DNA of 64,000 nt. Origin: Mesostigma viride (taxonomy: Eukaryota; Streptophyta; Mesostigmatophyceae; Mesostigmatales; Mesostigmataceae). A program made the position numbers and the translations under genes. Location of the stretch: positions 629,501 to 693,500 of the forward strand of contig RPFO01000240.1 of assembly GCA_009746045.1 (NCBI GenBank), written 5' to 3'. Positions 1 to 64,000 of this stretch are shown here, piece by piece; position 1 is the stretch's first letter, and every line of letters starts with the position of its first letter. Below the pieces are notes generated by a model. That model did not search any database. It saw only the letters and a program-made list of their open reading frames with translations, and was not told the DNA's origin.

Positions 1-325
1 GGTAGTATATCTGATGTCATAATTACTAAAGATCAATTACGAGCAGAACTAAAGGAAAATGGATATTTATTATGTATGTTCCTCCAATTGGAAATACAAG
101 AAATACCTATTAATAATGTGGGAATAGATCCTGATAAACCCAATGCAATAGGAGTAGGGTTTGACAAAACGGAGTTAGCCCGCTACATGGCTGTTATTGA
201 TTCCTCTAAGGTCTTTGAAGAAAAGACCCCCTCATACCCTCCTCCGCGTCCTGTTTTGCATCGTGTTGTGATTAAAGATGGTGCTGTTCCTACGCACTCC
301 CCTATGTATAGAATGGGCAGAGCTT
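1..325 (+). pseudogene. pol: gypsy pol, protease-RT linker and RT N-terminus (copy 1)
   Basis: Frame reads through the linker into the RT N-terminus (VLHRVV, then THSPMYRMG), matching copy 3 at 42275-42535. At the RMGP-TELKEL position of copy 3, this copy reads RMGRA and a stop, because 4 bases are missing. The same lesion is in copy 2 at about 17960. The 4-base loss sits beside the TTAA into which the element at 328-2026 inserted. Confidence 0.9.
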
Positions 326-327
326 AA

Positions 328-2026
328 CCCCTAAATGGTCTGGCTGCCGATTTTCCGCCTAAAACTGAGTTACAGCCGACACGTCGGCCCCTTCTCGGGG
401 GACCAAATGCCGCGAAAACTATTGAGAATTAGGAAAAGTTTAGCTGAGAAGATCGAAAGTTTATAATTTTCCTCACAGCATGGTACTAGGGTTTGCATAC
501 TTCTGACAAAGTTATAGAGGTGTTCTGGCCGGTCAAAGTACAAGGGGTCAGGGTACTTTTTCACGTACAACGTGCATTCCGGAAAACGACGACCTGGCCA
601 TGGCGGCTTGCGCCCACGCATGGCATTTACGTTTTCGTTCGAATTTTCTGACCAAACTCAGGAAATTGATTTTATACGTCCTAAAGATGATACAGGCCAA
701 TTTTCGGTTCTCGGGAATGCCATTTGATAGGTGTCGGCAGCGTTCTTGCTGGAAAAAACTGCGATCAGGCCGGACGATAGAAACGTTGACAGCAATACCT
801 TTCCGGCGTATTTTAAAGGATATATTGGTTTCTTTGTACTTTTTATGATATATGGTAGTCGTAAACGTGCAAGGGTGGCCAGAAATCGCCGAATCCAGCG
901 ACCATGCTGCACAACTTTGGTGTGCCGAAATGCGCCATTTTGCGGCCACCGCCTGGGCCAAGGTAACGCCATCCATGCCTGGTAAAGCTTAATCATCGTT
1001 TTCCTATCGATGTTTGACGTTTATATATACGTTCTAGCTTGTGTAGCACATTCTTTTTGCATTATTCATGCTCTTTCTTGACCCTGGCCTGGCCCCTTTC
1101 TAAAACACCCTTCTTAGATGCTTCCCTCAGTCAGTTGACCTGCCACAGGGTGATGGTGATAAGTTGTAGAGGCTGTATGGGTTTGAATACCTCCATATAT
1201 GTTTGTTATACATTTCCCACACACATATTGCATGAGTGTGAGGCAGTTGGCTGGTCTCTGTGGCATCATCAAGCATGTAACCGGTGAGTAGAAGCTTCCC
1301 ATTGTCAGCATGTGCCACCAGGTGTGCTGGCCATCACCTGGCAAGCTATAGCAGCTTAGGCCTAGTTTATCCTTGCTAGGGCAAGCTGAAATAGGCTTAA
1401 AATCACTAGTTTGTTGGTGGCTGCCTCCTAGAATGCATGCCTTGCGTAGGGTATCCGTCCCACGTTACCTACGTGCATGGACAAGGTGGCACCAGCACAT
1501 AGGTGCCATGTAAGGGCAGTGTGATGATGCAGTTATGTTTCCCCATCATTGTGGAAGGGAAATGTATTGTGTGGCATGGTTGGGGGCCATATTCGTAGGT
1601 ATTAGTAGGTAGTATGCCCACTCCTACCCCCTTGGTTGCTTTTTACCAACGGTACCCCTATGGGCTGTACTGGGTGTAACTGGTGGTATACCCACCCAAA
1701 TGATGACCCCAATGGCTCAAACTGTTCAGCAACAAATTGTTTATCATCCCTGAAGTGGTAGGTGCCTAGCTCTTACAACATAATTCAAAATGCACATTCT
1801 ACCAAAAATGAAAACGCTCGTCTTGACCCCCCTGACTTTGACGGCAGTTATACATGGCCTACCCTGCATATATGTAAGGTTGTGATATACCAACCCGAAG
1901 GGCAACTCATGGACATGCTTGGCCCCCAAGGACAGCCATTGGATATGGGTGGGTTGGATGGCATCTGGTTTGCAAAATTGTGAAGTTACAGCCGATGCAT
2001 CGGCAGTATTTCTGCCCATTTAGGGG
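328..2026. mobile_element. Non-autonomous piggyBac-like element, TTAA target
   Basis: A 1699 bp insert flanked by TTAA on both sides (324-327 and 2027-2030). The termini are perfect 11 bp inverted repeats starting CCCC (328-338 and 2016-2026). Copy 2 has the uninterrupted site at about 17966-17969, with a single TTAA and nothing else changed, so this is a clean insertion. TTAA duplication with termini beginning CCC is the hallmark of the piggyBac superfamily. Near each end is a short palindrome with arms GCCGA/TCGGC (373-386 with loop CACG; 1991-2004 with loop TGCA), preceded on both sides by GTTACA. No ORF resembles a transposase, so it would need one supplied in trans. Confidence 0.9.
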
Positions 2027-2030
2027 TTAA

Positions 2031-3978
2031 AGAATTAAAGCAGATTCTCGTAGACCTTTTAGAGGCAGGTTTAATAGAACCCAGCAATTCCCCATATTCC
2101 GCTGGTGTTTTGCTAGTTCCTAAGCCAAATGGCAAGTTCCGCCTGGTTACTGATTATCGTAAATTGAATGACATTACTGTAAAATCTAAATACCCCTTGC
2201 CTAGAATAGACGATATTTTTAATAAAGTTAAGGGTTCCTCCTGTTTCACTGTCCTTGATTGCGCGGATGGGTTTTGGCAGTTGCGGATAGCTCCGGAGGA
2301 TTGCCACAAAACTGCCTTTGCCACTCCTTTCGGACACTACCAGTTTAGGGTTGCGGCAATGGGTTTATGCAATTCTCCCTCCTCCTTCCAGATCAGCTTA
2401 TGAATGACATCCTCAGACCCGTCATGGGTACCTCACACCTACCTCAAGTCTCCTCTGACCTCAAAGATCCCACTTTTTCCTCGGTTCAAATCTCTGAACA
2501 TGATCGTTCTTGCGCACAAGCTTACCTAGACGATATCCTTATTTATTCCCCTGACTTCGAAACCCATCTCGTGGACCTCAAAAAGGTTCTAGATATTATG
2601 GCCGCTAATTCCTTGTGGGCTAGGCGAGCTAAAGTGCGGTCTGGTCGTAGTGTTCCCTTCCTCGGTCACGTCCTATCTGATAAAGGTGTTGCTACCGATC
2701 CTGATAAAACAAGGTCCATCCAGGATTGGCCAGTGCCTACGGATGTCAAAAGTGTACGCAGTTCCCTCGGTCTTGCCTCCTATTACCGACGTTTTATTCC
2801 TCGGTTCGCGACTATCGCGGCTCCTATTAACCACCTGCTGAAGAAGGATATTCCTTTTGTTTTGGGCCTTGAGTGCCAACAAGCTTTTACAACCCTCAAG
2901 TCTCTTTTACTCTCGCCTCCGGTCCTCGTCTTGCCCGATACCTCACGAGCATTTGTAGTAGCTACTGACGCTATAGTAAGGTAGCCATTGGGGGTGTTCT
3001 CCTCCAAGACCAGGGTCATGGTTTGCAACCCATCGAATACATCTCTAGGACTATGTTACCTGCTGAACGCAACTACCCAGTTCATCAACAAGAGTTATTA
3101 GCTGTGGTATATTGCTGTCACTCTTGGCAACATTTCCTCAAAGGGGCCCAGTTCGATGTCTGTATCTGCGAACCTTGTGATGCTGACCCTTACCGGTTGA
3201 TTATTCAAACCGACCATCGTCCTCTGATTCACCTCCTGTCACAACCTAACCTCACTCCTCGGCAAGCGCGGTGGATGGAATTCCTTGCGCAATTCGCCCC
3301 ATTTAAATTGCAATACGTCAAGGGCGTAGATAATATAGTCCCTGATGCTTTATCCCGACGTCCTGACTATTCCTTTTTCGAGGATCTAGATGTCCTCACT
3401 ACCACCCTCGTTCCTACTCCTCTTGGTGTTTTCCCCTATGGTGACGTCCCTGATGACGGGCAGTATACCTACCTTTCCCATACCTCTGTCCGTTTTCCCG
3501 ATCTCCTCTCCCATGTAGGCCTTTCTCTGCGGTGTGAGGGCACACCTGTCACCTTGGGGGAGGGGGAGGATACTAATAAAATTATTTCTTGTCCCCTAAG
3601 TCATGTGTCCACTAGGGCTGGGAAGTCGTATGGTAATGTTGTTCCTTCTGGTCCACCCCTCCTTTTCGGTAAAGCTGTGGGTGACTTGTTCAAACCCTCT
3701 GTAGATACCTCGGTAGCCAATCCTACCTCGGATTTAGAGCGTCTCATCAGTAGATTTACGGCCACTGAGCCGGAAGCCTTGACCGCAATCTCCTCACACC
3801 CTCAAAAATTTGGGAAGTACCCGTGCAAGTTTGTGGGTGGCTTCTTGTATGTGCTGTTAAAGGATGATCCTCCGCAATGGCGTTTGTATGTTCCTCCGAT
3901 TTGCCGCTCCTCCTTGTTGTTTGAGTTACATGATCTAGCTGCTCACCAGGGCGGGAAGCGTGTGCGGGATTTGCCTTC
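2031..3978 (+). pseudogene. pol: gypsy pol RT-RNase H, integrase deleted (copy 1)
   Basis: RT palm and fingers are clear: LVPKPNGKFRLVTDYRKLND, then FGHYQFRVAAMGLCNSP, then the catalytic YLDD at about 2524. RNase H follows (TDHRPL, then PDALSRR). Three lesions are visible against copy 3. One is a frameshift near 2395 where SFQMLMNE becomes SFQISL-stop. One is a 2-base insertion near 2972 ahead of the KVAIGG segment. The last is a deletion junction at about 3970, just after the integrase zinc-finger start (HDLAAHQGG). The integrase core and chromodomain, about 1.3 kb in copy 3, are gone and pol abuts ORF3. All are shared with copy 2. Confidence 0.93.
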
Positions 3979-6228
3979 ATGGCGACGCTTATTCCTCTCG
4001 AGGAGCGCCTGGCTGCTCCTCCGTCTCCAGATCCTCAGTTATTCCACGAGGTGCTCCCAGGCCGATGGGTCTCGCGGAGCTGCTTCCCGGGCGGCCGCGT
4101 GCATGCGGCCCTGACGCCTGACCGAGCGGCCTTAGTCCGGACAGCGCTGTGCGGTATTTCGTGGCATGCCTCTGACCCTCTGGGCCAACATCTAGCTGTG
4201 CATAGCTTCGATGACGCTGGCCGTTGTGTCCTCGGGTGTGGCTCACGCTGTCCTGCGCTTGCACAGATAGAGGCCGTGCTGCAGGGCCCGCGCATTTTTT
4301 CATACCTATCGACTCCGGATGGGCGTGCGCGCATTAGGGATATTTTTCCCTGGCTTCCGGCTGAGGGGGATGCGGAGCTCGATGAGTTCCCTTATGACCT
4401 CGTGAGGGCTGTTGAATTCATGGAGCGTGAAGATGAGGCAACCTCAGCTCCACCAGCCGTGGCTGCAGAGGTTCTAGCTTCCATGCCCCTCACGGATCTT
4501 CCTCCGGACCTCGGGCGGCCGGGTTCCTCTGGTCCAGGGTCGTCGGTGACGGTCTCCTCGGTTGCAGAGTCTCTTCCTCCGCCTGTTGACCCTGCTGTCG
4601 CCAGTCTCTCGACCGTCGTCGTGGAGATGCAAGCGCAATTCCAGGCGTTGTTGTCGGCATTCACTGCATTCACCGCGGCACCTCCGTCTGCGGTTCCCGC
4701 TCAGCCAGCCGTCGAGCCTCCGTCCGTGGTGTCCTCCGTCGCGCCTGTTCGACCGGCTGTCGGACCTGTGTCCGTGGCGTCCTCCGTTGCCCCTGTTCAA
4801 CCGGTCGCCCACCTTCCGCCAGTGGAGCCCTCCGTCACACCTGTCCAGCCGGTCGCTGTCGCTCCGTCTGTGGAGCCCTCCGTCACGCCTGTTCAGCCGG
4901 CGGCTGTCGCTCCGTCTGTGGAGCCCTCCGTCACGCCTGTTCAGCCGGCCGCTGTCGCTCTGTCCGTGGCGGCCGCCGCCGCGCCTGCTCAGCCAACCGA
5001 GCCTCAACGTCATCCAGATTTGGGCAAGGCGTCGACGGGCAAGTGGGTGTTTGACACTACCGAGGATGCGTATGATTCGGCCATGGGTGATTGGACCTCC
5101 GCCCGACCGGCCACAACGTTTTCCCCTGTCGCCACTTCCGCCGCCACCGCCTCTTCTGTCGCGCCCGCCTCCGCCGTCGTCCACCGACCGCGCGTTGCTC
5201 CTGTTGCGGCGTCCTCGGCTTCGGTCACGCGTGTCAGCGAGGTAGAGTTCCGGCATGTCAGGGCGGTAGAACTGCTCAGTGTGTTGTCCGCCGCGGACCG
5301 TGAGCGTTTTCCGACAGTGGCCCATCTAGATCCGCAGGTGTCCGATGTTGCGGTCGCTGGACTGGCCATGTCCGCCGCCCTCTGTCGGGCTGTGGCTCTC
5401 CCTCGTGTGGCCAGTGTAGTTACCAACACGGTGTCATCGTCTCAGTTTTGCTACGCATCCTCGTTACCTCAGGAGATGAACCTCCCACTAGAGACGGATA
5501 GGCCTCCGTTTAATATGGTGGTGCTGGCCGATCCGTTGTTTGATGATGAGGTGCAGGCGCAGAGGGTCATATATCGTTGGGCGCGTGCTGCTAACGATCC
5601 TTGCTATACCTATGGTGATGTCCAGTGGGCGTATCCTCAGCCCCTGTGGATCATGCCCTCGGATGCCATGTACTTCAGTTGTCCTGTCCCTGCGGGTGCT
5701 CTCTACTCCCTGCGCATCCAGCCGGGCCTGCAGTGGGATGCTTGTCGCCCTGCGCCCCTTCCGGGTCAGGGGCTGGATGAGCCTGGGTTCCAGCCTCCGC
5801 GTACGACGGGTACCCACCTGTCGACTTACGGCTCCCGTCAGTGCTTGCGCCGCTGGCAGGGTCGTGAGATTCGGCATGTGCGTCTGTGGCCCGGCAACGT
5901 GGAACGTTTCCTGGATTTGTTTTTCACCTCTGTTGCTCGTGGTGAGCTGGTCTTCCATCGGTTCCTCCTGCGCGCCCTCCTTCTGCTGTCGGCAGAGCCC
6001 TTCGTGCGACAGTTTCAGTGTGGGTTCCTTGACTGGGCCCGTGGACAGGTGGTTCTGACACAGCATCGTTACTACTGGGCTTTCCTCGGCATGTATCCTG
6101 ATGGCGTCTGGGAGGATGTGTTCCTCCATGTAGACAGGCATGATAACCCTGCTGATGTTGCTCATCACCGGGCGTACCTGGATGTGCTTTTGGCCACCCG
6201 TGGTACTTTTCAGGCTACTGGTGTGTAG
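3979..6228 (+). CDS. ORF3, conserved accessory protein in env position (copy 1)
   Basis: An intact 749-codon ORF downstream of pol and before the LTR, where env-like genes sit in some gypsy elements. The N-terminal ~150 residues are conserved in copy 3 (GRWVSRS, SFDDAGRCVLGCGSRCPAL, IFSYLSTP, FPWLPAEGDA). The middle is a Pro/Ala/Val-rich stretch with imperfect repeats of SVEPSVTPVQPA (about 4810-4970). The C-terminal ~130 residues are conserved again (FLLRALLLL, CGFLDWARGQVVL, YWAFLGMYPDGVW). I see no signal peptide, long membrane segment or furin-like site, so an envelope role is not supported. Its function is unknown. Staying open beside a broken pol suggests recent spread or trans support. 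Confidence 0.8.
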   Translation: MATLIPLEERLAAPPSPDPQLFHEVLPGRWVSRSCFPGGRVHAALTPDRAALVRTALCGISWHASDPLGQHLAVHSFDDAGRCVLGCGSRCPALAQIEAVLQGPRIFSYLSTPDGRARIRDIFPWLPAEGDAELDEFPYDLVRAVEFMEREDEATSAPPAVAAEVLASMPLTDLPPDLGRPGSSGPGSSVTVSSVAESLPPPVDPAVASLSTVVVEMQAQFQALLSAFTAFTAAPPSAVPAQPAVEPPSVVSSVAPVRPAVGPVSVASSVAPVQPVAHLPPVEPSVTPVQPVAVAPSVEPSVTPVQPAAVAPSVEPSVTPVQPAAVALSVAAAAAPAQPTEPQRHPDLGKASTGKWVFDTTEDAYDSAMGDWTSARPATTFSPVATSAATASSVAPASAVVHRPRVAPVAASSASVTRVSEVEFRHVRAVELLSVLSAADRERFPTVAHLDPQVSDVAVAGLAMSAALCRAVALPRVASVVTNTVSSSQFCYASSLPQEMNLPLETDRPPFNMVVLADPLFDDEVQAQRVIYRWARAANDPCYTYGDVQWAYPQPLWIMPSDAMYFSCPVPAGALYSLRIQPGLQWDACRPAPLPGQGLDEPGFQPPRTTGTHLSTYGSRQCLRRWQGREIRHVRLWPGNVERFLDLFFTSVARGELVFHRFLLRALLLLSAEPFVRQFQCGFLDWARGQVVLTQHRYYWAFLGMYPDGVWEDVFLHVDRHDNPADVAHHRAYLDVLLATRGTFQATGV

Positions 6229-6598
6229 ACAGAGGGCTCTAGGCCCGACCTGAGGGTGTTGTCCCTCCGGTATATAGAGTCGCCCTCAGATTCTGGCCAG
6301 TTGATTGGTCGTTCTTGGTCCTTGGTACTGATTTGTTTACTCTGTGTGTCCTGCCCAGTGCCGTCCCCCCCGGCAAGGACTCTGTTCCAGGCAGTTAGGG
6401 GAACCTCCCACCAGGCTTGGTGCTGGCTAACCCTACACCACCCGGCGTGGTGGTGGAACCGAGTTAACATGTTGGTGCTTTGTACCTTGGATGGCCTGTC
6501 GATTGTGTTAGGCTTTGTTGGGTGCTTTAGATCCTCCTTCTCCTTTGGTTTCATCCGTGTACGTAGGGCGAGGGCTCCCTACCTTTGTGGGGGGAAGG
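6229..6598 (+). other. gypsy 3' untranslated region and polypurine tract (copy 1)
   Basis: Non-coding, nearly identical to 22168-22539 and similar to 34809-35175. It ends in a purine run (GGGGGGAAGG, about 6589-6598) abutting the LTR start. That is the expected position of the plus-strand primer. Confidence 0.8.
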
Positions 6599-7171
6599 TG
6601 TTACGTCGCGTAACTTTTGTTGTTGTTACGGACGTAAATTAGGTCCTTTGTGCCTCAGCCATTTCGAGACAGTCCGTTGACTTTCTTAAGCTTACGTGTA
6701 GTTAGGACCTTTTTGGCCGGTTGGTACCGGGCCTTGTGACGTGGCAATCGTACAGTATGGTGGCTTGGTGCAGTCGCGCCGCGCTGCGTACTTTAGTAGT
6801 GGTCCTTTATCCTCCGTTTGAACCTTGTGGACATGCGTTGGTCCTGTAGGCGAGGGTCGGTGTCGGCCCGAGCATACACGCATGTCGGCGATCATTTATG
6901 CAGCGGTTGTCCTTCGTGAATCGCACTCGGCGTGTATTATGGAATTGTAATACATCGTTTTGGGTCGTGAATTTACCAGTGTTTACTTCGTAGTGTCCCG
7001 GCATTATTTGGTATATGGCGTACAGTAACCGCATGTATCGGAATGCATTGAGAGCAGAGTCGTCGCGTCCTAGGTCTTATAGCCAATACAGCTCCTCATC
7101 GCTAGGTACCCTCACTAGTTTAGGTAAGGTTAGGCGCGGGGTTTGGGATCGAGTAGAGCCTGGGCGTGACA
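6599..7171 (+). repeat. gypsy LTR, 3' of copy 1 and 5' of copy 2
   Basis: 573 bp, starting TGTTACG and ending CGTGACA (CGTAACA in the 22540 copy). It is preceded by a polypurine tract and followed by a primer binding site. Internal sequence of the same family lies on both sides, so one LTR serves two element bodies. It matches the LTR at 22540-23112 nearly exactly and is clearly related to those at 35176-35728 and, more distantly, 46547-47123. Confidence 0.92.
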
Positions 7172-7172
7172 A

Positions 7173-7184
7173 TGGTAGCGGAGG
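7173..7184 (+). other. Primer binding site, probably initiator tRNA-Met
   Basis: TGGTAGCGGAGG starts one base after the LTR. The complement ends CTCCGCTACCA, i.e. CCA plus discriminator A plus an acceptor strand pairing with AGCGGAG. Eukaryotic initiator tRNA-Met begins A-G-C-R-G-A-G, so it is the likely primer. The exact tRNA of this organism cannot be checked here. Confidence 0.65.
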
Positions 7185-7697
7185 TTTAGGTAGACGCGAC
7201 GAAGCTCCCTTGCAGCACTATACGCCAGAGGCCTTCCGCGGCCAGGGCACAGAAGAAGACATCCTCTTGACAGGTAAGGGGCGGGTCGCCTGCAAGCTAG
7301 GGGGTAGTGCTGCCCGATCCGGGACACGCCCTGCTTAGAAGTTAGACCTGCTCAAAGCGGATAACTCCTCACGTAGATAGTTTCTTTTCCTCTTCCTTCT
7401 GTGTGTGCATTTCCTTGCTGGGTGCTGTTTGACGTTAGATAGTGGGTTGGCCGGTTCCGTTGTGCCGGTTAGCGAGACGATTAGCGTCTCGGAAGACTCC
7501 ACCTCTTTTCCGTGCTTGCTGCTGCGTTTCTTTAGTTGATTTCTCGTGCAGAGCCTTGAGCCGCCTGCTCACATACAAACCGGTGCTGGCTTCCTCGTCT
7601 ACTTTCTGGATTCTGCTTTCAGATCCGGCAACGACAGCCGAGCCTACACCTACTGTAAAGTCTAGTCCCTCAGAGTCACCTAAACAAGGTACGTACC
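7185..7697 (+). other. gypsy leader (5' untranslated region)
   Basis: About 510 bp between primer binding site and first ORF, with no convincing coding content. ACAGGTAAG at about 7267-7275 is a good 5' splice donor match, and a pyrimidine-rich stretch with AG acceptors follows (for example GTGCAG at about 7547-7552). A spliced leader is possible but unproven. Confidence 0.45.
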
Positions 7698-8129
7698 ATG
7701 CAGGGTGCTGGGCGCCAGCGTTTTTCTAACCGTCCTCGTTCCAGTTCCTCTAGTAATAATAGCCGTGCTAAATACTATGCGGTCATCACCTCTTCTTGGT
7801 CTTGTATTTTCCTTTCTTGGGCTGATGCCCGTTCCGTGATTAATAATTCCTCTGTTCCTGTTCTTAGATATAGGAATTTTCACCTCTTTGAAGAAGCACA
7901 ACAGTTTTGCCTTTGGTATAGTCAAACCGACATAGGACTCCATTCTCGCCCTACACGTCCTCCTCCTGAAATTCCCACTGCAAATATTTCTCCTCCTCAT
8001 ATCCCTGACAGCTTCCTTACTCCTTTACCTTCTCCTACCCGTGAACGTGGGTCTTCTTCCTCCTCTATTGAAACCCCTCTTACCGTGGAGTTTGGTTCCT
8101 TGTCAATCACCGTGACCAAGAAGGAGTGA
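7698..8129 (+). CDS. ORF0 with RNase H1 hybrid-binding / viroplasmin-like domain
   Basis: A 143-codon ORF upstream of gag. After a basic, Ser-rich start, residues ~25-72 (KYYAVITSS, then FLSWADARS, then FHLFEEAQQFC) follow the hybrid-binding domain pattern of eukaryotic RNase H1 and of caulimovirus viroplasmin: aromatic-YAV, a GIF-xx-W-like turn, then F-xx-xx-EEA-xx-F. That fold binds RNA:DNA hybrids or double-stranded RNA. The rest is Pro/Ser-rich. It ends TGA, and gag starts about 240 bp later in a separate ORF. I infer a role with nucleic acid during reverse transcription. The domain call rests on motif spacing only. Confidence 0.55.
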   Translation: MQGAGRQRFSNRPRSSSSSNNSRAKYYAVITSSWSCIFLSWADARSVINNSSVPVLRYRNFHLFEEAQQFCLWYSQTDIGLHSRPTRPPPEIPTANISPPHIPDSFLTPLPSPTRERGSSSSSIETPLTVEFGSLSITVTKKE

Positions 8130-8369
8130 GCTAGATTGTTCTTTCCTTTTTCCTTGCTAAAGTGGATGCCACTTCCCTTTGTTTTTTGGTCATGCCCCAT
8201 TTGACCTGAATTTATTTTCTTTTTGACCTGATTTTCTTTTATCCTTGATCTGATTTTATTTTAGTTGTGGTCAGATTTTTGTTCGGTCCTTGACCAGATT
8301 TTTGTCTTATCCTTGTTCAGCTTTTTAACTTTTCCTCGTCCAGTGTATTTCTTCCTTTGCACCTCAAAC
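8130..8369 (+). other. T-rich spacer between ORF0 and gag
   Basis: 240 bp, strongly T-rich on the + strand, with repeats of TTGACCTGATTTT. No ORF. It could be intronic (it ends in a pyrimidine-rich tract before the gag ATG), but I see no decisive splice pair. Confidence 0.4.
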
Positions 8370-8531
8370 ATGTCCTCTCAACCGTCTCTTGGTGGGGGTA
8401 TGTCTCCCATTAACCAACGTTCCTCAGGTGTTACTCCTGGTGTTAATCCTGGTACTCCTCAGTTGGCAATGGGTAATAGACGTGATTCCTTGGACACTGT
8501 CCATCACTTGACTCCACTAGGAACTCGCTAG
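8370..8531 (+). pseudogene. gag: gypsy gag, N-terminal piece (copy 2)
   Basis: Begins ATG at 8370 (MSSQPSLGGG) and reads 50-odd Ser/Pro/Gly-rich codons until it runs into the foldback element. It continues at about 14183 with a Pro/Ser-rich segment of the same style. Copy 1's gag is off the window and copy 3 lost it, so the junction cannot be tested against an intact homologue here. Confidence 0.6.
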
Positions 8532-8853
8532 TACTGAGAAAACTGAGATTTCCTGAGATTTCCTGAGATTTCCTGAGAAAAAAACTGAGATTTCCTGAGA
8601 TTTCCTGAGATGTCCTGAGATTTCCTGAGATTTCCTGAGATTTTCCTGAGATTTCCTGAGATTTCCTGAGAAAGTGACCTGAGATTTCCTGAGATTGGCC
8701 TGAGAAAATTGGCTTTTTCTCAGGAAATCTCAGGAAATCTCAGGGCTAAGTGGAAACTGAGATTTTACGTGGACACTGAGATTTTTTTTTCTCAGGCTGA
8801 AAATCTCAGGGCATTTTCTCAGGCGCTGAAAATCTCAGGGCATTTTCTCAGGC
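8532..8853. repeat. Left foldback arm, CTGAGATTTC repeats
   Basis: Tandem CTGAGATTTC units run from about 8543 to 8700, then the complementary form (GAAATCTCAG) from about 8716 to 8853. The arm is therefore itself palindromic as well as complementary to the right arm. Confidence 0.85.
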
Positions 8854-9329
8854 ATGCCATTGCCAGAATTAAATGTGTATTCTAACAAGCATAACACCAT
8901 CATGCAATAAATCCAACAATTCATTAATGAATTAAATACGTTATTAGCACATCTTGTGGTATTAGGCGTGGCATTCATGGCATCACGCTGTTTGATAGTA
9001 ATGAACTTATGTTTCATTGTGGCATTCTGTGACTCATCATTTCAATACCATCAAAATATAAAACATCGACTCAAAACTGCTCTCATCCTATTTCTGGATT
9101 GCTAGCTGATGGCTCATGGCCATATAACAGCTGGCATGCCAGAGCCCAGCAACGGTGGTTTCACTCAATATTGATGTGTACGTCTTCTCATCGAGCTTGT
9201 ATGCTCCACGATCTGCATCAAGTCATCCCCCAAAGAAAGAAAGCATACAGAAAGCAAGGAGTTAAATTTACAAACATGATAATAATGCCATATGCAACAT
9301 GATATTCCAAGAATGATATAGAAGGCGGG
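8854..9329. other. AT-rich stretch inside foldback, nothing recognised
   Basis: About 480 bp of AT-rich sequence with no supported ORF, repeat or motif. Confidence 0.5.
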
Positions 9330-10480
9330 CATGCTGCCATGCATTGCGTGACTGCGTGCAGGCGTGCAGCTAGGTGTGCGTGCGTGGGCGAGTGCGTGCA
9401 GTTGTGCATGAGTGCGTTTGTGCAGGCGTGCCTTGGCGGGTGGGTTGATGGCTGTGTGCAGGCGTGCGTGCGTGAGTGGGTGCGTGAGAGTGTGCAGCTA
9501 TGTGTGCGTGTGCGTGCACTTGTGCATGTGCGCGTTTGTGCAGGCGTGCCTTGGTGGGTGGGTTGATGGCTGCGTGCATGCGTGCGTGCGAGGGTAGGTG
9601 CGTGGGAGTGTGCAGCTAGGTGTGCGTGCGTGCAGTCGGTGGGCGTGGTGAAGTCTCCGGGGTGTCGCTGTGGACATGGGTGGGGCACTGGACTCGTGGG
9701 TGATACCGTTGTGGGAGGTGAATTGGGTGGGTACTCGTGGTCCTGGGTATTGTAGAGTGTGTGTGTGTGTGTGTGTGTGTTGGACTATTGGGGGGACCCC
9801 CCCCTTTGGCGGGGGTCATGGGGGACATTGTTATGGGTTGATTATGTAGTAGTTGTGAGTCGCAGTTGTAGGTAGCTCGTGCGTAGGTCACAGGTTCGTG
9901 TGAGGGTTGGGGATGCTTGGGTTGCGTGGGTGGCTTGGGTATGGTACGTAGGCGGGCTTGCCGGTGGTCGGTGCAGCAGTGTCAGTTATGGTTGAGTGGA
10001 CAGCTGATTGGTTGCCCCGGAGGCCGGGGTGGATGGTTATGCTTCACGTGGATGGTGGGGTGGAGTCATCGTATGTTGGGGCAGCGGGGGGCGGGGTGGG
10101 CGGGGTGCAGTGGTGTAGGGGAACCTCGTTGTGGGGCGGTAGGTTTGTTTAGTAGGTGGTTTGTTATGTTGGTGTGGAAGGTGGTGTATGTAATACGGAA
10201 GGGTGGTAGTCAGATAGGTTGGTTTGGGGGGACTCAAGGTGGATGGTCGGGTGGGTCATCGGATGGTTTGGGGGAGGAGGGCGGTGTTACGGTGTTGTGG
10301 GGGACCTCAGCGTGGGGGCGAGAGTAGTCCGTGATGGATAACGGCAGGTGGGGATGGATAACGGCATGTGGATGTCTGTGACGTATATTTGTGGGTGGGG
10401 CGGGTATGGAACAGGCAGGGGAGTGGGGCGAGTGGGAGTTAGCGGGGTGGAGGGTGCTGGCATTGTGGCGGGATGGTTGG
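9330..10480 (+). repeat. Strand-asymmetric G/T-rich block with GTGCGTG repeats and (GT)n
   Basis: About 1.15 kb strongly enriched for G and T on the + strand. It starts with degenerate GTGCGTG-type repeats including a repeated segment around GTGCAGGCGTGCCTTGG (about 9420 and 9538). It has a (GT)13 run at 9756-9781, then many GGGG runs. Long apparent ORFs on both strands here are compositional artefacts. Confidence 0.75.
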
Positions 10481-12518
<2,038 letters not shown>

Positions 12519-13257
12519 TGTCAGTTTGCTACGCCTTTGGTTGTCATGTTGACGTTTGTCATGTTAACATTTGTGGACATTTTGTCATGTTAACAATTTT
12601 TTTGGCCTTCGTTTGTTAACGTCTTGACATTTCTTGACACATCACCTTGGTTTGTCAGTCTGTTGACATTTTTTTCCGTGTTGATATGTTGATATTTCAA
12701 AGATTGTCAAGGTTTTGTCAACCTTTCAACATTCTGTCAAGGTTTGTCAAGCCTTTGATGTTATCATGTCAAGCTTTTGTCAAGTTCTGTCAAGGTTTGT
12801 CAAGGTCATGTCAGTTGATATGTCAAGAATCTATATTACTAATTTGGCAATGTAAGGTAATCCGACACTATTCAGGGCATCACCGAGTACGCGGCCAATC
12901 CAGAAGGGGCGGACTGACTGACCACCAATCCGCGCCAAGCGCACGGAAGAACTGCCAACCAATCCGCGCAAAGCTCCCAGCGAGCGAAGCGAGCGGCCGC
13001 TTTAGCGGCCTCCTCTCTGGAGGGCAGCGAAGGAGACCGTCAGTCCGTCACGATTCCTCTCCGGAGTGCAGCGAAGGAGTACGCTTCTACGAACTACAGT
13101 ATGCGTCTACAGCGGGCAGTGGGCAGTCCCTCCATGGTCTCTCTACCGCCAAAAATTGATTAAATTTATTTTTTTTTTTGGCTGTGTGAAGCCAGCGGGT
13201 CACACTAGAACTATTTGACAATTCTTGACAAACAATTGTCAAAGTTTGTCAACACTC
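12519..13257. repeat. TTGTCAA-motif cluster with inverted partner
   Basis: Dense, irregularly spaced copies of TTTGTCAAG / TGTCATGTTAAC-like words run from about 12520 to 12835. A short block with both orientations (TTGACAATTCTTGACAAAC, then TTGTCAAAGTTTGTCAAC) lies at about 13207-13257. The layout mimics the CTGAG arms on a smaller scale, which suggests a second foldback-like unit nested inside. Confidence 0.55.
12955..13085. repeat. GC palindromes and AGCGAAGGAG repeats of organelle style
   Basis: Contains CGAGCGAAGCGAGCGG, a GGCCGCTTTAGCGGCC palindrome, and two copies (about 45 bp apart) of a block ending GCAGCGAAGGAG. Short GC-rich palindromes of this type are common in organelle intergenic DNA of green algae. 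No organelle gene is present to prove an organelle origin. Confidence 0.4.
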
Positions 13258-13817
13258 CGTTCCTAGTGTGGCAGCGAGGATGGCATGCCTGCACCAAGGA
13301 AGAGGAGGGGTAAGCAGCCTGCAGCAGAAACTGATTCCTCCATCTGCAGCGGCAGTGATAATGGTAGCCAAGAGGATGTGGCTCCACCTAGCAGCGACAG
13401 TGATGACCCATGCAGCTACAATGCGTCTGAACCTGCACGGGGAAGCGTGGACGGAGGGGGAGAGGAAGGAGGCAGCCTGCAGCAGAAAATGCTGCTGATT
13501 CTGCCCGTGGTGGCGATGGCCGCGAGTATGCGGCTGAACCTACGCGGGGGAATCGTGGGCAGAGGGGGAGAGGGGGTAGGCAGCACAAGAATGTGGCTGA
13601 ACCTAGCCGGGGCGACCTTGCACCAACGAGGAGAAGTGCAAGGGCGTATGGAAAAGTGAGCTACGCTGAAGCAGATCGTAGCAACTCGTCTAGTGACTGA
13701 AATTGATGTTCTTATTAAACTTGAAGAGCTGTACTCCAACTGCACAAGAAATTATTATAATTTGTAATCAAAGTGATTTCTGGTTGCGTGGTATGAATGC
13801 GATTTCTCTGTGTGCAT
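13258..13817. other. Unassigned foldback interior
   Basis: Contains degenerate GCAGC/GGGGGAG-rich repeats producing overlapping low-complexity ORFs on both strands (13268-13745). No homology recognised. Confidence 0.45.
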
Positions 13818-14166
13818 GAGGTTTCTCAGTTTTTCTCAGGCCTTAAGTTTCCCAGATATTCTCAGTCTCAGATTTTCTCAGGCAGCAACCTGAGAAAAAA
13901 CCGGGCGCCTGAGAAATTTCGTTCCTGAGAAAAAAAAATCTCAGGCCAGGCGACTTTCTCAGGCTGATCTCAGTTTTTTCTCAGTTTTCTCAGTTTTCTC
14001 AGGTGATTTTCTCAGTTTTCCTGAGAAAACTGAGATTTTTCTCAGTTGATCTCAGGAAATCTCAGGAAATCTCAGGACATCTCAGGAAATCTCAGGAAAT
14101 CTCAGGCAGCCTTCCTGAGAAAACTGAGAAAACTGAGAAAAACTGAGAAAAATCTCAGATCTGAGT
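13818..14166. repeat. Right foldback arm, CTGAG repeats
   Basis: Mixed TTTTCTCAG, CTGAGAAA and GAAATCTCAGG repeats. Within 14045-14105 the GAAATCTCAGG units are the inverse complement of the left-arm CTGAGATTTC units. Confidence 0.85.
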
Positions 14167-14182
14167 TCCTAGTGTCCTCCGC

Positions 14183-14933
14183 CTCAGAGTGTACGTTCTG
14201 ACAGTACTCCCTCTACTCCGTCCTTTCACCGTTCACCTATTATTCCTCCTCCTACGTTTGAGGCGCGTACTAGGGCTAATGCCCCATCCTCTGCTATTCC
14301 TCCTGGTACTAAAGTGCTGGGAATCCCTCTGTGTCTGTACCCTCTCAGGCTCCTCAGGTGTCAGCCCCTCGTGGTGTACGTAGTCTCGCTCCTGTGGGCC
14401 CTACTGGGTATCCTACTGCCATTCCTACACATCCTCCTGCTTCCTGGGCATACCCTGATACGGCCTATGAAGCAGCCCAATTCCCCTCGCGTGTAGCAGA
14501 ATTAGAGATTAATCAGGATTTTAGCACCATGCCTCTCCATGATAAAAACTATGATCATTTTTCCTATTCCACAATGAGAGAAGCCTATACTGTTCCTCAC
14601 ACCTCGGGTCACCAACCTGACTCTGTGGCGCCCTCACGTCCTCTTCCTAAGACCTATCCTGCTCCTTATAATTGGTTACTGCCTGAGTATGTGCCTGTGG
14701 AAAAGAGTGGACCTATGGATAAAACTGATCCTTCTCGTGCATCTAAGCCCCCTCCCCTTCCCACCTTTACTAGTGTGCCTAAGTTAGATACCAGTTCCAC
14801 TCCTCAGCAGTTTTTCACCTTCCTTATGCTCCTCACTCAGCAGACGGCCTCCTGGGAACAGTATTATAGGTGGAAACTTCCTGATGTTGTTCTTGTCACG
14901 GACGCGAGCTATGTCATCCGGGCGCCCACTATG
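14183..14933 (+). pseudogene. gag: gypsy gag, middle piece (copy 2)
   Basis: Pro/Ser-rich linker followed by a folded-looking segment (RVAELEINQDFSTMPLHDKN; later TPQQFFTFLMLL). A 1-base frameshift lies near 14310 (GTACTAAAGTGC), after which one frame reads to about 14933. There RAPTM would continue directly into VAPEIVVRRRD of the next piece, giving the likely insertion point. Confidence 0.65.
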
Positions 14934-16162
14934 CACAATACCGGTGACGTGCGCAAGGAATTTGTTTTCTGCGCATTTTCGACAAAGGCTAGTGACCGGG
15001 GGGGGACACTAGCACTTGCAGCATAAGAGCGGACGAAAGTGCACGTGCGCGCGCGCCGGGCCAGGCACGGCTGGGCGCGCAGCACTGACGTACTTGAGCG
15101 GACGGCAGCACAAGTGCGCAGCGTCGAGAGGATCATACGCGAGTTAGTGGACAGCTGGAGCTGGAGCTGGAGCTGGAGCTGGAGCTGGACTGCTGGACTT
15201 CAACAGCGCCAAGGCTATTGACAGGCCAGGTGTCTTTGTGGTGTAGAATAGCGGGTCAACGTTATGAGGACTGGACAGAAAATGGAAAAGGAAAATTTGC
15301 GGTGCGGAGCCAGATCGCTGGAATGAATGCGAAATCGCTGGCAGCCCTACAAAGGGATTTCTTCTAGAAAGGAAAGATTAGAAGCAATGTTTGCTGGGCC
15401 ACTCACACGCAAGGTGTGAGCGTGCAGATTGTTTGAAGGATATTATGCTTCGACCTTGGTGGTCGTGACTCAATGCCGGACATTCCCAGGGACAGAAATG
15501 CCGGAGCCTCTAGGAGATGAGATCGGCAACAGGGTAGCAATTTAGATTTGTCGGGATGCCTTCCTGCTTTTGTTGGCATGTGTGGTAGAAAGCCAGGACG
15601 GCAACTGGAATGCAGTTTCTATTTGCATGGTTCAGGCAGCAAGATAGTTTGGGCATTCCTGGCTGGACTGACAAGTGTGGCGTGTGTCATGCGTGTGGCA
15701 TGACGAATGGTTTGGTTCATAGTCGAAGAGGACTCTCACGTAGCGTGTAGTCTCTTCGAGTCTCTCGTTAGTGGCCTTCGTGTTTCTCCCTTTCCTTGGG
15801 AGCAAGGCCGGTAGCATGTCATGGAGCGCTGCCTAACTGCGGGCTCGTGAGCATGGAGTGCATCGATATTGAGACTATCAACGTGTTGTAATTGTATTAA
15901 CTTTCTCAATAAATTCCGCATGTGCGGCTTCATCATCAGACTGTGCAAAGTGTGTGTTGTGAAAACATTGTTCTATAGCAGGGGAGGCAAAAGCATTAAG
16001 GTGGTCATCAGGCACGAGGGACAATTCCTTGTCCTCGGCTGAGAACCCTCCTTTCGTTAATCATGGGACAGGTCCTCGCCCACCCCACCGGGCATGCAGT
16101 TAAGGCAGGCACGTCAGCTCAGCTCATTTGGGTTTTACCAAAGCTGAGCATGGCCAGCCGCC
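14934..16162. mobile_element. Unclassified ~1.2 kb insertion in gag
   Basis: The coding frame breaks after CCCACTATG at 14933 and resumes at ATGGTGGCGCCAG (16163), as if inserted at a shared ATG. No clear inverted ends, tail or ORF. It contains a hexanucleotide minisatellite and otherwise non-coding sequence. The boundaries are inferred from the gag reading frame only. Confidence 0.45.
15152..15188. repeat. (AGCTGG)6 minisatellite
   Basis: Six perfect tandem hexamers inside the gag insertion. Confidence 0.95.
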
Positions 16163-17052
16163 ATGGTGGCGCCAGAGATTGTGGTACGCAGACGCGACAT
16201 TCTTGTCCCTCATTACCTTACCACGTGTGTGGCTCCTGCCCTTGTCACCCTTATTCAATGTGAGTCCCTCGCGTCACATGCATACCCTAACTCAGTATCA
16301 GAATTGTTTAGGAGATTGGAAAATCATGTAGTGCCTCCAGACGCTGATTGGCAAGAACGCCTTAGCTTTGGATCCCTTGAGCAAGGCAATAAAACTTATA
16401 GGGAATATCAATGCGAATTTGATGCCCAGATGGTACGCATTCGAGACCTCTCGGGTGCGGAAGTCCGTGCTCGCTTCTTGCAAGGTCTTAATAAAAACCT
16501 CTTGCGTGAAGTTAAGAAACAGTTTTCTGCTTATCGTTTTCGCGACCTTCCTCTGGCTGCGGTTCGTACCCATCTCCTCCGTGTTGCTGATTTTATGTAT
16601 GCTCCTGCTCCTGTCCGTACTAGGGTCCATAACCTTGTCCTCACCCCTGAAGAAGAAGAGGCATATGTAGAAGAATTAGATATTTGTGTTACAGATGTAT
16701 CTGCATTGGATGTGTCTCACATCACGTGTTATCACTGTCATGAGGTGGGCCATCTTAAGAGGGAGCGCCCCAAGTTTCTTTCTGGAGCCCCCCTCATCCC
16801 AATGCCCGCCCTCCGCGTACTCCTCAGCGGGCCTCTCCCCTTCGCCCACCCTCTGGTCGTTCCTCTTCTGCTCCTCAACCCTCTCGGTTAAATGCTGTAC
16901 AGACAGGCTCCTTAGTGAATCCCCATTCTGATCAGGATGCCGTCCCCTCTCAATACCCGCGTGATTCTCCAGCAATGGCCTTCTCACCCGGGTTTCCTCC
17001 AGGGTTCGTTCCCTTGGATGATGATGTAGGGGGGGAGGGAAAACAGTAGACC
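16163..17052 (+). pseudogene. gag: gypsy gag C-terminal piece with zinc knuckle (copy 2)
   Basis: Reads VAPEIVVRRRD, then a retrotransposon gag capsid-like core (FRRLENHVVPPDADWQERL; MVRIRDLSGAEVRARFLQGL). A zinc knuckle follows, TCYHCHEVGHLKRERPK, in which the final Cys of CX2CX4HX4C is Arg. A 1-base frameshift lies in the C-run near 16790. The other frame then continues Pro-rich to the stop near 17050. Gag packages the genome, and the lost Cys should weaken RNA binding in this copy. Confidence 0.85.
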
Positions 17053-17135
17053 TGTCAGCAGGGGGTAGCCTGGTCAGGTCCTCAGCTAGTACCCCAAGCC
17101 CTGAAAATTTTTGTTTACCTGTTTTTGTCACTACT

Positions 17136-17969
17136 GTGGATGCTGCATCCTCTGCACCCCTGCGTGTGCGTCCTTTGATGTTTCTAAATGGTGGCCTTAC
17201 CGTTCCTACTACCGTGGTAGACCCTTTTCTGCGTCCTCATGATATCCTCAATGTTTCTGTCCTCGTAGATAGTGGGGCTGCCAGCTCCTTTGTAAGTGAG
17301 GCCCTTGTTAGGAGACTAGGATTAGTATCTACCCCTCATGCCTCTCCAGTGACTGTACACTATGCTGATGGTCGCACCAGTCACTCTCCTGGGACTGTAT
17401 CCTTACCACTCCTCATTCAGGGTCGCCAGATTAAATTGGTGGCGACCATAGGTCCTATAACGACTGCGGATATATTGTTGGGCTTAGATTGGCATCAAGA
17501 CCACAAAATCACTATTAATTATGACACTATGGTTATATGGTTCCCTGACAATTCTTATTGGGTGCCTGAACGACACTATAAGGTAGAAAATCTTTCCTTG
17601 GTGGATATTACTCCTCCGCCTCCTCCTCAGCCTCCTCCTAGGCGTAGTATATCTGATGTCATAATTACTAAAGATCAATTACGAGCAGAACTAAAGGAAA
17701 ATGGATATTTATTATGTATGTTCCTCCAATTGGAAATACAAGAAATACCTATTAATAATGTGGGAATAGATCCTGATAAACCCAATGCAATAGGAGTAGG
17801 GTTTGACAAAACGGAGTTAGCCCGCTACATGGCTGTTATTGATTCCTCTAAGGTCTTTGAAGAAAAGACCCCCTCATACCCTCCTCCGCGTCCTGTTTTG
17901 CATCGTGTTGTGATTAAAGATGGTGCTGTTCCTACGCACTCCCCTATGTATAGAATGGGCAGAGCTTAA
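17136..17969 (+). pseudogene. pol: gypsy protease and RT N-terminus (copy 2)
   Basis: Retropepsin domain with catalytic VDSGAASSF (residues ~46-54) and the second hydrophobic strand LLGLDWHQ. It is followed by a Pro-rich linker (PPPPPQPPPR) and the RT N-terminus. The frame ends in RMGRA-stop, the same 4-base deletion as copy 1. Protease matures the Gag-Pol polyprotein. The protease part itself looks intact. Confidence 0.9.
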
Positions 17970-19917
17970 AGAATTAAAGCAGATTCTCGTAGACCTTTTA
18001 GAGGCAGGTTTAATAGAACCCAGCAATTCCCCATATTCCGCTGGTGTTTTGCTAGTTCCTAAGCCAAATGGCAAGTTCCGCCTGGTTACTGATTATCGTA
18101 AATTGAATGACATTACTGTAAAATCTAAATACCCCTTGCCTAGAATAGACGATATTTTTAATAAAGTTAAGGGTTCCTCCTGTTTCACTGTCCTTGATTG
18201 CGCGGATGGGTTTTGGCAGTTGCGGATAGCTCCGGAGGATTGCCACAAAACTGCCTTTGCCACTCCTTTCGGACACTACCAGTTTAGGGTTGCGGCAATG
18301 GGTTTATGCAATTCTCCCTCCTCCTTCCAGATCAGCTTATGAATGACATCCTCAGACCCGTCATGGGTACCTCACACCTACCTCAAGTCTCCTCTGACCT
18401 CAAAGATCCCACTTTTTCCTCGGTTCAAATCTCTGAACATGATCGTTCTTGCGCACAAGCTTACCTAGACGATATCCTTATTTATTCCCCTGACTTCGAA
18501 ACCCATCTCGTGGACCTCAAAAAGGTTCTAGATATTATGGCCGCTAATTCCTTGTGGGCTAGGCGAGCTAAAGTGCGGTCTGGTCGTAGTGTTCCCTTCC
18601 TCGGTCACGTCCTATCTGATAAAGGTGTTGCTACCGATCCTGATAAAACAAGGTCCATCCAGGATTGGCCAGTGCCTACGGATGTCAAAAGTGTACGCAG
18701 TTCCCTCGGTCTTGCCTCCTATTACCGACGTTTTATTCCTCGGTTCGCGACTATCGCGGCTCCTATTAACCACCTGCTGAAGAAGGATATTCCTTTTGTT
18801 TTGGGCCTTGAGTGCCAACAAGCTTTTACAACCCTCAAGTCTCTTTTACTCTCGCCTCCGGTCCTCGTCTTGCCCGATACCTCACGAGCATTTGTAGTAG
18901 CTACTGACGCTATAGTAAGGTAGCCATTGGGGGTGTTCTCCTCCAAGACCAGGGTCATGGTTTGCAACCCATCGAATACATCTCTAGGACTATGTTACCT
19001 GCTGAACGCAACTACCCAGTTCATCAACAAGAGTTATTAGCTGTGGTATATTGCTGTCACTCTTGGCAACATTTCCTCAAAGGGGCCCAGTTCGATGTCT
19101 GTATCTGCGAACCTTGTGATGCTGACCCTTACCGGTTGATTATTCAAACCGACCATCGTCCTCTGATTCACCTCCTGTCACAACCTAACCTCACTCCTCG
19201 GCAAGCGCGGTGGATGGAATTCCTTGCGCAATTCGCCCCATTTAAATTGCAATACGTCAAGGGCGTAGATAATATAGTCCCTGATGCTTTATCCCGACGT
19301 CCTGACTATTCCTTTTTCGAGGATCTAGATGTCCTCACTACCACCCTCGTTCCTACTCCTCTTGGTGTTTTCCCCTATGGTGACGTCCCTGATGACGGGC
19401 AGTATACCTACCTTTCCCATACCTCTGTCCGTTTTCCCGATCTCCTCTCCCATGTAGGCCTTTCTCTGCGGTGTGAGGGCACACCTGTCACCTTGGGGGA
19501 GGGGGAGGATACTAATAAAATTATTTCTTGTCCCCTAAGTCATGTGTCCACTAGGGCTGGGAAGTCGTATGGTAATGTTGTTCCTTCTGGTCCACCCCTC
19601 CTTTTCGGTAAAGCTGTGGGTGACTTGTTCAAACCCTCTGTAGATACCTCGGTAGCCAATCCTACCTCGGATTTAGAGCGTCTCATCAGTAGATTTACGG
19701 CCACTGAGCCGGAAGCCTTGACCGCAATCTCCTCACACCCTCAAAAATTTGGGAAGTACCCGTGCAAGTTTGTGGGTGGCTTCTTGTATGTGCTGTTAAA
19801 GGATGATCCTCCGCAATGGCGTTTGTATGTTCCTCCGATTTGCCGCTCCTCCTTGTTGTTTGAGTTACATGATCTAGCTGCTCACCAGGGCGGGAAGCGT
19901 GTGCGGGATTTGCCTTC
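17970..19917 (+). pseudogene. pol: gypsy RT-RNase H, integrase deleted (copy 2)
   Basis: RT and RNase H as in copy 1 (YLDD near 18463; TDHRPL; PDALSRR), with the same frameshifts near 18334 and 18911. The same junction near 19910 joins HDLAAHQGG of the integrase zinc finger to the start of ORF3. The first 6 bases after TTAA (AGAATT) equal the right flank of the piggyBac-like insertion in copy 1, so this copy preserves the empty site. Confidence 0.93.
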
Positions 19918-22167
19918 ATGGCGACGCTTATTCCTCTCGAGGAGCGCCTGGCTGCTCCTCCGTCTCCAGATCCTCAGTTATTCCACGAGGTGCTCCCAGG
20001 CCGATGGGTCTCGCGGAGCTGCTTCCCGGGCGGCCGCGTGCATGCGGCCCTGACGCCTGACCGAGCGGCCTTAGTCCGGACAGCGCTGTGCGGTATTTCG
20101 TGGCATGCCTCTGACCCTCTGGGCCAACATCTAGCTGTGCATAGCTTCGATGACGCTGGCCGTTGTGTCCTCGGGTGTGGCTCACGCTGTCCTGCGCTTG
20201 CACAGATAGAGGCCGTGCTGCAGGGCCCGCGCATTTTTTCATACCTATCGACTCCGGATGGGCGTGCGCGCATTAGGGATATTTTTCCCTGGCTTCCGGC
20301 TGAGGGGGATGCGGAGCTCGATGAGTTCCCTTATGACCTCGTGAGGGCTGTTGAATTCATGGAGCGTGAAGATGAGGCAACCTCAGCTCCACCAGCCGTG
20401 GCTGCAGAGGTTCTAGCTTCCATGCCCCTCACGGATCTTCCTCCGGACCTCGGGCGGCCGGGTTCCTCTGGTCCAGGGTCGTCGGTGACGGTCTCCTCGG
20501 TTGCAGAGTCTCTTCCTCCGCCTGTTGACCCTGCTGTCGCCAGTCTCTCGACCGTCGTCGTGGAGATGCAAGCGCAATTCCAGGCGTTGTTGTCGGCATT
20601 CACTGCATTCACCGCGGCACCTCCGTCTGCGGTTCCCGCTCAGCCAGCCGTCGAGCCTCCGTCCGTGGTGTCCTCCGTCGCGCCTGTTCGACCGGCTGTC
20701 GGACCTGTGTCCGTGGCGTCCTCCGTTGCCCCTGTTCAACCGGTCGCCCACCTTCCGCCAGTGGAGCCCTCCGTCACACCTGTCCAGCCGGTCGCTGTCG
20801 CTCCGTCTGTGGAGCCCTCCGTCACGCCTGTTCAGCCGGCGGCTGTCGCTCCGTCTGTGGAGCCCTCCGTCACGCCTGTTCAGCCGGCCGCTGTCGCTCT
20901 GTCCGTGGCGGCCGCCGCCGCGCCTGCTCAGCCGACCGAGCCTCAGCGTCATCCAGATTTGGGCAAGGCGTCGACGGGCAAGTGGGTGTTTGACACTACC
21001 GAGGATGCGTATGATTCGGCCATGGGTGATTGGACCTCCGCCCGACCGGCCACAACGTTTTCCCCTGTCGCCACTTCCGCCGCCACCGCCTCTTCTGTCG
21101 CGCCCGCCTCCGCCGTCGTCCACCGACCGCGCGTTGCTCCTGTTGCGGCGTCCTCGGCTTCGGTCACGCGTGTCAGCGAGGTAGAGTTCCGGCATGTCAG
21201 GGCGGTAGAACTGCTCAGTGTGTTGTCCGCCGCGGACCGTGAGCGTTTTCCGACAGTGGCCCATCTAGATCCGCAGGTGTCCGATGTTGCGGTCGCTGGA
21301 CTGGCCATGTCCGCCGCCCTCTGTCGGGCTGTGGCTCTCCCTCGTGTGGCCAGTGTAGTTACCAACACGGTGTCATCGTCTCAGTTTTGCTACGCATCCT
21401 CGTTACCTCAGGAGATGAACCTCCCACTAGAGACGGATAGGCCTCCGTTTAATATGGTGGTGCTGGCCGATCCGTTGTTTGATGATGAGGTGCAGGCGCA
21501 GAGGGTCATATATCGTTGGGCGCGTGCTGCTAACGATCCTTGCTATACCTATGGTGATGTCCAGTGGGCGTATCCTCAGCCCCTGTGGATCATGCCCTCG
21601 GATGCCATGTACTTCAGTTGTCCTGTCCCTGCGGGTGCTCTCTACTCCCTGCGCATCCAGCCGGGCCTGCAGTGGGATGCTTGTCGCCCTGCGCCCCTTC
21701 CGGGTCAGGGGCTGGATGAGCCTGGGTTCCAGCCTCCGCGTACGACGGGTACCCACCTGTCGACTTACGGCTCCCGTCAGTGCTTGCGCCGCTGGCAGGG
21801 TCGTGAGATTCGGCATGTGCGTCTGTGGCCCGGCAACGTGGAACGTTTCCTGGATTTGTTTTTCACCTCTGTTGCTCGTGGTGAGCTGGTCTTCCATCGG
21901 TTCCTCCTGCGCGCCCTCCTTCTGCTGTCGGCAGAGCCCTTCGTGCGACAGTTTCAGTGTGGGTTCCTTGACTGGGCCCGTGGACAGGTGGTTCTGACAC
22001 AGCATCGTTACTACTGGGCTTTCCTCGGCATGTATCCTGATGGCGTCTGGGAGGATGTGTTCCTCCATGTAGACAGGCATGATAACCCTGCTGATGTTGC
22101 TCATCACCGGGCGTACCTGGATGTGCTTTTGGCCACCCGTGGTACTTTTCAGGCTACTGGTGTGTAG
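19918..22167 (+). CDS. ORF3, conserved accessory protein in env position (copy 2)
   Basis: 749 codons and nearly identical to 3979-6228; the only differences I see are a few bases near 20936-20950. Same layout: conserved Cys-containing N-terminal domain, Val/Pro/Ala-rich repeat linker, conserved C-terminal domain. The ATG lies at the edge of the pol deletion. In copy 3 an ATG in the same alignment position follows a pyrimidine tract ending CCGCAG. Function unknown. Confidence 0.8.
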   Translation: MATLIPLEERLAAPPSPDPQLFHEVLPGRWVSRSCFPGGRVHAALTPDRAALVRTALCGISWHASDPLGQHLAVHSFDDAGRCVLGCGSRCPALAQIEAVLQGPRIFSYLSTPDGRARIRDIFPWLPAEGDAELDEFPYDLVRAVEFMEREDEATSAPPAVAAEVLASMPLTDLPPDLGRPGSSGPGSSVTVSSVAESLPPPVDPAVASLSTVVVEMQAQFQALLSAFTAFTAAPPSAVPAQPAVEPPSVVSSVAPVRPAVGPVSVASSVAPVQPVAHLPPVEPSVTPVQPVAVAPSVEPSVTPVQPAAVAPSVEPSVTPVQPAAVALSVAAAAAPAQPTEPQRHPDLGKASTGKWVFDTTEDAYDSAMGDWTSARPATTFSPVATSAATASSVAPASAVVHRPRVAPVAASSASVTRVSEVEFRHVRAVELLSVLSAADRERFPTVAHLDPQVSDVAVAGLAMSAALCRAVALPRVASVVTNTVSSSQFCYASSLPQEMNLPLETDRPPFNMVVLADPLFDDEVQAQRVIYRWARAANDPCYTYGDVQWAYPQPLWIMPSDAMYFSCPVPAGALYSLRIQPGLQWDACRPAPLPGQGLDEPGFQPPRTTGTHLSTYGSRQCLRRWQGREIRHVRLWPGNVERFLDLFFTSVARGELVFHRFLLRALLLLSAEPFVRQFQCGFLDWARGQVVLTQHRYYWAFLGMYPDGVWEDVFLHVDRHDNPADVAHHRAYLDVLLATRGTFQATGV

Positions 22168-22539
22168 ACAGAGGGCTCTAGGCCCGACCTGAGGGTGTTG
22201 TCCCTCCGGTATATAGAGTCGCCCTCAGATTCTGGCCAGTTGATTGGTCGTTCTTGGTCCTTGGTACTGATTTGTTTACTCTGTGTGTCCTGCCCAGTGC
22301 CGTCCCCCCCCGGCAAGGACTCTGTTCCAGGCAGTTAGGGGAACCTCCCACCAGGCTTGGTGCTGGCTAACCCTACACCACCCGGCGTGGTGGTGAAACC
22401 GAGTTAACATGTTGGTGCTTTGTACCTTGGATGGCCTGTCGATTGTGTTAGGCTTTGTTGGGTGCTTTAGATCCTCCTTCTCCTTTGGTTTCATCCGTGT
22501 ACGTAGGGCGAGGGCTCCCTACCTTTGTGGGGGGGAAGG
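22168..22539 (+). other. gypsy 3' untranslated region and polypurine tract (copy 2)
   Basis: Non-coding and matches 6229-6598. The purine run GGGGGGGAAGG abuts the LTR. Confidence 0.8.
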
Positions 22540-23112
22540 TGTTACGTCGCGTAACTTTTGTTGTTGTTACGGACGTAAATTAGGTCCTTTGTGCCTCAGC
22601 CATTTCGAGACAGTCCGTTGACTTTCTTAAGCTTACGTGTAGTTAGGACCTTTTTGGCCGGTTGGTACCGGGCCTTGTGACGTGGCAATCGTACAGTATG
22701 GTGGCTTGGTGCAGTCGCGCCGCGCTGCGTACTTTAGTAGTGGTCCTTTATCCTCCGTTTGAACCTTGTGGACATGCGTTGGTCCTGTAGGCGAGGGTCG
22801 GTGTCGGCCCGAGCATACACGCATGTCGGCGATCATTTATGCAGCGGTTGTCCTTCGTGAATCGCACTCGGCGTGTATTATGGAATTGTAATACATCGTT
22901 TTGGGTCGTGAATTTACCAGTGTTTACTTCGTAGTGTCCCGGCATTATTTGGTATATGGCGTACAGTAACCGCATGTATCGGAATGCATTGAGAGCAGAG
23001 TCGTCGCGTCCTAGGTCTTATAGCCAATACAGCTCCTCATCGCTAGGTACCCTCACTAGTTTAGGTAAGGTTAGGCGCGGGGTTTGGGATCGAGTAGAGC
23101 CTGGGCGTAACA
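22540..23112 (+). repeat. gypsy 3' LTR (copy 2)
   Basis: 573 bp, TGTTACG...CGTAACA, a perfect inverted terminus. It differs from 6599-7171 at very few bases, indicating recent insertion or recent tandem duplication. The next base starts unrelated copia-like sequence. Confidence 0.93.
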
Positions 23113-23154
23113 CTTGAGTGGGATCGCCAGAGTGGGAGCGAGCCCCGGATCCCA

Positions 23155-23367
23155 GTGGAGAAATCTGCAGACGGGCGACCTGTTAGCAGAGTGCTAGGGC
23201 CCTACGCCGACGGGGAGGACGCCGCTGGCAGCGACGAGGAGCGGCCAGAGACGCCCATCGCAGCCACTGCTCAAGAACGAGAGCTGGAGGCAGCGAACCA
23301 AGCAGGTGCTGAGTCAGTAGCTGCCAGGACGGTGCCCACGGCATCTTCCAGCGACGCCACTGCTTGA
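23155..23367 (+). pseudogene. Element A leader/gag fragment
   Basis: A 70-codon acidic, Ala/Glu-rich ORF ahead of gag, with no family recognised. It could be a separate small ORF or the frameshifted gag N-terminus. Confidence 0.35.
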
Positions 23368-23420
23368 GTCAGTTCTTCCTTTTTCCTTCACCTTTATTGT
23401 TGTGTCCCCACTTGTATATA

Positions 23421-24783
23421 ATGCCTCGTGGCAAACCGGGCGACGGCGACAAGGGTGAGGCGGAGGCACCGGCTGGCGACAACCAGGAGCCTCGGAAGGA
23501 CAAGGAGCCGCTGGTGGGAGAAGCGATCCCAGCCAGCGACGGCGATGGGGGGGGGGAAGCGACCAGGCAGCAAGAGGCGGCATGAAGACTCGGTGGAGGA
23601 GGCGCGCAAGGTGCGGGCGACAGGGCCATCTGATGCAATAACGGTGGCGAATGGGCAACCAGCCGTGGAGAAGCGTAAGAGGGACACCTCCGCTGACGGC
23701 AATGGTAAGAGGCTTCATGTGGATGTGCCCTCCCCTGTGCCTGCTGGACCAAGTGGTGTTGTTGTTGTGACACCCGCTGTGGTGGAACCAGTAAAGGCGC
23801 TGCCAGGGTCGAGGCCTCACATGAGTGCAGTCACTCTCATGAATGGACAAAAGCCTCTTAACCCGCCACTAGCACAGGAAGCTTTGGACAAGTGGCTAGA
23901 GGACATGGAGCTTGTTGTATTCTCCGTGGACCCCACTGTCAACCTAGTGCAAGTGTTTCACTCATCCACGTGCAACAGGGACTCAGCAGAGCGTGTCAGG
24001 GAAAAGGCTAGGACTGGTGTCAAGGATAAGCAAACCTGGGCACAGTTCCTGGATGGGTTGAGGGAGGAGTTCTCTGACAAGGTTCTCAACCTCACCAACT
24101 ATTATAAACATCAGTATGACACCTTTGAGATAGTGGGTCCTGTGGCAGAGGAATGGGCTAGGCTCAACCGTATCAGGGACAAGGGGGCCAAGTATGGCTT
24201 CCTGGTCACAGATAGGGCCTTGGCAGACTATTTCCTGGACCGTATGGGTCTGAGTGTTGATGGTAGGAACGGTGCCCGCATGTTTCTTAACCAGACTGAT
24301 GGCTCCTTGCGTGCTCTGGAGCTTGTAATCCTCAGCATAAGGAAGCCAGATCCTGCCTGCAAGGCTATCCAGTCCCATGGCAGCAATGCCACCTCCGCTG
24401 TGCAGGGCCAAGGTGATGCCCCCGGGTACCCAGCCCGTGATGGGGCAAGGCCTAACAATTAGCGTAAGCGCTTCAGGCGCCAGAGGCAGGGGGCTCAGGG
24501 TGGCAAGGGTGCAGGTTCCCAAGGAGGGGTTGGGAGCCAGCAAGCTGGTGGTCAGCAGGGTAAAGGTGGCCAAGGGCAAGGCAAGGGCCAAGCTCAAGGC
24601 AACCAGGGCAAGCAGGGTGGGCAGTCTCAGGGAGGCCACGGGAAGCCTGGCAAGGGTGGGGCTGGGTCTGGGAAGAAGGGTGGAGCGTGTTTTGTGTGTG
24701 GCAAGGAAGGTCACTGGCGACGTGAGTGCCCTGACAAGAAGGCCAAGCCTGCTGGGGCAGGGGGCCAGCCTGGGCAGCAGTGA
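23421..24783 (+). pseudogene. gag: Element A gag with CCHC zinc knuckle
   Basis: The ATG at 23421 (MPRGKPGDGDKG) is in a different frame from the main body. A frameshift at the G-run near 23550 joins them. The body is capsid-like and helical (WLEDMELVVFSVDP; TWAQFLDGLREEF; ALADYFLDRMGL). An in-frame TAG at 24460-24462 follows, then a Gly/Gln/Lys-rich tract and an intact knuckle CFVCGKEGHWRRECP (CX2CX4HX4C, about 24692). It ends TGA at 24781-24783, still in frame with the integrase ORF. Gag-pol could thus be joined by stop read-through, or these stops are simple decay. Confidence 0.8.
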
Positions 24784-24831
24784 CTAGCTACATCATCCCC
24801 TGTAAATAGTCAATCACCCCTAGGGGAAGGT

Positions 24832-26727
24832 GTGCTGGATGTACATAAGGACGGGGGTGTGCCCCTTGTGCAGCACCAAGGGTGTAAAGATGTTGTTCTT
24901 CCACTGGATTGCAATAACAATGCTGCAGCTGAATTCCCTATGCCTCATGCAGGTGGTGGGTCTCCAGCAGGTGCTGGCCTGGAGGGCCAAGGGACCTTGC
25001 TGGAAGGGCCTGGAGCGGTCCAGGGTGCAGGGCCTGGCTTGGGGCGTCAGGATGGCCTGCAGGGAAGCCCTGGAACCTCAGGAGTGGATCATGTGTCCCC
25101 ACACACGGTTCAGACGTCTCGCCAGGTCAGTACTGAGAGAGTACTGAGCTATGCTGAGGCTGGCCATAGGTTACATCACATGTTTGGGCACTCTGGGCAG
25201 GCAGCAATGTTTGCTTGGAAGCTAGGTAGGGAGCCTTTGTGGGAGGCATGCCAGGCTGCTGCTGAGAACTGTGGTTGCCAGGAGAATGCTGTTCACCCAC
25301 CTCAGTCCCATGCTAGGGAGCCTGCTAGGGAGCGTGGCGACATCCAGATGGATATCCAGCATATCAGGGGCTTGTATATATTGGTGGAGGTGGACAGGTT
25401 CAGTAGATACAGGCTGATAGACGTTCTGCCTGGTATGCAGGAGCACCACTTGTTGTTGGGTATGAAGGCCCTGGTCCCAGGCTTTGGGGTGTGCAAGAGT
25501 GTGCAGGCAGACTTGCAGTTTGACTGTTTGCTCAAGCATCAGGACCAGCTGCCTTGTAAGCTGGTAGTAGTCCCCAGGGAGAGTCATGGGCAGCAAGGGG
25601 CTGTAGAGAGATCCATACGTGAGGTGAAGACAGTGGTGCTAGCGGCAGAGACAGTGCCACTTGTGGCATCTGCCTTAGAGAGGGCAGCCTGGTGTAAGGG
25701 GATAGAAGAGCAGCTGAACCACAGAGTTAACTATTACTTTGATGGTGTGGCTGTCTCTCCCCTGGCCCTGCAGTATAGCGTACTGCCTGAGAACGTGGTG
25801 CAGGCCAGTCTTAGGAAGGCAGATAGGTTATTTGCCCAGCTGAGACGTAAGGACAAGAACTGGAATGTGCTGAGGCCTCAGGTGGGGCTGAAGGTCAGGA
25901 TGTGGAAGGAACCATCTATTCCAGGCAAGCGGGGGAAGTGGCAGGATGGGGTTGTCACTCGTGTGGAAGAAGCTAACAGATCTTGCCTGGTGGCTTTGGA
26001 AAAGGATCCAAGGCACGTGTACAGGTTGTCCTGGGCTCATGTCAAGGAAAGAAGGCCACGTGCAATCTGGCCTGCAGACGGGCCAGGCCCTCCCAGCTGG
26101 GTTGAGGAGCCAGGCCAGAGCCAGGCAGCAGCAGCTAACAATCCTCTGGTGGTGGATGATGGTCTGTCCCTGCTGGAAGATGACGAGCAGGAGGAGGCTG
26201 CTGAAGCAACTGTCACAAGGCCAGAGGGGACGGGGCAGCCACCTAAGGCCCGGGGGCCTCTCATGGCGGACGTCATCCGAGCACTCATGCGCAGCAAACA
26301 TGATCCCAAGGTATCCAAGCTCACGGGGTGGGGGTCGTGCTGGGCAGCTACAATGGAGGTAGATACCAACTCACAGGTGTCTGTCATCAGGGAAGAGGAT
26401 GCTGTAGGCTTACAGATGTCCCATCCCAGTTGCCTTGCTGTGTCTGATTTCTCAGGAAAGGTGTCCATGAAGATCCTTGGGGAAGTGAGTGTGCCTATCT
26501 TAGGGGTGCCCACCACGTTCTGTGTGGTAGAGGGCTATCAGGGGCCTGCCATTCTGGGTCAGAACTTCTTGTGCATGCCAGGGGTTACTTTGACCTCTGA
26601 TGAGTTGGCACTAGAAGGCAGGGGCAGCCTCCCCCTTGAAAGATATCACTATTCCCAGGGTCTTGCAGTGGCGGTGAAGGCTGTTAGAGTCAGCCAGCTG
26701 AGGGTCCTCAAGGTCAGGAGCCCATAG
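24832..26727 (+). CDS. pol: Element A integrase fused to downstream protease-like domain
   Basis: One uninterrupted 631-codon ORF. Residues ~110-150 are a zinc-binding H-H-C-C region (GHRLHHMFGHSG ... ENCGCQ). The catalytic core follows with candidate acidic triad D174 (QMDIQH), D227 (QADLQF) and E259 (GQQGAVERSI, codon at 25606). A C-terminal strand-rich module comes next (KVRMWKEPSIPGKRGKW; YRLSWAHVKER). After an acidic linker, residues ~508-600 form a retropepsin-like domain: MEVDTNSQVSVI (D at 26362), SDFSGKV, VPILGVPTTFCVV and AILGQNFL. In known copia elements protease precedes integrase; here it follows, and the active-site Gly is Asn. The next ORF is RT. Confidence 0.8.
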   Translation: MLDVHKDGGVPLVQHQGCKDVVLPLDCNNNAAAEFPMPHAGGGSPAGAGLEGQGTLLEGPGAVQGAGPGLGRQDGLQGSPGTSGVDHVSPHTVQTSRQVSTERVLSYAEAGHRLHHMFGHSGQAAMFAWKLGREPLWEACQAAAENCGCQENAVHPPQSHAREPARERGDIQMDIQHIRGLYILVEVDRFSRYRLIDVLPGMQEHHLLLGMKALVPGFGVCKSVQADLQFDCLLKHQDQLPCKLVVVPRESHGQQGAVERSIREVKTVVLAAETVPLVASALERAAWCKGIEEQLNHRVNYYFDGVAVSPLALQYSVLPENVVQASLRKADRLFAQLRRKDKNWNVLRPQVGLKVRMWKEPSIPGKRGKWQDGVVTRVEEANRSCLVALEKDPRHVYRLSWAHVKERRPRAIWPADGPGPPSWVEEPGQSQAAAANNPLVVDDGLSLLEDDEQEEAAEATVTRPEGTGQPPKARGPLMADVIRALMRSKHDPKVSKLTGWGSCWAATMEVDTNSQVSVIREEDAVGLQMSHPSCLAVSDFSGKVSMKILGEVSVPILGVPTTFCVVEGYQGPAILGQNFLCMPGVTLTSDELALEGRGSLPLERYHYSQGLAVAVKAVRVSQLRVLKVRSP

Positions 26728-26738
26728 CTGAGGACCTG

Positions 26739-27431
26739 TTGATAATCCCAACCACCTTTGATCCACGGCAGTTAGGGGTAAACAGGTACCAGATAGCTGC
26801 TCACAGTCCTATTCCCTGGCGCCAGCTAGTCGAGATGATGCAAAGCCCCAAGATGGCTAAGGCATGGACTCTTGGCTTTGTTGCTTCCGGGCATGAGTGG
26901 ATAGTTTCCAACTGTGCAGAACCTGTGGATGAGCTGCCAGAAGCTCACCAGCTGCTCAGATTGATGTTTGTCCTCAAGCTCAAGGAGGTAGATGGTGTCC
27001 AGGTGCCACACGTCAGACCAGTTGTAACCGAGTATCATGGCACTGGCCAGTTGTTAGATGAGGAGCTCTATACTCCAGGGATGCTGCATGACACGTGGAG
27101 GATTCTGCTGTGTATATTTCTGTCTTTTCTGGTTAAGGGTGTGCCCTACAGCTCTGTGCTGATTGATTTCAAGAGAGCTTTTCTCAAGGGTGACCAAGAT
27201 CAGGCCAGGCAGACTTGGAGAGATATCCCTCCTTTCTTTGTGACTGTACCTGCTGTATGGAGAGCAGAGATAAAGGCCAGGTACCTGAGAATTCTAAAAG
27301 GGTTGGAAGGTCTCAGGTCCAGTCCCATCATCTGGAGAAAGAGCCTAGAGAAATTCTTGAAGAATACTTGTGGGTTTTCTGTGTCTCCAGTGGATCCTTG
27401 TCTGTTCCAACTTCCAAGGGTCACACAATGA
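26739..27431 (+). CDS. pol: Element A reverse transcriptase, N-terminal part
   Basis: Copia-type RT fingers and palm: LMFVLKLKEV, RPVVTEYHG, ELYTPGM, the first catalytic Asp in LIDFKRAFLKGD, then LEGLRSSPIIWRKSL and DPCLF. The frame ends in a stop near 27429. The next frame, overlapping from 27370, carries the second catalytic box, so a frameshift (decay or programmed) lies around 27400. Synthesises cDNA from element RNA. Confidence 0.85.
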   Translation: MIIPTTFDPRQLGVNRYQIAAHSPIPWRQLVEMMQSPKMAKAWTLGFVASGHEWIVSNCAEPVDELPEAHQLLRLMFVLKLKEVDGVQVPHVRPVVTEYHGTGQLLDEELYTPGMLHDTWRILLCIFLSFLVKGVPYSSVLIDFKRAFLKGDQDQARQTWRDIPPFFVTVPAVWRAEIKARYLRILKGLEGLRSSPIIWRKSLEKFLKNTCGFSVSPVDPCLFQLPRVTQ

Positions 27432-28407
27432 CCTCCCTGTCTTTGCCTCCCTGCATGGTGATGACCTGCATCTCATAGGTCCACCAGACTGGGTTGAGGC
27501 TGTTTTGGCCAAGATCCAGAAGCGGTTTGAGCTGGGTAAGATACAGCACATGGTGGAAAATGAGCCTATGGTCTTCTGTGGCATGCAGGCTACGTTGTTC
27601 CAAGCCAAGGGCTCGTGGTTCATCAGGATGGAGGGTGGTAAGGACTATCCACAGCAGATTATAGATGCATTGCAGGAGCCCATCACGCAGGCTAGGTGTG
27701 CTACCATCAGGGGCATGCTGGCATGGCTTGCAAGTATATGTGCCCCTGACTTGCTGGTTTTGAGTCGACTTACTGATTCCCAGCTGGTTGAGGTGGGTGC
27801 TGAGAGTGTGGTGCAGGCTGTCATGATGTCTCCCCCTCTTATACTGGGTCCTGTGGATTTGTACAAGCCCCTTGACATGGTTCTCTATGTAGACAGTTCT
27901 ATGGATAATAGGAAGGTCACAGAGGTCAGGGGCAGGGCAGCAGCATTAGTTACCCTGGAGCAAGATCGCACCTCACTTGTTACCTGGTACAGTCGGTTGC
28001 AGAACAGGGTTACACCCAGCAGTGATATTGCTGAGTGCAGGGCAATCTGTGAAGGGCTGCATACTGCTCTTTACTTGAGGGAGCTCTTCTACCAGCTATG
28101 TCAAGTGGCTTCCTGTAGGTTGCAGCTGCACACACTGGTGAGGACTGATAGCATGGGCATGGTGCAATTTGTGCACAGGCAGCTGGCCAGGAGCAGGGAC
28201 CTTGACTACTTGTTGCTCAAGGAGATGTCCTACCTAGCTCACATTGAACATGTGCCTGGTGTGGACAACCCTGCAGATGCCCTCACCAAGCTGGAGGAGA
28301 AGGCGGAGAGGCAGTACCCCTGCTCCGTGGGCTCATGGACCCCTTACACGGGCGGCCATAGAGACCAGGCCTTGCTTCAGCTTGGGTGTCCCCAGTGGGC
28401 TGCTTGA
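27370..28407 (+). CDS. pol: Element A RT C-terminus (HGDD box) and RNase H
   Basis: Starts with SLHGDDLHLIG: the RT catalytic pair DD lies in HGDD (27454-27465), where Y-V-D-D is usual in copia RTs. The connection domain contains MVFCGMQATLF and MLAWLASICAPDL. Copia-type RNase H follows with LYVDSSMD, IAECRAI, RTDSMGMVQ and the C-terminal signature NPADALTKLE. The frame then runs on to 28407. RNase H removes the RNA strand during cDNA synthesis. Confidence 0.88.
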   Translation: MGFLCLQWILVCSNFQGSHNDLPVFASLHGDDLHLIGPPDWVEAVLAKIQKRFELGKIQHMVENEPMVFCGMQATLFQAKGSWFIRMEGGKDYPQQIIDALQEPITQARCATIRGMLAWLASICAPDLLVLSRLTDSQLVEVGAESVVQAVMMSPPLILGPVDLYKPLDMVLYVDSSMDNRKVTEVRGRAAALVTLEQDRTSLVTWYSRLQNRVTPSSDIAECRAICEGLHTALYLRELFYQLCQVASCRLQLHTLVRTDSMGMVQFVHRQLARSRDLDYLLLKEMSYLAHIEHVPGVDNPADALTKLEEKAERQYPCSVGSWTPYTGGHRDQALLQLGCPQWAA

Positions 28408-28484
28408 CCAAAGTACCAAGTGGTGACTGGTGCTTACTGGTTGACAGCCGGTCCTTCAGGGTTAGGTACACCCTCCTGGACAGG
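28408..28484 (+). other. Element A 3' untranslated spacer
   Basis: Short non-coding stretch between RNase H and the candidate LTR, ending CCTGGACAGG just before AGTTGG. Confidence 0.4.
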
Positions 28485-29028
28485 AGTTGGTGTGGAATGT
28501 CACTCCTACCAGCTGAGAATCATGCCTGGCCCTCCCCATGGGGTTCAGAAGAGTCGCCAGGACTTAAGTCGACGCCTTTGGCCTCAAACAGTTAGGCCAT
28601 GCAAGGGCAACCCGAATGCTGGTTCTTACAGGTTGCTGCATATATGTTTTCTAGTGCTTGTTTCCAACCTGTTGCTAATAAAGAACCTGGTTGTGTGACC
28701 ATGTGGAGCATGGTTGCCAGGGAGCCACATTCTGGGTTATATAATGCTTGAATAAACCATAATCATGTCTCTCTCATGTTGTTCTCATGGTTGTAATGTA
28801 TCTCTTGTGTGAAGTTCCAGGTCACCTATAAACCTGGAGATTGGGGTGGGGTTCAATTCCCCAGCAGAGCCACAGCCTGGCATGAGTGATTACTGGGCTT
28901 AACACCCAGTGAAGACATGGGCTCCCCAATAAGGCAGTATTTGCATGGGTGCTACCTGAGTCTCTTTGAGCAAAAAAGGGAAAGGCTGGCCAAGGCGGGC
29001 GCCATAAGAACGGGCGCCTGTGATAACT
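28485..29028 (+). repeat. Candidate 3' LTR of element A
   Basis: Starts AGTTGG directly after the pol tail, as B's LTR does (AGTTGGTTGG). It contains AATAAA signals near 28676 and 28751. A TGATAACT end at 29028 would match the family's AACT terminus. No second copy is in the window to confirm the boundaries, so the right end is a guess. Confidence 0.35.
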
Positions 29029-29090
29029 GTGAAAGATCAGGAACTCACAATAATACGTTCTTGGCATCCTTTAAGGGGACTCGGCGCGGC

Positions 29091-29116
29091 GAATTTTTTC
29101 CGCGCCAAAAAAATTC
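29091..29116. promoter_or_regulatory. Subterminal palindrome with E2F-like core
   Basis: Imperfect palindrome (arms GAATTTTTT and AAAAAAATTC around CCGCGCC) starting 16 bp inside the left terminus. The GCGCCAAAA core matches the E2F/DP consensus TTTSSCGC on the complementary strand. The related element at 62381-62406 has a perfect version, also 16 bp from its end. It could be a transposase or host-factor site. Confidence 0.5.
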
Positions 29117-29146
29117 CCGCCGGACGCACTGAGTGAAAAGTGGAGG

Positions 29147-29527
29147 GTGGACGAATGCACGTGCGGAGTGGGTGCGATGGCGGTCACGCGGTCGGATAAA
29201 AAGCTGGAACGCGAGAGTATTTTGGCCCTGCAAGCATGGCAGGTTGAGTCCAAGTGTTCCGACATAAAATTAGATGATCTACTCTCGCGCGACGGTCTCG
29301 TAGCGGCCGGCTCGGCTGGGAAAAACCACGAACCTCCGACCGACCGCAACGCAGCCAACAATATTTTTCGTCATGCAGCATACCGCCATTTTTCGGCCCG
29401 GATGGGGTGGATCAACGCTGATGGAACTGCTAAAAAGCTTCCTAAAGCATTCAGCGACATCGTTCGCGATCGATTTCCAGATTCCCGGGCTAATTACACC
29501 GGATTTATCGAAACTGCCGATCGCTGA
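29147..29527 (+). CDS. Small ORF resembling the P2X7 C-terminal-like domain of transposons
   Basis: 126 codons near the 5' end of the TTAA transposon. The C-terminal half (FRHAAYRHFSARMGWI, then LPKAFSDIVRDRFPDS and YTGF) follows the pattern AYR-xF ... LP-xx-xx-IR-xx-FP ... Y-xGF of the P2X7-intracellular-like domain, which is widespread in transposon-rich genomes. The N-terminal cysteine-rich part expected of that family is not evident. Role unknown; it probably acts with the transposase. Confidence 0.4.
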   Translation: MDECTCGVGAMAVTRSDKKLERESILALQAWQVESKCSDIKLDDLLSRDGLVAAGSAGKNHEPPTDRNAANNIFRHAAYRHFSARMGWINADGTAKKLPKAFSDIVRDRFPDSRANYTGFIETADR

Positions 29528-29532
29528 CATTT

Positions 29533-32022
29533 TTGCGCTGCGATGGCCGCGCCCACTTTTCGTGCATGATGGGCCGTAAAAACGCCAGAGCGAAATCCCA
29601 GCGGCTTCGCTTTGAGCGACAGGCTGCCGGAGAGCAGCCTTCGGTGCCTGCGCCTCTGAAAAGGGGCCGTGGCAGACCGAAGGGTTCGAAGACAAGGGTT
29701 GGTGTCGGCAGGCCTAAAGGGTCTAAGAAAAAGAAATGGCGATCATCCACGCCAGTTTCTGTGGGCATGGCGGATGTTTCAGCGGCGGGGGTCGGCCAGA
29801 ATGCTGGGAATGCACCGAGCAGCGGCGAGATGGAGCTTGGTGCGGAAATTCTCGGCGATGAAGGTATGCCAGCCACTGGGCGTAAGCGAGCGCTCGTGAG
29901 CCCTTACACCCCGTCTCCGAAGAAGCTTGACAGCCGTGGGCATCATTTGAGGCAGGCAGCCGATCAGCCGCCCCCTCCCCCCTGCGATCCCATTTCATGG
30001 CAGCGCATTGTTGTTGATACAGTGTGCCTTGAAGGAATTGTTGGCCATTTAGCCTGCCCTGAATGCCATGAGAAGTCCCTGAAGCTGGGGCATAAGACGC
30101 AGCCTGGGCCCTGTGCATCTTTGCTGCTGGTGACATTTTGCACAAATCCCCACTGTCGGGCGGAGAATAAGAAGCCTTGGCACCATGCAGAGCCAGCGGA
30201 GGTGGGGGGAGGCCTGGCAAGGGTGGGAATGTCACGTGCTTCCAAGAATGCTCTCCTGGCCCTGAACACTGTCATCCATGGTGTCACACGGAGTGACCTG
30301 CTGCGTGTGTGGAGCACGATGGACATGGAATTCCCCAAGCATGGTAGCGTGTGGCGGAAAGATGTGCTTATGGTCGCGCGCATTGTGATTGAGTACCTGC
30401 ACACTGTGATAGAGGAAAACCGTGAGGTAGTGAGGCAGTGGGAGCGGGATAATGGCAGGTTCCCTGACCTGGATGGGTTCCTTCGGCAGGCCACGCGCGC
30501 TACCTTTGATGGCAGCTGGGCTAATCGTGGGTACAGGTCACTGCTGGGGCAGCAACTGTTAATCCACGACGTGTTGAAGCTTATCATAGCCCACCATGTG
30601 TCCAGCAAGTGGTGTGCCTTTTGCATGCGTGTGGCGGGCAAGAAGGATGCAGATGGTAAGCCTAGAGTGCCAGCCCCCCATATGTGTTTCAAGAACCATG
30701 CGACCACAAGCAAGAGCATGGAAGGCGCGGGTGCAGTGGTGATGTTGCTAGATGTGATGTCGCTAGAATCGGGGGTGTTCACAGGTCAAGTGATGGAGAG
30801 GGCAGGGAGTGAGCAGGGACAGAAGGGCAGCAAGCCTGAGAGCCAGCGGCTTTGGGTGACCAAGGTAGTGAGTGATGGGGACACGAGTTGGTATGCACAA
30901 GTGAGGGAGAATCAGGTGTTGAAGGAGGCAAATCACATCCCTGACAAAGACAATGACCTGAACCACCTGTCCATCAACCTGCACAGTGCACTAGTGGCCA
31001 CGAAGAAGACGTGGCTGTCTATACTAAGCACAAGAATGTGCTAGGAGAGAAGACCCACATCTGGCACATGCTGCGGGGTTACCGTGCCTGCATACGCTGC
31101 AACTATCACATGGGTGCCACGTGGCTGCACGGCGCATTGGCCAACGCGCTGGAACATTATCATGGCAACCACACGCATTGCAATGCATGGCCCAACCACA
31201 TGAAGCAGAAAATTGGGGAGGTGGTGCAGCGCCAATGGTGTGGTGTGCATACCAAGAAGAAGAACCTGCCGCCTTGGGGGGGGCGGGCCTGGCTGCCTCG
31301 TGTGTCGGAGAAGGGTGGGGTGGTGGTGCAGGTGGACGAGCTTGTCCGCGAGGTCTGGGGCAGATTCAGCTCGATGGAGGTGCTGGAAGGGTGCTGCCAC
31401 AATAGCTCCTCCAACCACAACGAGTTCACTCATTCACAGCAAGTGCTTGCCACACCTGGGGGGAAGGGGGGCTTTGCTGGGGGGCTGTACGCTGCCTTTT
31501 GCGCGGTAGGTGCCCTGCGTGCCCCAAAGGGCGAGACATGGTTTATTCCAATAGCGGGGAAGCTGGGCATTTCCATGTGCCCTGAGGCACTAGCTCAGTT
31601 GCAAGAGCTGACTGAGGCAAGGTTGCGCCAGCAGAAGAGGAAGAAGACACGAGTTCAAGCAGCAAAGGGCGCAGGGCAAAGCCATCCGGGCTGGGGTTTA
31701 TTGGGATGAAAACAAGAAGGACAAGTCCACCTATGCTAAGGGCACAGCGTATGGGGGGGTGGGCCCTGCCACAGGGGGTGTGGATGTGTGCGACAGTGAC
31801 AGTGAGGGTGAGGAGGAATATATGGATGATGTTCCCTGCCTTCGCTGTGCTATTCCCACCCCGCTCCCTGGCAATAATTTTCTGCTGTGCAGCACGGTGG
31901 GCTGCGAGGGAGGGCTTCACCTCAAGTGCTGCAACCCTCCCCTGCGTCGCGTGCCCGATGGGGACTGGTTTTGCCCCTTGTGCACGGGGCAGAACGACAT
32001 CACTGAGTCGGATAGTGAATAA
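29533..32022 (+). pseudogene. AT-hook / DDE transposase / PHD finger protein, frameshifted
   Basis: Three frames in series. 29533-31044: two AT-hook-like motifs (RGRGRPKGSK, GRPKGSKKKK; about 29656-29735), then a CPEC...CTNPHC zinc region. The DDE core follows with HMCFKNHATTSKSMEGAGAV and VSDGDTSWY (GAT at 30874), then HLSINLHSAL. 31040-31660 in another frame continues the catalytic domain (YRACIRCNYHMG, HYHGNHTHC, RQWC). From about 31660 the first frame resumes and ends in a PHD finger, C4HC3: CLRC...CSTVGC...HLKC...WFCPLC (about 31834-31983). The two shifts could be decay or unrecognised introns. The domain resembles the Mutator-like transposase domain shared by Kolobok-type elements. Confidence 0.7.
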
Positions 32023-32449
32023 TTGTGTTATAGTGAACGCCTTAGGTGGCATCACGGGAAAGTCAATAACTTGAGCTAGGGGTGTCAGATTGAGCTCAAA
32101 TTTTGGCAGTGTGTTTCCCCCCACTCAGTGGAACTTTCTATGTATGGATGACCCAGTCTGATGTGTTAATGATTTGATTTATTTTTTTTGGCTAAAAAAA
32201 GTACCCATTTTGCGGGAAAATTAATAACTCAAACAAATGTGACCATTTTGGCCATGTAAATAGCCCAGCTTTTAAAAAAGTGAGGGAACTTTGCAGGTAT
32301 GTATGGGCAAGTCATTTAGACAAGTGGTTTGTCTTGGGCAAAATATCTCATAAATAGCATCTTTTTCTATTTTTAGCTCGCCACCGGTGCGTGGTTGGGG
32401 GTAGTACCCCCAACAAGTGGTGGTATGAATGTCCAAACATCATATTTAT
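32023..32449 (+). other. Transposon 3' non-coding region
   Basis: AT-rich. Segments around 32165-32250 and 32340-32430 recur in inverted orientation at about 60470-60490 and 60245-60340 in the related element, which ties the two transposons together. It ends with the first copy of the LINE target duplication (32437-32449). Confidence 0.65.
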
Positions 32450-33471
32450 TAAAAATATAATTACTTACAGCAGAGTGAAATCACTCAAACCAAAGAAACA
32501 CGCCCAGCTATAAACCTATATACAGAGCCATGTCAAAGCTCTATACTACGATAAGACCAATGGAAACGCCTAACGGGAGGAACCTAATAGCCCTGCTGCA
32601 CCGCAAAATCAGCCCGCGTACGGCGGAGCATGATGTCCGCCATGGCCCGAGTCAGCGCCACCGACAAGCGCTGACGCCAATATGACGTCCAGGTCCGCGC
32701 CGACCATGGGGCCCGCTGGCCCTCCAGGTCCAGCCGGTCCTCCCGGAGCCGGCAACACTCCTTGAAGAAGGCGGAGGTCAGGGGCCCCATGGCCCCAAAC
32801 TCCTCCAGGACAAAGGGCACCACACGATGGTGCCCGACGTCGCCGTAGGCCAGGAGCTTGGCCCGCTCCGCCCGGTCCGCCGTGTAACCTGCCGTGAGGG
32901 AGGCCCCAGCCACGTGGCTAAGAGCCAAGGGCCGCGCCACCGAAACGTCAATAAGCAGATGCCGGCCACCCCCCTCAAAGTCCAGCACCACGATGTCAGG
33001 CCGGTGGTTGGGGGAATAGAAGGCAGCGCCATCCGCATCCTCGGACCGGATGTTCGCGTGGGGGAAAACCGACCGAATCATGGCGAGCACCACCGTCAGG
33101 AGGACAGTGTGCAAATACAAATACCAATTCTGATTCTGTTGGCCCCCCATGCAGGCAAGGTAGTGAGTCCCCGTGGGATCCAGCGGCTGCCCACAGCTAC
33201 CACAAGGCCGCCCGGCCGGAACAAGAGGCTGCGGGGCAAATAGCTGGTGCCGGAGCGCCACCGAGTAGTGGCTGGGAGCCAAGGCGAATGGGGGGGCCAT
33301 GGGAAGAGCACGAAGGTACGCCGAGCCCACACTCCGCAAGGAAAGCGAGAACAGCCACGCACGTCCCTGGGCGTTGAGGTCCGCGAAAAGAGCAATCCAA
33401 TCAGCCGTGTGCAGAATACCCGCGTAGGTTTTCTGGTGTTTATCGATGACGCGAGCAGGGAATGCGGCGGG
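32450..33471 (-). mobile_element. 5'-truncated LINE with 13 bp target duplication
   Basis: 1022 bp insert inside the TTAA transposon, flanked by identical ACATCATATTTAT (32437-32449 and 33472-33484). The element reads on the minus strand. Its 3' end at 32450 has a short A/T-rich tail, and it is cut at the 5' end, as expected of target-primed reverse transcription. The related transposon at 60146-62422 has uninterrupted sequence (AATCATATTTATGGT on its transposase strand, about 60222-60236), a diverged empty site. Confidence 0.85.
32584..33470 (-). pseudogene. LINE ORF C-terminus: zinc motif and restriction-like endonuclease
   Basis: Open from the truncation point to the stop at 32584, about 295 codons. 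It contains a CGSCGQPLDPTGTHYLAC zinc motif (CX2C...HX3C). A restriction-like endonuclease core follows, with RPDIVVLDF, then LLIDVSVARPL, and a Tyr/Lys segment AERAKLLAYG. This order, RT then CCHC then PD-(D/E)xK, is typical of the C-termini of site-specific-type LINE proteins found in protists and algae. The RT itself was lost in the truncation. The frame looks undamaged, so the insertion is fairly young. Confidence 0.7.
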
Positions 33472-33579
33472 ACATCATATTTATGGTACCCAATCATCAC
33501 TAGATTTTTCCCATGTGCATTGGAAGTGATACTCACTAAAGTCTGTTTTTCAGGCTTTTGGACGTGCGAGTCCCCTTAA

Positions 33580-34481
33580 TCCCAGCCATTGGACTAGGTA
33601 ATGTGCCTTGACTTTAATCTATCACCAAGTTCCCAAGGAAAGGTTGGGACCTGACCAAGGGGTCAGGGGATAACCTGGGGTGACCTCTGATTCACTGGCC
33701 AGTACACCTAGCCTGGTCCAAGGGCGTATATGTTGTTCCCCGAAAGGAGGCAGGACCCTGGGCCCTATCAGGTCTGATCAACCCCAAGGGACCAAGCGGT
33801 CTGTGGCTGAGTGGGCACAAGCAAGGCTAGGCTTGTTTCAAGCTGGTCCAGCTCCAAAAGAAGAAAGGTTTGGAGTTAGCATTTTGGGCAACCAATATGC
33901 TAAGTGGATGCAGTTTGGAAAGACCTTTCCAACGCCGTGCTGACCGCCTGAAACAGACAAGGGACAAGAAAGATATCAAGTCCCGAAGTCCTAGCCATCC
34001 GTGGCCGACTATAGGGTGTAGTCCTCTGGTATAGTGGCAGGCCGTGCCTGCACAGGCTTAGCCTGTCTATCACGTGACTGTGGTCCACGTAGACCAGGGG
34101 GAGCAGCAGCCTGTGACTGGTAGGGTACTGGAGCTGGCACAGGGCTGCAAGGATACTAGACCTTGCAGGCTTGTGACAGGTCCTGTACTTCCTAGGTTGC
34201 AGAGCCTAGGCAAATCCAGTACGTCCTGGCTCTGCACTGATGCCAGTGGACGTTGTGGATTTGCTTGCACGCCTGCACGTGCCTCGTCATGCCGATGGGA
34301 ACGAGGACCAACACAAAGGATATAGCTTGGTCATGGGGGATGACCAGCTATCTCGGAAAGCACGAACCGTGGGTGCCACCTTGGTCGTGGAAGTGCCCAC
34401 AGTGGTCGTGGCCTGGTGCATGGATTTAAGGTTGCTGCCTTGCAACATTGGCTATTAAAGCCGTGCTGTGAAAGACCAAGA
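33580..34481. other. Unassigned stretch between TTAA transposon and gypsy copy 3
   Basis: About 900 bp with no supported ORF or family match. Together with 29029-29070 it is the flank of the TTAA transposon. It may be the distal part of element A or older insert remains. Confidence 0.4.
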
Positions 34482-34808
34482 GCTCACATACGTGGGGAGC
34501 TCTTTCTAACTGGTTTGCGTCATCGGATCCGGTACCATCGCCTGCTCCTGCGGGCCCTCTGTTTGATCGCGGTAGAGCCTTTCCTACGCCTCTTTGCCTG
34601 TGGCTTCCTGGACTGGGCCCGTGGCCAGGTGGTCCTTACGCAGCATAGGTACTACTGGGCCTTCCTGGGCCTTTTTCCTGATGGCGTGTGGGCCGATGTT
34701 TTCCTCACTGTAGATAGGCATGATAATGCCGACGACGTGGCCCACTACCATGCGTATCTGGATGTTCTGCTGGCCTCGCGTGGCACTTACCAGACTGATG
34801 GCAACTAG
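34482..34808 (+). pseudogene. gypsy ORF3 C-terminal fragment
   Basis: About 108 codons homologous to the end of ORF3 in copies 1 and 2 (FACGFLDWARGQVVLTQHRY, FPDGVWADVFL, HAYLDVLLASRGTYQ), ending TAG. The N-terminal part is missing, replaced by unassigned sequence on the left. Confidence 0.88.
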
Positions 34809-35175
34809 ATAGAGGGTCCTAGGCCCGACCTGAGGGTGTTGTCCCTCCGGTATATAGAGTCGCCCTCATATTCTGGCCAGTTGATTGGTCGTTCTTGGTC
34901 CTTGGTGCTGATTTGTTTACTCTGTGTGTCCTGCCCAGTGCCGTCCCTCCCGGCAAGGCCTCTGTGCCAGGCAGTTAGGGGACCCTCCCACCAGGCTTGG
35001 TGCTGGTTAACCCTACACCACTCGGGGTGGAACCGAGTTAACTTGTTGGTGCTTCGTATCTTGGACATGGCCTGTCGATTGTGTTGGTGTGTGCTGGGTG
35101 CATTAGGTTCCTCCTACCCCTTGGTTTCCTCCCTGTGTGTAGGGAGAGGGCTCCCTACCTTTGTGGGGGGGGAGG
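34809..35175 (+). other. gypsy 3' UTR and polypurine tract
   Basis: Homologous to 6229-6598. The GGGGGGGGAGG run ends at the LTR start. Confidence 0.8.
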
Positions 35176-35728
35176 TGTTACGTCGCGTAACAATTCGTTG
35201 TAGTTACGGACGTAAATTAGGTCCTTTGCCTCGGTCGTTCCTAGGTTTACGTGTAGTTTGTACTGGGACACTGTTGTCCTCGTAACCGTACTGTGGTGCA
35301 TTGGATGCTTTTGGGCGTCGCGCCGCGTACTTTATTAGTGGTCCTTATCCTTCGGGCAGAATGTAGTGGACCAGCGTGCATCTGTACATTTGTAGGCGAG
35401 GGCCAGGTCAGCCCGAGCATGCTGGACCGTTGGTGATCATTTATGCACGTTCTACCCCTCGTGTTGGCACTCGGCGTGTGTTAAATGAATTAACACATAT
35501 TAGCTTGGGTCACGGCAGTGTAGTTGTGTTTCCTTCCTCTATTCCTGGAGTAAACGGGTTTGTGTAAATGGCTTATGGCGTATTATAGTAATACATACGT
35601 GAATGCATTGAGATCTGGATCGTCTCGTTCGTCTTTCGCTAGGGGATTAAGTAGAGGTGGCCTGACTAGTTTAGGTAGCGTTAGGCCAGGTAGAGGTAGA
35701 GGTGGTGGTACAAGCTTAGGGCGTAACA
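35176..35728 (+). repeat. gypsy LTR (copy 3)
   Basis: 553 bp, TGTTACG...CGTAACA, diverged from the 573 bp LTRs of copies 1 and 2. Unlike copy 2, there is no primer binding site, leader or gag after it. The next bases are the start of the protease region. Confidence 0.9.
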
Positions 35729-36242
35729 TCATCCCTACCCTTACGCGTTCGCCCTCTTATGTTTCTGAATGGTGGCTTAACCGTCCCTCACACTGTTGTA
35801 GACCCCTTCTTGCATGCTGATGAACTTTTGAATGTCTCTGTGTTAGTGGATAGCGGTGCGGCTAGCTCCTTTGTGAGCGAGGCCCTAGTTAGGCGTTTAG
35901 GACTAGTCCCTATCCCTCACACCAAACCTGTCACTGTCCATTATGCTGACGGTCGCACCAGTCATTCCCCGGGTACGGTATCCCTTCCCCTGGTCATACA
36001 AGGACGTACTGTCAACCTTACGGCCACTATAGGTCCTATCACTACCGCTGATGTATTACTAGGATTAGATTGGCACCAGGATAATAAGATTACTATTAAT
36101 TATGATACAATGGTCATCTGGTTTCCAGATAGTTCTTACTGGGTACCGGAACGTCATTATACAGTAGAAAATTTATCCTTGGTAGATATTACCCCTCCTA
36201 CACCTGTTGATCCTCCTGTAAGACCTATACCTGAAGTATTAA
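35729..36242 (+). pseudogene. pol: gypsy protease (copy 3), cut by copia B
   Basis: Retropepsin with VDSGAASSF and LLGLDWHQ, highly similar to copy 2 (ATG-equivalent at 35759). It runs to ATTAA at 36238-36242, the copia B target duplication, and pol resumes at 42226. The upstream boundary is abrupt: LTR ...CGTAACA then TCATCC... homologous to the protease start. Confidence 0.88.
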
Positions 36243-36725
36243 AGTTGGTTGGAGACCCATCCAGGGTCCACATGGGTCCTCAGAGATAGAGGATCTTGTA
36301 CAGATTACTACAATATACTTTATTGTAGTATTGGGCCAATGGCTGTACTTCACTAGTACTCGCCAATGGGATAACGCCACGTAGAATGTGTGGGCGTCTC
36401 CCAGGCCTCCACGTCACCGGCTGGTCAAGGGCCGGTGTAGTCCTGTCAAGAGGACTGAGCCGACTATCGGCCTATCATGTATGCGCATCTGCCTTGGTAC
36501 CTCCTAGAGGATTCTAGAAGTATCTAACACGCGGCATGCACTGAACTACATGGAATGCATGTCCACGTAGGATATTCAGCAAGACTGATGAAGGTGCCAA
36601 GCGCAACAGGTTCTTATGCGCAACGAAGACGAATTATGCAACAACAGCAATAACGTATGAGAACAATAAAGAGAACGTTCATTCCATGCTTTCTGATTTA
36701 CATCGCATTCCATTTATTTGCAACT
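36243..36725 (+). repeat. Copia B 5' LTR
   Basis: 483 bp, starts AGTTGG and ends GCAACT, with AATAAA near 36665. The AGTTG/CAACT termini are inverted but are not the usual TG...CA. Sequence after it (TGTTGTATTC) is not a standard TGG primer binding site. Confidence 0.93.
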
Positions 36726-38463
36726 TGTTGTATTCATTGTCATTTCGACGACCGAGGGCAGTTTCCGTTAAAGCCTAGCCCGAGTGAGCATAGGCTTTGC
36801 CGAATTACTGTTGGCTCTGGCCCCGGTGAGCACAGGGACGACAGGACTAAACTTCGAGCCAGCGACCATGCGTACGTTATGGCTAGACGGAGTTTAGAAG
36901 GCTCGGAATCTGACTCGGACAGCCTGCATCTAATTCGGTTTCGATTCTTCATCAAGTTGATGTGCTGTAACCAGTTTACATCAGCCGGTTCAGGCGTAGG
37001 GTGTATAAACTGGTTGATAGCATATGGTTGAAGAGATTTTCCCTTCTGAGCGGAATCTTTTTCAGCCTCGATTTGGATCCAAGCTGTTGGAATGTCAGCG
37101 CAAGCCATCGAATCGTCAAGAACGGTTTGAATTGCGGTTTGTATTGCTTTGGTTTCGGCGGCCTGCATGCCTTTTGTCGACCATGCTCGCCGTCAGGCTG
37201 AATTGGATATCATGCCGCTTTGGATACTTACGAGTATCATGCATCATAAAAGGAAGTTGCTTTGTGTTTTGCAAAGGCGGTTGAGTGATGAACGATTGGA
37301 TTTCAGCATCATGCCTGGTTTCTCGGCAACATAAAGCGACGCTGTCTTTATTTCAACGAGCTTTTTTGCTATAGTAACGGATGTTTTCTGCATGTTACTA
37401 ATTGGCTCTTTTTCTTTTGGAAAGGCCGTGTGTGCTGTAAAGAGCTGGTTGGAAACCGTGGAGAAGGCTGGACATGTGCCTCAGGTGTGCCATGTTTTGT
37501 CTTTCCACCATGCAGGAAACAAGCCATGACAACACAAGTACACGCCCAGTGACGTGATGCTTATACGTAAGAAGCTGGAATATCCAAGCTGGAGCAAAGC
37601 CTGATTGAGATGCCCATGTGTGCATCTATCTCTCTCTCTTGCCAAGTCCTCTCTTTTATACGAGTGTTATGAAAAACATTCATGAGGACTAAACCCTGGT
37701 AGTAAAGGAAGATCTACCAGGAAGTAGGACCCCTTGATGAGGATCCAAAGATGCCAGCTGTGCCCCGGCTGGTGAGCACGGCGGTATTAAAATCCCGTCA
37801 TTGTCTAGGGCCCCTGGGGAGGTTCCTGGTACATGGACATATGTGCCCTGTGAGCATGTATATGATGGGATGGAACCCCTGGCAGTGAAGGCCTGCCAAG
37901 GCATAGCCCCCCACAAGAGGCTCGTTCCATTATAATTAACGCGGATTAATTAATGATCCTCTCTGTTTATATAACCCCTACAGCGTCCTTATGGACGTTG
38001 ATGAGAGTGGTTTTATGGCAGAGGAGGCCTGCCAGGTGGTAGGGGCTCCAGCAGTAACCCCTACTAACCGTAAAGCTGCCCCAGTGAGCAGCAGTAAAAG
38101 TGCCCCTGTTTGTGGCATTCCTATCCATGCCTGGATTAAAAGAGCACCCCAGAGGGAACTCTTTCTGTAAATAGTACATGTGGATCTGCTCCTGTTTGTA
38201 GACAGATGCCACACGGTGTTGCCCAAGTGAGCAACATATCTGTGAACAATACATGTGGTGCAGCTCCTGGTTGTAGCCAAGCACCCATTGATATTGTCAA
38301 CAGTCAAGCTCCTCAGAGCAATAATCCTTGTTATATTGATAATAAAAACTTGGACTCTTGCTCTGCCAGGAACGTGGATGCCCGTCCATGTCCTGAAGAG
38401 CCATTGCCTAATGATTGTATTAATCTTAGGACTTTGGCTAAGACTCTGATCTGCCTTTCTTAA
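36726..38463. other. Copia B internal 5' region without recognisable gag
   Basis: About 1.7 kb where gag is expected. No capsid-like or zinc-knuckle sequence was found. A minus-strand ORF (36740-37168, 142 codons) has protein-like composition but no recognised family. The + frame at 38206-38463 (Cys/Asn/Pro-rich, 85 codons) leads towards the integrase remnant. Confidence 0.45.
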
Positions 38464-39060
38464 GGATTGTGGGTCGTGAAGATCACCAAGCCCAAGGCAA
38501 GGTTGACAGATATATACAGGAGCTTAAGAAGTTGGTAATCTCTGGGGATTATCCTGAGATGTTTAAACCAACTTTTGCTGTCAGGTGTTTGGGTGCTGCA
38601 AGGTGGCCTCTACCCTGATGACATAGTGCAGGCATGGAGTAAGCAGAGGTGGGCACAGTATGCTCATCTCTGTGAAAAGGATAAACAGAGAGGAGAATCA
38701 TTAAAATTTAAGGTGGGAGACCAGGTGATCTTCCACAAAGAAAATGCTCCTGGTAAACGCGGTTATTGGCAGGGTCCAGGGACCATAACCTCAGTTGACC
38801 CGGAGATGAAAACTGCTGATGTGGTCTGGAATGGTACCACTTATCATCTGGCTTGGAATAGATTGAAGAGAGATCCAATGAACGTTCAAAATCCCCTGGT
38901 GAATATGGCCTCTGGAGAGGCATCTGGATCTCCCAATCTTTCCTGTCCACCTTTTGCCAGTGAACAGCCTGGACTCCAACTACCAGAAAGGGCGGCCTCC
39001 CATCAACTGGAGCCTACTACTCAGCAAGCTCAGCCTAGGATATTGACTGGGATATCATAG
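38464..39060 (+). pseudogene. pol: Copia B integrase remnant (core end and C-terminal module)
   Basis: Starts at IVGREDHQAQGKVDRYIQEL, matching element C's REDHGNMGMIDR. The Glu expected as third catalytic residue is Asp. After a frameshift near 38570 the C-terminal module follows (FKVGDQVIFHKENAPGKRGYW; YHLAWNRLKR), ending TAG at 39058-39060. The catalytic D-D half is missing. The protease-like domain continues in the same frame after the TAG. Confidence 0.75.
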
Positions 39061-39663
39061 GATGATATATTTGAAGCTGACTTGTTGGATAGGGTGTCTG
39101 ATCAGCACCGGAAGCTCCGGCCGTTGGAACATGGGCTTGAGACCCCTGGGCAGGTGGATAACATATTTCAGTCTGAACAGCCAAAGCTTGGATTCAATTA
39201 CCCTGGTAATAAGCCATTGCCCTTGGAGACTGATGGGAAAATACCAGCCCAAGGAAGACAAGCTGAGGAGGGGTTGTCCAGGTTGAACACTCAGCTCGGC
39301 AAGAGGGGCAATCCTCAAGAGCTTCGGGATATTGTAAAGAAGCTCAAGCCTTCACTAAAGATTGCCAAAATAACTTCTCTTCTAGAGAAGGGCATGGACC
39401 TTGATAGCTTTGATGTGGATACCAAAGCAGAGGTCTCTGTCACCTCGCCCTTTAATGCTTTGCTGGATAAGTATTCCCTTGAACCCAGTCCATGGACTAA
39501 TGTCCAAGACTTTGCGGGTAACACTAATCATCAAGTTCTTGGGAATATCACTATCCCATTCTTGGGTGAGTCTTTGACACTTTGTGTTGTTGATGGCTAC
39601 AAGGGGCCCACTCTCATTGGCCAGCCATTCTTGGTGACTCCCGGTCACTGTTACCATTGTTGA
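39061..39663 (+). CDS. pol: Copia B protease-like domain, downstream of integrase
   Basis: After a linker, SFDVDTKAEVSV (D at 39418) aligns with VDTNSQVSV of A and VDTQASVSI of C. It is followed by VQDFAGNTNHQVLG, IPFLGESLTLCVVDGY and TLIGQPFL. The retropepsin outline is clear, but the active-site Gly is Lys. The ORF lies between the integrase tail and RT, confirming the family's order. It closes at TGA 39661-39663, and RT is in another frame. Confidence 0.72.
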   Translation, partial: DDIFEADLLDRVSDQHRKLRPLEHGLETPGQVDNIFQSEQPKLGFNYPGNKPLPLETDGKIPAQGRQAEEGLSRLNTQLGKRGNPQELRDIVKKLKPSLKIAKITSLLEKGMDLDSFDVDTKAEVSVTSPFNALLDKYSLEPSPWTNVQDFAGNTNHQVLGNITIPFLGESLTLCVVDGYKGPTLIGQPFLVTPGHCYHC

Positions 39664-39739
39664 TGGCCCCAATAACACAAAGAGTCTCCTAAAGACCCAT
39701 TGTGACCCGGCAATTCCTCTGGAATCATTCAGATGTTCC

Positions 39740-41467
39740 TTGCCTCTTGAAATATTCCAGAAGGCACATTGGAAGACCGCCTGTGTCGGTTCAGTAATAA
39801 AAGGAGCAGAATGGGGAAGGGATATACCCCCAGCTTCTGAGCTGGTAGAACCTGCCCAGCTTGACAGTGTGACTACTCTTGGTCTCACAAAAAGGTCATT
39901 TGCTGCTCATAGCCCCATGTCCTTTGATGATGTAGACCTGGACTGTCACACTTTCGCTGGCCTTGAGGCCTGGCGAGTAGCATTGGCGCGTGCGCTCCAG
40001 GAGTGGCAAACGCTGGATGTTTTTGAAGGCATTTCAGAACCTCCACCCAATGCTCAAATGCTTCAGTTGCGTTTTGTATGCAAGATGAAGAGCAAGCTTA
40101 ATGAGCCTCCCATACCAAACGCACGTCCAGTCGTAACCCAGTTCCATGGTACTACAGACTTTGATAAGGAGGAGCTGTATACTCCTGGCCTGTCACATCC
40201 TGTTCTCAGGCTTATTGTTAGTCTGTACCTTGGTGCTTTGGACTATGGCTTGGATTATGGAGCAGAAGTTGATGACTTCACCAGGGCCTTTTTGCATGGT
40301 GATCCTCAGGTGGCCAGAGCCACTTGGCAATCTCAAAGACCCTGTTGTGTCAAGACCCCAGCATGCTGGTTAGCTGAAGTAGGTTATCCCTACATGCAGC
40401 CTAAAGTGGGCTGGGAAGGACTGGTCAGCAGTCCAGTCATTTGGTATGAAACCATTGCTCCTGCCATCCAAGAGAGATGTCAGATGCAACAATCTCATCT
40501 TGCCTATTGTCTCTTTGTAGGGCAATCCAAGGGACAACCCACCTGGGCTACCTTACATGGGGATGACATGCAACGCATTGGTCCCAAGGGATGGTTGAAT
40601 GAGACCTATAAAAGGCTCAATGACAAGTCCCCTATTGGTACCAGAGCATGGTTTACTAAAAACAGCCAGGTACCTTACTGTGGCATTGGCTGTACCCTTT
40701 TCCAAGATGACAAAGGATGGCATCTTAAGCTGCAATCGGCGAAGGGGTATAAAGAAAAACTAATAACTCAGTTGCCCAAGAGAGTAACTGAGGAGAATGC
40801 CCCTACGGTTAAAGGTCAACTAGGTTGGCTGGCTGCCACAACCAACCCTGACCTGGCAGTACAGAGTAGGATGCCAGACTCTGTTGTTGTAGGAGAAGGA
40901 AGGAGGCGCCTGGAGAGCTGCCTCAATGAATCTCCTGACTTGGTGTTGTCTGGTGTAGACTGGCATAGGCGTATCATCATAGACGCCTACACAGATGCTA
41001 GCCAAGAGTCTAGATCTGCCAACAAGATTGGTGCCAGAGCCGGATGCCTGATCACCATCAGGAATGAAGGCAAACAGCCCTCGTTGGTATGCTGGTCCAG
41101 TAACCTTCAGAGGAGGCGGTTTGCTGGCATTGACACAGCCGAGTGCAGGGCATACGCCATGTGCATTCGTGACGCCATATACATAAGAGAGCTACTCTTA
41201 TGGTGTCTGAGTCAGATAAGACCTCAACCTGTAATTGATGTCAGGGTTTATTGTGATAATAAGCCCGTGGTATCTTTTATCAAGAATGAGAGGGCCACTA
41301 CTACTGACTTGGACTACCTTGTGGCAAAGGAGTTGTCCAGCCACTGTATGACCATACATCTACCAGGACATTCAAATCCTGCTGATGCTATGACCAAGCT
41401 TCCACGACTGGCCCTTAATGGGTACCAGTTGTTACGGTCCATGATGGCTGGGGAACCCTTGTCATAA
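39740..41467 (+). CDS. pol: Copia B reverse transcriptase and RNase H
   Basis: An intact 575-codon ORF. RT: LQLRFVCKMKSK, RPVVTQFHG, ELYTPGLSH, first Asp in EVDDFTRAFLHGD, then WEGLVSSPVIWYE and catalytic TLHGDDMQRIG (40556-40567). RNase H: IDAYTDASQES, IDTAECRAY, VYCDNKPVVSF and NPADAMTKL. It is the best-preserved RT of the A/B/C family and shows that HGDD is the family form, not damage. Confidence 0.92.
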   Translation: MPLEIFQKAHWKTACVGSVIKGAEWGRDIPPASELVEPAQLDSVTTLGLTKRSFAAHSPMSFDDVDLDCHTFAGLEAWRVALARALQEWQTLDVFEGISEPPPNAQMLQLRFVCKMKSKLNEPPIPNARPVVTQFHGTTDFDKEELYTPGLSHPVLRLIVSLYLGALDYGLDYGAEVDDFTRAFLHGDPQVARATWQSQRPCCVKTPACWLAEVGYPYMQPKVGWEGLVSSPVIWYETIAPAIQERCQMQQSHLAYCLFVGQSKGQPTWATLHGDDMQRIGPKGWLNETYKRLNDKSPIGTRAWFTKNSQVPYCGIGCTLFQDDKGWHLKLQSAKGYKEKLITQLPKRVTEENAPTVKGQLGWLAATTNPDLAVQSRMPDSVVVGEGRRRLESCLNESPDLVLSGVDWHRRIIIDAYTDASQESRSANKIGARAGCLITIRNEGKQPSLVCWSSNLQRRRFAGIDTAECRAYAMCIRDAIYIRELLLWCLSQIRPQPVIDVRVYCDNKPVVSFIKNERATTTDLDYLVAKELSSHCMTIHLPGHSNPADAMTKLPRLALNGYQLLRSMMAGEPLS

Positions 41468-41737
41468 GGAGTAATCTGGGAGCCTGAGCCTAATGCTCCT
41501 CCTGTAGGTTTTTATCCCCCTGGAGGTTTTGTCCTCTCTGGAGAAGAGGTTTTCCTTCAGATTTGGGTTTTCCCTACAGCAGGTTACACCAACCAATTGC
41601 AATGATGAGATGCAAGCTCCATAAGACCCAAGTGAGTCTCCATTGCCCTCACATGTGAAAGTGAACTGGCCAGGTGCGGCCGAACATCAATGAATACATC
41701 TAAGCCTGATCACTTTCACAAGGGAAAGAATGGCTGG
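41468..41737 (+). other. Copia B 3' UTR and purine tract
   Basis: Non-coding, ending AAGGGAAAGAATGGCTGG immediately before the 3' LTR, a plausible polypurine tract. Confidence 0.6.
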
Positions 41738-42220
41738 AGTTGGTTGGAGACCCATCCAGGGTCCACATGGGTCCTCAGAGATAGAGGATCTTGTACAGAT
41801 TACTACAATATACTTTATTGTAGTATTGGGCCAATGGCTGTACTTCACTAGTACTCGCCAATGGGATAACGCCACGTAGAATGTGTGGGCGTCTCCCAGG
41901 CCTCCACGTCACCGGCTGGTCAAGGGCCGGTGTAGTCCTGTCAAGAGGACTGAGCCGACTATCGGCCTATCATGTATGCGCATCTGCCTTGGTACCTCCT
42001 AGAGGATTCTAGAAGTATCTAACACGCGGCATGCACTGAACTACATGGAATGCATGTCCACGTAGGATATTCAGCAAGACTGATGAAGGTGCCAAGCGCA
42101 ACAGGTTCTTATGCGCAACGAAGACGAATTATGCAACAACAGCAATAACGTATGAGAACAATAAAGAGAACGTTCATTCCATGCTTTCTGATTTACATCG
42201 CATTCCATTTATTTGCAACT
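41738..42220 (+). repeat. Copia B 3' LTR
   Basis: 483 bp, apparently identical to the 5' LTR. It is followed by the ATTAA duplication and then gypsy pol. Confidence 0.95.
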
Positions 42221-42225
42221 ATTAA

Positions 42226-43900
42226 TGTCCAATGATGAATTGCGATCTGAACTAAAGGAATATGGATATTTATTATGTATGTTCCTGCGTTAGAAATACA
42301 GGAGATACCTATCCCTAATAATAGTGTGGATATAGATGTGAACACAGTAGATACTATAGGGGTGGGATTTACTGACAACGAAATAGTAAGATACATGGCT
42401 GTGATAGATTCCTCCAAAGTTTTTGAAGAAAAGACTCCTTCTTATCCTCCTCCTCGTTCTGTTTTACACCGTGTAGTTATTAATAAGGACGGTGCAGTTC
42501 CTACGCACTCTCCGATGTATCGAATGGGCCCTACCGAGTTAAAGGAACTAAAACAGATTTTAGTGTCACTATTAGAAGCAGGATTGATAGAGCCTAGTAA
42601 CTCCCCCTACTCAGCTGGTGTCCTGTTAGTCCCTAAGCCTTATGGCAAGTTTCGTTTAGTTACTGATTATAGGAAGTTAAATGATATCACCGTGAAGTCT
42701 AAATACCCTCTACCTCGTATTGATGATATATTTAATAAGGTTAAAGGTTCTACCTGTTTCACCGTACTGGATTGTGCAGATGGTTTTTGGTGGCAATTGC
42801 GAATAGCGCCCGAGGATTGTCATAAAACCGCCTTTGCTACCCCTTTTGGCCATTATCAGTTTAGAGTAGCGGCTATGGGACTCTGTAATTCTCCTGCCTC
42901 TTTTCAGATGTTGATGAATGAAGTGCTTAGAGCTGTTATGGGTAATTCTCACCTTCCCCAAGTGTCCTCTGATTTAAAGGATCCTTCCTTCTCCTCTGTT
43001 TCTTTAGCCGAGCACGATCGTTCTTGTGCTCAGGCTTACTTAGATGACATCCTTATTTACTCCCCAGATTTTGAAACACACCTACGTGATTTAAAGAAAG
43101 TCTTAGAAATAATGGCTGAAAATTCTTTGTGGGCTCGCCGTGCTAAAGTTCGTTCTGGTAGGAGTGTACCATTTTTAGGACATGTTTTGTCCGATGCCGG
43201 TGTCGCTACCGACCCGGATAAAACTAAGTCAATTCAGGATTGGCCTACCCCTACCGACGTTAAAAGTGTACGTAGTTTCTTAGGGATTGCCTCGTACTAC
43301 AGGCGTTTTATCCCTCGTTTTGCAACTATAGCAGCCCCTATCAATCATTTGTTAAAGAAAGATATCCCCTTTCTCTGGAGTAGTGAGTGTCAATCTGCTT
43401 TTCAGTGTTTAAAATCCCTACTCCTCTCTCCTCCCGTTCTCATCCTACCCGATACTACCAAACCCTTTGTGGTAGCTACAGACGCTAGTAAGGTAGCTAT
43501 AGGGGGGGTCCTTCTCCAGGATCAGGGTCAGGGCTTACAGCCAATTGAGTATATCTCTAGGACCATGCTCCCCGCGGAGCGTAACTATCCTGTACACCAG
43601 CAGGAACTATTAGCTGTGGTGTATTGTTGCCACGCGTGGCAGCACTTTCTTAAAGGTGCCCAATTTGATGTTTGCCTGAATGAACCCTGTGAGATAGATC
43701 CTTATAGATTAGTTATACAAACCGACTATCGCCCCCTTACCCATCTTCTCTCCCAACCCAACCTTACCCCTCGTCAAGCGCGCTGGATGGAGTTTTTAGC
43801 ACAGTTTTCCCCTTTTAAAATTCAGTATGTTAAAGGTGCAGATAACATAGTACCTGATGCCCTCTCCCGCCGCGCAGATTATTCCTTTTTTGAGGACTAA
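42226..43900 (+). pseudogene. pol: gypsy RT-RNase H (copy 3)
   Basis: A 541-codon open frame from 42275. RT has VPKPYGKFRLVTDYRKLND, MGLCNSPASFQMLMNE and catalytic YLDDILIYS. RNase H has ATDASKVAIGG, TDYRPL and PDALSRR. It lacks the frameshifts of copies 1 and 2 and serves as their reference. One Trp is duplicated (GFWWQLRI). It ends in an in-frame TAA at 43898-43900, where the homologues have Leu (FEDLDVL). Confidence 0.92.
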
Positions 43901-45189
43901 GATGTTCTCAATACTACTCTAGTTCCTACCACCCTTGGTGTAACCCCTTATGGTGAACTACCGGATGATGAACATTATGCCTACCAGTCTTTCATACTGC
44001 TCTTCGCATGCCTGACCTCCTTTCTCACGTAAGACTCTCTCTCCCGTGTGAGGCCCGTCCTGTGGTCTCTGTGGGGGGGGAGGGGAAAAATAAAATTTCT
44101 ATACCGCTTAGCCATATAGCGACTAGGTCAGGAAAGTCCTATGATAAAATAGTCCCTCTAGGACCTCCCCTTCTCTTTGGCAAGGCGGTAGGAGACCTAT
44201 TTAAACCTGATATAGATACTTCTGTAGCGATGCCTACCTCTGATCTTGAACGCCTTATCAGTAGATTCACGGCCACTGAGCCGGAAGCTTTAGCTGCTAT
44301 TGCCTCCCATCCCCAACAGTTAGGCAAATACCCCTGTAAATTTGTAGGTGGGTTTTTATATGTGCAGTTGACAGATTCTCCCCCTCAATGGCGCCTTTAT
44401 GTCCCTCCTATCTGTCGCTCCTCCTTGCTTTTTGAGTTGCATGATTTAGCTGCTCACCAGGGCGGTGAACGGGTACGGGATCTAGTAACCCGTTCTTACT
44501 ACTGGCCTTCCCTCTTAAAGGATGTAGATGCGTATGTTAGGACCTGCCAATCTTGTCAGGAAATGAAACCTAACAATGTAGGGCAGATAGCCGAGCCTAG
44601 GACCCTTCCTGACCCCATCATGCCGTGGGATTCCCTTATGATGGATTTTGTAGGACCTTTTAGAAAGAATGATAAGGGTAATGCTCAGATCCTTGTGTTT
44701 GTAGATCGCTTTACGCATATGTGCCATCTCGTGCCTTGTCCCTTGGAACTCACCGCTCGCGATTGTGCACGCCTATACCTCAATAATGTTTATAGATACC
44801 ATGGTTTGAGTAGGCAGTTTATTTCTGACAAAGATAAGTTACTTACCTCTGATTTTTGGCAGCAGTTCTTCGCTGCTATCGGTACCAAGGTCACCTTTGG
44901 TACTGCCTACCACTCCTCCTCTTCTCATTTAGTAGAACGTCTGAATAGGGTAGTGGAAGAAGCTCTGCGGCACTATGTGAATGGTTCTGGGAGTGATTGG
45001 GAGGATTATCTATGTCTGGTAGAGTTTTCCCTTAACAATTGCCCTCAGGCTGCGCATGGTTATACGCCTTTCTTCCTAGATACAGGTAGACAACCTCTTA
45101 CCCCTACCTCTCTCTTAGCCAGTCCTTTAAGGGACAAGGATGATGTGTCCCGGGATACCGTAGGAGGTGTGCAGGCGTTATTAGATTAG
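43901..45189 (+). pseudogene. pol: gypsy integrase (copy 3)
   Basis: After a frameshift near 44000, one frame (44008-45189) covers the linker and most of integrase. Zinc finger: HDLAAHQGG ... CQSC. DDE core: DSLMMDFVGPF, FISDKDKLL and SHLVERLNR. It closes at an in-frame TAG (45187-45189), a sense codon in copy 4. The homologous segment is what copies 1 and 2 lack. Confidence 0.92.
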
Positions 45190-45741
45190 ATGAAGAATGC
45201 ACACGACAACGCTATTGCAGGGTACCATAGTGCGCAGGCCAAGTACCTTGCTAGGTTGCGTGCCTCATTAGATAGAAGAGCACCTGAGATAGAAATAGGA
45301 GATTTAGTCTTAGTAGAAGGCCCTCGTGTTGGCCGATTCGCTCACAAGTTCGAGGCTGAACTTAAAGTGAAACTCAGGCCCGCCTTCTTAGGACCCTTCC
45401 GTGTGTTGTCTAGAGTAGGTAATTTCTTGTATGAGATAGATATCCCTACCTCTTGGCAAACCCATTCGCGCACCTTTCATAGAAGCCAGCTGAAGCTTTA
45501 TCACCAAAGCACGTTCGCTGGTAGAGAATTAGCCCCTGCCCCTTTAGAGCATAATCCTGATACTGGTGAGGTAGAAGACGAGGTAGAGAGTATCGTGGCC
45601 CATAGAGACATTAGAAGAGGCCGTGGTACTCAACGCCAGATGTATGCTCGTAGCGAGGTAGATAAAGTCTGGTATACGGAGAGTGAGTTAGATGGTTGTA
45701 GTCGCCTGTTGCAGGACTACAAAACCCTGCACAAGCTCTAG
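45190..45741 (+). CDS. pol: gypsy integrase C-terminus: GPY/F module and chromodomain (copy 3)
   Basis: In frame with the preceding integrase past the TAG. It contains the GPY/F module (LRPAFLGPFRVLSRVG), DIPTSWQTHSRTFHRSQLK, and a chromodomain at the end (VESIVAHRDIRRGRGTQR ... VWYTESEL). Chromodomains steer chromoviruses to particular chromatin. The match to copy 4 (50003-50187) supports the call. Confidence 0.88.
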   Translation: MKNAHDNAIAGYHSAQAKYLARLRASLDRRAPEIEIGDLVLVEGPRVGRFAHKFEAELKVKLRPAFLGPFRVLSRVGNFLYEIDIPTSWQTHSRTFHRSQLKLYHQSTFAGRELAPAPLEHNPDTGEVEDEVESIVAHRDIRRGRGTQRQMYARSEVDKVWYTESELDGCSRLLQDYKTLHKL

Positions 45742-45817
45742 TTGTAGGCCTTCTCCTCTCTTATGTTGTGTCTGCTGTCGTCGGGTGGTTGGTTGTCCCC
45801 TCCCCTCCGCAGCCGTC
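45742..45817 (+). promoter_or_regulatory. Pyrimidine tract and possible splice acceptor before ORF3
   Basis: CCCCTCCCCTCCGCAG ends 5 bases before the ORF3 ATG at 45818. This looks like a 3' splice site and could pair with the donor-like ACAGGTAAG of the leader (7267-7275 in copy 2) to make a subgenomic ORF3 message. Inference only. Confidence 0.35.
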
Positions 45818-46546
45818 ATGACGGAACCTACCCCTCCGATGGAGACCCTGCCGCCTACCCCTGATCCGGAGCTATACTATGAGGCCCTTCCGGGCCGGTG
45901 GGTCTCCAGATCCAGCTTCCCTGGTGGCCCAATCCATCCCGCCCTGCAGGCGAGTCACGCTGCTTTGGTCCGGGCCGCCCTCTTTGGGGTCTCCTGGTTC
46001 GGGGCAGACCCCCATGAACCGCAGCAGTTGGTTGTTCATGGTTTCGACGACGCTGGACACTGTCTCCTTGAGTGTGGGTCCCGGTGCCCTGCCTTGGGGC
46101 AGATAGATGCAATCCTTCAGTGTCCTAGGATTTTCTCATACCTGTCTACCCCTGTGGACCGCTCCTGCCTCTGGGAGGTCTTCCCTTGGCTTCCGGCCGA
46201 GGGCGATGCCGTGTTAGATGACCACCCATGTGATCTCCTGCGGGCGGTTGAGTTCATGGAGATTGCGGACCAGTCGGCGGGGGTGTTAGCACATCATTGG
46301 CGATCCTTCCCCTGTGGATGCACCGGTAGAGTCGCAGTACACGCCGGAGTATTCGGCCTCAGTCGCAGCTTCCTCCTCCTCCGTGTCGGCGCCTTCTCCT
46401 GTTCCGTCATCACCGCGGTCGACCAGCCAGGCGCGTGTCGGTGGAGCCGACGCCTACCCCTCCAGGCGTGGATCGAGAGCCTGACCACCTTGCGGCTACT
46501 GTGTCTGCAATGCAGGCCCAGATCCAGTCCTGAGCCTCGGCATTCG
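45818..46546 (+). pseudogene. gypsy ORF3 N-terminal part (copy 3), cut by copy 4
   Basis: Homologous to ORF3 of copies 1 and 2: ALPGRWVSRSSFPGG, HGFDDAGHCLLECGSRCPAL, IFSYLSTP, FPWLPAEGDA, LRAVEFME. The frame then shifts after about residue 150. It is truncated at 46546 by the inverted LTR of copy 4. The distance from the chromodomain stop to this ATG is only 76 bp. Confidence 0.88.
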
Positions 46547-47123
46547 GTGTTACGTCCCAGCCCAGACACACCTAGCCTGAGCTACGTAGCGAAAGATCCT
46601 CCTTGCCGGAATTAGGAATAATTCAAGGTGGCCTAATGTAGATTGCGCTTCACGACGTGAGTCGTGAGATATCTGGCACCACGGCTTGATGCCAAGCTAA
46701 TTGTACACACTTATATTGGCTAGCAATACCAATTACAAATGGATAATTGCCCCGGGCTCAATGTGTAGGCGTATTCGCACTTATCATTCATCAAACCAAG
46801 AGGACGAGACTCTCGTCCTCGGACTAATTTAACCTAGGTCGGTTGCGGCGCAGATACACGCCAATTCCTCTAGAACACTCCAAGTCAATCATTCCACGTA
46901 GGATCCGGGCCGACATCGACCCTCAACTACAGGATCCACGCATAGAACTACACAGAACTGGCGCGGCGCCACGGCACCGGCCCCTAAAAGGTCAACCTAG
47001 GACCAAAATAACTAGTCCAATTCACACAATAGCCAAGGTCCATAAAACCCAAATACAACAGACCAAACGGCCTTAGTAATTTATTCCATTGTTACGTCCG
47101 ACCAAAAGGGCCGGGACGTAACA
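46547..47123 (-). repeat. gypsy copy 4 3' LTR
   Basis: 577 bp between TGTTACG (46547) and CGTAACA (47123), in the minus orientation. A purine tract follows on the coding strand (complement of CTCCTCCCCCCCCACGGG, 47124-47141). It shares the TGTTACG termini with the other gypsy LTRs but little internal identity. Confidence 0.85.
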
Positions 47124-47347
47124 CTCCTCCCCCCCCACGGGGGGTCGGTAGTCCCTACCGTACAAAGATAGAATAAGTAAGCGACGCTACTATAAGAGTA
47201 CTATGTCCCAACCCCGGTTCACCCGCAGGTCAGTAATACCAGTTCCTCTAGAGGTTGATACACAAGACCAACCCTGACGTAGTAGCAAGGACTCTGGTGA
47301 CTGGATCAATCCGCTATCCGTCACAAAAAGAAACTTTCATATCCACT
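47124..47347 (-). other. gypsy copy 4 3' UTR and polypurine tract
   Basis: Non-coding stretch between the ORF3 stop and LTR, with the G-rich run next to the LTR. Confidence 0.7.
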
Positions 47348-49972
47348 CTAGCGTCCGCCGCTGGTGGCACGCCGCTGCTGCTGGGCCTCAGTGAGAGCCC
47401 TACGCCCCGCGTGAGTCATTTGCCGGATCATGATCCCGGGGTGCGAGCACAGATGACACTCAAAGGCCACCTGGTAGGGAGACACCTTCTGTCGGCCCAT
47501 CCTGGATAGCTCCACCCACGTACCCCGGGGCCACATGGACAGGAACCCGGCAAGGTACTGGGGGTGGGTAAATAGAAGAGTCAGTGCCGACCGATCCACC
47601 ACCCCACAGCGGTGCTCACGAACAAAGTGCACTCCCATCATAAAAACCTCCGTGCGCACGTGATCATCGTTGATTGTCGCCCTCTGCGCCCCTGCGATAT
47701 CGAGCACCACCCGGTCCAGAAAGACACGCCCCTCCGTTGGGGCCACCTTGGGAGGCGCCACCACGTGTCCCACCCCATCCACCTGATATCGCCAATCCCA
47801 CCAGTCTTCGGAACCAAACCGCACAGTATGCCCCACCACCAGGGGAAGACGAGGATCGACGGGTTGCGGTAGGGGCAGTGGAACCTGAGGGAAGAAAGTG
47901 ATCTCTACTTGTTCCCAGTAGGCACCGCGATCCACCGCGCACCAGGGACCCGCTTGAAACACCAAAGGAGCGGGCAGATGCATGCCAGGAGGGGCCTGGA
48001 GAGACGGAGGTCCCTCGAACATCACACACAGCTTCTCCGTACGGGGCCCTGGCCCACCGTGTCTCACCGCCCTGCCCGGTACCGCCCGTATGAAATCCCC
48101 CATTGACCACTCCTCGTGTGAAGACCCCGGAGCCCTGGAAGCTGCATCATTGCCCACGGATGTGGCGGCCGAATGATCGCCTTGGCGACCGTGCTGGACC
48201 AACAAGCGCTGTATCAGGTCCTGTCCCGATTGTACCGCTGCCACGAGCGCCTCGAGGTGTACCACGGGCTCCGCCGGCACCAGAATGCCCGTATCTCTGG
48301 GACCTTCCGCGACCCGAGGTGGCGTCTCCGCCATGGTATATGTAGGCACGGTTCCTCCGCGGAACGGTGCTAGTGTCGCCCCGACGTGGTGGGTCTGCTG
48401 GGTCCCTCCACGGGACGTGACATTGACGATCCGGCTCGGTCAGGCCGGGGACGTGGGTCCAAGGAGACCAGGAAGGTAGGCTCCTGTGGTTCCACTTCCG
48501 GCCGGGGACGGGGCTCCAAGGAGACAATGAAGGTAGGCTCCTGTTGTCCCACCACCGGCGGTGAACTCACGGGAACCGCATCAGAGGGCCCACACCTGGC
48601 CGGCTGTTCTGTCCTAGCCACAGTGGTCTCCGTCGTATCTTGCCGCGGTCGCCGGGCCTCCCGCTCCAACTCCAGCGGAGCCCCCCACGTGCGTTCCCAG
48701 TGACCATCTTCCGGGCGACGAGGTGGCGGCCCGCTCGGCGAGCGGTTCGTACCTCGGTACCCGAGTCCGAGCGGGAGCGCGAGCGTGAGGGAGGTGAGGG
48801 CGAACGACGACGTACAGGTCGTTCTGGAGCACGCCGAGGAGCTGATTGACTGCCCCCGCCCCATCCCGTGGCCCTCGGAAGATTCCGCGCCTCACGCCCG
48901 GGGGGTCGCCCCCAGCCTGTTGCCGGCGGAGGCGCCTCATAACGCGCCACAGGACGGGATCCTGCGCCGCCCTCCAAGGTGCCCCGAGACGGTGGATCCC
49001 GCGGAGGAGAGCGAGGGAGAGGGCGTGAGGGGTAGTCGTCGGAATCGGAATCGTAGCCCTCACTCCCATCGTCCTGGTCTTCGTCATCCATAGTCACGAT
49101 GCGATCCAGAGCCTGTCGTAGCGAATACTGCCCCGCACGTACATAGGCACTTTTCGCCCCGCAACGCCCCCTCCGACGGAAGGTACCGGGGAAAGTGGTT
49201 CCCCAGCAGGTTCCGCACCGCTGGTGGATTCAAGAAGGAGCAAAAGCCGTGGAAATACCAGGCCCGCATCCAGCGTGTTCACGCACGCGTGGCAAAGGCA
49301 CTCCTGCTCATGGGTATCCCAATCCGTGCCGACCACCACGCCGTCGCGCTCTGCGGTGCGGGTCTCGACCTTGAACCCCACATTCCTCCGCACGAACCAT
49401 CCAAAATTCTCCAACTGCGCGGGGCCGACCCGCGCCAGAATGGAATCGGCGCGGAGATCCGAAGGCATCCGGTTACGGCGCCGACGTCGGCGTTCCAACA
49501 GGACTTCACCATCCCGACCATAGTCACGCAAGAACACTCGGGGATTAAATGTCTCCTCGTGCAGCTCTTTCACTAGCTGCATCATGCGCGCGTCCGGTGC
49601 TCCGGGCCGAGACGACGTATCTTGCCGGCGTTCGCGACCGGATGAAGGCCCCGTCTGCGAGCCACCACCTCCCGACCCCCCGGCCCCCAAGGCACCCTCT
49701 GGGACCGCAGGCTCTCCGCGCGCTGTCTGCGTCCTCGCATCCCTTTCTGGTTGAGGGATCTCAAGCTGGTCTGGCATGTCCATGTCAACCAGATCTTCTT
49801 CGCTGGACTTGTCATCTGCTTCCCGGATTTCTGCATCTGCCGCCTCCGCGGCGCTGAAGGAAGTCGGGCCCCTGGGAAGCGCCTCCGCGGCGTCCCCCTG
49901 CACAGCCCACACACAAGATACCAGGGCATTAGTCGGCGTGTACCTGGTACCCGGCTCACACACCACTTTCAC
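47348..49972 (-). pseudogene. gypsy ORF3, diverged and frameshifted (copy 4)
   Basis: Three frames. 49972-49094 carries an acidic N-terminal extension, then a Cys segment (DTHEQECLCHACVNTLDAG). A frame switch near 49265 then gives FLNPPAVRNLLGNHFPRYLP, matching YLSTPDGR...FPWLP of copies 1-3. The centre is Arg/Pro/Ser-rich low complexity. 48349-47348 is the C-terminal domain: FVREHRCGVVDRS, THPQYLAGFLSMWPRGTW, aligned with CGFLDWARG, THR-type and YWAFLGMYPDGVW of copy 1. Its conservation across diverged lineages argues for a selected function. No envelope features seen. Confidence 0.72.
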
Positions 49973-50002
49973 CCTACACCGCTGTACCGTATGTGGAATG
50001 CT

Positions 50003-50187
50003 AACGCAACTGGTGCGTCTTCTTGTATGCTTCTAGTAAGCGGGCGCACCCAGCTAACTCAGTAGCGGTGCGCCAGGAGTCCTCGGACTCATGCTGCGCG
50101 AATCGCCATCGCACCCGGTATTGCCGCTGGACCCCTCGTCCCCGCTTGACATTCCGGTGTCCCACGATCGCTGCCACCTCATCCTCC
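50003..50187 (-). pseudogene. pol: gypsy chromodomain (copy 4)
   Basis: After an in-frame TAA (50190-50192) the frame continues as DEVAAIVGHRNVKRGRG, RVRWRFAQ, SEDSWRTATEL and LLEAYKKTH, aligned with the copy 3 chromodomain. The stop just before it is the only thing separating it from integrase. Confidence 0.82.
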
Positions 50188-50189
50188 TG

Positions 50190-51549
50190 TTACCCCGTGT
50201 CCGGATTGAACTCCAACGGGGCCGGGGGATTGACCCGACCCTGGATGGTGTTCTGGTGATACAACTTAAGCTGGTCACGATGGAAACGGTTGGACGTGAG
50301 GTTCCATGACACTGGGATGTCCACCTGGAACATGACATCGTCGAACTTGGTGAGGACCTTGTAGGGGCCCAGGAACATGGGACGAAGCTTAGTCTTCAGC
50401 TCCTTCTCCACCTTGTGTGAAAATCGTCCGATCTGCGGGCCCTCCACCAGGACACAATCGCCCACCTCGATGGACGGCGTCCGGTTATCCCGCTTGCCGG
50501 CTGTCCTCTCCAGATACCGCTCTGCCGCAGCGCGGTAGCCCTGGACTGCACTGTTATGCGCCTGGTGCATCCGCTGCAGCAACCGATCAACCCCCTGAAG
50601 GGTGTCCAGCTTGACCTGATCCTCTCCAAGTCCGGGGCTCATAAGCAAGTCGGGCGGCGTGAGAGGGTGTCGGCCGGAGTTGAGGAAAAAGGGAGTAAAT
50701 CCATGGGCGGCCTGGGGGGCATTGTTCAGGGAGAACTCCACCAAGCCCAGAAGTTTCTCCCAATTGCTGCCCACTGCGTCGGTGTAGTGTCGCATGGTCT
50801 CTTGCACTGTGCGGTTCAACCGCTCCACCAGATGCGACGACGAGCTGTGATAGGCCGTGCCCAGCGACACCTTGGTGCCCAGCCGTTCGAAAAACTCCTG
50901 CCAGAATTTGGCCGTGAAGAGCTTGTCGCGGTCGGAGATGAACTGTCGGCTGAGCCCGTGAAACCGAAACACGTGCGTCAGGTATATCTTGGCGCACTCC
51001 TCCGCCGTGAGGTCGGCCGGACACGGGGCCAAGTGACACATGCGCGTCAGGCGGTCCACGAACACCAAGACCATGCTGTTGCCGCTCTTCGTCTTCTTGA
51101 ACGGGCCGATGAAGTCCATCATGATAGAATCCCAAGGACCCATCGGATCAGGCAACGTCTTAGGGACGGCTTGAGAGCCCGTGTTCCTGGACTTCATGAT
51201 CTGGCACGAGGGGCACTGGCGCACATGCGTCTCGATATACTACTTCATCCCCGGCCAGTAGAAATGCTTGCGGGCCCGGGGAAAGAGGCGGTGGCTTCCT
51301 TGATGTCCGCCTAGAAGGGAATCATGGAGCTCGTGAAGCAAGGCGGCCCTACAAAGCTCAGGGACATACAGCCGCCATTCCTCCGGCTGGACACTCACGA
51401 ACAGGCGCCCATCCTGGAACTTGCAAGGGAAGGCGCCCATCTGCTGGGGATACGCCCGGATGGCCTCAAGCGCCGCTTCCTCCGTGACCGTGAAACGGCT
51501 GATCATCGTCTCTAGGTCCGACGTAACTGTGAACGCGTCCGCGGCCGAG
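50190..51549 (-). pseudogene. pol: gypsy integrase (copy 4)
   Basis: Zinc finger (HELHDSLLGGHQG ... CPSC) interrupted by an in-frame TAG at 51237-51239. DDE core: DSIMMDFIGPF, FISDRDKLF and SHLVERLNRTV. GPY/F: LRPMFLGPYKVL. The N-terminal part (TMISRFTVTEEAALEAIRAY) is split from RNase H by copia C, whose TCCTC duplication lies at 51550-51554. Confidence 0.92.
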
Positions 51550-51554
51550 TCCTC

Positions 51555-51900
51555 AGTTAAGGACCCGACCGGCTGAGCTATGGCGGTCGGTCACGTTGAG
51601 CTTGGGATAAGGTGAACACAGAGAACTACTGTCGGAGCTGGCCAACCACTGGTTTATGTCTTAGCCAGCAAAGCCTATCCGGTTAGCCGTAACCGTGGGA
51701 CAAGCTAGCTGTCCGTACCGACCCGGATAAGGCCCCGGACTGGGGCCTAGGTGACGCCGGCCCTAGGCGCCGCCCTTAGACCGGTCGACCGCATCGGACC
51801 GCCGGATTATAGCCGGCGGCTTAGCGGACGCTAGCGGAAGGCGTGCGGACGGACATGGGGAACTTAGAGCCAGATCCTAGGGCTCTAGAGTTACTCAACT
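51555..51900 (-). repeat. Copia C 3' LTR
   Basis: 346 bp. On the coding strand it starts AGTTGAG and ends CTTAACT. It differs from the 5' LTR at about three bases. Confidence 0.95.
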
Positions 51901-52278
51901 CCGACATACTCTTTTGTTCTTTGATTAATTATCAAAATAATTACATCAAATGCAGACCATACAAAACCCTCTAAGGTAGGGAACTCAAGGGGGCCTCAAG
52001 GCCGTCAAAATCACCACGGTATCGATCCGCGCCCTTGTGATCACACATGAATAGTGATGTAATAAGTATCGAGCAAAAAACCAACTATGCCACCAGACAA
52101 AAGGTGACCCATTTATTAGGACCAGTGACCCGCCGACGGGCCCAAGGCACCGTCCAACGTGGCTAGGGTATGGTCAGGACAAGCAAAAAAACTACCACCA
52201 TGATATTCGTGAATGCTAGCAACACAGGGTGAGTTATGGCTGTATTCATAAAGCGCCTGAGCCGTAACCCTGTGTGGC
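51901..52278 (-). other. Copia C 3' UTR and purine tract
   Basis: Non-coding. On the coding strand it ends AACAAAAGAGTATGTCGG just before the LTR. Confidence 0.6.
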
Positions 52279-52959
52279 TCACGGGTGTTGCATCGTCATG
52301 CGCTTGCGCAACACTGCGTACTGCGGGGCAGCCTCCCGCGCCTCCTTGGTGAGTGCGTCCGCGGGATTGAGTTCATCCGCGATGTGCTGGAGACGCGTGA
52401 CGCAGGAGGCCGCCTCAGCGAGTACGAGGTAATCAACGTCCTGTGACCGCGCATAGGGATTGTCAAGGAAGGCCAAACAACTTTGTGAGTCAGTGTGCAC
52501 CGTGCTAGTCCAGTGAAGAGTGAACCCACACGAGCCAAATACCCAACCCAGCAAGTACCGCAGCCACATGCCATGTGAGATAGCTGAAACAATGCCCCGG
52601 CATTCAGCCGTGTTGGGGCTAGTGGCAATGCGGCTGTGCAAGCGCGAGTACCAATCTAACAACATGCCAGGCTGGCCCTCATTGCTGATAAAGAACAGTG
52701 CCCCCATGCGGGCCCGCACTTGGCTGACTGTGCGCGTCTCTAGATTAGCATCCGTCACTATCTCGAGGTGCACCGGCTGTGAGCAATCGAGCCCACGAAG
52801 CACAATGCCGGGCGTCATGGCCAGCTGCCGCCGAACATGAATGGACCCTAGTCCTTCCAGTACATCATCGGGCAGGCGAGCGAGCACTGCCAAATCAGGT
52901 GCCACCGTGTCCGCCAACCACCCGAGCTTGCCCTTAACCGAGGGCCCATGGGTTGCCAA
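52279..52959 (-). CDS. pol: Copia C RNase H
   Basis: 226-codon frame. Connection segment: VKGKLGWLADTVAPDL. RNase H motifs: EIVTDANLETR, NTAECRGI, VHTDSQSCLAF and NPADALTKEA. It lies in a different frame from the RT ORF upstream, with overlap at 52848-52959, so a frameshift separates them. Confidence 0.88.
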   Translation of the reverse strand: MATHGPSVKGKLGWLADTVAPDLAVLARLPDDVLEGLGSIHVRRQLAMTPGIVLRGLDCSQPVHLEIVTDANLETRTVSQVRARMGALFFISNEGQPGMLLDWYSRLHSRIATSPNTAECRGIVSAISHGMWLRYLLGWVFGSCGFTLHWTSTVHTDSQSCLAFLDNPYARSQDVDYLVLAEAASCVTRLQHIADELNPADALTKEAREAAPQYAVLRKRMTMQHP

Positions 52960-53894
52960 CAGCGGGACGGGAGGTCGGCCAGCAGGTCAACCACATAGTT
53001 GCGGCTATCCTGCATGTGCATGACCCATTCGCCAGAACGCGAATCCCGCTGCAACGTAGACTGCACGCCGCAAAACACCACGGGTTTACCCTCCTCATGA
53101 TCCACCGCCCTGCCCAGGGGAAACTTAGCCGCCACTGCAGCAAGAAACTGGGTAGCAAATGTGCGAGGTGCCACCAGCTTGAAGTCATCGCCATGCCACA
53201 CGAAGAGGGCTGGCTCGCCAGGGACGCCGGTGGGGACCACAAAGAAGTTAGGATCAGCGCGATGGTACGTGGCCCCTAAGCTCTGCAAGACCTCCTCCGC
53301 GGAAATGCGGAAGATGATGGGAGAGCTCTGCAGCCCCTCCACCCCTGTCAACAGCTCGATATACTCGCTGCCAATGGTGCCATCCTGCCAGACCACCGGG
53401 ACCTTCACCACGTAGCGGGTGCCTTGCCATGTTTGCTGCGCGACCCCAGCGTCGCTGTGGAGGAATGCCCGCTGAAAGTCACCGCACCACATCCCGTAGT
53501 CCTTGCCCGCGTTCCGCTTGCCCAAGTAGATGACCGTCAGTAGCCGATGCGAAACATGGTTGAGCCCAGGGGTATAAAGATCCTTGGCATCCAGCGGGGA
53601 GGACCCCTTCGTCTCCGTGACCACGGGCCTAACCCGGAACACCACCGAAGAGTTGGTCTCGTCCGGCTTGTAGGTGAGCACGAACTTCAACCGCAACCGC
53701 GTGGCCCCGGCTGGCACACTCTCCAATCCTCGGTAGACCTCGCGCTCTCGCCACTGCTCCTTGGCTCGAATGAACGCGTCGCGCCACAAAGCAAACTTGA
53801 GAGGATCTTGACAGTCCAGGACAAGTTGCTCCCACGTCACAGGGCTATCCGCCGCCAGTAGTATGAGTGGAGGCCGAAGCTGCGCGGGTGCCAA
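52848..53894 (-). CDS. pol: Copia C reverse transcriptase
   Basis: 348 codons. LRLKFVLTYKPD, RPVVTETKG, DLYTPGLNH, first Asp in WCGDFQRAFLHSD, then VEGLQSSPIIFR and catalytic VWHGDDFKLV (53184-53195). It shares HGDD with A and B. The connection domain includes PVVFCGVQSTL. Confidence 0.9.
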   Translation of the reverse strand: MAPAQLRPPLILLAADSPVTWEQLVLDCQDPLKFALWRDAFIRAKEQWREREVYRGLESVPAGATRLRLKFVLTYKPDETNSSVVFRVRPVVTETKGSSPLDAKDLYTPGLNHVSHRLLTVIYLGKRNAGKDYGMWCGDFQRAFLHSDAGVAQQTWQGTRYVVKVPVVWQDGTIGSEYIELLTGVEGLQSSPIIFRISAEEVLQSLGATYHRADPNFFVVPTGVPGEPALFVWHGDDFKLVAPRTFATQFLAAVAAKFPLGRAVDHEEGKPVVFCGVQSTLQRDSRSGEWVMHMQDSRNYVVDLLADLPSRCWQPMGPRLRASSGGWRTRWHLIWQCSLACPMMYWKD

Positions 53895-54595
53895 TCCTGA
53901 GGCTGAATGATGGACTGGACGAGCGGCGGTGTGGAAAACGCCGCCATCGGTAAGCGCCGCACGACGCCGGGCTGCCCTACCACCACCCCCAATGGAGCGT
54001 GGTACTCGCGAAGCGGGATGCTGCCCACCCCCGCGACCGACAGCAAGTCAGCGGACACTGAGAACCCCGGGTATGATACGAAAGGTTCGCCCAGCAAGGC
54101 CACATCCTCGTAGCCATCCACGACGTGAAACGGCGTGTCAATGCCCAACACCGGCAGCACCACCATCCCGGTAACTTGATATGCCGAAGTGCCTGCAAAG
54201 TCGGTCACCGATTTGTACGGCGACTCTAGCACTGGATACAGGGTGGCCGCCCGACGAGAGATAATAGACACGGATGCTTGCGTGTCCACAGCCACCAGCT
54301 GCCACGGTCTACACGTAGGAAACAAGGCTGACTTAACCGGCCTGACCCCCTGTGAGAGAGTTTTGACCTGAGCCACCCCTGATGCAGCTTTCGCTTTAAG
54401 TGCCTGAGCACGCCACAAGGCCGTGACCGTTGAAGCCAGGTCCCTAGGTGGGCGAGGCGCATGGGCAGGACCCTGACCCTCCGGCGAGGCCACGCTAGGC
54501 GGGCCTCCCACATTATCCGTGGCTAGCACAGGAGGTGAGTCACTACGTGCACTAGGTCCCGTCAAACCCACCCCATCCTCATCCCACCCATCCAC
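53837..54595 (-). CDS. pol: Copia C protease-like domain, downstream of integrase
   Basis: 252 codons. After an acidic/Pro-rich linker, LVAVDTQASVSII (D at 54286) starts a retropepsin-like fold: VTDFAGTSAYQVTG, LPVLGIDTPFHVVDGY, ALLGEPFV, then IPLREYH, matching LPLERYH of A. The active-site Gly is Gln. It overlaps the RT ORF by about 60 bp in another frame. Confidence 0.75.
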   Translation of the reverse strand: MDGWDEDGVGLTGPSARSDSPPVLATDNVGGPPSVASPEGQGPAHAPRPPRDLASTVTALWRAQALKAKAASGVAQVKTLSQGVRPVKSALFPTCRPWQLVAVDTQASVSIISRRAATLYPVLESPYKSVTDFAGTSAYQVTGMVVLPVLGIDTPFHVVDGYEDVALLGEPFVSYPGFSVSADLLSVAGVGSIPLREYHAPLGVVVGQPGVVRRLPMAAFSTPPLVQSIIQPQDWHPRSFGLHSYYWRRIAL

Positions 54596-54704
54596 GGGGT
54601 CATATTGGGGCCCAGGGGAGGGGGGGGTGTAGCTGTGTCTGCCCCTGGGAGCGACCCGTGGGGTACTACCACCTCAGATGCTACGACAGGCGCATTATCC
54701 TTCA

Positions 54705-55811
54705 CTACCCACCCCAGTGCCCTGTTGGCTGCCAGCTCACTCTCCATGCATCCCCTTGCTTATAGCCTGCCACCGATGCCCATGGTACCCTATACACCCG
54801 ATCATTCCACTCTATGTCTATGACCCGCAGCGGCCAGTCTAACTTTGTGATGGCCCCAGGACCCTGCATGGTGCCCCGTTTGCCGCTGGGCGAGCTCTTC
54901 TTGTGGAACATGACCAACTGCCCGACCTCAAAAGCGCTAGACAAATCAGGCAGCGTGGCATCCTTGAGCCGCAGCTTGGCGGCGGTATCCTGTAGATGCT
55001 GTTGGTATGCCTCTACTACCTCGGGTGAGTAGGTGCCCGCTGACAGCCCCCGAGGCGTGACCAGCCCAAAGCCCTTGACATCGAGCACGTGCCTATGGTT
55101 GCACACATGCATGAGCTCTTTGCACCACGCCGTCTTGACCGCGTAGGACTTGCCATGTGGGTTATCCTGTCGCTTGGCTGCCACAGTCTTGACATAGCTT
55201 ACAGTGCGATCTATCATGCCCATATTGCCGTGATCCTCACGCCCCACGATGACCACGGCCTCCATCCCCGGCAAACCTTGCACACAGCGGAACTGCTGGT
55301 CTAGCATGAGCTCCACTACGGGATGAAAGAAAGCCAGGCTGATCTTGATAGCCCTGTGCAGGTCAGCCTCAAACATGTGGGGCAGCGGCTCAATGTAGGT
55401 GACCTTGCTGAACCTATCCTTGACTATGAAATAGGTGTCCCCCCCTTCCATGTGCATGACATCCCCCACAAGGTACCCTCGCTCCAAGGGTGGAGTCTTG
55501 GCATGCCGCCTACGCGACTTCTTCCTGATCTTGATGCAGGCAGGACACTGAGCACGCACATTCTTCAGCTCGTTGTATAAAGGTGCCCCCAACATGTGTG
55601 CCCCCTCTACCTCGGCTTGGGCCTCATGCCCGTATGCACGGTGCATCTGGTATGCTAACAGTTTCAGGGTGACAGCCTGAGGTGCAGTGGCATTGTCAGG
55701 ATTCTCAACAGGTGGGGTGACTACTGGGGTAGTGACATTGGCTAACTGGGCAGCTTCAGAGGCTGCACGAAAGGCCGCCCGTGTGAGCACCTTGCCAATG
55801 TGAAGATCCAC
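54705..55811 (-). CDS. pol: Copia C integrase
   Basis: 368 codons. Zinc region: YQMHRAYGHEAQ ... AQCPACIK. Core: GDVMHMEGGDTYFIVKDRFS, LMLDQQFRCV, then IVGREDHGNMGMIDRTV, where the expected third catalytic Glu is Asp. C-terminal module: FEVGQLVMFHKKSSPSGKRG and YRVPWASVAGYK. The catalytic core and C-terminal module align well with A, and the module with B. Confidence 0.85.
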   Translation of the reverse strand: MDLHIGKVLTRAAFRAASEAAQLANVTTPVVTPPVENPDNATAPQAVTLKLLAYQMHRAYGHEAQAEVEGAHMLGAPLYNELKNVRAQCPACIKIRKKSRRRHAKTPPLERGYLVGDVMHMEGGDTYFIVKDRFSKVTYIEPLPHMFEADLHRAIKISLAFFHPVVELMLDQQFRCVQGLPGMEAVVIVGREDHGNMGMIDRTVSYVKTVAAKRQDNPHGKSYAVKTAWCKELMHVCNHRHVLDVKGFGLVTPRGLSAGTYSPEVVEAYQQHLQDTAAKLRLKDATLPDLSSAFEVGQLVMFHKKSSPSGKRGTMQGPGAITKLDWPLRVIDIEWNDRVYRVPWASVAGYKQGDAWRVSWQPTGHWGG

Positions 55812-56755
55812 ACTAGGGTGGTGTGTACCGAGAACATCTGCCCGCCCAGCATTCTCTGCACTGTCACAACATTCCTCATAGGCCCAACCGCCCCAGTATC
55901 TAGCTGGGGTGCTGCAGTAGTGCTTGGTCGCTCGGCGTTGTACACACCCGACCTAGAAGACACCACATTGCTTAGGTCACGCATTGTAGACCCGTGCTCA
56001 GGAAGCACGTGATCCTGGCGCGACAGAGCCAGAGCAGCATCAACGGATTGCGTGAGCACATCACGGAATGAGACAGAGGATGCAGTCACGTTGCTTTTAG
56101 GAACGACGTCAGGCTCTACGACGGCCCGGTTCAGCGTGACGCATTGAGCAAAAGAAGGGGTATCGAGCGTGCTCTCACCTGACTTTCGTGCTGCCCGTCG
56201 CTCTGCCCACTCCTCGCGTGTGCCGTGGACGACGATGCGCTTGGCCTTGCACGCCTCCACGCTGTGACCACGCAGAACGTCGTGGCACTTGCGGCAAAGG
56301 TTGTCCTCGAGCTCCAGGTCCGGGCGAACTCGGCAGTCATCCCGGACATGGCGACGTCCGAAGCAGCGCTCACAGCGTTGCTTGCGGTCAGTAGACGCCC
56401 CCTGCTGCCGCTTGGCCGGGGGATTATCACCCTGCTTGGCGTCGCCACCATGCCCGCGCTTGCGCCCTCGCTGGCCCCCGTTGTTGCCGTGGCCGACGAC
56501 CTTTTCAGGATGGCCGTAAGCTCCGACCGCGTAATTGGAGCCTCTGCGCCTGAAGAAGAAGACGCGCCGGTATCCACCTTGCGCAGGGATGGCAGAGCGG
56601 CCGAGGCAGTCGGCTTGGACTGCGCACTCTTGAAGCATGAGATCAAATACAGCATGCCCTCGTCGAAACTGACGGCACTCTTCTTTTTGAGTTCCGTCGC
56701 TATGGTCAGATGCACATCCGACGAGAGGTCGCATTTCTTGAGAAATCGATTGCAC
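55742..56755 (-). pseudogene. gag: Copia C gag C-terminus with two zinc knuckles
   Basis: Two Cys-His boxes: CERCFGRRHVRDDC (CX2CX4HX4C) and CRKCHDVLRGHSVEAC (CX2CX6HX4C), about 56300-56400. A Ser/Val-rich linker follows. Near its end (about 55889-55900) is LDTGAVG, then NVVTVQRMLGG and FSVHTTL, then in the next frame DLHIGKVL. These words resemble the spacer between protease and integrase of normal copia elements. The DTGA may therefore be the last trace of a protease once in the canonical place, or chance. Confidence 0.65.
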
Positions 56756-57345
56756 AGGAAAATGGGCTTGAGAGTATCTAGCAGCTTGTGCTTGTGCACG
56801 AAGACCTGGAAATCACGTGCAGCCCCGGGCAAATTTGCCTTATTAACTGCATAGCCCTCGAAGTCATTGAAGGCTTGCTCGTCGGCCTCTTCCTTAGACC
56901 GCGACAAGTGGGCATCTAGACCGTTGTAAAAAACTTCCCAGGTTTGTTTGTTGTCGTCCGCAATGCGAACTAGATTGGCAATGTTTGGGTGCTTGGTTGT
57001 ACTGCAGAATACTGCACAGAACTTGCCAATCAGCTCCGAATCTTTGTCTGCGCGTCCATCGCGCAGACGCTTGAGAGCAGCTAGAAAATCTGCTGCGTCG
57101 TCCGCCGTATAGTCGGCAGGTAGATCAGCGGGCACCTCCGTTTGCTTGAGAGGGCCGCGATTCAGTGCGTCGTCAGCAGCAAGCATCAAATGCTTGAACT
57201 GCTTGGCCAGTTCAGGTTGCGCCACGAGGGTTTGCATCAACCTCGTGGCCTCGTCCGCACTAAAGCGTGGCAGGACGGTCCCTGCGGCCTCGCCACTTGG
57301 CGTATCTGTGTGTTCGCCCGTGCGGCTCCGTGTACCGGAAGCCAT
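56131..57345 (-). pseudogene. gag: Copia C gag (capsid part)
   Basis: Starts ATG 20 bases inside the 5' LTR (MASGTRSRTGEH). Helical capsid-like body: ATRLMQTLVAQPELAKQFKH; TWEVFYNGLDAHLSRSKEE; ELKKKSAVSFDEGMLYLI. It passes into the zinc-knuckle frame through a shift near 56500-56600. The very short leader leaves almost no room for a standard primer binding site. Confidence 0.75.
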
Positions 57346-57364
57346 CGGGAATTTTATGAATACA

Positions 57365-57710
57365 AGTTAAGGACCTGACCGGCTGAGCTATGGCGGTCGG
57401 TCACGTTGAGCTTGGGATAAGGTGAACACAGAGAACTACTGTCGGAGCTGGCCAACCACTGGTTTATGTCTTAGCCAGCAAAGCCTATCCGGTTAGCCGT
57501 AACCGTGGGACAAGCTAGCTGTCCGTACCGACCCGGATAAGGCCCCGGACTGGGGCCTAGGTGGCGCCGACCCTAGGCGCCGCCCTTAGACCGGTCGACC
57601 GCATCGGACCGCCGGATTATAGCCGGCGGCTTAGCGGACGCTAGCGGAAGGCGTGCGGACGGACATGGGGAACTTAGAGCCAGATCCTAGGGCTCTAGAG
57701 TTACTCAACT
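57365..57710 (-). repeat. Copia C 5' LTR
   Basis: 346 bp, AGTTGAG...CTTAACT on the coding strand. It abuts the TCCTC duplication (57711-57715) and gypsy RNase H. Confidence 0.95.
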
Positions 57711-57715
57711 TCCTC

Positions 57716-59568
57716 CGCATCCGTACTCGCCTGGTTGACGAATTCTGAGAAGACTGTGGGTGGGCCGATCGGCTGAAGCTGAAAAATTCCCTGGGGCGGC
57801 ACCACATGACTAAGGGGCACGCGCGTATGCGAACCCTCCCCCTCCCCGGGGGTGTCCACGTCCTCGTGGGCGCTCGGCCGAGCCGGCTCATCCAGGAGGG
57901 GTGACACGTCATCCATGGTGGTGTGCCCAAGATGAAACAGGTGGCGGGCCCGGGGAGACCGTGGCTCCACGCCGTAGGCGGTCCCCGGGGCGGCCACTGG
58001 TACACAGGTGGTATGAAGCACGTCCATGTCCTCGTAGAACCAATAGTCCGACCGTCGCGAGAGGGCGTCGGGCACCACGTTGTCCGCGCCCTTGACATAT
58101 TGGATCTTGAACGGCGCAAACTGCGACAAGTACTCCATCCACCGCGCTTGGCGGGGCGTCAGATTGGGCTGCACCAGGAGGTGGGTGAGCGGCCGGTGGT
58201 CAGTGTGGATCACCAGGCGGTGGGGGTCGAGATCCCCCTGCTCACTAATGGCCACCGAAAACTGGGCCCCCAGAAGATGATGACGCCACGTGTGGCAGCT
58301 GTAGACTACTGCCAGGAGTTCCTGCTGATGCACTGGATAATTCCGCTCCGCCGGAATCATTGTGCGTGAGATGTACTCGATGGGCTGAAGGCCCTTGCCT
58401 TGATCTTGCAGGAGAACACCCCCGATGGCCACCTTGCTGGCGTCAGTAGCCACGACGAAAGGAAGGGACGGGTCCGGCAGGACGAGGACAGGCGCTGTGG
58501 TGAGGTGGCGCTTAAGTGCCTCGAAGGCCGGTTGGCATTGCTCAGCCCAAAGGAACTGGGTACCCTTCTTGAGAAGAGCGTTGATCGGGGCGGCGATGGT
58601 GGCAAACCTCGGAATGAACCGCCGGTAGTAGGATGCCAACCCCAGGAAACTGCGCACCCCTTTCACGTACGTGGGGACCGGCCATTGCTGTACGGCCTCG
58701 ATCTTCTCCGGGTCGGTCGCGATGCCGTCCGCGGACAGGGTATGGCCCAGAAAGGGCACACAGCGGCCGGCGCGCACCTTGGCCTTCCGCGCCGACAGGT
58801 GCTCGTCTTCCATGATCTGAAGCACTGCGTCAACATCCTCCAGGTGCTCCTCGAACGTCTTGGAGTACACCAGGATGTCGTCCAGGTACGCCAGCGCGCA
58901 CGTGCGCTTGTAGGTCCATGGTGGGCGCGCCCCCTTCTGCGGGTCCGTCAGTCTGATCCTTGGAGACCTGCGGCAGGTGGGCCGTGCCCATCACCGGACG
59001 GAGGATGTCCTTCATCAGCATCTGGAAAGACGCAGGCGAATTACACAGGCCCATTGCCGCCACCCGAAACTGGTAGTGGCCGAAGGGCGTGGCGAACGCG
59101 GTCTTGTGGCAGTCTTCCGGCGCGATGCGCAGCTGCCAAAACCCGTCCGCACAGTCGATGACGGTAAAGCACGTAGCCCCTTGGACACGGTTGAAGATGT
59201 CGTCGATCCTCGGTAGAGGATACCGGGACTTGACAGTGATGGCGTTCAGCTTCCGGTAGTCAGTCACCAAACGCCACTTGCCCCCTGGCTTGGGAACGAG
59301 CAGCACGCCCGCTGAGAAGGGGCTGTTGCTGGGCTCAATGAGCCCGGCGTCGAGCAGCGAAATGAGGATCTTCTTGAGCTCCACCAGCTCGACTGGGCCC
59401 ATGCGGTACATGGGAGACGCTGTCGGCCCGGAACCCTCCTGGACCTGGATACGATGTAGCACCGATCGATTGGGAGGGAACTGGGGTGTGCGATCCGCGA
59501 AGAGAGTAGCGCGCTTCTCCAAGACGGCGTTGAACCGCGCCAGCTCGTCCGGAGTGAAGCCGACACCG
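57716..59568 (-). pseudogene. pol: gypsy RT-RNase H (copy 4)
   Basis: RT N-terminal frame (59522-58930): VPKPGGKWRLVTDYRKLN, MGLCNSPASFQMLMKD. A frameshift near 58930 leads to the frame with the catalytic YLDDILVYSK and RNase H (ATDASKVAIGG, HTDHRPLTHLL, PDALSRR), ending at the copia C duplication. The linker start (GVGFTPDELARF) is cut at 59568 by the solo LTR. Confidence 0.92.
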
Positions 59569-59923
59569 TGTCAAGGACATGGTCCTTGTATTTGTACCCA
59601 CCTGACCTGGCTAGATAGATAGAGGCTCTTGTACAGGAGCCACTGTTCTTTATCCCGTTGGATTTGGCCTACAAATGAGAAAGTTGTGGCCAGTTTTAGT
59701 AATCAGGGATTAGTACCTATGCCAAGTGGATCCTTATAGGCAGCTGACAAATCTGTCTATGTCAGCTGACCTATGACATGTCAGATGAGAATCTATGACA
59801 GGACAGCTGACTAATTGACATGTACACTGTGCATGTCAGATGTGGCGCTGATATGTTCACGCCAGATTTACTTCATCATCATCAGATCACACATAGAGAG
59901 ATCTTTTATTAAATAGTTAGATT

Positions 59924-59995
59924 ACTGTGCAGCAGTTACAAGTTAAGACTGTACATCAGTTACAAGATAAGGCTGTACAGCAGTTACAAGATAAG
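59924..59995. repeat. 3 x 24 bp tandem repeat in solo LTR
   Basis: Three imperfect units of the form RCTGTRCAKCAGTTACAAG, each ending TTAAG or ATAAG. Tandem units in LTR U3 regions often hold enhancer sites; that role is inference here. Confidence 0.8.
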
Positions 59996-60145
59996 ATTTA
60001 TTCTTGTCTAGATCTGATTGGTAGCCTGTACACTGACCTAACCTGATTGGTGGCCTGAGTATTACATGAGAATATTCCTAGGCACATTCCTAGCCAGCCA
60101 ATCAGGTCATTCCAGTTTTCTGCCTGTGTTTTTTCCTCGAGTTAA

Positions 60146-62422
60146 GGGGAGGGGACATGCCTAAAGGGCACTTTTCTGGAAACCATACCTATGCATGTGC
60201 AAAAAATCCAATGATGATTGGGGACCATAAATATGATTAAAAAAAAATTTTCCAGCCACTTGGGGGGGGTACTAGCCCCCACCATACACCGGTAACGCGC
60301 TAAAAATAGAAAAAGACGCTATTTTAGTCACATTTTCCCTAGGACAATGGGCAACCATATTGGGACCAAATTATATATTCCCGCATAGTTCCCCCACTTT
60401 TGAGAAATTCTACCTAATTGGGACCAAGAAATAAGAATGTTTACTCACGTTGATGGATTTCCCGCAAAACAGGTAATTTTTTAATCCAAAAAAAAAAAAA
60501 TCAAACCATAAACACATCATATCATGCTCCACCATATATTCCCAAATATTACAGGTGGGGGGACATGCAGCCCCAAATTTTCAGGTCATTCTGACGAGCG
60601 CAGCTCTAGTTGATGGATTTCCTAGGTAGCCACCTGTGACGAAGCTAAGGGAGGTTTTTTAGTGTATCTTACACCATAAACACCCCTTTATCCATCCAAA
60701 CCATGCAAAAACTGGCCAAACCACATGCTGCCAACCTCTGCACATACGGTACCTCCTATGTTCAAGGTTTGACGCCATTCTGAGAAGAACTGCCCAAGTT
60801 ACAACCATTCCAAGACGGCCACCCATGTAGACTCTACAAGGAAATTAGAGTAACCATTCAGCCACACTAGCACCTCCTTCTTCATCAAGGACATCTGCAA
60901 ACTGACCAAAGCACACATAATTAACTCTTGCACGCTGACGGCAACGCATGCTCAACGTGGGGGGTCATTGTGACAAGAACTACTCGTTGATGGGTTTCCT
61001 ATATGACCACATAACAAGGCGCTAAGGACCACTCAGTAAGTTAGTAACCCCACAGTGCCACTTCATATGCCATCCAACATGCACCAAAACCAGGCTGAGT
61101 ATGTTTACAATGTACGAAGGGGTGGCCACGCACCTCATATGTCTTCATCATCCCTCCAGCATGGCCAGCCTTGTAAATATGTTCATAGCCTTGACGATGG
61201 TAGCCCTAATATGCCTAAGCAGCATTTCCTATGTTTCTCCTAGGTTAGAGTGTAAGGTTGATGACAACCAAGCTAATCAACTCAACAACACCTCCTAAAC
61301 TGTCCTCCCCGGCATGGATGACAAACTGGGACTATGGAGGGCAAGGAACCAAGTAGGAACATGGTATATATAGCTTGCATGCAGTCATGCATGTCAACCA
61401 TGGTTGGCTCAGCACATTGTAGTCTTGTCACATCATCATAACAAAGGAAAGCTCAAACAACCATTGGTGCAAGCTATCTACATGCAGTCACACAAATGCA
61501 ATATCTCCAACATCATCATCACTAAAACACTTCCATCCCTGCACGATAAAATTCAAAGAAACCATTGGCGGCCCTTCAGCGCATGAGCGCTGTGATGCCG
61601 CTGCGAAGAGAGGGTGCGTCACTCTCACACAACAAGAAGCGTCCATACGCACAACATCCTTGCCGGAACACGTTTTATGAAATGCCTTATACCTTCCCGA
61701 AGAGCTATAGGCTGCTACTGAAGCGGCCCTGATCACGACATCAACGAAAACAATCTAAAGCTGCCAGGTATTCGACAACACAACGGCAAGCGACGGCGAG
61801 ATAGCTGGCGGAAACTGCCCAAAAAGAAAGCAAAAAACCTCGAACGATGAGCTCATAGAAGAAAGCACTGATAGCAGATAACATTCGCGACAAATCTGTA
61901 CCTCGCCCTCGTAAATCCCTCGCCCAGGCGCGCAACAACAGCCGTTCTTCCATGGACAGGTCAGACACGCACTGCGCAGGTCTGAACAATTACTTACCGA
62001 TTATGGCCGAAAATCTGGCAAAAAGCACCAGCTCGGTTTAGAATTCGATGCAAAGGGTATTAACGCCTGCTTCACGGTCAAAACAACCCTAAAAACCGCG
62101 ATTTTACTGCCGCTATCATGAATTCTATTTTATTCCGCGCGACCAAAAAATTCAGATTACCCCCCATGCCGATGGCATTAAAAAACAACAGCGATATTGT
62201 AAACCAGCTGATTTCCGCCACAAACTAACATCATAAACTCATCGTCTTTTAGATTCGAGTAAAATTTTTGCATTTCGCCTGCCCTAGTGTGGTAGTTTCG
62301 CCTGAACGCAGTCGCCATGGCCACTTCCGCAAGGGGTGCGCGCACCGTGCACGTGAAATTTATGACCTTCGGTTCCGGCGCGAATTTTTTGGCGCCAAAA
62401 AATTCGGGCATGTCCCGTCCCC
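60146..62422 (-). mobile_element. TTAA-flanked transposon, non-autonomous relative of 29075-33575
   Basis: 2277 bp with TTAA on both sides (60142-60145, 62423-62426). Inverted ends: GGGGAGGGGACATGCC and, inverted, GGGGACGGGACATGCC. Non-coding segments near 60190-60490 correspond in inverted orientation to 32165-32430 and 33484-33530 of the larger element. A subterminal palindrome is in the same place. No transposase domain remains. Short minus-strand ORFs (61489-61989; 62178-62318) are of unknown nature. Confidence 0.82.
62381..62406. promoter_or_regulatory. Perfect 26 bp subterminal palindrome with E2F-like core
   Basis: Perfect inverted repeat centred on TTTGGCGCCAAA, ending 16 bp from the terminus, the same spacing as at 29091. 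TTTGGCGCCAAA is a full match to the E2F/DP consensus on both strands. Confidence 0.65.
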
Positions 62423-62599
62423 TTAATAAAACAACTGAGGAGCCTTGCCAAAGGTACTCCTCACTATCATTCTGCCTCAAACTGAGTCTCTGTCTCTTTG
62501 CTCCCATCCTCCATAGCCTGTACCTGCAAGGACAGGCACATTTGGGTTTCAATCACAAGCATTGTAGAGGGCAAACCCATTAGTTCTTTCAACACACCG

Positions 62600-63341
62600 A
62601 TCTCGTTGAGCATGGCCTGAGTGCTGTCCAGGTCTATACGGTACATCGCATACTCCTTGCCCTTCCGAAGCTGGCGCGCCAGCGTCTTGCTACTCATCAG
62701 GATCTGGGACGCTGGTCGAGGCCCGTCCGCCGAGCGCTCGTGTGTAATGTTATGGACCAGTCGGCGGCCTGTGCCCTATACTCGCTGTCGGGGCACCAAA
62801 AGGAACCGTCCGGAAACCAAACTACCCGTCGGCGTACACTGATGTCCACATCCTGCTTGTCCAACCAGTCCACTCCAATGATGATGTCTGCAGCGCCCAG
62901 CGGCGCAATGGTCGCCACCAGGTCCACCGGCGTGCCTTGAAGCACGCCCTTGATGTCTGCCAGGCCCGGCGATTGGTGTCGCCGGCCATCCGAATAGGTG
63001 ACATGCACTGCCGTGTTGTGCGGTCGTTGAACCAGACCCAGCCGGCGCACCAGGGCCTCGTTGATGAAGGACGTGGAGGCGCCGGTGTCGACCAAAAACT
63101 TCACGTCCATGACCGTTTTCTCCTTCAAATACGGATCAAGGACGGTGGGAGGAACCAGTAACCCTCCACTGAAAAGAAACAAATGTCGCGAGCCTCCTTG
63201 AGATGCGCGCGCCGCCGGTTGAGTGGCCGCGTCTGAAGCCACGTTATTGACGTCTACCTCTACTCTAATTGACTCCGCGGCAGGACTACCATCTGATTTC
63301 TCTACCCTATCCTCTACCCCGGGGCCCAAGCCCGCGGGCAA
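62600..63341 (-). CDS. pol: gypsy protease and linker (copy 4)
   Basis: Retropepsin with FLVDTGASTSF and the second strand IIIGVDWLDKQD, followed by FPDGSFWCPDSEYR as in copies 2 and 3 (FPDNSYWVPERHY). This copy has DTG where copies 2 and 3 have DSG. The first frame ends at 62697. The linker (SSKTLARQLRKGKEYAMYRI) continues in another frame to the solo LTR site at 62599. Confidence 0.88.
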
Positions 63342-63346
63342 GGCTA

Positions 63347-63973
63347 CTACTCCCGAGGAGCGGTGGGACGGAAGGCCGCCTCGCCCGACCGCCCGCCCTC
63401 TTCCCCCCCCTCCTCCTCTTCGTCAGCCTCCTCCTCGTCGTCATACTCGTAGCCAGCCACGGCGTGCGTCTGACCGGAAGAGGAGGACTGTCGCCGCGCC
63501 TCAATCTCGTTAACCGCACGCAACACGGCTTTGGTAGAGCTGGTCGCGGGCGGTCGCGGCTGCTGGTGCTGAGTCGGGACCTGTCTGGCATGCTGCAGGC
63601 GAGCCGCACGCTCGCCCGCGTTGCGGGGTCGGTCCCGGGGACCGGAGGAGTCGGGGCGGCTGCCGAAGGCTGGACCAGAGAAGCGAACGCTGGGTTCCAT
63701 CTCCCCTGCACCGCGACCGGCGTGCTTGCCCCGGAGCTTGGGACAGTCACGCTTGAGGTGTCCCACCTCGCTGCACATGAAGCTCCGCGCCTTGCTTGCG
63801 TCGATCACGTTGACACCCTGGTCCGTGTAGCCATCATCAGGGTCGTCGAGGTAATCGTCCTCCTCCTCGCCGGCGAACTCCGTGGAGTGCATCTGATTCA
63901 CCCGCCTCGGGGGAGCTGGCCTGAAGAAGCGACGCACTGAGGGTGCACGCCCGCGAGTCACCACATCGGCCAC
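63347..63973 (-). CDS. gag: gypsy gag C-terminus (copy 4), partial
   Basis: Acidic stretch (EEEDDYLDDPDDGY), then a zinc knuckle SFMCSEVGHLKRDCPK aligned with CYHCHEVGHLKRERPK of copy 2; here the first Cys is Ser. Arg/Pro/Gln-rich and Glu-rich tails follow. It ends 6 bp before the protease frame, in another phase. The capsid part is off the window. Confidence 0.82.
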   Translation of the reverse strand: MADVVTRGRAPSVRRFFRPAPPRRVNQMHSTEFAGEEEDDYLDDPDDGYTDQGVNVIDASKARSFMCSEVGHLKRDCPKLRGKHAGRGAGEMEPSVRFSGPAFGSRPDSSGPRDRPRNAGERAARLQHARQVPTQHQQPRPPATSSTKAVLRAVNEIEARRQSSSSGQTHAVAGYEYDDEEEADEEEEGGEEGGRSGEAAFRPTAPRE

Positions 63974-64000
63974 CTGCAGAAGGTATCTCTGGATATTCAG

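Follow-up and report, generated by a model that had tools for sequence, protein, structure and literature searches.

Pol domain order serves to distinguish families of LTR retroelements, and in the Pseudoviridae (Ty1/copia) the canonical order is gag-PR-INT-RT-RH. The window analysed here, a stretch of 64,000 nucleotides from Mesostigma viride, carries three elements, A, B and C, in which an integrase appears to be followed, rather than preceded, by a protease-like domain. This raises the questions of whether the altered order is genuine, to which retroelements these copies belong and where the protease-like domain came from. Judged from the sequence, the INT-PR-RT-RH order in A, B and C is real, and the three are a copia-like LTR retrotransposon lineage outside canonical Ty1/copia. 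We put at roughly 0.8 the probability that they form one copia-like M. viride lineage in which pol runs from the integrase and its barrel through the retropepsin-like domain to RT and RNase H. Element A is laid out as follows.

23422 to 24462, plus strand: gag (CA-like) frame from the open reading frame list, closing with TAG, the same frame resuming beyond
24688 to 24729, plus strand: zinc knuckle CX2CX4HX4C (PF00098, 30.2 bits, above cut-off)
25114 to 25800, plus strand: integrase zinc-binding domain and core (30% identity to C by tblastn; rve 14.9 bits, E 0.032, under cut-off)
25870 to 26058, plus strand: integrase C-terminal SH3/Tudor-like barrel
26293 to 26685, plus strand: retropepsin-like domain (VDTNS at 26359; end motif ILGQNF)
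26739 to 28317, plus strand: RT and RNase H in two overlapping frames (DFKRAFL 27165, HGDD 27454, AECR 28030)

As the preliminary description had stated, the integrase and the retropepsin-like motif of A lie, in that order, within a single open frame of 631 codons from a GTG at 24832 (24784-26727, 647 codons from stop to stop). The nucleocapsid zinc knuckle is in the frame of gag and integrase, upstream of a TGA at 24781-24783; two stops stand between gag and pol, and the gag matched no Pfam family above the cut-off. RT and RNase H are present downstream of the retropepsin-like domain, as had been claimed, but the frame is broken between that domain and RT and again within RT. No LTR of A was found within the window. 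Outside the window, protein searches yielded two relatives, the Mesostigma gene models P0002 and P0003; about 8000 candidates sharing the most words were scored, so distant relatives may be missed. Protein and alignment scans of viral contigs gave no relatives, and a PDB sequence search with pol pieces or alignments returned nothing under E 0.3. The other two elements of the window, B and C, comprise the following.

36243 to 36725, plus strand: 5' LTR of B, with AGTT...AACT ends
36729 to 36739, plus strand: putative primer-binding site of B, TGTATTCATTG, beginning 3 nt past the LTR
38460 to 38880, plus strand: integrase core end and C-terminal barrel of B, in two frames (tblastn)
39316 to 39660, plus strand: retropepsin-like domain of B (DVDTK 39409-39426; alignment with A, C and P0002)
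39638 to 41467, plus strand: RT and RNase H of B, a single open frame of 609 codons (HGDD 40556)
41688 to 41698, plus strand: complement of the putative primer site of B (11/11 nt), between RNase H and 3' LTR
41738 to 42220, plus strand: 3' LTR of B
57365 to 57710, minus strand: 5' LTR of C, with AGTT...AACT ends
57353 to 57364, minus strand: putative primer-binding site of C, TGTATTCATAAA, abutting the LTR
56131 to 57366, minus strand: gag frame of C (open reading frame list)
56249 to 56374, minus strand: two zinc knuckles of C, CX2CX4HX4C and CX2CX6HX4C, read from the sequence in a frame differing from that of gag
54756 to 55688, minus strand: integrase and C-terminal barrel of C (tblastn to A; alignment)
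53999 to 54340, minus strand: retropepsin-like domain of C (VDTQAS 54272-54289; end motif LLGEPF)
52297 to 53921, minus strand: RT and RNase H of C, in two frames (HGDD 53181-53195; tblastn)
52241 to 52252, minus strand: complement of the putative primer site of C (12/12 nt), between RNase H and 3' LTR
51555 to 51900, minus strand: 3' LTR of C

B lies between 483-nt LTRs that are 100% identical, with the 5-bp target duplication ATTAA, and C between 346-nt LTRs that are 99.1% identical, with the 5-bp duplication GAGGA. The three elements carry integrase, its C-terminal barrel, the retropepsin-like domain, RT and RNase H collinearly at 30-41% protein identity (tblastn and alignment), with 33-38% at the integrase end, 31-38% in RT, 34-37% in RNase H and 31-37% in the retropepsin-like domain (all tblastn). 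A and C thus read gag-INT-PR-RT-RH and B reads integrase end-PR-RT-RH, and none has the copia order. The tblastn identities of 30-38% are too low for A, B and C to have been copied recently from one another, and the earlier judgement that they have diverged too far for that is borne out domain by domain. The claim that B and C repeat the order of A holds by tblastn collinearity, but with B contributing only from the integrase end and C being frame-shifted. By tblastn, no gag and no further integrase match was found in 36726-38460 of B, and B, whose integrase core remnant spans only 38460-38549 beside the C-terminal barrel, therefore supports the integrase end, PR, RT and RH only. The coding path of C shifts frame several times, with stops between integrase and protease-like domain; its gag matched no Pfam family and its knuckles have no Pfam support. 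Gypsy elements, duplicated segments and broken frames abound in this region, a setting in which pieces of unrelated elements might adjoin by chance or through misassembly; yet an identical order in three elements at such divergence, two of them within matched LTRs and target duplications, makes an artefact highly improbable, as does the separate record P0002, which unites the PR-like domain, RT and RH in one protein.

The affiliation of these elements was judged against copia and gypsy sequences. When viral contigs were scanned by pattern for copia controls, a motif scan recognised no copia element in any of the 28 loci obtained; the controls were drawn from 16 loci in genome contigs, taken as contaminant eukaryotic copia. 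Eleven of these served for RT, nine of the eleven for RNase H and eight for integrase and protease, five loci (L035, L036, L039, L040 and L043) being dropped because their frame was under 300 aa. A profile of the 11 copia RTs scored the Mesostigma lineage at 31.2 (A), 22.3 (B), 10.4 (C) and 25.2 bits, where gypsy reached 1.3 and 0.9, and a copia RNase H profile of nine sequences scored it between 21.9 (A) and 31.5 bits (C), with 28.6 for B, against -2.4 for gypsy. In the RT phylogeny, four Mesostigma rows (A, B, C and P0002, the RT/RNase H protein of B being 97% identical to P0002 and their rows nearly identical) form one group (95/94; branch length 3.45); they join the 11 copia rows and not the two gypsy rows, and stand apart from the copia controls. 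All three elements and P0002 have the RT box HGDD, against [YF][VLI]DD in 11/11 copia controls. RVT_2 gave a match below the cut-off in A (20.5 bits) and none in B, C or P0002, and RT/RNase H of C gave no Pfam match of any kind.

What the lineage has in common with the Pseudoviridae is therefore the type of its RT and RNase H, judged from profiles and, for RT, also from the tree, together with LTRs with target duplications, a CCHC gag knuckle, an integrase upstream of RT and an integrase profile closer to copia than to gypsy. It differs from them in that the protease-like domain follows the integrase and no PF22936 protease was found, and in its HGDD box, its AG...CT ends and the D for E in the B and C integrases. 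A protease immediately upstream of RT is a trait of the Metaviridae (Ty3/gypsy), as is PF13975, which A and C match weakly; however, the integrase precedes RT, neither an integrase after RT-RH nor a gypsy RT is present, and copia profiles pick out its RT and RNase H but not the gypsy proteins of the window. Spumaviruses keep the protease beside RT in one product, with the integrase at the pol end. The P0002 gene model resembles them in having the protease adjoin RT in one product, a likeness of arrangement, but the integrase of the lineage is not at the pol end.

The integrases were compared with the HHCC site and D, D-35-E triad of retroviral-type integrases. The zinc site of A has LHHMFGH from 25171 and a Cys pair of the form CXC, and that of C, from 55646, has HH plus CX2C. 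The catalytic residues are D, D, E in A (within 25345-25359, 25504-25521 and 25597-25614, with 31 residues between the last two) and in P0003, whereas Asp stands for Glu in B (within 38496-38513) and in C (D, D, D; within 55203-55220, with 29 residues between the last two). In Pfam no integrase family matched C; in profile comparison (hhalign) the integrase gave 58.6% over 191 columns with copia and 6.4% over 66 columns with gypsy. A structure model of the INT-PR frame of A matched SIV, MVV, HIV and PFV integrases (Foldseek E 1.9e-5), and no retroviral integrase was among the 50 VIA matches listed; since the model is of low confidence (pLDDT 37), its fold matches give only a hint.

What lies between integrase and RT is, on weak evidence, probably a retropepsin domain. 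It matched PF13975 under the cut-off in A (14.5 bits, E 0.056, profile positions 11-90 of 92) and C (12.7 bits, E 0.2), and no Pfam family in B. An AlphaFold2 model of the C domain (mean pLDDT 63.3, with blocks of 71-87 over residues 21-80) gave retropepsin fold matches. Profile and structure lend the protease-like domain some support, but all matches stay under the Pfam cut-off, as do those of every pol domain of the lineage examined. The opposite outcome, that residues ~505-600 of A are not a retropepsin fold, did not materialise, though its exclusion is weak. Retropepsins of clan AA carry the active-site motif D-S/T-G-A, according to the available part of PMC6952103. The motif of the three elements departs from this, with the Gly replaced in DTQ (C), DTN (A) and DTK (B), K being found in P0002 too. 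These replacements suggest that the domain might be an inactive retropepsin-fold relic, kept for RT structure or dimerisation, with protease activity coming from a diverged gag-integrase domain, from the host or from another element. There is space for such a domain between knuckle and zinc site, where P0003 and C have stray DSG and DTG triplets. The Asp, the Thr and a following V-S are nevertheless invariant, the domain is conserved between elements (34-40% identity) and the region before the integrase gave no match to a protease profile, and we consider a relic doubtful.

Neither Pfam nor the copia protease profile gave a protease match upstream of the integrase in A and C, or in P0003, the one other copy covering part of the gag-integrase stretch; a canonical protease there, which would have told against the preliminary description, was not found on that partial cover. 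Three triplets were rejected as canonical proteases. From the zinc site of the integrase, a DTG of C (near 55900, minus strand) is some 85 residues away and the DSG of P0003 some 70, both on its upstream side, whereas the eight controls have 125-138, and A shares neither; a DTG in the gag frame of C near 56580 lies upstream of the zinc knuckles in low-complexity sequence.

We return to a lineage whose retropepsin-like domain lies between integrase and RT, and ask whence that domain came. The preliminary description spoke of a relocated protease; the order and the separation from canonical copia controls stand, but relocation is unproven because the scores do not identify the domain as a copia protease. 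It gave no score with the copia protease profile, against 63-129 bits for held-out copia members, and PF22936, carried before the integrase by 7/7 copia controls tested (seven of the eight were sent to Pfam, L031 being left out), was detected in neither A nor C. The end motif LG[EQ][PN]F (LGxxF) of A and C contrasts with NxxSx in 8/8 controls, and PF13975 is the family of the gypsy-type protease of the window (35720-36286, 43.6 bits). These observations suggest that the lineage may have lost its copia protease and taken up a different type of retropepsin between integrase and RT, a tentative account that concerns origin and is compatible with the lineage proposed here. Profile comparison shows no significant link to copia (0.1% probability) or gypsy (0.2%), but gypsy and copia proteases also miss each other in it (0.5%), so it cannot separate the two origins. 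Replacement is as likely as relocation.

A lineage breaking the order rule would show that pol order is not fixed, and would be a case of polyprotein processing tolerating a moved or replaced protease. Such elements may have been overlooked because no pol domain tested passes the Pfam cut-off, and a large plant survey, in the part available, discarded elements with unexpected domain order (PMC6317226). An INT-PR-RT-type order was not found described in titles among the matches listed; the available portions of PMC12440569, PMC11673190 and PMC2774666 hold no mention of a copia element with INT-PR order, and those of the M. viride papers PMC7027972 and PMC6947507 no mention of copia. In its furthest form, our proposal would be a lineage that branches deeply as sister to the Pseudoviridae and is so far known from a single early streptophyte alga, with the copia protease lost and another retropepsin with a DT[Q/N/K] site between integrase and RT, a partly Asp-for-Glu integrase inserting AG...CT ends, a Tudor-like tail of the integrase with the potential to read histone marks and a 3'-encoded primer or cyclisation partner; that this holds as a whole is distinctly unlikely.

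We propose that the element would be transcribed from its LTRs and that gag and gag-pol products would assemble in particles, where the retropepsin-like domain, staying beside RT, would cut the integrase free from gag and, at its other end, from RT. Protease activity is the weakest step of this explanation, since none of the three elements has the Gly of DTG. Reverse transcription would start at TGTATTCAT after the LTR, perhaps helped by pairing of the primer site with the 3' end, and the integrase would insert AG...CT-ended DNA with a 5-bp stagger. The LTR ends of B and C are AGTT...AACT, not TG...CA, beside their 5-bp target duplications; non-TGCA ends are known from some plant elements (PMC5659011, in the part available). 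In the Pseudoviridae the primer site is complementary to initiator tRNA; here the stretch after the LTR starts TGT rather than TGG, and in both elements the putative primer site is complementary to the segment before the 3' LTR. In Ty1 the two ends of the RNA, 5' and 3', pair directly with each other close to the primer site (CYC5:CYC3), as described in the accessible part of PMC4974528. The lineage would share such end pairing, here read from the letters alone, but with the putative primer site itself as the 5' partner, whereas the same part of that source places CYC5 of Ty1 downstream of the primer site.

Fourteen element pieces were run by tblastn against the window, and the matches among the three copia-like LTR retrotransposons, elements A and B on the plus strand and element C on the minus strand, are collinear: integrase, integrase end, the retropepsin-like (PR-like) domain, RT and RNase H. 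The identities are those of diverged relatives at every step, with 30% over 328 columns for integrase between A and C, 33-38% for the integrase end, 36-37% (A-C), 32-36% (A-B) and 31% (B-C) for the PR-like domain, 31-38% for RT and 34-37% for RNase H. In element A a single frame holds integrase and the PR-like domain; integrase is also in frame with the zinc knuckle (PF00098, 30.2 bits) and gag, with a TAG and a TGA interrupting the path. The Mesostigma gene model P0002, a relative of element B, is a single protein with the PR-like domain, RT and RNase H. The preliminary description had proposed a copia-like lineage in which a relocated protease gives the order INT-PR-RT-RH. The collinear matches indicate that this order is real and common to A, B and C, and we give a probability of about 0.8 to its being a genuine shared trait of a diverged copia-like lineage.

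Relocation is one reading of this order; the other, to which we give about the same weight, is that the protease was replaced. Control copia loci, taken from genome contigs, carry a readily detected protease: PF22936 matches in all seven tested (46-90 bits), and a copia protease profile from which each control was held out in turn scores 63-129 bits in 8/8. The stretch between gag and integrase in A and C gave no protease with either PF22936 or the copia protease profile. In A it is 147 aa long and contains one stop, in C it is about 200 aa long and contains a frame change, and in the seven controls with the knuckle in frame it spans 161-174 aa. By this comparison a protease would fit; the absence of an upstream protease rests on the profile results. 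Part of this stretch is common to A and its relative, the gene model P0003, and the DSG of P0003 is not present in A. Our assignment of the PR-like domain of A, B and C as the protease is a weak one.

RT and RNase H were scored with profiles made from the copia controls (11 loci for RT, 9 for RNase H), by which A, B, C and P0002 are all copia-like and the gypsy proteins of the window are not. The lowest RT score among the elements is that of C (10.4 bits); Pfam RVT_2 matches A alone, below its cut-off. The catalytic residues of RT and RNase H are retained (DFxRAFL, HGDD, AECR, NPADA). In an RT tree of 17 pieces, in which the P0002 piece was trimmed at slightly different points than that of B, the Mesostigma rows cluster together (95/94). 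The copia rows join at 76/68 only and several branches are long (1.55 for MvC, the row of element C), so the lineage may lie inside or beside the copias. It resembles the Pseudoviridae (Ty1/copia) in its general build and in its RT and RNase H, without being a canonical member.

Within this retroelement-rich DNA, the ends of B and C could be placed as follows.

36243-42220, plus strand, element B, with LTRs of 483 nt that are 100% identical
51555-57710, minus strand, element C, with LTRs of 346 nt that are 99.1% identical
36729-36739, plus strand, putative primer site of B, pairing with 41688-41698 over 11 nt
57353-57364, minus strand, putative primer site of C, pairing with 52241-52252 over 12 nt

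Both insertions are flanked by a perfect 5-bp target duplication, and their LTR termini are AGTT...AACT rather than TG...CA. An LTR of element A was sought within the window and not found. Element B is a young defective copy: its LTRs are identical and its RT-RNase H frame is open over 609 codons, gag was sought and not found, and of the integrase core only an end piece was recovered. Either B was mobilised by another copy, or gag and integrase were lost after insertion. Element C, read as it stands, has several frame changes along its coding path, and stops split its INT and PR frames, which could reflect sequencing indels or decay. In protein searches the sole relatives found were P0002 (97% to B) and P0003 (68% to A), both labelled jgi/Mesvir1 in EukProt, and no intact copy was found among these members, all from one host. 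For M. viride, a streptophyte alga, the NIES-296 assembly is built from PacBio and Illumina reads (PMC6947507).

The motif TGTATTCAT adjoins the 5' LTR in C and is separated from it by 3 nt in B. Both elements carry the complement of this motif past RNase H, ahead of the 3' LTR. B and C are very diverged, and the bases that lengthen the match (to 11 nt in B, to 12 nt in C) differ between them, yet these too pair in each element. The pairing was noticed first and counted afterwards, so the following figures are descriptive only: the 9-mer occurred in 13/20000 (B) and 28/20000 (C) shuffled 3' regions, and on both strands of the window it was seen four times against 0.3 expected, all four within B and C. 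This putative pairing resembles the end-to-end pairing described for Ty1 (PMC4974528); alternatively, the 3' complement could be the source of the element's own primer.

The C-terminal barrel of integrase has as its best structural match a Tudor domain (PHF1-like) and, as modelled, could be a chromatin-reading tail or just an SH3-like tail.

25870-26058, plus strand, integrase C-terminal barrel of A
38698-38880, plus strand, integrase C-terminal barrel of B
54756-54944, minus strand, integrase C-terminal barrel of C

Elsewhere in the window, a segment with a gypsy-type RNase H is present in two copies in the same direction (17966-23112 against 2027-7171, 99.88%; 17644-17969 against 2-327, 100%), the first copy (2-327 and 2027-7171) having about 1.7 kb extra. 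At 29494-32019 a Mutator-like transposase (PF20700, 69.2 bits) is followed downstream, in a separate open frame, by a PHD finger (PF00628, 30.1 bits); the two may belong to a Mutator element with a PHD reader domain.
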